Assembly: GCA_001931905.2 (NCBI GenBank)
Contig: MSJI02000817.1
Coordinates: 1 to 64,000 of the forward strand
Reading direction: 5' to 3'
DNA length: 64,000 nt
From: Cladosporium sp. IMV 00045
Taxonomy: Eukaryota; Ascomycota; Dothideomycetes; Cladosporiales; Cladosporiaceae
The position numbers and the translations under genes were made by a program. A model generated the notes under the pieces. It saw only the letters and a program-made list of their open reading frames with translations. It was not told where the DNA came from and made no database searches. Position 1 is the first letter of the stretch. Every line of letters starts with the position of its first letter. Positions 1 through 64,000 of this stretch are shown one piece after another.

Positions 1-2
1 AA

Positions 3-113
3 CTCGTCGCCCTCGTCTGGTACCTCGTCTCTTACTTCCCCATGGGCTCCCAGGGCCTTCGCTTCGCGGCTCGTTTTGGCGGGAGTAGGGTCACCGCTTG
101 GATGAATGAGTGA
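3..113 (+). CDS. SFT2-like vesicle transport protein, C-terminal 36 codons (partial)
   Basis: An open frame enters from the left edge and ends at TGA 111-113. It gives a hydrophobic stretch (LVALVWYLVSYFP) followed by a short basic tail with GLRFAARFGG. This is how Got1/Sft2 family tetraspanning Golgi proteins end, after their fourth membrane segment. Members of the family act in fusion of endosome-derived vesicles with the Golgi. Only the last exon portion is visible, so length, start and introns cannot be judged. The assignment rests on the pattern of one membrane segment and tail and is moderately sure. Confidence 0.6.
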   Translation, partial: LVALVWYLVSYFPMGSQGLRFAARFGGSRVTAWMNE

Positions 114-1177
114 GATGAGACGTGAGAGTGAACCGTGATCAGTAAGCAATAAATTCGATATATTAATTGATTGATTTAATCAAATTGAAGGAAGGAAGGA
201 TTCAATATTTGCCACGCGATGGCCCCTTCTCGCCTCGCTTCGGCAACTGAGAAAGTGTGTTTGTTAGGCAAGCTTATGTAAGTCTTAGCGAGTTAGCGAG
301 GATTGCCTTTTTCGCTTCTTTGCCCGCTTCGTTTCGCTTCCTCTTGCGGTGCGTACGTGCCTGCGTGTATGGAGTGCGTGTCTAGAAATGTGGTGGATGT
401 CATGCTCATACTCATGCTCAATTCTAGTGCTCATTCTTCCACCCTCTCCTGACGAATGCGCTCGAGACTTTATGGAAGGAGGGAAGGGCGCTGGAGTAAG
501 AGTCTCGTCATCATGTCCTGACACACTACTCTCTCCTTGCACTATCATTTGTCCGTGGCCTTGTTTCTTGAGAGATGGGTTGATGATGTTGTTGATTATC
601 TCATACCTCACCGTCCTAGACCATCCATAATATGGTCACACGCTCTCCTTTTGATCATTCCCAGATTCCGCGTGATGGATATGACATCCTCCATTTTCTA
701 CACTCATCGACGTCCTCACCATCCAGGCCGGCTGTCCCGACTTCCGACCTACCGATTGATCACCCATCTGTCTAGCCGGAGCTTGGACTCGAGTCGGGAC
801 GGATGATGTTGATGTTGACTAAGAGGCTCTCTCCCGCGTTTTGCTCACGCGCTGGACTCTTGCCTTCCCTTTGCCTTTCCTATCCTCACTTCTCTGTCGC
901 CGAGGCCGTGAAGGCGGTGAATGGGGCTCTTTGAAAGCGAGTCTTGCGGTGCGTCCGCGAAGGGCAGGGCAGCGTGTGCGAAGCGTATCTTCGTCGCCAG
1001 AGAGGAAGACAGAGTGGTTCGAGAGACAGCGGGTAGAAACGTTGTTGCAATTTCGAGTTCAGATGCTGGACGGTTTGTTGGATCTCTGGGATTGGTGACT
1101 TGGTAGGTGTATTAGACTTCTGTCTTCGCTTGCAGAGTGATGTGAGGAGCAAAAAAGAAGAAGAAAAAAAGACAAAA
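114..1177. other. Intergenic region, no gene seen
   Basis: This 1.06-kb stretch follows the SFT2-like gene and ends at the 5S rRNA fragment. Short open frames on both strands show no recognisable domain and no consistent splice structure. The right end (1151-1178) is an A-rich tract resembling the A-rich sequence beside the intact 5S gene at 8140-8156. Confidence 0.6.
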
Positions 1178-1209
1178 ACATACAACAGGCGGGATTCCCG
1201 GATGTTCAC
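1178..1209 (-). pseudogene. 5S rRNA fragment (3'-terminal 32 nt)
   Basis: This segment matches the last 32 nt of the intact 5S gene at 8156-8274 with two mismatches and lies in the same orientation. On the minus strand it runs from GTGAACATC to the 3' end TTGTATGT, followed by a T5 run as in a Pol III terminator. The rest of the 5S gene is absent. The stop codon of the Clr5-ankyrin gene (TGA at 1206-1208) lies inside it, where the intact gene has the GGGTGACCA internal promoter element. Confidence 0.85.
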
Positions 1210-4197
1210 AACTGCATCATCAGCAATTGCACTACAGCATCATGGCCTTCTTCCAGTGCAAAGGTCAACGCTCTAGACGTGTGTACATTGGCCTGCATGT
1301 TGATAAGAAATTGTACGGTGTCGAGACGCCCATGCTCGGCAGCTCCCTCGAGAGCCGTCCTCTGGTAGTCCGACCGAGCAGGGGCATTGACATCGGCCCC
1401 TCTGCTGACTAGTTCATGAACGACACTCAGATGTCCGCCTATCGCAGCATATTGTAGCGCTGTGGCTCCTCTTGACATTCGGTTCGTTGAGTCATCTGCG
1501 CCTTCTGTGACTTCCACATCTGCACCAGAGTCTAGAAGGAGCCGGGTGATCTTTAAGTTGCCCTGGCGAGATGCTTCCATCAGTGCTGAATCGCACCTGT
1601 GGCTATACAAATCACTTTTGGCATTTACATCTGCCCCTGCACGTATCAGAAGACGGACGAGAGCAAGATGAGAAGCTTCTACGGCCGCATGTAGCGCTTC
1701 TGATCTATCGTTTGCCCCATAGCCAAGGAAGAGGCGGACCATGTCTAGATCGCCAGCCCTGGCTGCTTCGGCGAGCGCTGAGGGCCTGAATCGTCGAGTA
1801 GCATTGATGTCGACCTCTGAATCCAGCAAAAGCTCAGCGAGGCCTATATCACCTCTTTTCGCTGTTGCCAGCAGCGCGTCCGTCCTGTTCGCTCCGTGCT
1901 TGAGAAGAAACTCGATAATGTCAAAATCATATTCTCCCATGTCCACCATACGCTCAATCGCGGTGTCACCATCCACATTAGCTTTATTGATATCAGCGCC
2001 GTGATCAAGAAGGAGCTTCATAATGTCGTAGGATGCAGTTGAAGCTGCGGCGATCAGCGGTTCCGCATCGTGAGCATTAGGATCCGCCTTGTGATCCAGA
2101 AGTAATCGCACAAGCTCTAGATTTTCACATTCGACCGCTGCTTCAAGCGCTGTGTGGCCACAGCACCACTCCGAAGCAGCGTTGATGTCTGCGCCTTTGT
2201 CAAGCAGGAATTGGACCAACTCCATGTCTTCCGTGTACACTGCGGCTAGGAGAACCGACTGCCCTTCCTCTTCGGCTATATCGGAGTTGATATCTGCACC
2301 ATGTTGCAGCAAATATTGCACCACTTGAAGATTCCCTCCGCGTGCGGCGGCTTGGAGAGCCGTCATGCCTCCAAGTAATGCCGGAGGGGCATTGATTTTC
2401 GCACCTTTCTCCACCAGAAAACGTACCACTTCGAGGTTGCCGCAGCGCGCCGCTCCCTGAAGTGCTGTCATTCCGTAATAGCCGTTGGGTTTAGCATTGA
2501 CGTTCGCGTTCATACCAACCAAGGTTCTAACCAATTCTTCATCTCCTGTCCTTGAAGCTGCTTGAAGTGGTGTCTCTCCGTTTGGTCTGTCCAGCTCTAT
2601 GCCTCGATTGATGAGAGCCATGGCGACTTTGTCGTGACCAGCATCTATTGCAGTTACTACAGCTGCACAGATATCGGTTGGGTTGTGTTCCAGAATTAGC
2701 TCCACAAGATCCCAGACACCGGTGCTTGCTGCTGCTTGGAGCACTGTCTTGCCATCCCGACCAGCATCAGCATTGACATTTGCTCCCCGAGATAGCAGGT
2801 ACTTGACTATATCGACTTGGCCTTTTCTTGTGGCTGACTGCAAAGCTGTCTCACCCGAAGTCCAAATGTTCCTCGTCTCAACTTGGGCTCCAGAATCGTA
2901 AAGAAGCGTCACAAGTCGTAGATCGCCAGTCATGACCGCAGCGCGTAGTACCCCTGGGGATCGTCTAGGGTCTGCTTTATGTTCTAGCAGAAACTCTGTC
3001 ATCCTCAGATTGCCTTGACGCACTGCAGTCAAAAGTAAGGTTTCCGACCCATAGTTGAACGGCGAATCCACGTCGATGCCGGTGCTGAGTAAAGTCTTCA
3101 CCAATTTCATGTCGCCCGATTCGACAGCTCCAGGAAGAAACTTTCTAGCAACAGCCTTGATTGCGGGAAGACTGCTGGAAGTAAGAATGGTGAGTAGATC
3201 CAGACAACTACCTTGATGCAATAGTTTGAAGGCAGATGATGCCTCTCGATCGGTGATCAGATTGTTGGAAGAAAGGTACACCATCGAAAGCAACATTTTG
3301 CAAAGCTCCACGCTCGGCAGAGCACTTGCAAGTGATTTGTCGGCATCCGTATCGTATCGACGTATCAGAGTTTTTGCCGATGTCAAGGAAGCAAGATTGT
3401 CGAGTACAAAACCGTCCTTCAGGAACCCTGCAATACATGTCTTCCATTGGATGGCATCAGATATTGTAGCACCGTCTGCACAGACTCCAACATTGGACTC
3501 CTGCGAGTCTGCGAGACCTTGACGATTAGGATGCTCGCCCTGACGCACGTGTGATTCGAACACTGACTCGGTAGTCAAGGGAGCGTACCCTGATCGTTGG
3601 TCCAAGCAAGATTCAGATGCAAAGATCTTCGCCTTAGTAAGAGTATCAAGGTGTTCAAATAACTGCAGACAGGGCAGATTGTTGATGTAACATGGTGTAG
3701 TGTCATTGCTGAATGGTGTACAGACGACAAAGCCTTCGGGCGTCTTCGGGGACGTCGCTGATCAGATCAGTTTGGCAGTTCGTAAGTGTTGGATTGATGG
3801 GATTCTAGGTACCTGATGGATTGAACAGTTCCAACATGCTGGAAAAGTCGTGTCGCCTCTCTTTGTTGAGCTTCTTTGCTCCAACTCTTCTCCCTCTCTT
3901 ATAAACCGCGCTTGGCTTGCCCTGATCTTTCCTCTTCTTCATTTTGTGGTGTACAATTTTCCAGTCAGAGCTTCGACTGTTCTTGGCGAATCCCCATTGT
4001 TCGAATTTATTCACATACTGAGTCTTGCTGATCACTTATTAGTATGAGGTTACCTCGCAAAGTTAGGCATTTGGCACATACCCTCTCTGGAATCCATGAT
4101 TCTCCTTCATATGTTGCCTCACATCGGCCAAGCTCTTGTCTTCCAGTACATACAATCTGTAAATTGTAGACCTGTGTAGTTCCCACACGTCGGCCAT
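1206..4197 (-). CDS. Clr5 domain-ankyrin repeat protein, about 960 aa
   Basis: Three exons fit in phase: 4082-4197, 3813-4027 and 1206-3757, with introns 4028-4081 and 3758-3812. The start ATG at 4195-4197 opens directly into a Clr5 domain (residues 1 to about 55: MADVWELH, then RLYVLEDKSL, then NHGFQRGKTQYVNKFEQWGF). A basic stretch follows. From about residue 325 to the end there are about 20 ankyrin repeats with typical LVxLLLxxGADxN cores. Clr5-ankyrin proteins are common fungal accessory proteins whose cellular role is mostly unknown; ankyrin arrays bind proteins. The last repeat is cut in its second helix, and the stop codon lies in a 5S rRNA fragment, so the C-terminus was probably set by a rearrangement. 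Frame and repeats are otherwise intact, so it may be expressed. Confidence 0.9.
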
Positions 4198-4911
4198 ATT
4201 GGGAATGATGTACGAACACAGGTTATTCGGATCTGGTTGGGAGATGACTTCGGCAGACCAGAGCTAGATTCGTAACGCGCAAAAGAGCCTATATAGTAGT
4301 CAAGTGAAGATATCATCCAGACCGGTGAGCGTGGACCAGGATACTGATGAGACCTTCGTTCCAGGTACATACCACACGGACACCAGTATTCTGGCTTCGC
4401 CCTATCATTTGCGAGCAGACAGAATCCTGGCAGGGCTAGGACATTCGCTTAGTGAGTTGATTGGTGAATTTCAGAATGCCGGCGCAGCCTTCATGCTGCG
4501 CCCTTCAGGTTGCATGTTTCAGTGCTCGCCTCGTTCAGCCCACGGCTGCTAGTCTCGAATAAGACCGATTAGAGTCGTGGTCCACACCGTTTATCTCCCA
4601 TACACGATTTAGACAATCAAAGTTGTGCATGTATTTCAGTCTGCTGGCGCACAGATTCACATCGACTGCACATATAAGATTAGAACCATCGAAACACAAC
4701 AGCCTCGAATGCCTGATTCACAAAACATGATACAGCCATGATCATGTATTAGACCGTGTGCATGACAGCAGGCAATATTCCCTAACATCTTGTCAATTGT
4801 TCTTTCTACTGGCTGAGTGTGGCAACGACATATTTTCCAGCAATTGACCATAGCGAGGCTTGCAAACAACACATCGACGTCTCCGATATCACTCAATACG
4901 TGCGGCCTGCG
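4198..4911. other. Intergenic region inside the accessory island
   Basis: This is the shared region between the Clr5-ankyrin start and the 3' end of the kinase pseudogene. Nothing recognisable is coded. It may hold decayed kinase C-terminal sequence, because the kinase frame loses similarity before it stops at 4912, but I cannot show this by eye. Confidence 0.5.
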
Positions 4912-5919
4912 TCAGTGCAGAATATGCCATGTTGTGACTAGCGGCGGCAACGGACAGACCAGACCTTTCGCAACAAGTCTGAAAAGGCTCCCATGCCATT
5001 CGAGATCAACTAATGATGTTTCCTCGGGCCTTGGCGGTGAGTACAATGTCACGGAGCTTACATCTACTCGTTGGTGGCGTCCCAAAAAGAATAAATCAAA
5101 GACCCGTTGTAAGTGTCGACGCTCGAGTTCCACCAATGTTTGCCACGCTTGATTGTTGAGAATTTGCCTGTGCGGGTTCCAGAATATCTCCGGAGCCATG
5201 TATGCCTCTGTTCCAAGAACCATCGTCCGAAGCTGTGTTTCGTCTGCATGTACTCGCTTGGTGATGCCAAAGTCACCGATCTTAACGTTCCACGATGGAG
5301 GCCGCCGAGCTACCACGAAAACGGTCTTCGGTTTCAGATCACGGTGAGTGAATCCAATGTCGTGCAGTGCTGCGAGGCCGCGGCATAGCTGGCGAGTGAT
5401 ACCTTTCACCTGCTCTTCCGGTATTCTGATATCGAGGTATGTGGACAGGTCGCCCATCGAGAAATAGTCCATAGCAAGGAAGATGTGTTAATCATTTTCG
5501 TACCAGCCGTATAGATATGCAAAATGATCCGGGTGATGTCTGACTCTTGCCATGGCTGCTATTTCCCTTCTGTGGTCCCAAGTGGTATGGGTCTTCGAGA
5601 TGCGTTTGACGGCCCGTACTCCTATCGAACCGGATGTTAGTACATGCGCTACCATCCAGGAGATGCCTACGCACTGTCGGTTCCCTTCTTCCTCGAGCCA
5701 GACAGCACCAAAGCCGCCCTCACCCAGTTCTCGACGCGCGACCCATGTCTCGAACCGCCACTGGTCTCCTCCGCAGTAGTGGCGATGTGTCGTCCGACCT
5801 TCTTGCACTGTCGTTTCCGAAAGCTGCGTCACTTCAACGAGATCGTTCATATTGGTCCCATCTGCTGGCAATTCTCGAGCATGCGCAGAGACAAAGATGG
5901 CCCTTCGCGTGTTCTCCAT
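4912..5919 (-). pseudogene. Serine/threonine kinase, broken by an in-frame stop
   Basis: The frame from ATG 5917-5919 carries a glycine loop (ELGEGGFGAVW), a catalytic lysine (VRAVKRI) and REIAAMARVRHHP. It then meets TAA at 5488-5490. The same frame continues after the stop with FLAMDYFSMGDLSTYL, FTHRDLKPKTVFV, IGDFGITKR and YMAPEIF. The kinase was therefore once continuous. The catalytic loop reads HRDLKPKT, so the metal-binding Asn is Thr. Beyond APE, subdomains IX-XI cannot be recognised in any single frame, which suggests a frameshift or further decay. A TACTAAC sequence between the glycine loop and the lysine hints at an intron whose junctions no longer fit in phase. It is divergent from the HeLo-like gene at 6125, with 205 bp between. 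Confidence 0.8.
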
Positions 5920-6124
5920 TCATGTGTGAAGGGGACGAGGCTAGCCGCCCAGCAAAGATGTCTGCCCTCAGCCTTGCGACAGCTCGAATTAGAATCATGC
6001 ATCGGCCCCCGCCTCTTCGCATCCATGTGGAGGGTGCGATGTCAGCTCTTCCTTTGTTATTTGTCGTTGTCTTCCCAAGCCTACAACGGCGCCTTGAATT
6101 TTAGCGGTGCTTTCATTTGAGATC

Positions 6125-7993
6125 ATGGAAGCTGCTGGGGTCGCCCTAGCTCTGCTAGCCACAGCGGACCTATGCTTGAAGCAAGTGTTCCTGAACGCAG
6201 TCTTTGGAGGGATCGGAACTGACGAGTGTAGGTATGGAAGGCAGTTGGTGACGCTCTGCCAGGATTTTCGCGTGGCGGACTCGAAGATCTGTGAGCTTCT
6301 CCTGATCATTACGGCGCTCTGGGTCCGCATTGAGCGCCAAATCTGGGTCATCAAGAACCGCCAAATCGCGAGTAGTCTTGGAGACCACCTCCAAATCCTG
6401 CAGAGTCAGCTTCTTGGAGTCTTGCATCTTCGCCTCCAGGAACTGAATGGCAAGATCGACAAGCTGTCGAACGCTTCGTCATTCCGGAGGTATGTCTGTT
6501 CTACATATGCAGTCCACCGACTCCAAACTCTCCATGTGGAAGCTCGGAGCGTACCTAATTGCGACCCCGGCTGACCGAGACGATGACCTCACACAGGAAG
6601 ACATCATACTCCACGTTCCTGAAAGACTCATTGCGGGAGTCTGTTGATGATCTGGAGTTATGTTACCAACGATGGGACGCTTCATGGTTCCTCATCACGC
6701 GCCTGGCTGACCCTAAAATCGATGCCGAGGTGAGCAAGCGGATACCGAACCAAGATCCGTTCTCTCTTCGTCGACTGGACATTGTCGGTGCCTTGCGCGA
6801 AGCACATCATGCAAATGCTAACAACAATTCCCGCCCTTTCGGATTATTGCCTTCAAATTTGAGCTTCTACTTGCCATTGCAGGTGAAGTATTCAACGGGC
6901 ATAGTAGCCGTAAGATCTGATAATCATGCGGCTGTAATCGTCAACAAGATCGAATACCTGCCTGGATTGAGCGAGGACGATGTTTCCGGAGACTTGCAAC
7001 GCCTTGCTCGGGTGTTATCGAAGCCGGATCCGTTGACCTGTAATCTCTTGACGTGTAATGGTGTCAAGAGGAATGTCGATACGGCCGGGAAATTGCAAAA
7101 CTTCTCCCTTGTGTTCCAGATGCCGCCGGTTATGGATGACGGTACCAAGAGTCTCATTGCGAAGGATAAAATTGAAGATCTGCCCACTATAGTTAGTAAC
7201 CACTTATCAATCCCTCTCACCTCCTCAGCGGCTATTTGGATGCGGACAAACGTTCGCTCCCTGCGGGAGCTACTATTGCACCGATCTGCGCCGGAGTCTC
7301 TCAACTACCTAATCATCGTCGCGAGAAGCATTGCAAGGGCCTTGATATTTCTTCACGGCGCTCGCTTTGTACACAAAAGCATATGACCAAAGACTGTGCT
7401 CACCACCGACTCAGGAACCTCGTATCTGATTGGATTCCAACGATTTCGAAGTTCCACAACTCAAACAAACCTTGCAGGTGACAATCTTTGGTACCAGAAC
7501 TTGTACAGACATCCAACGCGGCAAGGCAAGGCCCCGGAGGCTCTACACACCATGAAACATGATATCTACAGTCTTGGTATCTGCTTGCTCGAGATCGGTC
7601 TGTGGACGTCGCTTGTGAACTACGCGACTGGCATGGATGGAGAAGACTTGATCCTGCCTGGACTACTCGAGGTCGCATCGGTGCCACAGATGCGCAACGA
7701 GAAAAAACGAGCTTTCGAGCTCATGCGAGTGTTAATTCAAGTCGCTGAGACGAAGCTTCCGACCTCTATGGGTAAAAGATACACCGCGCTGGTCGTTTGG
7801 TGCCTGACTTGCTTGGAAACCAGCGGTGGCTTCGCTGATTTGATTCTGGTGTCAGATGAGGATGATGATGGCGTTGCACTCGGTGCACAATATATCCAGA
7901 AGGTTAGGCATCTCTTCGAGCAATCACATTGGTCATTCGAGGTCTCGCTAACAGGTCCAGGTGTTGAATGAGTTGAAGGATATCTCGGTGTGA
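6125..7993 (+). pseudogene. HeLo-like N-terminal domain-pseudokinase protein with internal stop
   Basis: Four exons fit in phase: 6125-6180, 6232-6489, 6597-7902 and 7961-7993. The first intron (6181-6231) is GC-AG. The N-terminus (MEAAGVALALLATADLCLK, then YGRQLVTLC, ALWVRIERQ and amphipathic helices) is a HeLo-like, prion-inhibition-and-propagation type helical domain. The C-terminal half is a protein-kinase fold without catalytic residues: the HRD position reads HKS, the DFG position reads GFQ, and a DIYSLGICLLEIGLW helix follows. The end KVLNELKDISV is typical of this fungal family. TGA at 7384-7386 interrupts the frame inside the HKS loop, and coding similarity continues after it, so the copy is broken or needs readthrough. 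HeLo domains are membrane-active four-helix bundles used in fungal cell death; MLKL has the same bundle-plus-pseudokinase order. Confidence 0.85.
6181..6231 (+). other. GC-AG intron in the HeLo-like gene
   Basis: The donor is AA|GCAAGT and the acceptor GTGTAG|G. Removing 51 nt joins the codons as DLCLK-YGRQLV, the usual sequence of the family. A branch-like CTGAC precedes the acceptor. Because 51 is a multiple of three, retention would also keep the frame. Confidence 0.7.
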
Positions 7994-8155
7994 GCATTCG
8001 TTGTCTTGCTCTGCTGCACTATTCCCAAATGACCAGGCGAGGTTTTTCTGGTTGCGTCTACTTACTCAAGCGCTCGCTGGTGCGTTGTTTTTCTTGATAC
8101 GCAGATTTTTTCTCGCTTCCTGAGTCATATCGAGAGCAAAGTAAAAAGGCAAAAA

Positions 8156-8274
8156 ACATACAACAGGCGGGATTCCCAGATGGTCACCCACTCCAGTACT
8201 AGTCGCCCGGTTCAGTGCTTATGTATGGCAGAGCGGACGGGATGCCCAGTTTTCACTGACCTATGGTCGTATGT
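8156..8274 (-). rRNA. 5S ribosomal RNA, complete
   Basis: The minus strand reads ACATACGACCATAGG at the 5' end and GCCTGTTGTATGT at the 3' end, giving 119 nt. The ends can pair as helix I (ACATAC with GTATGT). The internal promoter elements (TAAGCACTGAACCGGGC and GAGTGGGTGACCAT) and the fungal landmark CATCCCGTCCGCTC are present. A T6 run (8151-8156 on the plus strand as A6) serves as the Pol III terminator. A single dispersed 5S gene outside the rDNA repeat is normal for Pezizomycotina. The last 32 nt are duplicated at 1178-1209. Confidence 0.95.
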
Positions 8275-8390
8275 GCTTGATTGTGTAGTACTGTTCATTG
8301 TATTCGCTAACGTCCACGTCTCGTACAGCTCTTTTCACGAAACCATCTGATGAGCAAGTTGCCGGCAAGCTCGTGAAAGGTTCTGTCGTC

Positions 8391-8405
8391 TTTTTTTTTT
8401 TTTTT
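8391..8405. repeat. Poly-T tract (T15)
   Basis: Fifteen consecutive T residues, followed by TATATAG. This could be a nucleosome-depleting promoter tract or a simple repeat. Confidence 0.9.
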
Positions 8406-8571
8406 ATATAGATGGATGTGTGAATTGAATGACGGTCATTGAACAAAGAACTATTCGAACCTTCAGTCAACCAATCTATCTATCTATCAATCAATCCTTT
8501 AATAATTACAGCTGTCCCGGTGATCGATCAAATCCACCATCGGCCTTCGGGCTAGAACCACCCACGCTTCA

Positions 8572-8618
8572 AGCCCCGCATGAGCCGCATGTTTTAGCGC
8601 GTTCTCACTTGCGGGGCT
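8572..8618. repeat. Inverted repeat, possible hairpin
   Basis: The arms AGCCCCGCA (8572-8580) and TGCGGGGCT (8610-8618) are perfectly complementary and enclose 29 nt. There is no T run after it, so it does not look like a Pol III or bacterial-type terminator. A structured 5' leader of the PPPDE gene is possible. Confidence 0.5.
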
Positions 8619-8650
8619 GACGAGATAGGAACAGCATGGCAACTACAGAG

Positions 8651-8666
8651 CACTACTGCTACCACC
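8651..8666 (+). repeat. 16-bp leader motif CACTACTGCTACCACC, copy 1
   Basis: This is an exact copy of a 16-mer found three times in the window, always on the coding strand upstream of a plus-strand gene. Here it lies about 150 bp upstream of the PPPDE start codon. Confidence 0.6.
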
Positions 8667-8816
8667 ATCAACGCAATACTATCGTCTCCTCCACTGGCCT
8701 TTCAGCGGCTTGAAGGACTTCAATATTTTCGCCATTAGCTTTCTGGGTGTTGTAATTCCAAGGTGCCACTTAATCTTCCTCCTGCTGACCGCGCCTTCGC
8801 TTACCACACGTACACA

Positions 8817-9592
8817 ATGGCTCCACCTCGCCATAAGCGTAATCAAAGCAGCACGTCTTCGCGCCACTCGGCCAATCTGCATAAGACTGAAGTGACAATC
8901 AATGTTTACGACCTTCTCCCAGTACGTATAACCTTCAAACTACTCCAATGCGTGTGAAAACAAGCGAGACGAACCCCTTCGCCTCACCAACCACAACATT
9001 TTGCAAAACATCACACCCACAAAAAAACCCAAATCTAACACCATCCCAGCCCTCCCCCCTAAGCACCATCCTCTGGACCCTCGGTTCCTCCCTGCACCAC
9101 TCCGGCGTAGCGCTCTCCTCCACCTCCTCCCCCTCCGGAGAAGGAATCGAATACGCCTACGGAGGCCACTCGCACGCCTCCAAAACGGGCGTCTACCACA
9201 CTCCACCGCTCGCCACACCCCCCGGCGCAGTCTTCCGCTGCAGCATCCTGCACGGGATCAGCTTCCTCCCACCGGCGGAAATCGACGCCACAGTGCAGCG
9301 CGTGGCGGCCCGGTTTATGGGGCGCGAGTACGATTTGCTGAGCAAGAATTGCAACCATTTCACGTCGGAGTTGTGTCTTGAGTTGACGGGGCGCAGGGCG
9401 CCGGGGTGGTTGAATCGTGCTGCTGGCGTGGGGGTCAGGATGCCTTGTGTGGTGCCGAAGGAGTGGATTAGTGTGCCCGAGGCGGAGGATGATGAGTTGG
9501 TCGATGATGATGAGGAGGGGGAGGGGAGGGATGAGAGGGAGAGTATGTTGAGTGAGAGTCGGAGGAGGGAGAGGAGGGGGGTTGAGGCTTGA
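8817..9592 (+). CDS. PPPDE/DeSI-type cysteine peptidase, 215 aa
   Basis: Two exons, 8817-8921 and 9050-9592, with a phase-0 intron (GTACGT...CCCAG). The first exon ends TINVYDLLP and the second opens PSPLSTILWTLG, restoring the first strand of the PPPDE fold. The predicted catalytic His lies in LHHSGVAL and the catalytic Cys in KNCNHFTSEL; GIEYAYGGH lies between. PPPDE/DeSI proteins are papain-like isopeptidases that remove SUMO or ubiquitin. The last 40 residues are an acidic, then Arg/Glu-rich tail that is probably disordered. The downstream ATG choice is clear because there is no in-frame upstream alternative joining the domain. Confidence 0.92.
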
Positions 9593-11153
9593 TGGGAGGG
9601 TGACTTGGTTCTCTCTCTTTTTCTTCATCTTTTTCTTTTCTCGAATCCTGGTTCTGGGATTTCTGAACTGCGTGGCCACGTCGTTTTTAGCGTTGGTGTT
9701 TGGCGTTGGTGGAGATGGCTTTCTTGAATGAGGAATACGCTTGAGTTCCTGGGTTGTTTCTTTGGCTTAGAACTCCGTAGGGAGGCTATGTTTCTTGATA
9801 ATACTGGCCAAAAAGCAGCGTTTCTGCGTCAAGATTGTCCGATGTGACCCCTCCTCAAAAAGTCCACATTTCCAAGGTCATTTCGCTCGAATCATCTTGA
9901 CTGGAAGTCTGCAGTCACAATTACCTCTCAACTTCGGGTTCATTTGCAATCCAGCGCACGCGCAAGCAGAATTCTCAGGCTCCTCGCAATAAGCGTTATG
10001 GTTATTCGCATGGGTCAAGGACGGTTGAGGGACATGTATGTGTATACCAAGTCCTCACCAGGGCGTTGGCAACATGAACTGTGCATGAGATCTTCTGCCG
10101 TGAGCCCAACGCACATGGTGTGACGTCGGCCTGCAGAACTTCTTTTCGAGAATAATGCCCAAGTCATTTACGGTTCATCGATTTATGCACTGACATAGTA
10201 GAAATTATAAATTATCCACGACATCAGGGAGTATACTGGTCCGTGCCAAGTCAAATGTGTCGAACGTGAAACGGCGCTCTAGACTCCCGCCAGCCCTTGT
10301 CCTTTTGTCTGGAGATTGTTCCACGCTACGATCCCTGTCGGCGAGCATGATATATGATCACTCGTAGCGAGTCGTAGGAATCATGAGACAGTTCGATCTG
10401 GGTGCTATTTTGAAAGACGCGCTGTTACAGAAGAGAACATCGAGCCAGTCAGAAAGAAGCTTTGGCGCCACTGCCGCCACCGACGAGGATTGTTATGCGC
10501 TGAGTTCACACATCAAGGCGCCGAGCCTCAAGCGAGACGCGGCGTCGCTGTTTGAGGTAGTGGAGCACACGATCAGAGCAGACATGAAAGAAACTCATCG
10601 ACAGAGCGCGCGTTTGAGATGGGCGCAGTCACTGCAGACAGTTCATGTATACTCTGTAGCAGTACGTATATCGCATGTCCATCACGTCCGATTCGAGGAG
10701 GCTCCCCATCTGGGTCACGGGCCAAGAGCCACAGCCTCCTCCACACGTCATCTTTGTCCGATCTTTCTGCGAACTGACCCTAAACTTTGTCGCGCGTGCG
10801 ACGCAACGGCGCTCCAGGAGAGGAGACAAGAGAGGAGAGAGGCTGTTGCCAGCGTGCGCCTGCAGCGAGTGCCAATTCTTACTGCCTTGCTTGAGCGGTC
10901 TTTCACACTCCATCACCATCATAGAGGTGTTTTTCCATTTTTTGTTCTTGTTCCACCCGCTGGCCTGGCGTCTTCTTCCTTTCCGTTGCCCTGGGAAGCT
11001 CACTCGCATTCCCACCTTTCCGCCTCCAGCCGCACCTGTCTCGCCGTCCGCGCTCACCGCAGGACTGCGCCTCTTGAAGAAACAGAGAAAGACACCTTCA
11101 CAGCATTGTGGCCATTTGATCCTTGTCTCTCACCCTCCTAAGGCATCGACAAA
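9593..11153. other. Intergenic region and long 5' leader of the PAP2 gene
   Basis: No gene is recognised in 1.56 kb. An open frame at 10383-11141 has no recognisable domain and a low-complexity composition; it probably lies in the promoter and 5' UTR of the PAP2 gene. Confidence 0.5.
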
Positions 11154-12569
11154 ATGGCAAACATGCCTACGATATCCAAGCGGCTCGTTGCCGCCTACAT
11201 CCTCGACTGGGTGGTCATGATGTGAGTGTATCCGTACCACACGCGCTTGAGCTGGCGAACGGAATAATTAATATTATCATTTTCTAGCATCATCGCTGGC
11301 ATCGGTGCTGGTATCAACTACGTCGAGCCTTACAAGCGGCCATTCTCTCTCATGGATCTCAGCATCTCTTACCCTAAGGTCGAGGAGTCTATTCCCATCG
11401 GTCTGCTCACCGTCATCGTCCTGGTCATCCCGGCGATCATCATTTTTGTCATCGTCCTGGCGCTTGTCCCTGGCCCTCGCTTCACCCGTGGCCTGTCTCG
11501 CAAGACTATGATCACCCGCAAGCTCTGGGAATGGGAGAAAGGATGGGCCGGTCTGGCTCTTTCCCTCGTCTGTGCTTTCTTCATCACCCAGGGAATGAAG
11601 AATCTCTTCGGCAGGCCACGTCCCAGCAGCATAGCGCGCTGCGAACCGGATCTGAACAATCTTCAGAACTACGTCGTCGGAGGCTACGGCCAAAATCTCG
11701 ACCCCCGATGGGTCCTTGTTTCCGGCGATATTTGCCAAAACCCCGACGCCCACCTGGTCAACGATGCCTTCAAGAGCTTCCCCAGTGGCCACGCCTCATT
11801 CTCTTGGGCAGGACTCCTCTACTTGTCTTTCTTCCTCTGCTCCAAATTCGCTATCCAGATTCCCTACCTCCCCTCTCAATCTCCAACCCAGGAGCATACC
11901 GGCAACCGCTCGAGCGCACAGGAACTCCTACCCCTCCACCACAACGGCGAACCCGTGGAAGGCCGCAAACCTCGCGACTCCGACGTGACAGCAGCAGACT
12001 TCACGCGCAGCGTCCCCGCCCGCAACCAAGCAGCATCACCTCCGAACCACCTGATCATCGTCGCGTTCATCCCCGTCGCCGTGGCAGTCTACATCTGCTC
12101 CACGCGCTTCGTCGAATTCTACCACTTCGGAACCGATCTGATTGCCGGCTCCGTCATCGGCATCCTCAGCGCCTGGTTCGCTTTCCGCTGGTACCACCTC
12201 CCCGTCGGCAAAGGCGCCGGCTGGGCCTGGGGTCCGCGCAGCAAGGAGCGCGCATTCGGCATAGGAGTCGGTGTGGGCAACTACGCGGACGCCGACAACT
12301 GGACCTCTTCCGCCAGCCGCCAACGCCAGCGCGCTCCCGGTGTGGCCAAATATGCCAACGGCGCGGATTACCACCAACCCGGATCTGCCACGACGGCGAA
12401 TTTCTCCAACGGCGTCGAATATCCACCACCCGGGCATGTCGACACTAGCTACTCGAACGGAGCGCATAGTTATCAGAGAGGGAATGACGCCAGCGAGTAC
12501 GCGCATGCTGAGGATTGGCCTTCATCGTCGAGGCTGGATCAGCGTGGTAATGAAAGGGTGCCTGTGTAA
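11154..12569 (+). CDS. PAP2-family lipid phosphate phosphatase, 449 aa
   Basis: Two exons, 11154-11221 and 11288-12569. The three PAP2 phosphatase motifs are present: KNLFGRPRP (K-x6-RP), FPSGHAS (PSGH) and STRFVEFYHFGTDLIAG (SR-like-x5-H-x3-D, where the first motif position is STR). Several hydrophobic segments give a multi-pass membrane protein like yeast Dpp1/Lpp1, which dephosphorylate diacylglycerol pyrophosphate and phosphatidic acid in vacuole or Golgi membranes. It is longer than Dpp1 because of a loop of about 65 residues between PSGH and the last motif and a C-terminal tail of about 110 residues. The tail holds imperfect copies of an aromatic-x-N-G-x-x-Y unit (YANGADY, FSNGVEY, YSNGAHSY). 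Confidence 0.92.
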
Positions 12570-13134
12570 TAAATTGCGGGCTGCGTTTATGAGGGATGTG
12601 GGTTTTCCTTGGAATAGATTCGCTTGTTGCTCTGGTTTTCTGTATCTAATACTTTGTCTTATTGTCCACGCCGAGCGTGTGGAAATGACGTTTTAAACAA
12701 GGCTACTCACTTTTTCCCCAATAATTTATTATGGAGTTCTGTTTATTGCTTTATAACAAACCTTAGGTATCCTGTCTTCTCAGGTGTATGCTTGAATCCT
12801 GATTCGCTGGGCGGCATGTTACCCGATGTGGCGTTTGCCGCCAAAGACCGACCCGCCTTCGCCGCCTTCCCAACATTCACCACGGCCAACTTGACAGTCA
12901 TCCAGGGATGCTTACAGAAACTTTATACTTAGCATTACAATAGAATATATTATTGCCTACACTTCCGCTCACGAGCTCATACCACCCGCCCGTCTGGTAT
13001 CCACTAAGTCTACTGAAATCTAACCCTAAAGCCCAGGAGAAGTTTCGACAGCCAAAGCCAATTTCTATGGTACGGGAACGACTGGACTATCACGCATCGA
13101 AATCCAACACAGAACCAACAGTCACAGAACCAGG
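12570..13134. other. Intergenic region between PAP2 and HAD genes
   Basis: This stretch is AT-richer than the flanking genes and holds the PAP2 3' UTR and the HAD promoter. No gene is recognised. Confidence 0.6.
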
Positions 13135-14031
13135 ATGCCTCACCACGAAGACAACAACTTCTCGGCCCCTGCCGAAGTGGTCGATTTCTCCGCTCTGCTT
13201 TTCGACATGGATGGCACGATCATAGATTCCACGCCCGCGATTGAGAAGTACTGGCATGAGACTGGCAAGGAGATCGGTGTTGATGGCGATGGTATGTTGA
13301 TTTTTCTGCTCTTGTCTTCCCCCATTGCTGAGGTGTTATGAAACGGATGGAATATTTAGAAATGGGCAAGTTGCTGATATTCCTTTTTCTTCGCCGCAGT
13401 CATCCTCGAAACCTCCCACGGCCGCAGAAGCATCGACGTCCTCAAACTCCTGTGCCCGGAACGCGCAAATTGGGAATGTAAGTGCACGCCTCCTTCACTC
13501 AACACTCAAACCCCCTCCTAACCCTCCCACCCCTCAGACGTCTGCAAAGCCGAAGGCCAAATCCCCATCAACCACGGCAGCGACGCGATCGAAATCCCCG
13601 GCTCCCGCACCCTCCTCGACCATCTCGAAACCGCCGGTGCGCCCTGGGCGATCGTCACCTCCGGAACCCGCCCACTCGTCACCGGCTGGCTGGACGTGAT
13701 GAAACTGGCGCACCCGCGCTTCCTCGTCACGGCGGAGGAAGTGGCGAACGGCAAGCCGGACCCGGCGTGCTACCGTCTCGGTGCGGAGCGTTTGGGATTG
13801 CAGGACGTGGATCCGCAGCGTATGCTCGTGCTGGAAGACGCACCGGCGGGTGTGAGGGCGGGTAAGGCTGCGGGGTATAGGGTGGTGGCGCTGGCGACGA
13901 CGCATGATGTGAGTAAGTTGAGGGAGGCGGGTGCGGATTGGATTGTGAGGGATATGGAGAGTGTGAGGTTTGAGGGATGGAATGGGAAGGGGAGGGCGGT
14001 CAGTGTGAGGATTTCGGATGCGTTGGTGTGA
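13135..14031 (+). CDS. HAD-superfamily sugar/glycerol phosphatase, 242 aa
   Basis: Three exons, 13135-13291, 13400-13477 and 13538-14031, join in phase 1 both times. All four HAD motifs are visible: DMDGTIIDS (nucleophile and acid Asp), TSGT, GKPDP (Lys) and VLEDAPAG (acidic pair). The size and the GKPDPACY and DAPAGVRAGKAAG patterns match the GPP1/DOG2-like group. These enzymes dephosphorylate glycerol-1-phosphate, 2-deoxyglucose-6-phosphate or similar small sugar phosphates in the cytosol. The exact substrate cannot be read from sequence. Confidence 0.92.
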
Positions 14032-14627
14032 ATGGAAGAGTTCCTGAGGGAAAGTTCGACACTGTTCTTCCGTGACAGTCGAGCGATAACAGCGGCATCG
14101 ATAGAATTGCGAACAAGAATAGATACGAGAGTTTTACGTGAAGCATGGTAAATCAAGGAAGACATTGGGCGCTGGAAGTTTTCAATCCAAGAAACTCCTC
14201 CAATTCATGCGATCTTTGCCAACGCTCATTCCTAGGCAACTCTCCTCAGCGTCCAGCCTCGTCTCGGGACAAAGTATGCCAATAATGAGACTTACTTGCG
14301 AGGGAAGTTTATGGACATCGGTCTACTGAGTACAAAGAGGAAGAAACATATGACGACGACTCCACTTAGGAGTACACCAGAGCTGTCGCAATGTTTGAAC
14401 ACGAGCAGAGTATACATTATTTGAGCAGAAGCACAAATCAACCGCAAGTGAAGTAAAGCGACCGAAAGTGAAGTGAAGTACCCAAGCCCGCGGGAAACGG
14501 AAGCCTTCCGCAGTACGCGCGACCTCGCTTGTTCTCGAGTCCCATCGATCTCGGATCAGGGTAAACTTTTTGGGAGAGGCAGAAGATACAGGCTTGTTTA
14601 CAAACGGCCGACATCACATATACAACA
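14032..14627. other. Intergenic region between HAD gene and TIM54
   Basis: About 600 bp of 3' UTR and promoter. No gene or RNA is recognised. Confidence 0.6.
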
Positions 14628-16136
14628 ATGTCCGACAAACCCACCGTCCCGCCTGCGGAAGGCGCAGCAGCAGCACCAGTAGCGCCCGTCGAAAATGCAG
14701 CGCCAAAAGCACCCGCTGCTCCTAAAGCTGTGCCTGAGCAGAACCCGGCTTTCAAGGCCATGGGTAAGTGCTAGCATTCTCATTCTACAATCGCATTAAC
14801 ACAAGCATGCTGGGAAGATGCAAGACTAACATCCTTCCGCCCAGGTCTGCCACGCTTCCGCCTCCCCTCGCGCAACTGGATGATCTTCCTCGGCATCACG
14901 GGCTCCTTCTTCGGCGCAGTCTACTACGACAAATGGCAGACATCGAAGAACCGACAGAAGTGGTGCGACCTGGTCGCGCACAAATCCGAGGAGGCTCTCA
15001 ACCCGCACTCGCTGCCGCGCCGGCTGACGATCTACCTCGCGGCGCCGCCGGGCGACGGTCTGCGCGCCGCCCGAGAGCACTTCCACGAGTACGTCAAGCC
15101 CGTGCTCGTCGCAGCGTCGATGGACTGGGACGTCGTCGAGGGCAGGAAGGAGGGCGATGTCAGGTTCAAGACGGCGGATAGGGTGAGGAGGAGGCGCAAG
15201 GCGGGCGGTGAGGGCGAGCCCCTAGACGAGGCGGATTTGGCGGCGGAGGTGCAAAGGCAGAAATTCGGGCTGGATGATCCGACTGGTGTGGCGGGTGATA
15301 TTGTCATTGGCAGGCATACGTGGAAGGAATACGTGAGGGGACTGCACGAGGGCTGGCTTGGTCCGACGGATGCGCCCAAGGAGCCTGAGACGGAAGAACA
15401 GTCGAACCTGGGCGCTGAGAAGCTCGAGGCCACACATATCCCCGGCCAGAGCTCAGTAGGCGACGCAGCCGCCAATGCCGCGACAGACCTCGCAAGCGCA
15501 TCCACAACACCTAGCGATGAGCTTCAACCCGACTCACCGCAACCGCAAGACGACAACAACAAGCCCACGGAAGAATCGCCCAAGGAAGACACCACCGAAG
15601 AAAAGAAGGAAGAACCCGAGAAGCCCAAACCGCGCCACCCACCCCCCTTCATCGCACCCGAAGCCTACCCCTCCGCTTCTCTCTCCGCTCTCATCCCCTC
15701 AACTATCGGCCCCTCCACGCCCGTCAGCTTCCCCCACCTCCTCGGCTTCCGCAACACGCCCATCCGCATCTACCGCTTCCTGAACCGCCGTTTCCTCGCC
15801 GACGATATTGGCCGACAAGTCGCTTCCGCCGTGCTGGCGTCGCATAGACCTTACTCCACCACGTCCACCGCGTCTTTCGACGACGAGAGCTCCGCAAGCT
15901 CCGCGCACGAAGTCTCTACCACTTCCCAACCCGAAGAGCGCAATTGGTGGAAGACTACGTTCCGCGAGCGCGAGCCGCATGAGGAGAGCGTGTGGATCGA
16001 GCCTTGCGTTGTTGATGAGCGCGTCACGAGCCGGATGAGTCGGTTTGAGCTGAGCGCGGACGAGGAGGCGCGCGCTGCCAGGATTGGTGAGGGGAAGGAG
16101 GGCGTGAGCTCGAAGTTCGGGAAGGAGGAGGAATGA
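14628..16136 (+). CDS. TIM54: Mitochondrial inner-membrane translocase subunit Tim54, 475 aa
   Basis: Two exons, 14628-14763 and 14845-16136 (phase 1). After an Ala/Pro-rich N-terminus, residues about 57-73 form one membrane segment (WMIFLGITGSFFGAVYYD) followed by KWQTSKNRQKW. The typical Tim54 segments RRLTIYLAAPPGDGL and the VKPVLVAASMDWDVVEGR block come next. Tim54 is part of the TIM22 complex that inserts carrier proteins into the mitochondrial inner membrane; its bulk faces the intermembrane space. A Glu/Lys/Pro-rich, probably disordered stretch separates the two conserved halves. No frame defects are seen. Confidence 0.93.
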
Positions 16137-16952
16137 GGTGAGATGAATTGAGCGCGTGGCAGATTGTATTATAAAGATACTGGCGCGTGCGTGGAGGACT
16201 CTCTCGACTCTTTGATTTTACCAGATCTGGGAAAAGCATTCGTGACTTGTTTTGGAAAAGAGAAAGGGCGGTGATGAAATCTTCCAACTCATCTCAACAA
16301 GCAGACTTTGAATAAGAGATAATGCGGACAAGTATCTCGAGATGAGAACGAGGTTCTGCTTTGAGTAGGATATGTCATGATGACATGGGAGACGAGAGTT
16401 CGAACGGGTTGAGAATTGTACCGAAAGGAAAACGAAAGTCAGGAGGAATTTGCGCGACTGAATCGATCGACTGATAGTTTAGTTTGTAGGAATATAGACG
16501 CCATGTACTATTATTACTTGTCATTACTATCCATTCGCCGGGGTTGTTGCAATCATCATCATCGACTCCGAATATCAAAAAACAAGAGATCAAAAAGATC
16601 AAAAAGAAAAGAGGAAAAGAAATATGAAGAGAATAATTGTAATAGAAGAGAGGTGAAAGTATCAGTCCAAGCCAACCGGACATCGTCGTCACCGGCATCA
16701 TCTTCGATTAATAACGTCTGGCTAAGACTGCATCGGTCTTTGCAACCATTCACTTCATTGCCGTTCGTCCGTGAACTGCAGGGTACAGCCGTGAGTTTTT
16801 CGTGGATCGAAGAAAAAGAATGCAGAATTACACTTCGCGATAGTAGGATTCACCATGGAAAAGACAACACTGAGGCGAGTCCAAAGGATCAGATTGCATT
16901 GCGAATCTCCGGTATCGTCTCCACCGCCATGCTCACATTCCGTCAACAGAAA
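16137..16952. other. Convergent 3' region between TIM54 and the MFS gene
   Basis: Both flanking genes end here. An open frame at 16416-17210 overlaps the last MFS exon in antisense and has no recognisable domain, so it is not called. Confidence 0.6.
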
Positions 16953-18929
16953 TCACTCCAATTCACCTCTCATACTCAAAAACTCTCTATACTTCGGAGC
17001 ACACTTCCTCCTCCAAGCCTTACCCCAAGCACCCATCGGCACCGCAGCAGCCATGCTCAAAACAACCATCAGACCGTAGAAAGTGAAAACCGGGCCCATG
17101 CTAGTGGCATCGATGAAGTATTGCAGAGACTGCGTGATGGCGAAGTTGATGCAGGAAGAGCAGATGGCGAGGATGACGACGATCTCACCGGAAATCTATC
17201 GATCTGTTAGCATCTTCTGTGATTCACTCCATGATGGGCGGGTCTCGAGACTTACTCCAGGAAACGAGTCCATCGCGTACGCAGTCGCAATGCTACAGGC
17301 ACTAACTTGATGAGCGATCATGCATCCCAGACCGAAAGCGACAGACATCCAGTGCAGACCCTTGTCAGCCCCCCAGCCGTAGAGCATATATCCCAAGCCG
17401 GCGTAGATGAAGCTGATGCACAGAGTCCAAAGTCGCATTTCGGGCTCTTTGACTCCGCCGTTGCGGCGCGCCAGAAAGACGACGATGGTGTCTGCGAAGA
17501 CGCCGGTGAAGTAGCCGAAGATACTGCCGACGAGGGCGGAGAGGAACATGAGGCCGGTGGCTGTGGTGGAGAAGTTGTAGGGTTCGTTGGTCATGATTTC
17601 GGAGACTGAATGGTGTTAATTGGGGCGCTGAGGTGTACGTCTGCGCGGATCTTACTGGTATTGAAAGAGACGATGCCTGCTGTGCAGCCGAAGGCAAAGA
17701 TGATGCCAGCCTATGAACCATGTTAGAGAGTAGCCATCAAGCGTCTGAATTATACTCACCAGCACAACGTTCGGGAACGCGAACAAGAAGAACGGCCTCT
17801 TGAAGTACTGCCAGTAAGTCGTCTTGTCCTCTGGGTGATAAGTCCAGAGCTGCAACCTCTGCAAGACAGTTCGCTTCTCATATCCCGGAAGCACCTGACC
17901 CACAGCTTCAGATGCAGCGCTTTGTGTTTGCTCCAGGCCTTTCTTTCCATCGTCATGGTCATCAGCTACACTGCGCTCCGCAATGGCAGTGCCATGTTCA
18001 ACTGTCGGAAGGGCTTCGCGTCTTTCAAACAAGAAGCGAGGGAACATAGTCTCTTCAAAACCACCCAGGATGATCAGGAATGTACCGGCTTCGATGATGG
18101 AAGCGACCCAGCCTGACCAACGCCATCCGCGTGTGTCGGCAATCGCGCCGCCGGTGATGAGTCCCAAGCTGCAAGACTGTAAGCGGGAAGATCAGGCACT
18201 GACTAGACTTTGTACTCACATCGATCCAAGCTGCTGACCAAACAAGTAAAACGACAAACTAGTGCTGCGCTGGTGCACGAAGAACATGTCGAAGATCGAA
18301 AGCTGGATGACAGCCTGATATGCGCTTGTGCCGACTCCATTTAGAGCGCAAGATAGATACCACTGAGCGGCGCCGTTGAACACCGCTTGCCAGACCATCG
18401 ATCCAAGGACGAATAAAGTCGTCACTAGCAAGACTGGTCGGCGACCGATCTTCATGGCCAGGGGAATCCAGAAGATGTTCGCGAAGCCCTGCGACGATAA
18501 TCAGTCAGCGACGGTTTCTAGGTCCTTCTCGCGGATCTGCTATCTCACCAAGAGCAGATAGTTCAATGCACCGCCACCCGCCAAAGCAGTCAATGGAACG
18601 TCAGCTTCTCTACTGATTACGGTGCGTGCAGCGCCGAGGTTGTTCTCGCCGTATGAGAAACCGCAAGCATATATCGCGAGGATAGTCAGTTGCCAATACT
18701 TCTTGACAATGGACCAGCGCTGTGAATTCATCAATGATTGTTCTTCTGTTCGCAGATTGCAACTTGAACTAACCAGAGGATCACGACCACAGTTCGTCGG
18801 CTGTGGAAGCAGGACGATATCCGACTCGCCAGAGCAGGCATGGGAGACATCTAGACTGTGATTCGTGTCGACCAGGTACTCAGTGCCGGGGACATTGTCA
18901 CGAGTGTCTGGAAGCGTGGAGTCGGTCAT
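16953..18929 (-). CDS. MFS transporter, DHA1/HOL1-like, 550 aa
   Basis: Seven exons fit in phase: 18774-18929, 18549-18719, 18220-18488, 17760-18168, 17656-17710, 17256-17605 and 16953-17195. The start MTDSTLPDTRD is preferred over an upstream in-frame ATG because homologous proteins have short hydrophilic N-termini. The junction DPLRWSIVKKYWQL is the usual entry to TM1. MKIGRRPVLL is the MFS signature between TM2 and TM3, and about twelve hydrophobic segments follow with a central hydrophilic loop holding LQLWTYHPEDK. The family exports or imports small molecules or cations; the substrate is unknown. Upstream lie a Zn2Cys6 regulator and a fructosyl amino acid oxidase, which suggests a shared catabolic function. 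Confidence 0.88.
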
Positions 18930-19568
18930 TCTGTAATGCTGTACGTTGATATGTACAATAAAATGGCGATGAAGATGAGAAACAAATCGGTAACGATCGT
19001 GAAGACGGCGACTCTGACTTTTGTAGGCACTTTCCATATCTGATGATGCCGTCCTCTATCACTACTTCCAAGGTCACATTCGGCACTATCTTCGCTTTGC
19101 CATCGATTCGTTTGCCTATAGGTGGGAGATTCGGTCGATAAAGGCGCGGTACGGTATCTCTCAGTTTGATATCAATTTGACTTCACCCCAAGGTGCGGGG
19201 GTTTGAGAAGGTCCACGCGCTTTGCGGAGAGATTTGTTAAGATACACCATTTCTTCGTCGATCATTGAATAACGTGTTATCGCGGATGCATTGCTAGCAA
19301 GAATTAGCCTGCATGAAGCCGAAATCCCACGGCGTGAAGGGAGTAGACGCCGGCTTGCTTGCAACGTGCAGGTCCATGCGAAGACCCACCGGCGAATGCA
19401 TATGAGCCGCTTTGCCGATGACCAGGGATTCATAGTGAAAGTGCCGGGAGTGCTTAATCGACAGATTGCGGCTTCGAGATTTGGACTTCGCTCTTGATTA
19501 CCAGAAATGATGTCGCGCTGCGATATCATGAAATGCTTTCGTCTTATCATTTCTACATCCATGAAGCC
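18930..19568. other. Intergenic region between MFS gene and Zn2Cys6 gene
   Basis: This is promoter of the MFS gene and 3' UTR of the regulator, both on the minus strand. No gene is recognised. Confidence 0.6.
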
Positions 19569-21306
19569 CTATGCAAGGCTAATGTTGATACTCATCGGTG
19601 CCACAAAACGATCCCAGTCATCATCCAGAGTGCCTGGCGTAGGCTCGTCGCCGGTCATAGCCATATCCCGGGCTTCCCATATCTTACATATCACATCTCG
19701 TGTTCGCGTTACATTGGCAATACTCGTCTTGCCCATGTGTTCAAGAATTCGCAATACCAGTGCCCTCCCGTAGACAGGCTTTCTAGTGGTTTCGTTCTTC
19801 CAGACTTCATCGTCGAGGGGATGCAGTTCGACAGCGGCAACGAAAAGAGGCCATAGCAAGCCTGCTGCAACGTCTTCCTGCAGAAACTGAATGATCCCCT
19901 GCAACACTTGCCGGATACCACTCTTGACAATAGGTGTGCGTGGGCCTGCGCCGTATAGAGCGCAGTGCAGGTAGACCCAAGAAGCAAGTTGCTTTATCTC
20001 GGCTGACTTCAGCAAGAGGTCGTCATCTGCACCAGGCTTAACGACTTGGTGAAGGGCTGAAAGATTGCACTCAAGCGCCGCAACCTGTGCCGCAAACTCA
20101 TTCGAAGCACTCGAGTTGTAATTCTTGCTCCTCGATTGGTTTAGCTCAGTAATGGAGCAAACAATAGCCACCAGTGAAGGACTGCATCCAAGCCAGGCAT
20201 CGATAGTGTCGTCCTGGGTATCCCAGTAATCGCTGCCAAAAATCGGCGGCTGTCCACAGGCAGTGCGTCCAATAACATCTTGAAAGGCGAAAAATCTCTC
20301 AGCAAAATGGGTCAAATCATTGACCGAGTCTTGTTGGGAAGATAGTCTGCCTGAAATGGTACGACGAGCGCACACCAGGTCCCTCGCACCTTTGAGATGT
20401 ACGATCCATCTTTGATCGCAGAGATTGAGAATTTCGTACAGACATAGGAGCATCATGACCACCGGCAGTTCATGGTCTTGCCAGATCTCTACTGGCTCTG
20501 CCGTTGCCAATCGTTGCCGGAGTTCGCGTAAGACTTTACTCTCTAGCCGAACGGCCGTGGCAGCCCACGCGTGATCTGTCCGTGATAAATGTCGAGCAGA
20601 CAAAGCCATCAAAGCATCCGAGACAATACTCGAAGCCGCAGCGGAAAATGGCAGAATCAGGGAATAAAACGGCGAGGTGTTTTGGCGACTGGTGATTGTG
20701 AGTGGGCACAGACGCTCGCAGTAGTATGAGACAAGATGACCATGGCGTGGGTCTGTCTTGACAGATAGATTAGAAAGGCTTAAGCTGGGGCTCGCCGTAG
20801 CATGGTACCGAGACTTAAACTCAAGAAGGTCCATCCCGGAAGATAGTGGATGCCATTGACTGACTCCGTTGGCATTCGACCGTAGAGCAATCGCATTTTC
20901 ACCTTGCTCGAATGGCTCGGAACTCTCGTTGATAAAATGGCAAGCCTCAACGGGAGGCAGAGGTAACCAATGGGTATCGATGTCATCGAGACGATGGTCT
21001 ACCTTTGACGTCCCATGTTTGCTCCATACCTATAAACTATTAGCAAGGTACTCAAGACATCATCACGCTGCAGGATTGGATCCAACCCACTCCCTGTCGA
21101 CCAAAAGCGAGCCCACTATCAGCATAGTCGGTCTCCCACTTCAGAACAACGCCCCCACGAGAGCAGGTCAGGTTACGCGCTCTGCAGTAGGCGCACGACG
21201 GCGTTCCTTCGTCGCATCTGATCTTGCGCTTTTTACAATTCAAGCAGCCGTTGCGCGATCTTCGCCTATGCGGATGGTCACGGTCAGCTGCCTTGCGTCG
21301 GGGCAT
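19569..21306 (-). CDS. Zn2Cys6 transcription factor, 558 aa
   Basis: Two exons, 21091-21306 and 19569-21029, with a phase-0 intron using donor GTGGGT; this donor is inferred because nearer GT sites would leave an intron of only 37 nt. The DNA-binding cluster has cysteines at residues 21, 24, 31, 38, 41 and 48 (CLNCKKRKIRC, then CAYC), with basic residues on both sides. The remainder is a fungal-specific transcription factor domain (FYSLILPFSAAAS, MALSARHLSR, LPVVMMLLCLYEI). Such proteins usually bind CGG half-sites as dimers and control neighbouring genes. It is divergent from the fructosyl amino acid oxidase gene (510 bp between) and tandem with the MFS gene, so it is a likely local regulator. 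Confidence 0.9.
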
Positions 21307-21816
21307 GCTTGAAGCGACAAAAGAGGCCCATGTCTCCGCGCTCGTGCGTGATGGTGCAGAGAGGGGCTGGCTGGCCTAGATTATGCAGTAGCAGAAAATG
21401 ATGCGAACGTGATGATAGACGAGTGTGGATGATGGTGGCAAGGCGGCCGTTGGGACTGGAGAAAGCTGGAGAAGAGAGAAGGTCCAGGCGCTGGGCGAAA
21501 GTCAAGACCCACCTCACCTTTACCCGCGTGCCAATGGCGACAAGATCTAGTGAAGCATTTCTTGTCAGAACGACTACCCGCATAGCCATATTGCCGTACC
21601 TGAAGTCGTATCAGCGGTGCCGCTCAGATGCTTATAGTATCGGCGCAATAGTCGGATACCACCGTGAGAGCCATCCTCTTTTGTCCCACAGTCAAGTACT
21701 TATTGTGAGGATCATCTACCGAGATTAACCATAGTCTTGCTATTATTGCAACATTCATTCTTATCAGAGCAAAGTGACTCAATAAGCATAACAATCAATC
21801 AACTCGATCAATCACC
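21307..21816. promoter_or_regulatory. Bidirectional promoter between regulator and oxidase
   Basis: This 510-bp gap lies between the divergent starts of the Zn2Cys6 gene and the fructosyl amino acid oxidase gene. It is the natural place for binding sites of that regulator. No site is assigned. Confidence 0.5.
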
Positions 21817-23264
21817 ATGGCACCCCTCGACCCATCTACCAGCAGCATTCTCATCATCGGCTGCGGCACCTGGGGATCATCAACAGCCCTCTGGCTCGCA
21901 CGCAACGGATACAAGAATGTCACAGTGCTAGATCCTTACCCAGTGCCCTCAGCAATCTCAGCAGGCAACGATGTCAACAAGTGAGCCTGATCCTCCTTGC
22001 CACATCCATCTCCCAGCATCCAAACTGACCATCATCACCAGAATTGTAGAAGGTTCGCCCCCTCTTTCAAACCAGATCAAAACCAACTGACACGATCACT
22101 AACAAAGGCACGAGGTCGCTCCCGCAAACCATTCTCAGAGTTCACCGGCCCGGAAGCCGAGCGTCTATGGACCTACAACGAAATCCGCGCGGACGCCACT
22201 GAGACCTGGCTGTCAGACCCGCTGTTCAAGGACTACTACCACGAAACTGGCTACATTCTAGCTGCCAGCGATCCCGTGAACGTCGAAACACTGCTCCGTG
22301 AAGAACAGCCCACGCCCGAGAATGGCTTCCGCGAAGTCAACACCCCCGCCGATTTCCGCGCTCTCATGCCCGAAGGCGTCCTGACAGGCGACTTCCCCAA
22401 CTGGAAAGGCTGGTCCAAAGCCACCGGCGCAGGCTGGTGCCACGCCCGCAACGCGCTCATAGCAGCAGCGCGAGAAGCCGAGCGACAAGGCGTGCGAATC
22501 GTCCAGAGCAAAGTCACCAGCCTAATATTCGAACACGCCGACGTCAAAGGCGTCCTCACCGAAGACGGACAGCAATGGCGCGCCGACCGCACCATCCTGT
22601 GCGCCGGCGCCAACGCCCCCCAGCTGATCGACATGAAAGACCAACTCCGCCCCACGGCCTGGACGCTGGCACACATCGCCATGACGGAGGAGGAGTGCAA
22701 GCTGTACAAAAACCTACCGGTGCTGTTCAACATGGAACGGGGCTTTTTCATGGAACCCGACGAGGAGCGCCGCGAGTTGAAAATCTGCGACGAGCACCCT
22801 GGCTGGACGAATTTTGGCACTTCGAGCGACGGCGCCAAGGCTTCAGTGCCGTTCAGCAAGCACCAAATCCCGCTCGAATCCGAGGAAGGCGTCCGCCAGT
22901 TCCTGCGCGAGACGATGCCGCACCTCGCGTCGCGACCCTTCAGCTTCGCGCGCATTTGCTGGTGCGCCGACACGGTCAACCGAGACTTCTTGATCTCAGC
23001 CACCCAGACTATCAGTCGTTGACACTGGGCGTGGGCGCCAGCGGGCATGGATTTATGCACATCCCCGTTGTGGGCAAGTATATCGTGCAGTGCATGGAGG
23101 GGAAGCTGGATCCGAAGATGGAGAGGTCTTGGAGGTGGAGGCCGGAGACGGCGGTGGGGAGGGATTGGGATGCGTTGCAGGGGAGGGGTGGTGGGCCGAA
23201 TAGGTTGAGGGATTTTGGGGAGGTGAAGGAGGATCAGTGGACGAGTTTGCCGGCGAGGCTGTAG
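21817..23264 (+). CDS. Fructosyl amino acid oxidase (amadoriase), one frameshift
   Basis: Exons are 21817-21980, an 11-nt exon 22042-22052, and 22115-23264. The N-terminus has the FAD-binding loop GCGTWGSS and the family hallmark VPSAISAGNDVNKI. DPLFKDYYHETGY, GVLTGDFPNWKGW and PFSFARICWCADT follow; the last carries the Cys used for covalent FAD. These enzymes oxidise Amadori products (fructosyl amino acids) to amino acid, glucosone and hydrogen peroxide, often in peroxisomes; the end SLPARL resembles a PTS1. The frame breaks at about 22993-23000: NRDFLIS is in one frame and HPDYQSLTLGVGASGHGF in another, which one missing base would explain. No intron fits there. It is either a recent pseudogene or a sequence error. 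Confidence 0.85.
22042..22052 (+). other. 11-nt microexon of the oxidase gene
   Basis: The 11 nt AATTGTAGAAG lie between an intron ending CACCAG (21981-22041) and one starting GTTCGC (22053-22114). Together with the flanks they code the IVE that follows NDVNK. Joining without it loses the conserved Ile and the phase. Confidence 0.65.
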
Positions 23265-23814
23265 ATCAATGGTGTATGTTTGCATGCGAAGTGCGACGAT
23301 CAAGACGACAAGATGGCTGATGTGTTGTTGTAAATCGTTGGTATATTGACGCTGAGTTTATGGGTATCTCTGATTCAAGTCCAATCGCGGCATTTCTTCC
23401 AAGACGGCTCTCCCTTCCAGCCTTGCCGCGGTGCGTGTTGGTCATCGACACACAGTTTGTAAGAGACCATCATATCTCTTCAGGCGAGCGAGCGACGGCA
23501 CCTCTTTGCTCGCTATTGACTAATACCGCTGCCACTCTGGATCCAGTCGTGCGTCGTATGATAAGCCGAATCTATGTATCATTTGGTTAATGAGTACATG
23601 GGGTTCCAGGATCGATTCGGCGATTCAAAGGGTCAAGCCAGGCGGTCCGTAGCCATGAGGATCATTGTGGTAACAACCTTCTTCCTCGGTAGTTACCAAG
23701 CATGGAAGAGCCATGTTAGCCATCCTCAGAATGAATAGCTCCCCTCAAGTCTTCTGTAGACAGCAATTCGAGCAGCTATGTCGCTTTTTCAAGTTCCAAG
23801 TTCCCTTTCCCTCC
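23265..23814. other. Convergent 3' region
   Basis: The oxidase and the WD40 gene converge here. No gene is recognised. Confidence 0.6.
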
Positions 23815-24867
23815 TCAGACATTCGTCCCGCCCACAATCCTCAGTCCACCCGGATCACCTGCATACGCCAACCAATACCTAAGCGGATGCCACGCCAGCC
23901 AAGTGACCGGATTCGCCGTCTCGATCGTATGCACCTGCTCGCCCGTGTCGACATGGCAAACCTCAATCCCCGAAGAACTATCCCGTGCATCGCTCCCGCT
24001 GCTCGCCGCAATATACGCTCCGTCAAAGCTGAAGCTCAAATCCCGCACGCTGCCCATGTGCGGCGTCAGCGTGTGCGCGCAGTGCCAGCTCGTCGTGTCC
24101 CATAGCGTCACCATGCTATCACTCCCGCCGACGGCGACGTACGAGCCCGCGGGCGAGTGCTGCACGGCGTAGGTGGCGCTCGTGTGCGCGTTGAGAGTGT
24201 ATAGTAAGTCCAGACTGGGCCAGTCAAGAACTTTAACAGGCCCTTCGCCAGTTGTAGCGAAGAGTTCCCGCCCCGAATTCGAGAAAGCCATAGCGTTGAA
24301 CTGGCCACGATCTTTGACGGGCGTACTATCCCTCGCCTCAGCCGACCAGCCCGCGCCCTCACTCGCTTCCATCTTCCTGACATCCACAGCCATGACGGCG
24401 TCGTCTTTCCTCCCGACCAGCACGCTCTCCCCGCTCGGGTGCCAATTGAGAAACAACCCCGTATCCCCCGTCTTACACTCCACGGCAACCTTGCTCCCCT
24501 TCCCAGCACCCACGCTCCCTCCACCAGCGACCCTCAAATCCCACAGCCGACACATCCCATCGCCTCCCGTACTAGCCAACACGGCCTCGTGCGTCGGGCA
24601 AAAAGCCACCTTTTCCACCATCGCGGTGCCGCCCGCGCGCAGCTCCGTGGTGCTCTTGACATTGGGGCGTTCGGGGTTCCAGACGCGGATGTAGGAGGAG
24701 ATGGAAGTTGCGATCGCGCCGCCGGTGGGCGACCAGGAAAGCGAGCGGATGTTGGGCGCGAGGCCCGTGGGGCGCCCTGTTTCGGCGAGGACGGCGGGTT
24801 TGATGCCTTTGAAGGTTGTGGGGAAGAGGTCCTTTTTCAGGGGCCGCGAGGTCTTTGGCGGCGCCAT
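23815..24867 (-). CDS. THO complex subunit, WD40 protein (Tex1/THOC3-like), 350 aa
   Basis: The single exon starts at ATG 24865-24867 (MAPPKTSRPLKKDLFP); the frame is open further upstream, but homologous proteins start near here. WD40 blades are visible: IRSLSWSPTGGAIATS, CRLWDLR, FNAMAFSNSGRELFATT, VTLWDT, VRDLSFSFDGAYIAASS and VTWLAWHPLRYWLAYAG. The last of these, followed by PGGLRI, is typical of THOC3/Tex1. The THO complex couples transcription elongation to mRNA export in the nucleus. The C-terminus is short, as expected for a single propeller. Confidence 0.88.
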   Translation of the reverse strand: MAPPKTSRPLKKDLFPTTFKGIKPAVLAETGRPTGLAPNIRSLSWSPTGGAIATSISSYIRVWNPERPNVKSTTELRAGGTAMVEKVAFCPTHEAVLASTGGDGMCRLWDLRVAGGGSVGAGKGSKVAVECKTGDTGLFLNWHPSGESVLVGRKDDAVMAVDVRKMEASEGAGWSAEARDSTPVKDRGQFNAMAFSNSGRELFATTGEGPVKVLDWPSLDLLYTLNAHTSATYAVQHSPAGSYVAVGGSDSMVTLWDTTSWHCAHTLTPHMGSVRDLSFSFDGAYIAASSGSDARDSSSGIEVCHVDTGEQVHTIETANPVTWLAWHPLRYWLAYAGDPGGLRIVGGTNV

Positions 24868-25345
24868 GGTTGGGGTAGTGGGTTGGTGGTGTTGGCGTGT
24901 TTGGTGGTGGGGGAAGCGCATTGGAAGGTGTTTTGGAGCTTGGAGCTGGAGATTCGACGAAGCTCCCGCTATGCTGGTGAAGCTCCAGCGAATGCCAACG
25001 TCACTTGCATTAGATACTACATGTACATACATCTAGAACATTACTTGTTCGCACAAAAGAGAACTCCAAGCGACGAATTTGATCTCGAAACAAAAAATAC
25101 CATTTTCCGGCCGCGTTACCCTTTCTACTCATCTACCTAAGTACCAACCACATGCACTCTCTATATCATGCTTTTTAGACGCCAACAAACTCCCACCCCC
25201 TCCTCTCTTATCATCCACAAAAACAAACAACAAGAGAAGACCACCATTTCCGCACAACCGCAGTCGCTGACGATCGTTTCGACAAAGCAAATCAAAAACT
25301 TCAAAAGAGGAAAACAAAAAATAACGTCTCATTCCTATGCTCTCT
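24868..25345. other. Intergenic region, tandem minus-strand genes
   Basis: Promoter of the THO gene and 3' UTR of the coatomer gene. No gene is recognised. Confidence 0.6.
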
Positions 25346-28300
25346 CTACGCCATCTCGCCGATCTTGCTCAAACCCTTGAGCGAACCCAAGCTGAGCGCC
25401 AGGCCCTGAGATCGGCTGCGTATCCTCATGAAACCGGTGACGGGGCCGTTGTCGCCTTCCTTCTCCACGCTCAAATTGGCGAGGGCGTCCTCACCTGTGA
25501 GTTTGTTAGTAACTGTCTAATAACGCCTGTTCTGACATGATGGAAAGAACTTACCAAAAACCGACCGCGCGTACAAGTTAGCGCTCAAGAACTGACAATC
25601 GCCGCTCAAGCTGGCCGCGGGCGTGAGGCACTCCATGTTGGTGACCTTCATGAGGCGGTCGAGGAAGTCGCGCAGGCCCTTGCCGGCCTGCAGCTTGGTG
25701 TTGATGTTGACCTTGTTCTCCCACTCGAACTCGGTCCACATGGTGCGGAACTGGGTCTCGCTGCAGTGCGCGGGCTGGATGTAGTCCATGATGTCGACGT
25801 GGACGTCGTTGAGGATCACCACCTGCGTGTCCGTGCTGTGCGCGCCGTCGTAGATGATGTTGCCGAAGATCACGCCCGTGTCGGTCGAGGAGACCTTGAT
25901 GGTCGCTTGCACGTTCATGAAGTCCAGGCCGGGCAGGTTTTGGGTCGTGGGTCGCTCGACGACCTTGAGGTCGCCGAGAGTGGCGAACTCGACGGAAAGG
26001 TTCTGCAGCGTCTCGCGGGTCTGGTTGACGAGCAGCACGTCGAGGATGATGTCGAACTGGTGTACTTGAACGTAGGCTTCTGCGTACACGGGGTCAGAGA
26101 AACCGGTGAGCTGAACAACACGGCTAAGCTTGGATGTGATATGCTCGGTCGCACTGTCACCACCGGTCGCCTTCTCGAGGTCCATCTCGATCTCCTCGGC
26201 GCCGTCCATTTGGTTCTTCTTGCTGAGTTGTCTGAATGACACGACGTCGTCAACCTGGATAGCGCTCTTCGCCTTGGAAGCCGCGTCCTTCTCAGCACGT
26301 TTCTTCTCCTCAACCTGAACCATGTCGCTAAAAGCCTTGCGAGTGTCCTCCAAGAACGCAGTCTCGAGGTCTTTTTGCTTGGCAAACTCAGCCAGAGATC
26401 TGACACAAGACATGATACGGTCGACCGAGTCTTCATCAATAGGTGCCTTGACGAATTGTGATTGACCAGCGCGCACAATCGAAATCATAATAAGCATGGC
26501 TTCCGCACGCAGCGCGTTTGTTCGTCTGGGATCGGTCGTGATTTCTGAGTGGCGCATTACTAGCTTCGTCAGGGTGGAAGACAGGACTGTCGCAAGGTAA
26601 TAGTCGCCGTCCAGAATAAGCTGTCTCAAAGGCGGCTTCTGCGCGGCCTTGACCGCATCCAATTTCGCATTGGCGGAAGCCTGGCTCGTGAGAGCGCTCT
26701 CCGTAGCGTACGTGCCGTCTGCCAGGACCTTCCTTGAGCCAGTTGGCTGCGCGGGTTTGTGGCCGTTGACTTGGTCGTTGAGTGGCGCTTCACCCTCCGG
26801 CTGCTCCTCTAGCAGGCGTGCCTCTGAAGCAACGATCGGGATCTCACCCAGGCTGGCTCTGATCCTCTTCCACGCCTCCTTGATATCGCTTTCTTCCAGA
26901 GAGTATTCACCCACAATCCACAGGCTTCCCCGGTAGACCTTGCCAGCTCTAACTTCTCCAAGCGTTGACACCAGACGCTCCACAATTGAGCTGCGCATCT
27001 TGGGGAACTTCTCCACAACCTCCTTCACGAATGTGATGACATCCACGGCGGAGGCGTTGTTGAAGTCTGCAATGAAGTCCATAAGGAGACCAACCACGCT
27101 CTGTGCGACCTCGGAGAATTTGATGGCGCATTGGTGTATCGAGTGGATCAACAGGGATCTGTACTCGTTGTTCTTCTCGTACTGTTCATCCACCGTCTTG
27201 GACAGCTCCTTCTTCAAGAGCATAACCACCTCTTCTACGTTCTTGCTGGAGACCATGTCCAGAGCGAGCTCGAGCGATTTCCTCCTGACATCGAGATCAG
27301 GGCTAGACAGGACACGCAAGATTTCCATGGTCAGATCGTCCAGAATTCCATAGTTGGCCTTGCGCAGCTGGTTGACCTTCTCCAGAACGATAAGCTTCAC
27401 GTTGTTGTCCGACTCCTTGATCGCAAGCTCAATGAACTTGGCAGCAGCGGCCTTGACTGCGACGGGGTTGTTCGTGAGAGCGGTAAGAGAAGATGCGGCC
27501 TCGTAGATGACGGTCGACTCCTTTGCTTCCAAGAGGTCGAAGATCAGACGCAGATAGCGCGCCTTGTTCTGCTGGTTTTGCACCGCATCCTTGCGGATGA
27601 ATTCCAACTCAACCAGTTGCAATAATTCGCTTGCGTTGGGGATTCCCTCGAACACTGAGCTCAAGTATTCGAGCGCCTTCTCGTGGCTGATGGACATCAA
27701 AGCCGCAAATGCATTGCGCTTGCAGGTGTTGTCGCTCTCGGATTCAAGGAAGTTCTGGATGAGTTCGGGGGCATCAGGCATGAGAGCCTCGGAGTGCTGG
27801 TAGATGGAGGCGATAGCGAAGACGGCGTTCTTGCGCACGTAGGAGTGTCTGTGCTCGAGGCATGATCTTGCGGGAGCGAGCAGCGGCTCGATGAGTTCGG
27901 GTTCGCGCAGCTTGCACAGGAAGCGAAGGGTGTTTCCGCGGATGTATTCGTTGGCGTGTTGGAGATCCATACGGATGCCGTTGCTGTTAGATGTCAGTAG
28001 GTATCCTCTTAGCACAGCTACACACCTGCGGTCGATGGACCATACCAAACCAGGATCATCTCTTGCTTCAGCTTTCCATTGGAATCCAGCTTCGGGGCGA
28101 CTTCGTAGTACATGTACAACAGCTTCTTCAGAGGCTTGCTCTTCGAAGGCATGACGAAGCGAATGATGTGCATGAGGAGTTGCGGCATAGGGTCGCCATT
28201 CAACATGACGGTCAAGATCTGCTTCATCGTTTGCAGCTTGCTCTCGTCCGTTCCCTTCTCCAGCGCCGTCTTGAAGTCCTGCAGGGAGGGTTGGTCCGCG

Positions 28301-28350
28301 GCATTGTCCTGGTGCACCAGGCTATACGAGTTCTCGAGGAAGGTCGCCAT
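25346..28350 (-). CDS. SEC26: Coatomer subunit beta (COPI), 960 aa
   Basis: Three exons, 28046-28350, 25555-27983 and 25346-25494, with introns 27984-28045 and 25495-25554, all in phase. The N-terminal adaptin-like HEAT region includes [38 protein letters not shown] and [18 protein letters not shown] linker and the coatomer beta appendage region ([35 protein letters not shown]) follow. The length is that of yeast Sec26. It is part of the COPI coat for Golgi-to-ER and intra-Golgi vesicles and acts in the cytosol and at Golgi membranes. The gene is divergent from the Mago nashi gene with 510 bp between. Confidence 0.96.
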
Positions 28351-28860
28351 GATGGGCGGTGTGTGTGTAGTTTATGATTGCTGGTCGTGTCGAGCGAGTC
28401 CTCCTCGCGGGTTGCGCAATGTTGTAGCCAGCCCTCTCCGACTTCAATGGAGCCCTGTGACGGAGTCCCTGGCTGACAGTGGAGCTTGCGTGGCCTGAGG
28501 AAGCAGGACGGTTGGATGCGGTGTTTGTGGTGAGGCCGAGTGATGGATGGTAGATTGACGGCCAAGGGCAGCGTAGAGGGTGAGTGGATGGCCAGGGAGA
28601 GGGTGTGGTGTACTTTTGGTGGTGTTGATGTCGGTCACCCCTCGAAAGCTAAGCACGGCCAACAGCTGTTAACATTCGCGCTGTCGTCTCTGTCTCCTTC
28701 CAAACCAGAAATTCTGGCAGCCAGTCGAGAGCCCGCGCCTGAGCCAGTCCCTCAGTCAATTCTTGGCGGGGTGACTTGGACATGCAGCAGCGCATCGCGT
28801 AGGTCTAGATCGAGAAATACACAATACAATATAATATCTTTTGGGAAATCAAACGACAGT
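28351..28860. promoter_or_regulatory. Bidirectional promoter between SEC26 and Mago nashi genes
   Basis: This gap separates two divergent housekeeping genes and must hold both promoters. I see no recognisable motif beyond CT- and GT-rich stretches. Confidence 0.5.
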
Positions 28861-29708
28861 ATGACGACCACTAACGACCCGTTCTACCTGCGCTACTAGT
28901 AAGTGCTCAACTGGTTGCCGCCGCCGCCACCACTCTCCGACTTCTCAAAGTCTGGAAGGACTGCACGATATTGGTTCTTCCAGCAGCATGTGGCTAACAC
29001 AATTCATAGCTCGGGCCATTCTGGTCGCTTCGGTCATGAGTTTCTGGGTATGTCGTTGTCTCGACACCCACGAAAGGTCGTTCTCGTTAACGCTCACTCA
29101 GAGTTCGACTTCCGCGCTGTGGGCGATGGCAGTTCTGCGCAAGCCCGCTACGCCAACAACTCAAACTACCGCAACGACTCTCTCATTCGCAAAGAAAGTA
29201 AGTCAATCGATGGAAAACATCAAATGATATTATGAGGACTAACATCGATGCCAGTGTGTGTGAGCTCGCTTTTGATCCAAGAGATCAAGAAAATCATCAA
29301 GGAGAGCGAGATCCTGAAGTAAGCCTGCATTGTGAAACAAAACCTTCACTCCTCGATCACTAACACCTCACAGGGAAGATGATACGAAATGGCCCCAGAA
29401 GAACAAGGACGGCAGGCAGGAGCTGGAGATCAGGCTCGGCAACGAGCACATTTCCTTTGAGGTTTGCATTGTCTCTTCTCGCATGTGTGAGCCTTCACTG
29501 ACACAACTGCAAATATAGACTGCAAAGATTGGCTCGCTCGTGGACGTGAACGAGTCAGAAGACCCCGAGGGTTTGAGGGTCTTCTACTACTTGGTGCAGG
29601 ATCTGAAGGCCCTCGTCTTCTCACTCATCTCCCTTCACTTCAAGGTACGGAGATACTGGAAAGTGAGAAGGATGATTTACTAATTTTCTGCAGATCAAGC
29701 CTATTTGA
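28861..29708 (+). CDS. Mago nashi, exon junction complex core, 154 aa
   Basis: Seven exons fit in phase: 28861-28898, 29010-29047, 29102-29197, 29255-29318, 29374-29461, 29519-29644 and 29694-29708. The protein has the family landmarks [76 protein letters not shown] and the end HFKIKPI. Mago pairs with Y14 in the exon junction complex left on spliced mRNA and acts in export and decay. Six introns in 465 coding bases is high, which fits the observation that conserved EJC genes in filamentous fungi are intron-rich. The last exon codes only five codons. Confidence 0.96.
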
Positions 29709-30403
29709 GTGCACATGCAAGGTGCATCCCTTTTTGCGAGGCTCAATTGTTGGAGCGAGGAGTTAAAGGCGTCCTGGGTTTGGTGAGCATCACGATACAG
29801 GACAGGGTAAAAAGCATGAATTGAAAGGGTGTCGGTCGCAGAGATCGAGCGTGGGAGGAAGTGCTATCACAAATGCCATGAAGATGCAACAGGTGTTGTA
29901 CCAGAGCATCAGATAACGAGACAGGCGAGAAGAGAGCATAGAAATCGGCCGGCACCTCCGAGCATGGATGTGCTATTCTCGCGCTTTGGCAGTCATCGGG
30001 CCCAGTCATCACATCATTCGGCTGTCTCCTACGGCCAGAGCAAGGGCTTTTCTTGGGTATTATTAGTTGAGAAGACGACGCCATCCAGCGCCACAGCCTT
30101 TCTCCCCCACACTTTCCCCAACTTGCACCGGCCAACTCGCCTCTCTTCAACCGAGCATCTACACACTACTGCTACCACCACCACCACCAGTACTTCACCT
30201 ACCCTTGTATTCCGTCATCACACTCCTCCTCCAACTCTCCACTGTCCTTCTCCGTCATCCCTCCCGGTCTAGACTGCATATTCCATTCGCCTCTCACCGG
30301 CAGTCTTCTCTTGCCTCTTCTCATCGCAATCTCCATGCTGCATCGGTAACGCACCAGCCTCGTGACCCGCCGCCCCAAGATCCACTTTCATCACCTCTCC
30401 ACT
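29709..30403. other. Intergenic region and 5' leader of the GID4-like gene
   Basis: This region holds the Mago 3' UTR and the promoter/leader of the GID4-like gene, with the 16-bp leader motif at 30164-30179. CT- and CCA-rich leader sequence runs up to the start codon. Confidence 0.6.
30164..30179 (+). repeat. 16-bp leader motif CACTACTGCTACCACC, copy 2
   Basis: An exact copy of the 16-mer, about 225 bp upstream of the GID4-like start codon; here it runs on into a CCA repeat. Confidence 0.6.
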
Positions 30404-31544
30404 ATGCCGACACCAGACGAGACCGCATTCCCTCCCTCACCACCCATCGATATCCCAGCACGCTCCCTCTTCGCCAGCTGTCCGCCAGAAGAAGACCGAG
30501 AAGCGCACGCCTCGCGCCACGAGAGCGACCATGAAGGCGAAGAAACCCTCGCCGCCGCTGAGGCACAAGACATAGAAGGTCACGCGATTGCCGCGATTGC
30601 GGCTCAGGAACCCACGCCCGAACCAGAAGCACATGCACATGCGACCGAAAGCCTGTCAGAATCGCCATCACAAGCCAAAGAGAAAGAGAGAGCCGTCGAA
30701 CATGCGCAGACAGGACAACCCATGCCGAGTCCACTCGCGTCGCCTGACACTGCCGCTGAGGGAGATGCGCATGCGCAAGCATCTGCGAGCTCCGATGCAC
30801 CCGCTTCGTTTCCACCACAATATCTAGACTTTGAGCCAAACAAGCAAAGAGTAAGTTCTTCTCTTGCTGACACGTCGGACATTGCTAACAGTCATGCTTC
30901 AGCTATTACCCAACTTCACATCGTCATTCCTTCGACCCGGCAGCAAATTCAAAGGCACCCAACAATCCGATCGTCAAGTATACGATGTCCAGGTCGAGAT
31001 CAAAGATGTCGATATGGCCGAGTCATCGCTCTGCGGCTATCTCCGAATTCAAGGTGAGATCATCCTATCCTTCCTGTGAATAGTCCTACGACAGCCATAC
31101 TGACTTCCCTCTCCCCCAGGCCTCACCGACGACCACCCAACTCTCACAACATTCTTCGAAGGCGAAATAATTGGCCCCAAATACCTCTTCAAAACCACCC
31201 ACCCGTCCTGGGGCTCCAGCGAGAAAGTCGACCTTCAACACTGGGCGCGCTTCCCCGCCTGGCGACCGCTGGCCAAATCAGCCAAATCGCCCTCGTTCAC
31301 CCTCCAAAACTACCAGCAGCGCGAGCACATTTTCATGCGCTGGAAAGAGTACTTCCTCGTGCCCGACCATCGGGTTAAGACGATTACGGGCGCGAGTTTC
31401 GAGGGTTTCTACTACATCTGCTTCAACCAGTGCGACGGGAGTGTTAGTGGGATTTACTTCCACGCCAAGAGCGAGAAGTATCAGCAGTTGGATTTGAAAC
31501 ATGTGGATGATGGTGGGTGCGTGGGAGCTATGGAGTTTCGATGA
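30404..31544 (+). CDS. Vid24/GID4 family degron receptor of the GID E3 ligase, 340 aa
   Basis: Three exons, 30404-30850, 30903-31053 and 31120-31544 (phases 0 and 1). Residues 1-149 are Glu/Ala/His-rich and probably disordered. From about residue 150 the Vid24 beta-barrel is clear: FLRPGSKFKGTQ, VYDVQVEIKDVDM, LCGYLRIQGLTDDHPTLTTF, YLFKTTHPSWGSSEKVDLQHW, HIFMRWKEYFLVPDH and GASFEGFYYICF. Gid4 binds N-terminal proline degrons and delivers gluconeogenic enzymes such as fructose-1,6-bisphosphatase to the GID/CTLH ubiquitin ligase when glucose returns. Length is close to yeast Gid4 (362 aa). Confidence 0.94.
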
Positions 31545-32569
31545 TGTCTGGATAAGGTTGTTGAGATGGAAGATGTTTTGGGTAGGAACCTTTGTCAGTT
31601 ATGGGGAAATGCAGATGAAAAGAAGGCCCTGAATGGGAGAGTCAGGCGAAGCTGAAAGGAAGAGTATGCACAATAACCGCATAGGGGAAGTTGTTTTTGC
31701 TGTTCTCCATTATTATACTCTTTTCTCCTTCATTCTGTACAGGAGCCATACCAACGGTAATACCGAACCCTTGAACGCGCGGTAGATACGAATCAAGATG
31801 AAGCATTTCTCTTTCTTCGAGTCAAGCACGCAATAGTCGTTGGTCGGCACTGCTCGCAACGGTCCTTTTCGAAATCGACTACCGGACGTTTTGCACAGAC
31901 CCTTGCGTTTCAAAAACTTCATGTTGAATGTTCTTTGCTTGAAGTGTTGCTCACGACGTTACCACCAACAGAAAGACTGCGTGAAACATTGAACAGCACA
32001 CCAGACATACACGTCCCTGCCAACAAAACTCCAAAATCAATATAGGCCATAGCCGCGACGAGCCCAAACCGCAAGGCATGCATGTCTCACCATCGTGGCA
32101 CCATTCACTCCATGGCGATCTCTCTTCGCTTCATGAGACCGTCAAACCGCAGCTAGAACGGCTACGATCTACAACAGCAAAAACAAGACCGGCCCCGAGC
32201 CCGCGCCATTGCGAGATCTTCGTCGCAGCCGATGGTGAAGATCGATCTTGGGGAATCTTTCCAGGGCCGTGACACATGAGCATTACCCAGATCCCTGCAA
32301 ATGGGCGACGATCCCCACCAATGCGCGCGTCAGACACTTGGACAGCAAGAAGAGGCGCAGATCGACTGCATCATCATCCAAATCGCGTACCAGAAAGTAG
32401 TACATGGGTTGGTAGGATTGTTGGAGGTTTTGTCGCACATTATTCTGTTTCTTCTTCTGCTATTCTCTGCGTACATGTTCAATTGATCAATTGCAGCATT
32501 CTGTAGCCAATATTCTCCTACCATCGCCAATCACGACAAGCTCGACCACTACATCATAGCACAACCCCA
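31545..32569. other. Intergenic region, about 1 kb
   Basis: GID4-like 3' UTR and upstream region of the LOV gene. No gene or RNA is recognised on either strand. Confidence 0.6.
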
Positions 32570-34559
32570 ATGGACGCCCGTCCCATAACGCCGGCCTTCA
32601 GGCCCGCGCCCAAGCAAGACATCTCACGACCCGTCTCCGCGGAGCAACCCGACATCTTCGACGAACAATTACACTCCCACGACCCTCACTCATCCACCGA
32701 GCCGACAACCGCCTTCGGATCCGGCGAAGACGAGTCCGGCTCCTACGACCTCAAACCGCCAGCGCCTTCAGTCTCACAAAGCAACCTTGAAGCACTATCA
32801 TTACGATTCTTCTCCGTCGACCACCTCGACACCATCCTCAAGACCCATCCCTGTCTGCACGCTTCTCACGCTTCCTAAACCAATACCGACCCCAGCAAGC
32901 CCCAAAACTGAACCAATACTTCGAAGCGAAAAAAGCCCAGGCAGCGGTAGAATACGCCAACGCCGTCGCCGAGCAACTTCCAGTACAAGAGGGCCACCCC
33001 CCATATATCGCCGCGACGCTGAACGAGCGCTTCCGCTGTCACTTGAGAGAGGATGTGGAGGATTTGGTCGAAGACGCCTTCCCGGCGTATGTCACGCATC
33101 GGCTGACGCAGTTGGTCACTGAGAGTTTGGTTAAGGAGATTACCGGGAACAATGCGCCTATTATGCGCGAGTTGATTCCCAGTTTGGCGGAGGTTTATTG
33201 TATTACGGACCCTTCGTTGCCGGATAATCCGATTGTTTATGCTTCGCAAGGTATGCTATATGAACATGAAGTCTCATGAGAAACCCAACGCCAGAAACGA
33301 CCAAACCCGCTAACAAGACCTCGCCAAAAACAGAATTCTACAACACCTCGCAATACGGCCGCGAGTATGTCATAGGACGCAACTGCCGCTTCCTGCAAGG
33401 CCCCAAGACCTCCAACTCAAGCGTACGCCGCCTGATAGAAGCTCTTCAAGCCGGGCAGGAAATCACAGAGACCATCCTCAACTACCGCCGCGACGGCTCG
33501 CCTTTCATGAACCTCCTCCTCATCGCCCCGCTGTACGACAACAAGGGCAACGTGCGCTACTTCCTCGGCTGCCAAATTGACGTTTCTTCCTTGATTGAAG
33601 GAGGCAGGGGGCTGGAGAGTTTCGCCTCGCTGCTCGCGAAGGATCGCGCGGAGAGTCGCTTTGGCGATTCGCTTGAGAGGGATCCGCAGCATGCGCTGGC
33701 GGAGTTTGGCGCTGTGTTGAGCGAGGCGGAGGGCAATATTGTCAAGTCTCGCGCCAGGAGTGTGAGTGAGGATGTCAGGCCGGGTACTGCTATGAGTGGC
33801 TCGACTCGTGCCCCGAGGCGTGTTCTGGGTATGGACGATAAGGCTTCCGATCGCCATCTTTGGCCTCATCCTAGTCTTGGACCGTCCGGTCGCTTGCCGG
33901 GCGTGTACCAAAACGTAAGTACTTCCCTGCTCACAACCCACCGCACAGCAACACTTCCCAGAAGCTAACACACCACTCGAACACAGTACCTGCTCGTCCG
34001 TCCCTACCCCTCCCTGCGCATAACCTTCACGTCCCCCGCCCTCCGAATCCCCGGCCTGCTCCAGACGAAATTCCTCGACCGCATCGGCGGCCCCGACCAC
34101 GTGCGCGAAGGTCTCCTCGACTCCCTCGCGCACGGCACAGGCGTCACCGCCAAAATCACCTGGATCGCTTCCTCCCCCTCCAACAACAGCGGCAGCAACA
34201 GACAGTCCTCAGGAGGTCTGGAAGGCAAGCCGCGCTGGATCCACTGCACGCCGCTGCTGGGTAGCGATGAGAAGGTGGGGGTGTGGATGGTGGTTATGGT
34301 GGATAATGAGGAGATTACGGGCGGGTTGAGGAGGAGTGTTGATTTGAGTACTGCTGGGTTTGCTAGCGGTGGTGGTGGTGCGGGTGTTGGTGTGATGGGG
34401 GGCAGTGTGGGCGGCGCTGCGAGTCCGAGGTATACAGGGAATAAATTGTACGCGGAGTATTTGAGACGAGAGGGGAGGCCGGGGACGGCGGGGACGGAGG
34501 GGACGAGTGAGAGTGGGAGGGAGAGGAGGGATGTTGATTCGCAGTTTAGGGATTTTTAA
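32570..34559 (+). CDS. LOV photoreceptor with N-terminal RGS-like helical region, one frameshift
   Basis: Exons are 32570-33250, 33334-33914 and 33987-34559. The LOV core is VYCITDPSLPDNPIVYASQ, then GREYVIGRNCRFLQGP with the flavin-adduct Cys at about residue 245, then ILNYRRDGSPFMNLLLIAPL and RYFLGCQIDVS. Upstream, a helical stretch (FLNQYRPQQAPKLNQYFEAK, AVEYANAVAEQL) resembles the RGS-like region found before LOV in some fungal blue-light proteins. A conserved C-terminal block (LRITFTSPALRIPGLLQTKF) follows. The frame changes at about 32837-32845: DTILK is followed by DPSLSARFSRFL in another frame, as if one base were missing. Exon 1 is 681 nt, one short of what its splice phase requires. 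No intron is available. Confidence 0.82.
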
Positions 34560-35567
34560 GAAAGGGTAGATCTTGGAATTCTGGATTGATGAGATCGAGA
34601 CGAGATGGCTACGATTGGGATGAGCGATGGCGTTTGGTTTTCTTCTCTTTCTTTGCTTTTCTTCCGCACTATGAACGGTGGCTAATGATTCAGTAATAGG
34701 CAAGACCAGGTCTGTGAATCTGCTTGGGGAATCTTGCGATCAATCGGAAGACGATGGTTTGCAATATATCATTGAGTTTTAATTTCGTGTCACACAGGTC
34801 TAGTATTCGAACCAACGCTTTCGCGCTTCTTCAACCCTTGCGAAGTCATCCATTGAAAATGGGTCATCGATGGCACGATCACGCCAGCAAGCCTGACGAT
34901 AACACACGGATAAAATGAAGTCAACAGCCACGACAGTGCAACTGCTCCGGCAAGAAGCAAGGTCGTCGAAAGAACACAACATTCCGACCCGGAAAACAAA
35001 AACGGTATGCCGAACGAATGATACAACACCCCGCACGTCGTCTACGACCAGTGGAAACTCAACATCAAGACGCAGCCGGATCACTAAACGGCTTACTCAT
35101 CAAGCGCGGTCAACAACTTCACGTGCTATGACAACCTTTATCGACCGGAAAACGGGAAGAGATTACAGAACAATCCCATAACTCAGTCAGTGGCGTATCT
35201 TCTAACACAGGTGGGCTTCAATGGCGCAGGCGACAACCAATCACGAGCGGGACATTTCATGCACTGTCAGCACTCAACGACGTAGAGCTGTCAGCTCATG
35301 AGATGCTCACATGGCGAGGCGAGGTGAGGCGTGGCATGCGTGAGAGATGGCCAATCGTCAAGCTATCATTTGGAGATACGGGATGGCTCGCCACTCTTCT
35401 TTGGAAGAGGTAGGCATTCGGTTGCATATAAATTGCTGGCATTGCCTGGAAATCACGGGTCTTGAGGCTGCTCGCTCTGCAAACCAGGCCTGGGCATACC
35501 ACCTACTCTACCCTGCCTAGCCAGCAAGAAGAAGACTTATTACTTCTTAACTAGTCAATTTGACAAT
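34560..35567. other. Intergenic region, about 1 kb
   Basis: LOV gene 3' UTR and catalase-like gene promoter. No tRNA or protein gene is recognised. Confidence 0.6.
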
Positions 35568-36576
35568 ATGCCCCTCCCAGCGAACCAACAAGCCGTCCAA
35601 ACCGGCGATGCTCTAGTGAAGACTCTCCGAGGCGCCTTTGGCACGCCGGAAAGCTATCGACCAGGTAGGCATGCTCCCTTTCCCCTCCACCACCATCCAC
35701 ATCACCACCCTAACCCCCCTCCCAGCCCACGCCAAAGGCCGCCTCCTCCGCGGCACCTTCACGCCCAGCAGCATTGCCTCCACCCTCTCCACCGCCCCCC
35801 ACTTCACCACCCCCACCACGCCCCTTCTCGCCCGCTTCTCCAACAGCACCGGCCTCCCCAGCATCCCCGACAACGACCCCAGCGCCTCCCCCCGCGGCCT
35901 CGCAATCCGCTTCCTCCTCTCCGCCGACCACCACAAACACACCGACATCATCGCGCACTCCGTGCCGCTCTTCCCCGTTCGCACGGGCGAGGCCTTCCTC
36001 GCCATGCTGGGCGCCATTGGCGATGGGACCATCGGCTCGTTTTTGGAAACGCATCCCAGCGCGGCGAGGTTTGTGCAGGAGCCGAAGCCGTGCCCGGTCA
36101 GTTTTGCGAGACAGAGGTATTGGGCTGCGAATGCTTTTACACTCGTGGCGGGTGATGGGGGGAGGACGAGCGTGAGGTATCGTTTTGAGCCGGTGGAGGG
36201 TGTGGCGAGTTTGGGGGAGGGGGAGGTTGGGGCCAAGAGTGGGGAGTATCTCTTCGACGAGCTCGTTGGGCGGTTGGAGGGTGGTTCTTCTTCGCTTGTT
36301 GAGTTTGATTTGCTGGCGCAGATTGCAGGGCCGGGGGATGTCACTGACGATGCTACGGTGTTGTGGCCGGAGGAGAGGGAGGTTGTGGCGTTGGGGAGGG
36401 TGAGGTTGGAGAGTGTTCTGGGAGAGGAGGAGAGTAAGCGGTTGCAGAAGGAGGTTATTTTCGATCCGGTGCCGAGGGTGCAGGGTGTGGAGGTGAGTGA
36501 GGATCCGTTGTTGGATGTTAGGGCGGCGGTGTATTTGATTAGTGGCAAGGGGAGGAGGGCGGCGGAGGGGGTGTAG
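35568..36576 (+). CDS. Catalase-like heme protein, small (SrpA-type), 315 aa
   Basis: Two exons, 35568-35664 and 35726-36576, joined in phase 1 to give RPAHAKGRLLRGTF with the distal catalytic His at about residue 34. PLLARFSNSTG and PRGLAIRFLL are the usual catalase core strands. Near the end DVRAAVY has the RxxxY spacing of the proximal heme tyrosine (Arg about 298, Tyr about 302). At 315 residues it is much shorter than monofunctional catalases (500-750) and matches minicatalase or catalase-related peroxidase size. Likely role: heme peroxidase or peroxygenase using hydrogen peroxide or organic peroxides. No targeting signal is obvious. Confidence 0.88.
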
Positions 36577-39500
36577 GTTGTGCGGGTTGGTTGATTTGGA
36601 TGTAGTGGCGGGGTCGATTTGTTGGTATTTTTGTGAAGTCGTCGTGATCGGGAAGTGGGTTTTGTCGTCCTCTACTCTATATGCGTATGTCGTCTCTAGT
36701 GATGGCTTTCAACAATGATCGACCAGAACATAACGTACTGCAAAGACTCGTTCTGGCGTGACATCAATGGCGACAGAGATCAGACTTCATGTATTCTCCC
36801 GTTGAACTTTGAATGATCGAATAGATTTTGTGCGGCATTCGAGCCTCGAAGGATTGATCAATGGTCGTGAAATGGGATAGCTCAGCATTTTCTGGCAGTC
36901 GAAAGCACAATAGCTGTCTGACCAGAGTTTTGACGGCGTGCGCGTATCACACTTGATATATTTGCAAAAGAACATCTTCTTCGTCTATGGTGTTGGAGCC
37001 TCACGTTTTGAACAGGACGACAAGACTGAATGCGAGTGTGAATGGCTCGACTGACGGGATGAACGACCGCTCACTGCTCCGACTATGACTCCACTGTCAA
37101 ACCGTCGTAAAGGCACGTCGTCTAGTTAACTCGATACTGAACGATGATGTTCTCTAACCAAGCGATCCGGCTGACAATTCAATGTCAGCCTATCCTCCAC
37201 GCAAACCAAGACATACCATACAAAAAACTCCCACATGAGCTAGTCGCCCTTCTCGGGTCTCAAGTACCGAGAATACCTACCTCACCTACTGCTGAAGAGT
37301 ACATGCAGATCAACGCCCGCCATCAAACGCCACGTCCTATAATTAGACTCAAAACAACAAAGTCAGGGCAGGTAGCCGCCCGTCCGTCCACAAATCCATC
37401 ATGCGGTCGTCCGTAACTCTGAATCCACACCCCTGACATGCGCATATACGTGGCGCAGGGCTTTGCAAGCCTCCCGAAGACGACCACGACGACGATGGAT
37501 GATGACGACGGAACGGATGCATCTTGTTCGAGTCCGGATTGATAACGCGACTTCCCCCATGTCTCGTTTACTGGGGTCGAATGCTTGGGAGAGATCGATA
37601 TTGGGATTTCATCAATCTACGCTGCGTCTTCGTTCATATATATGAATAAATGGCGTCTTCGGTGCAGCATGCGTGTGACCAGATCCGATGCCTGAGACGA
37701 TCGGCGAGCTCTCATCCAAGGGCTTGGGAATGTTAGATATTGATACGTGGATATGATTGTGTTGTGATGATGCGAGAGGCGGGAGGCGGGTGTTTGCATG
37801 AATGAGATAGAGTTTGATTACCTTGGTGTGTTGTTGGTGTGTTGATTTATCCGGATTCCGTTGATGGCCAACTGAACAGGATGATAACAGAAAAAAGAGA
37901 GGACACAGCTGTAAGGAAGGTCGGCGGCATGGTTCGGATGACGATTGGTGAGGTCGAATCTCATTCGTTCTATTCTTGGCCGCGAAGAGAAGGCAAGTGC
38001 GGTCTTCGTTCTTTCCTGACGCCCGCCATAACATGATCGACACTCTTCACGCTTGAAGAGAATTGAAATACGAGAGATTGGTTTCGTACGGCTATTCTTG
38101 CTTCTTCAACGACTTCTCCTTGTTTCGGATCCTCGCCTCCAAAGATTCTCGTCACACGAACTCAAACCCGCAACAGTGGTCGTTTCGCCCTTCCGCACTT
38201 ACAAGTTTTCCACCCCGATCCACACTTGCTCTCTGTAGTAGCGCAAGTATAAACGAAACGAAGGATTCCACCGACGAAACTCGCGCGCGCCTCCCAGCGT
38301 CTCCAGTAAAGTAGTGAACTCACTTCTACCAAAGGACCGACTTCACAATGCTGTAGACTTGATGGTGTACCGTGAGTGCTTTGCTTCTCGGCGAAATGCG
38401 CCTTGGCGCGAACAGCGCCATCATCATGATCAACGGACAAGCGAGAAGCTTAGAAGTGCTGTGGTGCAAATACTAATGAAGTGGAATTGAAGGCACGTGG
38501 GAAGTCTTTATAGCGTTTTATTAATGCCGAACGACATACCGCGTGGGCGGGATAATTGGGAGGAGGAGCGCTGAAGAAAATCAGCCACAACAATACAGCA
38601 CAAGGCTCGCCTAATTCGGACGGCACGGAATATCTGAGAAGCCGAAAACCTGGTTCGAGGACTTGAATTCTCTCCTCTCGCTCTCCTGCAGGCTTGCGGC
38701 TTGGTTACCTCCTCAGGCTACAGTAGCATCGGACGCTATGATGGTTGTGGGACTTTCTGCTTCCTCTCCACAGCACAGGCACCCGTCGCCTCGTGGCAGC
38801 GAAGACGGACTTTCGCTTCCCGCACAGCTCCACAGTCGCTCCGGCCCTCCACGCACTACCCACTGCTGCTGTATCTGCCCCGAGCGCTCCCAAGACAAGG
38901 GAGAATGGGCGAGGCTGGAGGCAGAGTCGTGAGGTTTCGGCGGCGGTGCTCGTGGTGGAGATGACTTTTGAGCAAAGAGTTCAACGCGGAACTTGCCAGC
39001 TTAGAACGCCTGTCTTTGCTTCGTGCAATCTGTGCTTGCAGTGTTGCAGGCTGTCTGTTGTTCTAGAGCCATGCTTCTGAGCTGTGGTCAGCAGAGCTGA
39101 CAGCAGGCAAGAAGAGGGAATTATAACCTAGCGATCGCAGGTTGTGCGCGCGCGCGAGTCGACCACTTGCCTGCATAACTAAATGATGATAGCGCTGACG
39201 TCCCGGTTGTGTGCGGTGATGTGACGGGAGCCAGAATCGACAGACGAAACGTGACGAGCGCCGGCGCGCCGACAAGCATCGATGATCTGCCGTCGTCGCC
39301 GCCGCCGCAACCCGAGCGGCGAAGGACAGACAGGAAGATAGGGGCGAGCGTGCCGCCGGTCCCCTTCTCAACTTGCGCCCTCGTAGCCTTGTGACTGCCA
39401 CTCCCTCCAGAACCCGTGCGCCACGGGAGCCCTTGTGCCAGAGAGGCGAGGGCGGCAGGGCGCATCTTGGTGAGGAACGGGTTTAGCGTGAGGGTGCCAA

Positions 39501-40923
39501 AGTCGCCAGAGTCGCTCGGACGGCTGGTGGCCGAGGCCGTGAGCATCAGGCCAAGGCGGCGATTGGGCCCTGTCCCGCCACCGGGCAGGGACAGCAGCAG
39601 CAAAGAGGAGGAGAAGAATGCTCGTGCGCACGCACCTGAACTCTTTTTTGCTGGTCGGGCGCCGATACCGCGACCGGTGCTGCGGCTGCGGGTGGCATCG
39701 TCGAAGGCCCGAGGATCACGACTTCACTTCTTTTTGCGAGCTGGCCGACTAGCTGAAATCCTGTAAAGGACTTGTCCATCCCTCGACGGCAGGTGACAGG
39801 TACTGCCATCGACGTACCCGCTGCGAGACGGTCGGGACTTTTTCGATGGACTAGTCCGAGGGCGATCACCTTGTCAAGCACCAGCACCACGCACAAGAGG
39901 AGCAACAGCAGTGCATAGCGGGGCGAGCTATTTTAGGACGGGCTCGTCTGCCGCGGGCGTGCGAAGGGTGTCAGGGTGTTGCGCCAGAACTCTGCGACAC
40001 GGCCAATCATCAACAGGCCAGACGGCATTCGTGCTGACTCTGCGGCTGTAGAGCAAGTCACGGCCGGGCGTGCAGTGTCGCATGCCCTTTGCTTTTCTCC
40101 CATACGCCCACGGCGCCCATGCCCATGCATGCCCTTCTCTCGGCCGCCGGGGCATCAGGGCAAGGCTGTTGGCACTGGCACGACTGGCAGGGTGGAGGCC
40201 GAGGAGGAGGAAGGAGGCTTGTTCGGAGTGCGTGCAAACGGTGCCGCTGGCTGGCTGAAGGGTGGGTGTGTATGCCTGTGTGCTGGTTCACTTGAGCAGC
40301 ACCAGCATGAGTAGTGGTTAGCAGTAGTGGTAAAGACGAAGAGGAGTCTCATCAGGCGGTAGTAGCTTCACCACCAGACCGCGCCCTTCTCTTCCCCATC
40401 TTTCTGTGTGTAGAGCCTTGGGCGTGCTCTGTCTCTGTCGTTCGTCGGATCTCTCTCTGTTTGTCGGATCACCATCGTCGTCACTAACGAACCTCTCTCC
40501 GACCTTCTCCTCTCTCTTGCTCACTCTCTCACTGCTCTCTCTCGCACACTACTGCTACCACCCTCCTCCTCGCCCTCACTTACACCCTCACGCTCGCTGC
40601 CCGGTCGCATGCTGCGTCGACACTCTCATTTCCCTCCTTCAACTCTATGGTCACGGCTCTCATCACCTCCCCCAATGCTCTCATAACTTGATATCGTTAC
40701 GAAAAGTCGCTCGCTTGCGCTCTGCCAACCGTCACTCCCACTCTCCGAATCCCCCCCGCCGGCAACTTTCAACCGTTGCACCCTCTTCTAACGGTCTTCC
40801 TCCTCTCACTCTGGATTTCTCGTCCCACCCTACGCGCTCTGTCTGCGCGCTCACTCTCGCTCCATAACGTCCTTGCGACGGCGGGATAGCGACCGTGCCA
40901 GTCGCGGTTCTCGCTGGGCCACC
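36577..40923. other. 4.3-kb gap without recognisable protein gene, upstream of the homeobox gene
   Basis: This is the longest gap in the window. Short open frames occur on both strands, mostly in the GC-rich 38.6-40.4 kb part, but none shows a domain or a convincing splice structure. The last 500 bp (40.4-40.9 kb) is strongly CT-rich, as in fungal promoters and 5' UTRs, and holds the third copy of the 16-bp motif. A long regulatory region or a noncoding transcript for the homeobox gene is plausible. Confidence 0.5.
40547..40562 (+). repeat. 16-bp leader motif CACTACTGCTACCACC, copy 3
   Basis: An exact copy of the 16-mer, about 360 bp upstream of the homeobox start codon, inside CT-rich leader sequence. 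Confidence 0.6.
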
Positions 40924-43535
40924 ATGGAGTATAGCAGCGCTTTCGCGTCGCACCAGCCCGTCTATGCGCCCAACTTCGGCAACTCTTCAGCCGAGCACCT
41001 CCACCAGCACTATCAACAACAGCAGTACACACTTGCACAGTCGTCCATTGCCGACCAAAACACTGGCCACTACCCCACCGCCGTCATCCCGCACCAAATC
41101 GCTTGCGACATCAAGCCGCGCCTGACCAAGGAGCAGCATGATATCCTCGAAGCTCACTACTCAGAACAGACCAAGCCAAATACCAGCACCAAGAAAGGCT
41201 TCGCGGAATCGCTCAATGTCTCTCTCGACAAAGTGAACGTGAGTTTCAACTATGTCACCCACTACTAACAGGCTGAAGGCTTACTTACATACAATCGTAG
41301 AACTGGTTTCAGAACCGCCGAGCTAAATCCAAGCAGGATGCGAGAAAGGCGCAAAATGCACAGCAGGCTCTCAATGAGTCCCAGCAAAATCCACCTCAGG
41401 TCAACAGCTCCAGCGGTTCCGACTCTGAACCCTCGCCGGCCTTCGCATCGTCCGACTACTTCAACATGATGCAGCAATGCAATGCGGAGAGTAACATCAA
41501 TAACGATTTCGGTGGACTGCCACAAGGTTCATTCGAAGGGAGCGCTTCAATGCCCATGGCGATGCCAATGCCGTCAGCCGAGCCCAGCGACCAGTTCCAG
41601 AGTTTCGACTTCGATCAACCGACGACCGATCTTTTCGAGAGTTCTCAGGATCTGAATCGAAGGACCCTCACACAGGAACAATTCAATGCGATGTCGCAGC
41701 AGAGTATTCTGCAAGGATCGAATGGTTTCGGTATGGATATGGATACGGAGGCATTCAACAAGATGTACCCGGGGTTCCATCAGCCAGACGAGAAAGCGGA
41801 CGCGACGTACGATTTCCAGGCCTATTCAAATCAAGGATCGTCTATTCCTGACACTAGTGCTGAACAACCTGCCATGTCTTTCCCTTCTTCGAATGCCATG
41901 CAGGCTCGCTCAGTCACTTCTTCGGCAAGCTCTGATTGGGGTGGCAGCCGTAGCTCCTCAGTGTCAACCTTGAGCCGAGAAGGTCACCTCGCGCAACCCA
42001 GCGGAGCGACTCAGTCGCAAGCATGCACCAGCTCACAATGGCGTCCTGGTCAGTCGGTTCCTGTGGATTTCAACCAGCTCTCTGAGGAGTTCCGCCAAAT
42101 CGCCCAGGCGCGGCAACCACAACAATATCTGCAAGAGCAACCATTGGCCTGGCCGATTGATGGGGCATTCGATGAAAGGAGAAGCTCGTCAACTGCTGCC
42201 ATCACGCAGTCTTTGGGCAATGTCGGTCTGAAGACACCCCAGCCACAGCAACATGCAGCGTTCAAGTCGCCAACACCAGCTACCAGTCTGGCCGCACGTC
42301 GCCAGAGATCAAAGCCTGCGCCATTGGGTCTGGCTTCACTACGCAGTCAGTCTTACAGTGCAGGCTCGCAGCCAGGATCGCCGGGTCAGATGTCTCAGAG
42401 CCAGCAACATCAACATCACGGAAACCCTGTGCCAGCTCAGCCTCTTCGCCGTATCAAGTCTTCAAACATGATCAACGGTGTTGCGCAAGGTCGCATTCAG
42501 AAGTCGAACCCGGGCTCATCACAGCGCTCGCCACTCAATTTCTCTTTCCAGGAAGCGATGAACTCTCCGAAAGGCACGCGTCATCTTTCGTCTCACAACG
42601 GCTCTAGCCTGGTCCCGCCTACCCCTTTGTCTCCCAGAGAGTATGCTCGTGTTGACGCCAAGCAAATGCAGCAATGGCAGAGCTCATCTGGTCAAGTCAG
42701 CCGTCAGGCTAGTATCAGTGAAAACGATATTGAGCAGAACGTACCACATGTCGCCGTCGTGCCAGGAGTGTCGGACAACTTCTCTTCGCCTCCACACACT
42801 CCATTGTATCCACCGCAGCCCCAATTTGCACAGCAGCGTGCCGGCAAGCAGATCATCACTGAGAACACACCTCCGCAATCAGCACCTGCTACGCAGATAT
42901 CTTTCGCGTCGAGTTTCATGCCTCCGCCGCCTCAGGCTCAACCCACTCAGCACCAGCCAACTGCCATGCCGCCACCAACGACTTCCCAGCAATCGATGCA
43001 AGACATGTTCCCATCTTTCGCAACGGCGACAATGGGGCCTGAGCCGCAATTCCCTATTGGAGACATGAGCATGGGACATCAGCCTCAATTCACGCTCACA
43101 GCATCCGAACCCATGACCAACCCCCAGATGCATTACCCCCTCATGGGCGTGCCCATGGTCGACCCTCATGCAAGCTTGCAAATGGCCATGGCTCAACCGC
43201 ATTACCAACTCGTCCCGCATCAACCACCAAATCCGCCCGCCTCCGCTCCGCCCCTCAACCACACTCCACCTATGCACTACCCGTTCCCTGCGACAAACGC
43301 TCACTCTGCCGGCCTTCAGATGAACTCCCACGGATCCAAACCGGCGCCCCAACCAGAGCTCTTTGTGCATGAATACCAGCCTCCCGCGGATGTAAAGCGC
43401 GCTGTTACTCCACGCAAGGTGGCTGCGGACGGACCTAAAAACTACACTTTCGCCAATCAGACGCCGGAACACTTTCTGAAGGGCAAGAAGGCTGCCGCTG
43501 CAACGAGCCACAGCCCTACGGGAAGCTCCTCTTGA
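40924..43535 (+). CDS. Homeobox transcription factor, HTF1-like, 849 aa
   Basis: Two exons, 40924-41238 and 41301-43535; the phase-0 intron splits the homeodomain just before recognition helix 3. The homeodomain (about residues 62-121) has PRLTKEQHDILEAHY, GFAESLNVSLDKVN and NWFQNRRAKSKQD, with the invariant W-F-N-R of helix 3. The rest is low-complexity, rich in Gln, Ser, Pro and Met, as in a transactivation region, with a few conserved islands near the C-terminus (FVHEYQPPADVKRAVTPRK, YTFANQTPEHFLK). The closest known group is the fungal HTF1/KAL-1-type homeobox regulators, which control conidiation in several ascomycetes; that assignment is by pattern and not certain. Confidence 0.88.
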
Positions 43536-44731
43536 TAATATCATATTCTTGTGCGAGCGCAGAAACCGTGAAGCCGTCGGCGCACGCTCGCAGCGCTTAT
43601 ACCCAGGCCTCACGGGAGACAAAGTCATATGCGAGCATCAATCACTCTTTCCCAACCATCAAAACAAAACGATACAAAATTTCGCATCACACCACCACCA
43701 CCTTGGCGAACCGCTCGCCCGCGTTCAGCGACGACATCGACGAAACAATCTTTCTCTATTCTTGCCAGAGCGCACAGCCCAGCACCTATCTTTTCCAAAT
43801 CGGCGGAGTTGCCATTAATCTCCTTTTCCTTTGATTTTCCTTTTTGGATTTCTTTCCACTTCTTAATCTTATTGTTGTTGTTCTTTCAGCAAAAAATCTA
43901 GGATACCAGGGCCTCAGCACCAAGTTTTTACTTCTTAATTCGTTACTTTTTTTTCCCCTTTCCAGCCCGGTCTCGAATCTTCTCAAATCTCTTGCCCTTT
44001 CTCCCCCATCCCATCAGTCTCATATCTCTGAACCCATTTTCCTTTTGATACCAGTGGACCGGAAGTCGGCGCGCTCTTTTCTTACTTTTGTCCCTTACTC
44101 TATTTCTCTTGGTCCGATCTGCTTTTTTTCCGAGCTTCTACACTGTCCATTCTGGATCTGAATCTGATCTCAGCTCATCTCACTCTACCACTATGTCTGG
44201 GGCTTATCGAACCGAGACTTTGGGCCTTGTTGGTAGACGGAAAGGGAGGAAAAGACTAGAGAAATCCGTGGAGGAAGAAGAGAAAAGGGATCAGGGAGAA
44301 GGGACACGTCTGCACGATAAGCCTTAATGAGTCTTTCTTTTTTTGCGCTTAGGGGAGAGTAATTCGTCCTTTCGTTGTTTTTCCTTTCCCGTTTGGTTGG
44401 TTGGTTGGGTATGTAACATTACAGATTCCGAGAGAAGAAAAATATTAGGCGTTCTTCTCTTTTCTGATTAGACTTGTGTTTGGTTTCCAGTCTTTTCCGT
44501 TCATATGTTCGGTATTTTTCGTCCTCTCGCGTCGTGGCATGATTTGACTCCATTCTCCCCGTTGCTCGCGACACGAGTTTCTTTGCGAAGGTAAGCGTAG
44601 TCTTCCGCAATCATCAACATGAGCGTACAACGTTCTTCACTTTGCATGCTTGTTCCCATTTCTGAAATTTGATACAGGTGAGATATGGCAAGGGGGAAAA
44701 AAAAAAGAATAAGCAACAAGAAAACAACACC
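43536..44731. other. Convergent 3' region
   Basis: Pyrimidine-rich sequence between the homeobox gene and the tRNA methyltransferase, both ending here. No gene is recognised. Confidence 0.6.
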
Positions 44732-45704
<973 letters not shown>

Positions 45705-46631
45705 GGTGGAAACAAGACTACGCTGTTTCTTGAAAATTACAACAAGCTAAAGAATAGAAATGTTTCTCGTATGAATATTTTCTTGGTATAGAGCTAACCA
45801 TTGACATCTGAAGCTGCGGTTCAAACTTCTTAGTGTCTGCCTGAGGCAGAGAATTGGATGGGGTGTGGCACAGCTCATCAGTTCCATCATCGATCACCAC
45901 AGATAATCTGACAATCCTTCGAAGTCTATGAAACCACGGGGATCATTCCGGTGCATAAAATTTACAATCCAGGATAGCCCATTGCAAGTTCATTATTTCT
46001 TGGTGGGCTATACCCACCATGCTGTAGTCTACCGCGGCGACGCTGCTTGTGACCTACCATCCGAGCCGTGGCATCATGTGCAAGAATCGAGCAACATCCC
46101 GACAGGGCAAGGATGATGCAAGAAGAGCATAGCTGAGCTCTTCGTGATTCGTGATGCGTGATGAAGGATTTCGCACGGCAGCTTGCGGCATTTTTAGCAG
46201 CACGTAGTCAAGTTTTCGGTGAGCGACTGCTTTGCTTGTGGTGCGTGTGATGCTCGGCAGGAAGCACGAACGTGGACGCAACGAGCGACATCCCTGTCCC
46301 GGCAGCGTGTTCGTGTGCTGTGGCGCTCTAAGACGCGGGATTTACTTGTTTTTGCGAGATGAAAGGAGTCCTCAAAGGGGAGCTCGACACTCGAGCACAC
46401 CACACCGAGTGGCCCTACTTGCAACGTCGCCTTTGCATCGTCACTTACACCTTCACCCACCGTGAGAGAGAGAGAGAGATCGCAACATACGTACATGCAC
46501 GCAGTAAACACATGCTCTTCGCCAACACACTTTCATACCAACGGGCGCTAGCCACGGCATCTCACGGATTTGCGGAGTGAGTGGCGCATGCTTCTGCCCG
46601 GATCGAATCTCCGAGACGTTGTGCTGCTGCA
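45705..46631. other. Intergenic region between divergent Trm8-like and MAPKKK genes
   Basis: Holds both promoters and a (GA)8 microsatellite at 46464-46479. No gene is recognised. Confidence 0.6.
46464..46479. repeat. (GA)8 microsatellite
   Basis: Eight GA units about 150 bp upstream of the MAPKKK start codon. Confidence 0.9.
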
Positions 46632-49600
46632 ATGGACTTCGCTAGTAAAGGCACCAGCAAGAGCCCGCCTTCGTCGCTCAAGGCTTCTGGTTTCATCGTG
46701 CCCAACTCGGCCCCTCTGGAGACCATCATGGACGGAGATACACCAGAACGCCCCGAGATGCAGAGCTTCGGCGACTCATCTGGCACCGCCACCTCGGGCG
46801 AGGAGATGGACTATGCCTCTGGTCAAGAAGGCGACTTCTACCCGGACAATGTCGCCACGAGGCACTTCTCGCCGAATGCGCCCAGCGCCGTCGACAGCAT
46901 GTCACCTCTGACCAATGCTTCATCATATGGCTGGACTCCTGGAGCATCGACGGCCTCCTCCAGAATGAGTGGCCGACCACCTGTGAGTACACCATACATG
47001 CCGCCAGAGGTCGGCGCGCCCGCCATGCACAGCGCGCAACCAAGGCCCACCAGACCGACCGCATCAAGGCAGCCTTCAAATGCGTATGCGCCGGCGCGAA
47101 GGCCCACGCAATACGTCAACACCGCCGGCGCCCCAAGGCAACGGACAAACTCGAGAAACAGACCAAGAAACCCAAACGCGGAATACCGGGCGCAAGAGAA
47201 GGCATACGTGCAGAGGATACGGCAAGAAGATGCGCCGAACAATGACTTCTTTGACAATCCGCGCACTCCGAGTTTGGATTACAGCGATGAGACCAGCACT
47301 GATGACGAGTCGCCAACTACGAGCAATTACGTCGAGAACGATCCGTACGACCAGGAGACTCTACTATACTACGGGAATGAAGAACAAGAACCATCGCTTG
47401 AAGAGTTGAAAATACCCGCAAATCGAGAGAGGCTAGAATGGCATGCTATGCTTGCGAACGTACTCACAGGAGATGTGGTGAAGCAAGAGAAAAAGCGCTT
47501 GATTGGAGGACCGGATACTCAAGGCGACAACTCCATGAAGACGGAGATCTGGATCGGAGTTCGAGCGAGGACTTGCGGCCGCAGCGTGGCCACGCAACGA
47601 CGTTTGATTGAAGAGGGCCGCCAAAAGGTCAAGCAGCTTATCGAGGCGATCATTGCGTTCGAGATCAAGGGAGAGGCGGAAGTTGGAAAGTCGCCTGTGG
47701 AGCAGGTTCAGCAAGTTGTTAATCGCATCGAGAAGGTTGAAAGGCTTTATCCTACACGACAAGCTCTCGAAGCCGCCCATCCTCGAGCTGCATTTGATGC
47801 TTACAGGGACTCTTGTAATGCTGTGATCTCCTGGCACAACACCACGCAACTCATCAATACCGAACTTGGTATCTTGCAGCAGTGGGTTGGCAACGTGGAG
47901 CTTGACTTCACAAAGCCACGAACTGCCCCTGACGGCGAGCAGAATGGCCATCTCTTCGACGACAGCTCGTTCATCGATCGCATCCTCAAGGAAGATGGTC
48001 TCAAATCCCTGCAGGGCGACAACAGTTTGCTCAATGGTGTCAACACGGTGATCAACAAGGCCAAAGTCACTCTGATTGAAAACGCCGAAGCATTCTCCAA
48101 CCAGCATCTTCCTCCATACATTGAAGAGTTGTTGACTTTGATCAACTTCCCTTCAAGGCTTATTCAGGAGATTATCAAAATGCGGTTGTCGTACGCGAAG
48201 AAGATGAAGGATCCCGCTCAGCAAGGTGTCATGATGGCCGAGCAGACAATCTTACAGTTCAGAATTCTCCTCACCCTGGCAGTCAAGATCAAGGAGGCTT
48301 ACCTGATTGTCGCGCAGCCACAGCCGGGTTGGGACTTGCCTCCTTGCATCGACGAAGCATTCGATGGTGTCGTTATTGACGCTCTGTTGTTCTACTTCAA
48401 GATGCTCAATTGGAAGCTTATGGCCAACAAGAACACCTTCAAAGAAGCCGAAATTCTGGAGCAGGAATGGGATTTCTGCTACCAGCTTGGCCGCCATCTG
48501 GAAGGCGGTGATGTTGAAGTGGCAGAGCAATTCTCCTCACTTACCTCCAGATCACTCAATCGTCTCACCACTCATTTCGAAAGGGAGCTCGTCAGAAGAC
48601 CCGATGAATTCGGTGGCGCTGAAATGGACAAGCGATACAAGTCGATCCTGGATTCTGTTCGTGTGCGCCAAAGAAAGATCTACCGATTTTCTAGGATCCT
48701 CAGCCAGAGGTTTGAGAACGCTACCGAGTATAACATCAACATGGCGCAGGACCACTTTGATGATCTTATGGAGGCCCTAACTCTGACTGGTCACTTCTTG
48801 GTCGAGACACAGCCGCCAGCTTCGGAAAGCAAGACAGAAGACTACTCATACTGGATCATCGCCTCCCCAACACTTCAGAACAGGCCCAAGGATATTGAGA
48901 GTATGCTCGGCACATGCTACCACGCTGAAGATGCCCCGGAAGACCCAAGCAATCCCTACGTCCTCATCCTCGAGCCTGAATATCCTCTGCAATGGGAAGG
49001 GCCCAGGATCCGTAGCGAAGTGCGCCGGACCGATCTCGGAATGAAGACCGGTCGTCTACGCCTTGTCGCAGACGGCAGCTTACAGAGACTGGCGAATGCA
49101 AACGCTACCTTTGCAGCAGTCACGGGCATAGAGCTGAACGTTCTTGTTGAGCAACGTGCAAACTTGGTGCGTGTCGACACGGAACTTACTAGGATCCGGA
49201 AGACAGCGTACAAGCTCAGTAATACCATCATGGACAGCGTGAAGATTGTCCGCAAGCAGACCGCCGGGCTTGAGTGCCAGGAACTCATTCAGACTTGCTT
49301 TGCATTCGCCACGGAATTTGGACAGCGTTCCGCGATCTACATGGACCAGCAGCGCCGGGCCATGCATCAGCTGAAGTTGACCAAGCTGGCTTTGGACTGG
49401 GTGAGCTTCATCGGCGACGACTGTGTGGCAAGCGACCGCAAGACTTTCAGGTGGGCTGTGGTCGCTTTGGAATTCGCAATGATTATGACTAGAGGTCAGA
49501 ACATCTTGTCCATCAGCGATGAGGAGTATGCGGTTTTGAGAGCGAAGGTCGCAGGCTGCATGAGCTTGCTGATCAGCCACTTCGACATCATGGGAGCGAG

Positions 49601-50828
49601 AAGCACTGTTGCGGCTCAAGCAGAGAAGCAGAGGCTGGAGACTATGGTTGGCAAGATGAAGCTTGACTACCACAAACTCAAGGATGACGAGGAGAGTAGC
49701 AAGGTCGTGCGCGCCCAGAGACTTGATGAACTGGAGAAGATTGACCAGGCCCGCAAGGAGCGTGAGGCAGAGAGGCAACAGATGGGTCGCGTGCTCGAGG
49801 ACTCGAATGATGCTGACCGTGCCTTGACGCATCTTTCTGCATCTGCCGGCAATGTGCACCTTCGCTGGCAGCAAGGCATGTTCGTTGGTGGCGGTACTTT
49901 TGGATCCGTCTACGCTGCTATCAACCTGGACTCTGGCCAGCTGATGGCTGTCAAAGAGATCCGCCTGCAAGATCCGAAGTTGATTCCCACAATCGTCTCG
50001 CAAATCAGAGACGAGATGGGCGTCCTTCAAGTCCTCGACCACCCAAACATTGTCCAATACTACGGGATAGAACCCCACAGGGACAAGGTTTACATCTTCA
50101 TGGAATACTGTTCGGGTGGCTCTCTTGCGGGTTTGTTGGAGCATGGCCGCATCGAAGACGAGACCGTCATCCAAGTCTACGCTCTGCAGCTGCTCGAAGG
50201 TCTCGGATACTTGCACGAAGCCAAGGTCGTCCACCGCGATATCAAGCCCGAAAACGTCCTCCTTGACCACAACGGCGTCATCAAATACGTTGACTTTGGC
50301 GCCGCCAAAGTCATCGCCAACCAAGGCAAGACGGTCGTCATGGACGGCACCTCCGGCCGACCCAAACAGCAATCCATGACCGGCACGCCGATGTACATGT
50401 CGCCCGAAGTCATCAAAGGCGGCAAACACAGCCACGCCCGCCTGGGCGCCGTCGACATCTGGTCCCTCGGCTGCGTCGTCATGGAAATGGCCACGGGCGC
50501 CCGCCCCTGGGCCTCGCTCGACAACGAATGGGCCATCATGTACAACATCGCCCAGGGCAACACGCCCCAGATGCCGACCAAGGATCAGATCTCGGAGTTG
50601 GGCTTGGACTTCCTGCGCCGTTGCTTTGAGCGCGACCCGGCCAGGCGCGCCAGCGCTGCGGAACTCCTGCAGCACGAGTGGATACTGAACATTAGGAGCC
50701 AGATGAATTTGGAGCCTGACACGCCGCAGACGCCGGCGAGCGAGGGCGGTAGCGGCGGATACACGCCTCTCAGCGCTGGCAGCTCGCACGGGAGCAGCAG
50801 GTTGGGGAATGAAGTTACGAATGCGTGA
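46632..50828 (+). CDS. HOG-pathway MAP kinase kinase kinase (Ssk2/OS-4 type), 1398 aa
   Basis: A single intronless frame; the first in-frame ATG is 46632-46634 (MDFASKGTSKSPP). Residues 1 to about 250 are disordered. A long helical region follows, including ERLEWHAMLANVLTGDVVKQ, the usual N-terminal regulatory region of Ssk2/Ssk22 proteins. The kinase domain starts at about residue 1078: glycine loop VGGGTFGSVYAAINL, Lys in MAVKEIRLQDP, HRDIKPENVLLDHNG, YVDFGAAKVI, TPMYMSPEVIKGG and VDIWSLGCVVMEMATG. Received from the Ssk1 response regulator, the osmotic signal passes through this kinase to Pbs2 and Hog1. All catalytic residues are present and no frame defect is seen. Confidence 0.95.
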   Translation: MDFASKGTSKSPPSSLKASGFIVPNSAPLETIMDGDTPERPEMQSFGDSSGTATSGEEMDYASGQEGDFYPDNVATRHFSPNAPSAVDSMSPLTNASSYGWTPGASTASSRMSGRPPVSTPYMPPEVGAPAMHSAQPRPTRPTASRQPSNAYAPARRPTQYVNTAGAPRQRTNSRNRPRNPNAEYRAQEKAYVQRIRQEDAPNNDFFDNPRTPSLDYSDETSTDDESPTTSNYVENDPYDQETLLYYGNEEQEPSLEELKIPANRERLEWHAMLANVLTGDVVKQEKKRLIGGPDTQGDNSMKTEIWIGVRARTCGRSVATQRRLIEEGRQKVKQLIEAIIAFEIKGEAEVGKSPVEQVQQVVNRIEKVERLYPTRQALEAAHPRAAFDAYRDSCNAVISWHNTTQLINTELGILQQWVGNVELDFTKPRTAPDGEQNGHLFDDSSFIDRILKEDGLKSLQGDNSLLNGVNTVINKAKVTLIENAEAFSNQHLPPYIEELLTLINFPSRLIQEIIKMRLSYAKKMKDPAQQGVMMAEQTILQFRILLTLAVKIKEAYLIVAQPQPGWDLPPCIDEAFDGVVIDALLFYFKMLNWKLMANKNTFKEAEILEQEWDFCYQLGRHLEGGDVEVAEQFSSLTSRSLNRLTTHFERELVRRPDEFGGAEMDKRYKSILDSVRVRQRKIYRFSRILSQRFENATEYNINMAQDHFDDLMEALTLTGHFLVETQPPASESKTEDYSYWIIASPTLQNRPKDIESMLGTCYHAEDAPEDPSNPYVLILEPEYPLQWEGPRIRSEVRRTDLGMKTGRLRLVADGSLQRLANANATFAAVTGIELNVLVEQRANLVRVDTELTRIRKTAYKLSNTIMDSVKIVRKQTAGLECQELIQTCFAFATEFGQRSAIYMDQQRRAMHQLKLTKLALDWVSFIGDDCVASDRKTFRWAVVALEFAMIMTRGQNILSISDEEYAVLRAKVAGCMSLLISHFDIMGARSTVAAQAEKQRLETMVGKMKLDYHKLKDDEESSKVVRAQRLDELEKIDQARKEREAERQQMGRVLEDSNDADRALTHLSASAGNVHLRWQQGMFVGGGTFGSVYAAINLDSGQLMAVKEIRLQDPKLIPTIVSQIRDEMGVLQVLDHPNIVQYYGIEPHRDKVYIFMEYCSGGSLAGLLEHGRIEDETVIQVYALQLLEGLGYLHEAKVVHRDIKPENVLLDHNGVIKYVDFGAAKVIANQGKTVVMDGTSGRPKQQSMTGTPMYMSPEVIKGGKHSHARLGAVDIWSLGCVVMEMATGARPWASLDNEWAIMYNIAQGNTPQMPTKDQISELGLDFLRRCFERDPARRASAAELLQHEWILNIRSQMNLEPDTPQTPASEGGSGGYTPLSAGSSHGSSRLGNEVTNA

Positions 50829-52203
50829 TTTTAGGGTGGAGAATTCCCTTTGCTTTCCGCTACGATGGTTCGCATCGCTTTTATCTGTCTCTTCCTTGTC
50901 TTTCCTCTTTCTTTTTTCGAAGCAATCGACATGAGCGTGGGCGTTAGGGATCCCAGGGACATACACACATAATGAGGGGATTGGATAGTCACATGGTTGT
51001 TTCCGCGGGATAGTAGGGGTTGGGGAGGTTATCAATATACCTTATTTGTATGGACCATTCTGTTGTCATTCACATAAGGTTGCTGAGCTTGAATATGATT
51101 TGGTTTTGTCGTTGTGGAAGGGCTGGATAAGCTTACTTGAGCTTAAAATTGATGGAGATGTTAATTCCAACCCTAACCCTTGTAACCCACGGCTTCGAGT
51201 TCTTGGGGTCAGATATCTAATGTCCGACCAATGCCAGGTGTGCAAAGACATTACGAGGCTCTTGGTATGGATTCATATCAGTATACGGCCTCTTTGATAA
51301 CTATGGGGCATTCCAGGATGAGTTCACAGATATTTCTGCATTGCAGCTGTTCGTATCGATCAAAGATCGCGAACATGATTCCCGTGTCTTCAAATACTTC
51401 ACGTGGTTCTCTATGGTAAACCCGTTCAATCGAAATCCTTTACGAGACGGAGATACCTGCTCAGAAGACATATTACAAGTGTCAAAATTTACAGTGAGTC
51501 GTTCAAAACCCACGTCTTGACTGCCAACACACAATGAACGCATGGATAAAGCTAAAGAACCCCACGGAGCCAACCCCCACGGGACGATGGAACTAATGAT
51601 CGAAGCCAAAAACGGGTCAATTGTTTTTCCGAGTTTCCCGACTTCATTGCTCCTCGTTGCATCCGTCCTCCGACTCAAAGTTGCAATGGCGATACATAAC
51701 ACCGTAGTCTGCCAGCACTTTGCTCGTCGCAATCTCAACGGATTGAAGGAGCGGTCAAGGGAGCTCTTTCGAGCTCTTCCCATGTGTCTTGCCAGCGAAG
51801 CGAGCCGATGAGCTCTAGGCGGCAGGTGATAGATAAGTTGCTCCTTTCGCTGTTGTTGTCTGTTTCTTTCCTTTCTTCTTTCTCTCCCATCAGAACAACA
51901 GATTCCAGAACTCGAGCCCTTTCGCTTCACTCCAATCTACCAGAACTCAATCAGATTTGTTCCAAGGGTTCTTCAAGACCCTGTCGTCACAACGTTTTCC
52001 AACCTTCTTAACTCGTGAGCCCTTCTTTTGTTTGTTTGTCGCTGCTTCAAGGAGTGAAGTGTACATCGTCCACAACATTACTGAAACGTCAAAATCAGGC
52101 TTCACCACCCCTACGCCGGTCGTCGCTGCTCCTCAGCAGGCTCAGGGCCGGATTCACTCGATACCAAGTAACCCTTCAATAAACCTCGACTTCATTTATC
52201 ATC
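50829..52203. other. Intergenic region, promoter of the inositol-phosphate synthase gene
   Basis: Nearly 1.4 kb with no recognised gene. A minus-strand frame at 51301-51930 lacks any domain. The last 200 bp is CT-rich leader. Confidence 0.6.
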
Positions 52204-53814
52204 ATGGCTCCTCACGCCGAAGGCATCAACAGCTTTGAAAGCAGCGTTGGTACCAACATGCACGCCACCACCGATTCCAAGCCGGAGCTCTTCACCGTTC
52301 AATCTCCCAACGTCCAGTACACCGACTCGGACATCACCAGCAAGTACACTTACCGTACCACCGAGGTCAATGTCGTCGATGGCAAGTACACTGCTTCTCC
52401 CAAGGAGACCCTTTATGACTTCAAGACCGAGCGTAAGGTCGGCAAGGTCGGCCTCATGTTGGTAGGCCTCGGTGGCAACAACGGCACGACTGTCACCGCA
52501 GGTATCCTTGCCAACCGTCAGGGTCTGTCCTGGGACACCCGTGAGGGCCCTCGTGCTGCCAACTACTACGGCTCTGTTGTCATGTCCTCGACTTTCAAGC
52601 TGGGCACTGATGCAAAGACCGGAAACGATGTCAACGTGCCCCTTCACGACATGCTGCCCATGGTCCACCCCAACGACCTTGCCATTGGTGGTTGGGACAT
52701 CAGCGGCATGGATCTTGCTTCTGCTATGGACCGCGCCAAGGTCCTCGAGCCTACGCTCAAGTCTCTTGTCAAGAAGCAGATGGCTACCATCAAGCCTCTT
52801 CCCAGTATCTACTACCCAGACTTCATTGCTGCCAACCAAGAAGATCGCGCCGACAATGTTGTCCCTGGCACCAAGGCTAGCATGGAGCACGTCGAGCACC
52901 TTCGTAAGGATATCAGGGACTTCAAATCTGCCAATGAACTTGACAAGGTCATCGTCCTTTGGACCGCCAACACTGAGCGCTATGCCGATGTGATCCCCGG
53001 CGTGAACGACACCGCCTCCAACCTCATGCACTCCATCGAGACTGGCCACGAGGAAGTTTCTCCAAGCACTGTCTTCGCCGTTGCTTGTATCCTTGAGAAC
53101 GCTCCATTTATCAACGGCTCCCCTCAGAACACCTTCGTTCCCGGCTGCCTCGAGCTAGCCGAGCAGCACAAGGCCTTCGTCGGCGGTGACGACTTCAAGT
53201 CAGGCCAAACCAAGATGAAGTCCGCCCTCGTCGATTTCATGATCAGCGCCGGCATCAAGCTCACCTCCATTGCCTCCTACAACCACCTCGGCAACAACGA
53301 CGGCAAGAACCTTTCCTCACAGAAGCAGTTCCGCAGCAAGGAGATCTCCAAATCCAACGTCGTCGACGACATGGTCGCCGCCAACACCGCCCTCTACAAG
53401 GAAGGCGAGCACCCCGACCACACCGTCGTGATCAAATACATGCCAGCCGTCGGCGATAACAAACGCGCTCTGGACGAGTACTACGCCGAGATTTTCCTCG
53501 GCGGGCACCAGACCATCAGCATCTTCAACGTGTGCGAGGACTCGCTCCTCGCGGCACCGCTGATCATCGATCTGGTCGTTATCGCTGAGATGATGACGAG
53601 GATCTCGTGGCGTGAGCACGGTCAGGGCGAGTTCAAGGGTTTCCACTCTGTTCTCAGCGTGCTGAGCTATATGCTCAAGGCCCCTATGACCCCGCCTGGC
53701 ACGCCGGTTGTCAATGCTTTGGGTAAGCAGAGGAGTGCGCTTGTTAATGTGCTCAGGGCTTGTGTTGGGTTGGACCCGGAGAGTGACATGACGCTTGAGC
53801 ATAAGCTCTTCTGA
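52204..53814 (+). CDS. INO1: Inositol-3-phosphate synthase, 536 aa
   Basis: A single exon of the family's usual length (yeast Ino1 is 533 aa). Landmarks: MLVGLGGNNGTTVTAGILAN (NAD binding), IGGWDISGMDLASAMDRA, SIYYPDFIAANQEDRADNV, VLWTANTERY, SYNHLGNNDGKNLS, KSNVVDDMV and GHQTISIFNVCEDSLLAAP. It converts glucose-6-phosphate to myo-inositol-3-phosphate, the committed step of inositol synthesis, in the cytosol. Coding bias is strong (C-ending codons), which suggests high expression. Confidence 0.97.
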   Translation: MAPHAEGINSFESSVGTNMHATTDSKPELFTVQSPNVQYTDSDITSKYTYRTTEVNVVDGKYTASPKETLYDFKTERKVGKVGLMLVGLGGNNGTTVTAGILANRQGLSWDTREGPRAANYYGSVVMSSTFKLGTDAKTGNDVNVPLHDMLPMVHPNDLAIGGWDISGMDLASAMDRAKVLEPTLKSLVKKQMATIKPLPSIYYPDFIAANQEDRADNVVPGTKASMEHVEHLRKDIRDFKSANELDKVIVLWTANTERYADVIPGVNDTASNLMHSIETGHEEVSPSTVFAVACILENAPFINGSPQNTFVPGCLELAEQHKAFVGGDDFKSGQTKMKSALVDFMISAGIKLTSIASYNHLGNNDGKNLSSQKQFRSKEISKSNVVDDMVAANTALYKEGEHPDHTVVIKYMPAVGDNKRALDEYYAEIFLGGHQTISIFNVCEDSLLAAPLIIDLVVIAEMMTRISWREHGQGEFKGFHSVLSVLSYMLKAPMTPPGTPVVNALGKQRSALVNVLRACVGLDPESDMTLEHKLF

Positions 53815-53973
53815 GTGAGCTGGGACGGGCGCGTCGAGGGTTGAGTTTGACTGAAGTTTCTAGAAGGGTATTCCATTGCACGAGCAGTATGGTTTGGAGT
53901 TTATTGCTTGTTCCCTGAGTTTCCGCAGTACATAAGGTATAAGTGATTACGTGAATACAGCTCATCTGTAGCG

Positions 53974-56652
53974 TTATGAAAACCCAGCGGTAAATGTCGG
54001 TCTCCTTCTCCTCGCCACCGTAGTCGTCGTTCTTTCTACTTCAACAGAATTGAAATCTGTGCCTCCGCGAAGTCTCCGCCACAAGTTCTGCGCGCGACCT
54101 GCAAGTGTCTTGCTTTCCGGACGCGGAGGATCTATTTCGTGCAGAGGTTTACCCGATTTAGCAAGCTCTCTCCTCTGCTTCTCTGTGGGATCTTCTGTCT
54201 CGTACTGCGTGACGAGGCGCCTGCGAACTGCATCCCAATCAGACCGTGAAGAAGGCATTGCGCTCGTGTCTCTACTGTCGGCTTCCTGTATCGATTCGCT
54301 TCCGGCGGGCTCTTCATCTGGATGCACCTCAAGTTCCCTTTGAGTGTCTGAGATTGCACTGGTTCTTGAAGTGTTGTGGGGTCGTTGTGGTGAGGGATCC
54401 CAGCGAAAGGAGACACGTCTTCGATCTCCAGGGTAGTGCCCTTGTGTATCAGCCATTCTCATGTCTCTGGTATCTCCTTGTAGGGCGGCCTGTTTAGATA
54501 GCCCGGGATCACTCTCTAGGGGTGCAGCAAGACCGTATTGTGGCCCTGCATGAACGGCTGGTCTGCTAGCATATCGATACGTGGTTTCTAAACGATCGGT
54601 GGGTGACCGAGCTCTCGCCCTTCTGCGTCTTGAGGGGATATGGGCGGAATCGTTCGATTCAAAATCTTGGTCGAAATGGTCGTTGTCGAAATGGTCGTTG
54701 TCGTCGCTAATCTGTAAAGTTGACCGTGAACCCCCCCAAATGGCGCCAGTCTCTGAAGTTGTCGATCCATGGCGTTCGCGGAAGTCGTCTGATAGCCAAT
54801 ATTGTTGCCGAGCCGCTGATGCAGGAAGAGTCAGCAAAAGAGACTGGTTAGGACTGCTTGTGGTTGGGGATCGAGAGCCTGAATCATGGTCTGAGTCGTC
54901 GAAGTCGGGCAGATCCGGCCTGGCTGATGGCAACTCCTTCGCGGCGCCAGTCCTTGATACAGAGAACTGTGCCAACTCAGCTGTTTCCGCATTGGTGTTG
55001 GCTGCCCATTGTGTAAGATTCTCACTATCCTGATAAGCTCCGTCTCCTTCGCGAGCATGGAGACCCAAGGCAAAGTCTTTACGTCCGGACGGCTCTCCAG
55101 AACCAAGTTGATCATCGAAGAGCTCGTGAAGATCGTCGCTGTGAGTCGAGATAGTTCTATTTTCAGTTGTTTTGCCCGAAGAAAATCCATTAGAGTCGGT
55201 GTGTTTTGAATCCAGATCGTCACGTGCAGGTAGAGCTAAGACGGCCACGGAGCTAAGATGTTGCTTCATATGCATTGCAAGGCTTGTGATGGAACCCTGC
55301 TCTGTCAGACAAACAAAGCATACCAGAGGCAGAATCTCAGAGCTGTGACCCGATCCGGGCTCGCTGTGAGGTTGGCTGAGATGGTTCGTCCAGCTCTTGT
55401 ATCGTGTGAAAGTCTTGTGTGGTTGTTTGCAACTCTTGTAGAGGCAGTAATAAGGCTGTAAATCTTCAAGGAGATGGCGTGCCCATCTTTTCTCGTTGAA
55501 CGTCCGAGCCGGCAGGACGAGCTGACAATAAGGGCACTGCTTTTCCTTCTCTTCAGAGCCCAGCTTAGGTGGAGGCGGTACTTCAAACACTCCGCCAGAC
55601 CTCAGACCTCCCCCAGAAGATGAAGCCACGGACGAAGTATCCTCAGATCTGACCCGACTTTCGTAACGCTCTGCCACGAACTCTGAGGAAGCTGTCTCAC
55701 TTGGCATTTGATCATTGGGATCGACCGCTGGTGTTTCTCGGAAGTGGCTGCCAATCTCTGAAGGAGTATGGATTTGTGGCAAATCTAGTGGCATGGACGT
55801 CTTGATGTGCTCGACGGTGAGAAGCTTCGTGTTTGGTTGCCTGGATAATCGCCTCTGATGATCGCGAAAATATTGCAATTGCTGCCGTCTGATGCAGATC
55901 AGATCTACACAGCGTTCAAACATTGCCTCTCGGTACGATTCGCACTGATTCGAGAGATTCTGCCCTGCAACTTTCCATCTTGCCTCCAGAACTCGCTTCA
56001 CAAAGACCCAAAATGGTGCGTTAGTCGCAAACACGATGGGTTCAATGAAGATCCCATCTTTTCTTGTGAATCCTTCATCGAAATCCGAAAGATTCGGAGC
56101 GCGTGACCGAGGTTGTCGGTTGCTTGCCTTCCGTATGGAAAGGGACAGCTTATGTAGGTCGCTGATAGAAGCTTTGATGGAGTTCAAGGATGCAGAAAGT
56201 GTCTCAATACCGAAAGACAGAGCTTTGCACAACAAAGCAAGTTCTTGAAAGACGGGATTGTCGTCACCTGTCGCATCCAGCTCTTCTAGTTTGTCGTCCG
56301 CAACCTCTGGGCTGCCAGTTATGACTGTTGCATGGTTATTTATGGCTACGTGTCCACATGTTACTTTCCAGCACTTACCTGAGATGATGTCGCTGCATAG
56401 TATCTCCAGCTTTCCTACGACTGCTGCTTTCACATATGGCGCGGTCCGAAGTCGATAGTCAAGGGACGAATGTCGAGCCGCAAAACACCCGATATTCGAA
56501 GCCCACAAGTTCAAACGAACGAGCTGTCGATCTGCTTCCAGCCGGATTGTCTCATCTTCTGTGCCTTCAAAGCACCAGAACAGTCTTCGCGCTCGCTTCG
56601 CTCGAGCTGCGATCGTGTCCTGGTCTGCTTCCACTGTTGAGTCTGATTTCAT
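53974..56652 (-). CDS. C2H2-type zinc finger protein of the fungal accessory type, about 874 aa
   Basis: The start is ATG 56650-56652. A 54-nt intron at 56325-56378 (GTAAGT...CAACAG) keeps the frame and removes unlikely sequence after CSDIIS. The N-terminal region (FWCFEGTEDETIRLEADRQL, LWASNIGCFAARHSSLDYRL) and the helix FVKRVLEARWKVAGQNLSNQ are usual for a large fungal family with a central zinc-binding part. Here that part is CPYCQLVLPARTFNEKRW, ARHLLEDLQPYYCLYKSC, KSWTNHLSQPH and LVCFVCLTEQ. The C-terminal third is disordered, with a short tandem repeat NDHFDNDHFD. The role of the family is unknown; it is often found among NLR-like and incompatibility genes. It lies 584 bp from the gasdermin-like gene, in tandem. 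Confidence 0.82.
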   Translation of the reverse strand: MKSDSTVEADQDTIAARAKRARRLFWCFEGTEDETIRLEADRQLVRLNLWASNIGCFAARHSSLDYRLRTAPYVKAAVVGKLEILCSDIISGKCWKVTCGHVAINNHATVITGSPEVADDKLEELDATGDDNPVFQELALLCKALSFGIETLSASLNSIKASISDLHKLSLSIRKASNRQPRSRAPNLSDFDEGFTRKDGIFIEPIVFATNAPFWVFVKRVLEARWKVAGQNLSNQCESYREAMFERCVDLICIRRQQLQYFRDHQRRLSRQPNTKLLTVEHIKTSMPLDLPQIHTPSEIGSHFRETPAVDPNDQMPSETASSEFVAERYESRVRSEDTSSVASSSGGGLRSGGVFEVPPPPKLGSEEKEKQCPYCQLVLPARTFNEKRWARHLLEDLQPYYCLYKSCKQPHKTFTRYKSWTNHLSQPHSEPGSGHSSEILPLVCFVCLTEQGSITSLAMHMKQHLSSVAVLALPARDDLDSKHTDSNGFSSGKTTENRTISTHSDDLHELFDDQLGSGEPSGRKDFALGLHAREGDGAYQDSENLTQWAANTNAETAELAQFSVSRTGAAKELPSARPDLPDFDDSDHDSGSRSPTTSSPNQSLLLTLPASAARQQYWLSDDFRERHGSTTSETGAIWGGSRSTLQISDDNDHFDNDHFDQDFESNDSAHIPSRRRRARARSPTDRLETTYRYASRPAVHAGPQYGLAAPLESDPGLSKQAALQGDTRDMRMADTQGHYPGDRRRVSFRWDPSPQRPHNTSRTSAISDTQRELEVHPDEEPAGSESIQEADSRDTSAMPSSRSDWDAVRRRLVTQYETEDPTEKQRRELAKSGKPLHEIDPPRPESKTLAGRAQNLWRRLRGGTDFNSVEVERTTTTVARRRRPTFTAGFS

Positions 56653-57236
56653 CGACGACGACGTCGACCAAATGACAAGTCAGTGACAACTTAGAAGCCC
56701 AAAAACTATGTCAGATCGAGCGGGGCAAGGCTGGATATCCTATCCATGCACATGTCCGGGATCCCCGTGCCGTGAGGGTGAGATTTGGTGGCTTCAGGAT
56801 CATGCAGGCAGGAGCTCCCGATTCTTGTGCGCCTGCATATGCCGCATCTTCTCGGCCAGAGTGATCCCCGCCCAACATCTAGCGCTCGGCGGCATGCAGT
56901 GTCTTGATGATAGGCGTTCCCGTCGCGTATGCATGCACTTGATCAGCTGGCCTTAGGTTATCGGTGATGTCCTTGATTGTGTCAGGTCATGTATGCTCGG
57001 CGAACATCTCCCAAGTCCCGACGATAATCTAATGATTGCAAATTTGTTGAACCTTGGGAAGGGTATCTTTAATCATCATACGTGATATCGCAAAATGTTA
57101 TTGAGTAGCCAAAAGCGACAACCAATCGGAATGCAACTCCGGCCACTGACAAACCTCCAATTCAACTGCAGCTAGCGACGCGAGACAATTTCCACGCGCT
57201 ATGGCAATTCTCTCCCTGCCACCAACATTTCGAGAA
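56653..57236. other. Intergenic region between C2H2 and gasdermin-like genes
   Basis: Promoter of the C2H2 gene and 3' UTR of the gasdermin-like gene. No gene is recognised. Confidence 0.6.
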
Positions 57237-58064
57237 TTACTCCATCGGCATCCAAATACGGCATGTTGTACCGTCATCACCATGCCCCGTCACGACACAT
57301 TCGCCAATGTCTTCAGCCTCGTCTTCGACTAGATCTCCTGCCTCTCTCGCAACTTCATACTCCTCACCGGCCTGGTCAACTCCTAAGACAGCCCCTTTGG
57401 TAACCTCTGCGCTTCTTGCATCGCCTTGCTTATTCACAGTGATTCTCTCAACTTGAAACGCAAACACGCCAGGTCCGGGGATATCTTGTTCAACTTGGGC
57501 AGAATTTTCCGGCTTCCATGATGCTTTCGGCCCAACTGTTGACTCGATAGCCGGTATTTCCACGCCAACTTGAGCGTGTACGGATGTTTGCGACTGCTCA
57601 GGTGTCTTCACGATGACGCCGCGAGCAACTTTCACTCCCGTCACAAGGAAGACGCTGGCTTTTTTGCCACCGAAGCTTAGGTATTTCTTGACACCAGGAT
57701 CTTCGACTGCTGCTGCAAGATATGTAGAAGAAGGCGTAAACCAGCGTGTGTCGATTTTCTCGCAAGAGAACTCAATGTCTCGCGACGTTGCGGACGAGAT
57801 GTTTGCTGATGCTCCGAAGGTAATGAAGTGGATGAAGGTAGCGAAGATACCCAGAGCCCAAGAGCCGCCTTTTTTCACTGCGCCATGAACGTTCTTCGAT
57901 GCTACGGGATTCGAGATTTGCGTGTCAATCTTTTCGGGTAACGATGAAGCGGATATGACTTTTTGTGGCTTTTTGACATTTGAAAAGACACTGCCCAACA
58001 CTACGTCTGTGGGTTGGAGGTCCCAAGATGGTGACAGGAAATAGGTCTTAGCTAGAGATGCCAT
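57237..58064 (-). CDS. Gasdermin-like protein (HET-Q1/RCD-1 type), 275 aa
   Basis: The start ATG 58062-58064 gives MASLAKTYFLSPSWD; an upstream in-frame ATG is less likely because fungal members begin with a short segment before FxLSP. Family features in order: FLSPSWDLQPTDVVLGSVF (9-27), a hydrophobic stretch KGGSWALGIFATFIHFITFG (65-84), DTRWFTPSSTYL (105-116), VFLVTGVKVARGV (138-150), VHAQVGVEIP (162-171), FAFQVERI (201-208) and VTKGAVLG (221-228). An acidic tail of 47 residues follows. Fungal gasdermins kill the cell by making plasma-membrane pores after proteolytic removal of a C-terminal piece of about 5 kDa, the size of this tail. The divergent neighbour codes a subtilase, the kind of protease that does this in the HET-Q pair. 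Identification is by pattern; no search was run. Confidence 0.82.
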   Translation of the reverse strand: MASLAKTYFLSPSWDLQPTDVVLGSVFSNVKKPQKVISASSLPEKIDTQISNPVASKNVHGAVKKGGSWALGIFATFIHFITFGASANISSATSRDIEFSCEKIDTRWFTPSSTYLAAAVEDPGVKKYLSFGGKKASVFLVTGVKVARGVIVKTPEQSQTSVHAQVGVEIPAIESTVGPKASWKPENSAQVEQDIPGPGVFAFQVERITVNKQGDARSAEVTKGAVLGVDQAGEEYEVAREAGDLVEDEAEDIGECVVTGHGDDGTTCRIWMPME

Positions 58065-58384
58065 CGATGAAAGCGAAGACAGGGATAGGCAGCGTTTACA
58101 AAAAGTTCGAGAAAGGTTCGCTCGAGCGCATAGAAAAGTCTTCTGACTTGTACAGCTTCGGAGGCAACAATCAGCTCGGGTGGCTGATTTAATCCATACA
58201 CTCGGCATGCATGGTGTGATAGCTCAATGCAGACATGGCTGGCTCAGCTCGTCAGCTTCGCCAGCCTCGCCGCCAACCGTAGGATGATACCAGACTTCTT
58301 CTCTGCAGTCTGTACTCTATCACTGACTTTCGCAATGTAGGCTTTGTCGAGAGATATGAGGGCTGGCTTAATCGTTTCGCGACT
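58065..58384. promoter_or_regulatory. Bidirectional promoter of the gasdermin-like/subtilase pair
   Basis: The 320 bp between the divergent starts must hold both promoters, so the two genes could be co-regulated. No motif is assigned. Confidence 0.55.
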
Positions 58385-61300
58385 ATGGCGACCTCGGGAG
58401 AGCTTCTGGACATCGACTTTCGAAGGCGCCTGCAACTTCTGCAGATGCTATGTGATCCAACAGGCCCGACAAGTAACAGTCCAGCTCCACTGCTCAGACT
58501 CGCCACTCAGGCTAGCGTCAGAAGGAGAAACCACCCTTGGAGATTCTGGGCCAAATTACTCACTCCTCTCAGTCTACTATCCCAAGGAACACCATGCTGG
58601 CAAAGACTGCGAGACGAACACAGACACCTGATCGACAGTCTTTTGTCGAATTTGAACGATGGCCTAAATCAAGCATTCAAATCTGCAGAAGTATGTGGTT
58701 CCCTCGCACTTAAAGACGTCATCAAATTGACCCTTCGCGCAGGAGTACGAGCTACTTTTATTCTCGAATCTTTATACTTTAGCGAATTGGGGCAGCGATT
58801 CGGTCGTAATTTCCGATCAAACAAGCTCATCGCTTACGAAAGAAAAGCAAACACTCATTCTCGAAGCACTTGACGAGCTGGTCTTGATAGTTCTCGATGA
58901 CGAAGATGAAGCACCTGAAGACGGCGAAGTGCTCAGGACTACACCCAGAAAGCGCTTGGATCTACACCTCCGCTACCTGCTTTCCAGAATAACTTCGCAC
59001 TGGGCATGTTGTTGTTCTGCTCCACATAGGGCAGGACTTCTGTTGTACACACAGAGTAATTTGAGGGAAGATGTGGAGGCATGCGCTTTCACGTTGCTCT
59101 TGAATCGAAAAGAGCCGGGACGATCGTGGCAGGAAGCACATGTCACAATCAAAGAAGCGAATGACACGATGAAACAGCACCTTTTGCCTGCCCATACTTT
59201 TCGGCATCGCCCTGGATTCCTTCTACCAGAACAATCGGAAGAAGGAGGAAGAAGCGTTGGAAGCTTATGCCAAGCAGTACAAGTCAACTCTCCTTATAGA
59301 TTGGGTCTTGTTCTCGAACAAAGCTCTATTCGTGAGTTGAGTCGCACAGAACCTCCGATGAGCGAGTGGGAAGATGGAAGCTTGGTTAGTCTTGAACACG
59401 GTCTTCTGAGCGTTCACCAAGCGCCTTTTCCGCTGAAGTACCGACTCCCCTTGGCTTTGGTTCTATCATACTCACTCCTCGACTTTTGCGATGAATCGTG
59501 GTTCTCCGCTGGCTGGACAGCTCGGTATATCTACTTCTTTCAGCAAGCTGCTCGCCTGTCACTCAGACCAATTCTAGTCGCACCCGGCGGCGATCGAAAA
59601 GGCGCCAGCACTTCTACAGAGGCCAGATTACTGTTACACGGAATCTTGTTGATGGAGATCTTTGCGCAGAGGCGGATATCTCCAACCACGCATTGCACGG
59701 ATCTTGCAGAGCTGAGGAACATCGCCTGCCAAGAGTTCAATGCAGTGTCTTGGGATACTTACGAGCGCTACAAGACTTGCGTCCGAGAGTGTATTGAAGG
59801 CCTGCTCAGCCCAAACATTGCACCCGATGAAGATTTGTTTCACCATGCTGTTCTAAGAATCATTGATCTAGTATCAGCAGATCATGTCGCGGCATGGGAG
59901 GGTCAAGATCCAGATGAGGTGCTCAAGAACCTTCATCTACCGGCAGTCAACATAGCAGTCGAGTCGCCAAGATCCATCGCTCAAGGGGCTTCTATCACAG
60001 TGAATGGGCACAAGGGGACGCGAGCATTCTTCAAATCTAAACCTGCCCCTCCCCCAAAACATGGTCTCGCGATCAAAGGGCCTAAACCTCCAAGACCCAC
60101 TACTCCGAAACCCAATGTCTTCAAGGTAAGCCTCCATTTATCGTTCTTTCTTGATTCAACTGACATGGACTTTGAAGCTTAAAATGGTCACCCACAGCCT
60201 GAAAAGGGTTTTGACGAGTGCTGAGACAAAAGCTCCCTCTAAATCGTTGGTACCGCATGAGTGGCAGGGCGTCGAGGCCTTCCAGACGATCGATGACCCT
60301 GGAGAGTGAGTGACATTTGGCGCCCGTCGAAATGACTAGTTGATACATAGCATACTGACTTGCTGTCAAGACACTCAGGATCGATGAATTGGTTCAAGAA
60401 GTTCGAGGAGCTTCAAGACAGACTTCCCAAAAGACCTGCGACGCGATTGAACAGAATCAAAATAGCAATCCTCGACACCGGCATTGATTTGGAGAACGAC
60501 TGGATTGCCTACCGAGCTGGGAGAATTCGCTGCTGGCCAGACAATCAGAAATGCATAGACAGGAACGGACATGGCACGCATGTGGCATACTTGATCCTGA
60601 GGATCGCACCTCACGTTCAGATCTATGTTGTGAAAGTCACCGCGGCGAACGATTTAGGGACAGTGGACATTCCCAAGATTGCAGAGGTAATGGAGCTGTC
60701 CAATTTGAACTTTGGCAGTGCCCCGCTGACTGTTGACTCCCTAGGCCATTGAATACTTTTCATCGAATAACATGCCAGACGGCCCTGTCCACGCTGTGAA
60801 CATGTCTTTCGGCTTCCCGGAATATCACCCCACTCTAGAGCCAATCGATCAAGCTCTCAAAGCAGCACGCGAGCGAGGGGTACTATTCTTCGCCGCTGCT
60901 GGAAACGCTGGCGGCAACACTGGCAAGACCTGGCCGGCATGCTCTGTAGACTCTGGCGTGATCGCCGTGGAAGCGACGAATTCGTTCGGACGAATCACAT
61001 TTCAGTTCTGGCACCAGCGCTTTGCTGCACACTTTCGGAGAAGCCGTTGAGTCGTGCCAGGAAGACTCAAACAAGAAAACGATACACAGGAGCGGCACTT
61101 CCTTCGCCACGCCGATCGCCGTCGCAATCGCAGCAATAGTGCTGGGGACGGTGGACACCTACGTTTCTGACCACCCACATTCTCTCCCTGAGAATTTCCA
61201 GCGAGATTTGATGCCACGCCTCAACATCAGAGCGGGTATGGAGCGGATTCTCCGCATGATGTGCACTGATCAGAGCGAGGAAGTGAGGGAGGGCAAATTG

Positions 61301-61429
61301 GTTTACATCACGCCGTGGTACTTCCTCAAAAGGCCCGAGCTATACAGGGTTCATGTCATAGCCGATCATCTTCAGAACGTCCAAGAGCCTGGGGTGTTGC
61401 GTGGAGGTGGAAAACTCGCGGTGCATTGA
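58385..61429 (+). CDS. Subtilisin-like serine protease with N-terminal DUF7580-like domain, about 938 aa, one frameshift
   Basis: Exons are 58385-58690, 58743-60125, 60178-60305, 60371-60686 and 60745-61429. The first 600 residues are mostly helical. PLKYRLPLALVLSYSLLDFC followed by W and IYFF matches the fungal DUF7580-type domain. The peptidase S8 domain has IAILDTGID (Asp about 641), NGHGTHVA (His about 676), the oxyanion Asn in AAAGNAGG, and RSGTSFATP (Ser about 830). Between VIAVEATNSFG and SHFSSGTSALLHTFGEAV the frame shifts (about 60984-61003); one extra or two missing bases, for instance in ATCACAT, would explain it. An intron there would remove conserved sequence. No signal peptide is seen, so it acts in the cell. 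Divergent partner of the gasdermin-like gene. Confidence 0.87.
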
Positions 61430-61768
61430 ATGAATCGAAAATTGCGCTTTAGAGCCCCACGGGGTTGTGTTTGGATATGTTCTGGCCTCCGGTTACACAT
61501 AATGCATTGAAACGCAGATTCTAAGTAGGACTGGAGTGTCAGGAAGGCTGAACCAAGACAATGAAAGGCGCTGAAGTCTTCTGAATTATTTTCTTCGTGG
61601 GTATACGAAATACATTATGTAAGATTAAAAGAAAATGCACATGTCCTGTACATCGTAAGACTTCATTCAAATTCAAAACCAACCAATCTTTTACCGAGCG
61701 TCTCATATTCTGAAAACGCACCTCGAACGCCACGCTGAATAAATTCAAAAGAAATACAGTCAAAACGC
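61430..61768. other. Convergent 3' region
   Basis: AT-rich sequence between the subtilase and the MFS gene, which converge. Nothing is recognised. Confidence 0.6.
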
Positions 61769-63682
61769 TCACTTCCTGCTAGCCTTGCTGGCCTTGCTCG
61801 CTCTCGAGTTGGCACGGCTAAGTCTTCCACCGCCAGAGCTCTTGAAGCTCTCCTTGGTGTTGACGCGGTCCAAATCGAAGGGGTTGGCGTCGTAGCTGGC
61901 CCTTCTCTCGGAACCTTGCGGTCTGCTGTGAGTTGCGCGGATGGGAGCAAAGCCCTCACCGCGAGTCTGATCCTCGTAAGAGTAGTCGAGAGCCTCCTGC
62001 TCTTCAGACTCGCGGCGCTCGGCGTCCTTCTTCTGCGCATCGATCTTCTCGTCCTCGACGCCGGCGGAAGAGGAGCCAGCGACGGTCTTGGTGTCTTCCT
62101 CTTCGTCTTCTTCGACAGGAGTAGCGTGTGCCTGTTGCTGCAGCTTCATCATGAAGGCGGCGGATTGAGCGGCGAACTTGCAGCGCTCACGGATCGCAGG
62201 GCCGTACTTGTAAAACAAGAAAGGCATGGGAACGCAAGCCAGAGCGAGGAAAGCAGGAATGGTGGAGGCCCAGTGGATGCCGAGGTTTTCGTACATTTGC
62301 GTGGTGAACAAGGGGAATGCGGCACCGAAGAGGGAACGCAAGACGGAGTTGGCGGCCAGAACGGAGGCGGCGAAGATGGTGTATGCGTCGATGAGGTAAT
62401 TCATCATGCCGAGGAAAATGAGAACCATGCCAAAACCGAAAGGCACACCGGCGAGAATAGAGACGATCCAGTGGATGCTCGGGTAGTTAGTCCAGGCGAA
62501 CCAGAAAAGACCGATGGGAACAGCGGCACCACCAAGCATGGTGGGCGGGAGGCGAGCTTCAGGCGGCGCGAAACCTTTGTGTTCGTCGCTCAGCCTGGCG
62601 TAACGCTTGTTGTCCCAGATACTGTAGATGACAGCGATGATCATGCCCACGGCGACACCGATGAAAGCAAGACCACCAATACCTGGGCTCCAGCCACGGT
62701 TCTGTTGGTAAACGATGGGGAAAGCGCCGAAAAGCATGTAGAGAGTGCCGTAAATGATGGCCATGTAGATAGAGATAAGGAAGACAATAGGTTCGCGGAA
62801 GAGGAGAATCCAGGGGCGGGAGAGCGAAGTCTTGAAGACCTGGCCGAAGGTGGTCGGGCCCTGGTCAACATCTCCACGGCTCTTGTAGACCTTGCCGGTA
62901 CGCCTGGAAAGCTCAGCGGCACGCTTGCGCAGGATTGTGGGAGCGTAGGTCTCCGGAAGAAGGAAACATCCAATGAGCCAGAGGACACCGGTGAAGATCG
63001 CCATAACGCCCTCAACCCAGCGCCAGCCAACTGTCTCTCCGACGAAACCTCCAACAATGGGTCCAAGAACCGGTCCCATGAAGGGCGCAGCGGCGAAGAG
63101 GGTCATCGCGAGACCGCGCTGCCTGGCAGGGAACATATCCGCGATGACACCGCCGGCGTTGGTAAGAGGAGACGATCCAAATGCACCAGCGAAAAAGCGG
63201 AGAACGATCAGAGACTGGATGTTCTGCGCACCAGCAGCACCAGCGTTGAAAGCAGTCAGGACGCCATAAGTGCCAATGTACAGAACCTGGCGACCGAACA
63301 ATTCAGACATAGGCGCCCAGATGAGAGGACCAATGGCGAAACCAAGGACGAAAAGCGAGATACCGAGTGTGAAGATTTCCTGGCTGCATCCAAACTCCGC
63401 GATGACTTCCCTGGCACCACCAGAGTATGCGGAAGAGACGAAGGCCACGGCGAGAGTGGCGATTGCGACGAGCAAGGTAATGCTCCATTTCTTGAACTCG
63501 CTGTAGAGCATGGGGTTTCTGGGGTCGTTGGGTATCCAATTGACGACATATGGGTCCTCCTCCGTTCCTGATCCTTCGTAATTGTAGTTCTCGACCTCGG
63601 CCGTTATTCCTGCATGGCTGAAGACTTGCTTCAGGTGTGAGAGCTGTCCGGGCTTGCCCGACTCAATATCTTTCTCTGCCAT
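61769..63682 (-). CDS. MFS multidrug transporter, DHA1 family, 637 aa
   Basis: A single exon; the first in-frame ATG is 63680-63682 (MAEKDIESGKPGQ). NWIPNDPRNPMLYSEFKKW is the usual entry to TM1 in TPO1/FLR1-type drug:proton antiporters. Twelve hydrophobic segments follow, with the signature SELFGRQVLYIGTY after TM2 and LGPIVGGFVGETVGWRW (motif C region) in TM5. A central loop has YKSRGDVDQGPTTFGQVFK. The C-terminal 100 residues are acidic and then Ser/Arg/Lys-rich and probably cytosolic. Likely exports drugs, polyamines or toxic metabolites across the plasma membrane. Confidence 0.92.
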   Translation of the reverse strand: MAEKDIESGKPGQLSHLKQVFSHAGITAEVENYNYEGSGTEEDPYVVNWIPNDPRNPMLYSEFKKWSITLLVAIATLAVAFVSSAYSGGAREVIAEFGCSQEIFTLGISLFVLGFAIGPLIWAPMSELFGRQVLYIGTYGVLTAFNAGAAGAQNIQSLIVLRFFAGAFGSSPLTNAGGVIADMFPARQRGLAMTLFAAAPFMGPVLGPIVGGFVGETVGWRWVEGVMAIFTGVLWLIGCFLLPETYAPTILRKRAAELSRRTGKVYKSRGDVDQGPTTFGQVFKTSLSRPWILLFREPIVFLISIYMAIIYGTLYMLFGAFPIVYQQNRGWSPGIGGLAFIGVAVGMIIAVIYSIWDNKRYARLSDEHKGFAPPEARLPPTMLGGAAVPIGLFWFAWTNYPSIHWIVSILAGVPFGFGMVLIFLGMMNYLIDAYTIFAASVLAANSVLRSLFGAAFPLFTTQMYENLGIHWASTIPAFLALACVPMPFLFYKYGPAIRERCKFAAQSAAFMMKLQQQAHATPVEEDEEEDTKTVAGSSSAGVEDEKIDAQKKDAERRESEEQEALDYSYEDQTRGEGFAPIRATHSRPQGSERRASYDANPFDLDRVNTKESFKSSGGGRLSRANSRASKASKASRK

Positions 63683-64000
63683 CGCGGCAGATGTTTCTTG
63701 TGAGGTCCTGGATGTGTAAATTGTTTCTCTCTGGGGAGTCCTGGTATTCAATCGTATGAGATGTTGCTGTAGTGATATAAGGGTGATGCCGCGGAGGCTC
63801 GATATGATGCAATGGTTCCAGAAGAAGGGTTGTGTCGATCAAAAGCAAAGGCCCAAATGGACAACGGCGGCAAACATGGGATACTTATCTGGGGAGGAAA
63901 GGGACAGGAACCTGACTAACACCGATACTCCACCGTAATGCTGAGGAATATCAAACTAGTTTTTTTCCATTACGGCCGGCACACCATAAGGGAGACCCGG
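63683..64000. other. Promoter region of the MFS gene, window end
   Basis: 318 bp upstream of the MFS start. No other gene is recognised before the window ends. Confidence 0.6.

Follow-up and report, generated by a model that had tools for sequence, protein, structure and literature searches.

A gasdermin gene beside a DUF7580-bearing subtilase gene: very probably a two-gene death module in a filamentous ascomycete

Two genes stand head to head toward the right end of the window, by which we mean the whole stretch of DNA that was analyzed (64,000 nucleotides, 53.2% GC). The gene on the minus strand (57237-58064) encodes a small gasdermin-like protein, and the divergent gene, which begins at 58385 on the plus strand, encodes an S8 subtilase with an additional domain; the preliminary description had placed 320 bp between them, and this spacing holds. 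The features are listed below, with identities given against a second copy of the module on another contig of the same assembly (C407) and with the exon borders of the subtilase gene read by eye.

57237 to 58064, minus strand: gene for the gasdermin-like protein, 275 aa, single exon, intact open reading frame
58065 to 58384, no strand: intergenic region shared by the divergent genes, 320 bp
58385 to 58690, plus strand: S8 gene exon 1, 102 aa, 92% identical on C407
58743 to 60125, plus strand: S8 gene exon 2, 461 aa, with DUF7580 (PF24476, residues 75-352, E 7e-18), 95% identical on C407
60178 to 60305, plus strand: S8 gene exon 3, GT-AG borders by eye, open on C407 too
60371 to 60686, plus strand: S8 gene exon 4, where Peptidase_S8 begins and which bears the Asp and His motifs, Pfam E 1e-5
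60745 to 61047, plus strand: S8 gene exon 5, central portion of Peptidase_S8 (profile positions 108-180), E 6.4e-6, after which the frame is lost
61022 to 61429, plus strand: S8 gene segment with the Ser motif and the C terminus, out of frame with exon 5, in frame on C407

What is the small protein? By homology it is a fungal gasdermin, as the preliminary description had recognized from its motifs. Taken alone, the 275-aa protein matches the PADLOC bGSDM model with E 1.9e-7 over residues 54-229 and the NCBIfam prok_gasdermin model with E 4.6e-6, though its 26.6 bits fall short of the cut-off of 100, and its sole sequence match in the PDB to E 10 is RCD-1-2 (8jyz_B, E 0.0058). Pfam gives nothing significant for it (best E 0.16) and no gasdermin match for its paralogues on contigs C936 and C34 either. 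Run singly against PADLOC bGSDM, the paralogues match weakly (C110a 1.5e-4, C936 4.1e-4) or, for C34, not at all, and that of C936 has no NCBIfam match. A profile made from the window protein and its six paralogues in the same genome finds RCD-1-2 (5.2e-13), RCD-1-1 (8.7e-12, and as a fusion 5.3e-11), the HET-Q1 pores (9uv9, 2.4e-9), and a further RCD-1-2 entry (1.3e-7) in the PDB; these five are the only PDB sequences under E 1e-3, and every one is a fungal gasdermin. The nine rows that the search returned to E 10 also include three more gasdermin entries (E 0.067, 0.19, and 0.67) and an unrelated goose-type lysozyme (E 0.15). A single-sequence AlphaFold2 model of the window protein has a pLDDT of 35.5. 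When the gasdermin alignment was run against prokaryote and viral contigs, 45 and 20 pattern matches turned up, respectively, and none was confirmed.

The copy on C407 is 92% identical to the window protein and helps to fix its beginning. A longer window reading frame of 323 aa is absent from C407, where a stop interrupts the frame 11 codons ahead of the same Met; the start at 58064 is therefore supported, and the longer frame is not common to the two copies. If the border is drawn at residue 229, where the bGSDM match ends, the protein falls into a basic N-terminal part (residues 1-229, pI 9.26) and an acidic tail (residues 230-275, 46 aa, 5.03 kDa, pI 4.05). The tails of the other six gasdermins are acidic too, with 31-63 aa and net charges of -9 to -15 (the C110b entry in this comparison being a piece only), and the one exception in the N-terminal part is that of C34, with a pI of 6.22.

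The divergent gene had been described as an intracellular subtilase with an Asp/His/Ser triad. The S8 homology stands, with Asp and His in exon 4, and the protease is probably intracellular, having no obvious signal peptide by eye; an open triad is not confirmed, the Ser being out of frame. In the window, exon 5 runs into a stop at 61048 and the Ser segment, which matches Peptidase_S8 with a Pfam E of 0.0095, under the curated cut-off, lies in a different frame, so that the window copy does not carry Asp, His, and Ser in one open gene. On C407, a single 231-aa reading frame crosses exon 5 and the Ser segment (S8 match E 1e-12), its residues 4-86 and 87-230 mapping to the two window frames. The remaining C407 exons are all open, exon 3 included, with conserved borders, and the one TGA that a whole-genome search places within the C407 match lies in the intron directly before that exon; the same assembly thus contains an S8 copy with no break. 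At the window break, no base is repeated more than three times in a row, which argues against a plain homopolymer error, and an assembly fault could still be the cause. We also considered a further intron that would rescue the window frame. Mechanically, 14 choices of GT-AG borders keep the frame open, and we think such a rescue unlikely because all 14 sit inside a stretch that C407 reads as exon.

The protease thus carries an extra domain that could sense something, and our guess is that DUF7580 is the sensor. Its C-terminal motif had led us to suspect, by eye, a degenerate protein kinase. This idea was not supported: the best PDB profile match has E 0.03 (a protein called rop), an LRR-kinase follows with E 2.2, and Pfam to E 0.5 finds a kinase family in none of 12 DUF7580 members. 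The domain occurs at 14 places in the genome, three of them in gasdermin modules (C814, which is the window contig; C407; and C34). Our literature search found no mention of DUF7580, and we regard it as a mildly new partner of gasdermin.

The second copy of the module says something about the genome as a whole. The assembly has 49,867,185 bases in 954 contigs, and the module block is 88.7% identical to C407 over a 12.4-kb alignment. For Hortaea werneckii, a reference of 49.9 Mbp, a GC content of 53.1-53.6% (12 strains), and diploids with subgenomes 88.3-91.9% identical have been reported (PMC5952469). We infer, short of proof, that this genome is a hybrid diploid of the salt-tolerant black yeast Hortaea werneckii; our literature search found no paper joining gasdermin and Hortaea. 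Two stretches of the window, 20000-26000 and 48000-54000, have no second copy that we could find in the assembly, unlike 55.8-64 kb, and they may be hemizygous or collapsed. Next to the gasdermin lies a C2H2-like neighbor of 892 aa (53974-56652, minus strand; Pfam zf-C2H2_6 E 0.0019, below cut-off), the first part of which also adjoins the C407 gasdermin, at which point that contig ends; it matches a neighbor at C34 weakly (E 0.005).

Between C814 and C407, dN/dS is 0.26 for the gasdermin; 0.27, 0.13, 0.17, and 0.08 for S8 exons 1, 2, 4, and 5; and 0.16 for the S8 segment after the break. These values show constraint, not diversification, in both genes, and two copies make a weak test. The neighbors give 0.03 (MFS) and 0.17 (part of the C2H2 gene), and both module genes are under weaker constraint than the MFS gene. 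Synonymous divergence rises along the S8 gene, from a dS of 0.14-0.17 in the gasdermin and the first two S8 exons to 0.63 at the 3' end (61022-61429 against the C407 copy); the seven other pieces span 0.14-0.38. Identity is low away from the module too, at 0.75-0.86 per 250 bases between 65.75 and 67.75 kb of the contig.

How often does this pairing recur? The preliminary description had raised the case of relatives that never occur beside proteases. Whole-genome searches found at least seven gasdermin loci, the window included (an eighth match row is the second piece of the C110b locus), and each of the seven adjoins an S8 gene: C814, C407, C936, C386, C110a, C110b, and C34. Within this genome, then, the outcome speaks for the preliminary description. 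The genes are divergent on C814 and C407, with gaps of 320 and 341 bp, and divergent over 1.6 kb on C936 and C386, with a membrane-protein reading frame in between; the C110 contig has two copies about 36 kb apart, in each of which the gasdermin follows the S8 gene on the same strand, and on C34 the genes converge at about 40 bp. The proteases of C814, C407, and C34 carry DUF7580, and those of C936 and C110a, which were scanned, carry TPR repeats; the C386 and C110b proteases are close copies of these two. S8 matches numbered 19 rows, which merged to 16 genes. Whole-genome searches found no gasdermin near the nine other S8 genes, and the gasdermin profile gave no match in the surroundings of the six of these nine to which it was applied.

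A gasdermin placed at random would fall within 2 kb of one of the 16 S8 genes with a p of about 0.0024, and four independent groups would do so by chance with about 3e-11, a figure that assumes an independence that the groups do not have, since they probably arose as linked pairs. The S8 and gasdermin identities run in parallel between loci, at 45% and 42% for C936 against C110 and at 20-32% for pairs across other groups.

Both TPR-S8 groups have a reading frame with a single hydrophobic, membrane-spanning-like stretch (by eye), divergent beside the S8 gene; none was seen at the window module. In this frame the two groups resemble each other weakly, with 30% over 59 aa and E 2e-4. The C110 segment that is present twice about 36 kb apart comprises a regulator-like reading frame, a 480-aa reading frame, the gasdermin, the S8 gene, and the membrane-like frame. 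The coordinates are as follows.

L009:3726-4733, plus strand: membrane-like reading frame beside TPR-S8, hydrophobic stretch by eye
L010:3132-4142, plus strand: the same
L011:8878-9729, plus strand: the same
L012:8499-9305, plus strand: the same
G000:C110:145180-146010: first C110 copy
G000:C110:181294-182132: second C110 copy, with the gasdermin and the 480-aa reading frame broken

We argue that at this locus a filamentous ascomycete very probably carries a two-gene module for programmed death, made of a gasdermin and a DUF7580-S8 receptor-protease. The homologies of gasdermin, S8, and DUF7580, the linkage of the two genes, and its recurrence at seven of seven loci are in plain sight; cleavage, pore, and death would follow by analogy with HET-Q1/HET-Q2 and with the CHAT two-gene cluster of Podospora. 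The gasdermin would stay inactive for as long as it keeps the short acidic tail (about 5 kDa) at its C terminus. Its neighbor would be an intracellular multidomain receptor-protease, with DUF7580 as the presumed sensor at the N terminus and the S8 subtilase at the C terminus. On a stimulus, the protease would remove the tail, and the freed basic N-terminal part would then oligomerize in the plasma membrane and lyse the cell. The C407 protease could act in trans on both gasdermins. The earlier proposal of a pore-former with a linked S8 activator is, as a prediction from homology, from co-location at all seven loci, and from a published rule for fungal gasdermins, well supported.

That rule comes from a survey of 400 genomes that counted about 1900 fungal gasdermins. 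About 80% of the gasdermins share a cluster with protease genes, S8 genes being the partners for about 63% and CHAT proteases lying near 19%, and the S8 partners show 18 architectures (PMC10197012). The clusters of fGSDM with Q2L (HET-Q2-like S8) described there resemble ours in having a multidomain S8 receptor-protease adjoining the gasdermin, several to a genome; they differ in that DUF7580 is not named in the portions of that source available to us, and it may sit among the 18 architectures under another name (PMC10197012). HET-Q1/HET-Q2 of Podospora anserina offers the profile match to 9uv9, an S8 partner, and a tail of the same size, HET-Q1 losing a fragment of about 5 kDa (PMC12881547). 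Unlike our genes, het-Q1 and het-Q2 are two different genes that occupy one locus as idiomorphs (PMC12881547); ours are adjacent in one genome, and the protease has DUF7580. Because they lie side by side on both C814 and C407, we have a protease-plus-gasdermin two-gene cluster and not the het-Q arrangement. In Podospora, a clustered CHAT protease has been shown to activate its gasdermin (PMC12881547). RCD-1-1/RCD-1-2 of Neurospora crassa is the best PDB match by sequence but becomes active when two alleles meet rather than through proteolysis (PMC12881547). Bacterial gasdermins, whose models the window protein matches on its own, are likewise reported to lie in clusters with protease genes (PMC12881547); they are prokaryotic, and the window match falls below the NCBIfam cut-off.

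Is the window copy of this module still alive? It is possible, although we doubt it, that it is a relic decaying after hybridization or duplication, with the protease a pseudogene and the gasdermin surviving because it is served by the C407 protease or is harmless; this would be compatible with the main reading. The frame is gone before the Ser segment, on C407 it is open, and the other two duplicated modules each have a broken part in one copy (the S8 gene of C386 and the gasdermin of C110b), the unbroken duplicates being C407, C936, and C110a. Yet dN/dS past the break is still low, so the break is either recent or an assembly indel, and module genes do not show a clear excess of breaks over their neighbors: 3 of 6 against 2 of 14, which is not significant (Fisher p 0.13). 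The neighbors that break are the 480-aa reading frame in C110b and perhaps a 281-aa reading frame at C729/C434, which may be an intron. The 14 neighbors were picked by eye, with antisense and overlapping reading frames, and the unassigned ones beyond 66 kb, dropped; they are the C2H2 gene, the MFS gene, and the C936 membrane frame; two regulator frames, the 480-aa frame, and the membrane frame of C110; four of C729/C434; and three of C230. That three duplicated modules should each have a defective component in one of their copies would be mildly new and is possibly an assembly effect.

The preliminary description also thought of a HET-Q-type incompatibility locus, at which alleles or idiomorphs would differ among strains and fusion would bring death, as with het-Q or rcd-1. 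We consider this quite improbable. Two published fungal gasdermin systems do serve allorecognition (PMC12881547), one of our two protease copies is frame-broken, pseudogenization is a proposed origin of het-Q1/het-Q2 (PMC10197012), and the raised dS at the S8 3' end points the same way. Against this, both genes are linked on both contigs rather than idiomorphic, the gasdermin is under constraint, low identity is found outside the module as well, and the organism with both copies is evidently alive. Finally, that a subtilase of general proteolysis merely happens to lie beside an unrelated small protein is scarcely credible: the single-sequence match to RCD-1-2 is weak, but gasdermin models are matched directly and every gasdermin locus adjoins an S8 gene.

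The basic gasdermin-protease principle has already been published. To it, the two-gene death module that we propose adds a DUF7580-bearing protease as a candidate gasdermin activator and seven linked gasdermin-protease modules, in four groups, within a single fungus that is probably a clonal, salt-tolerant hybrid. One might go further and imagine, as an unlikely idea, that every doubled gasdermin module of the hybrid diploid is left with one working copy, the other having lost either its protease or its gasdermin. If this were true, two full copies of a death module would be selected against, and module loss would be part of how a hybrid genome settles. If the frame breaks are real, they would amount to a natural test of how a death module is tamed after hybridization.
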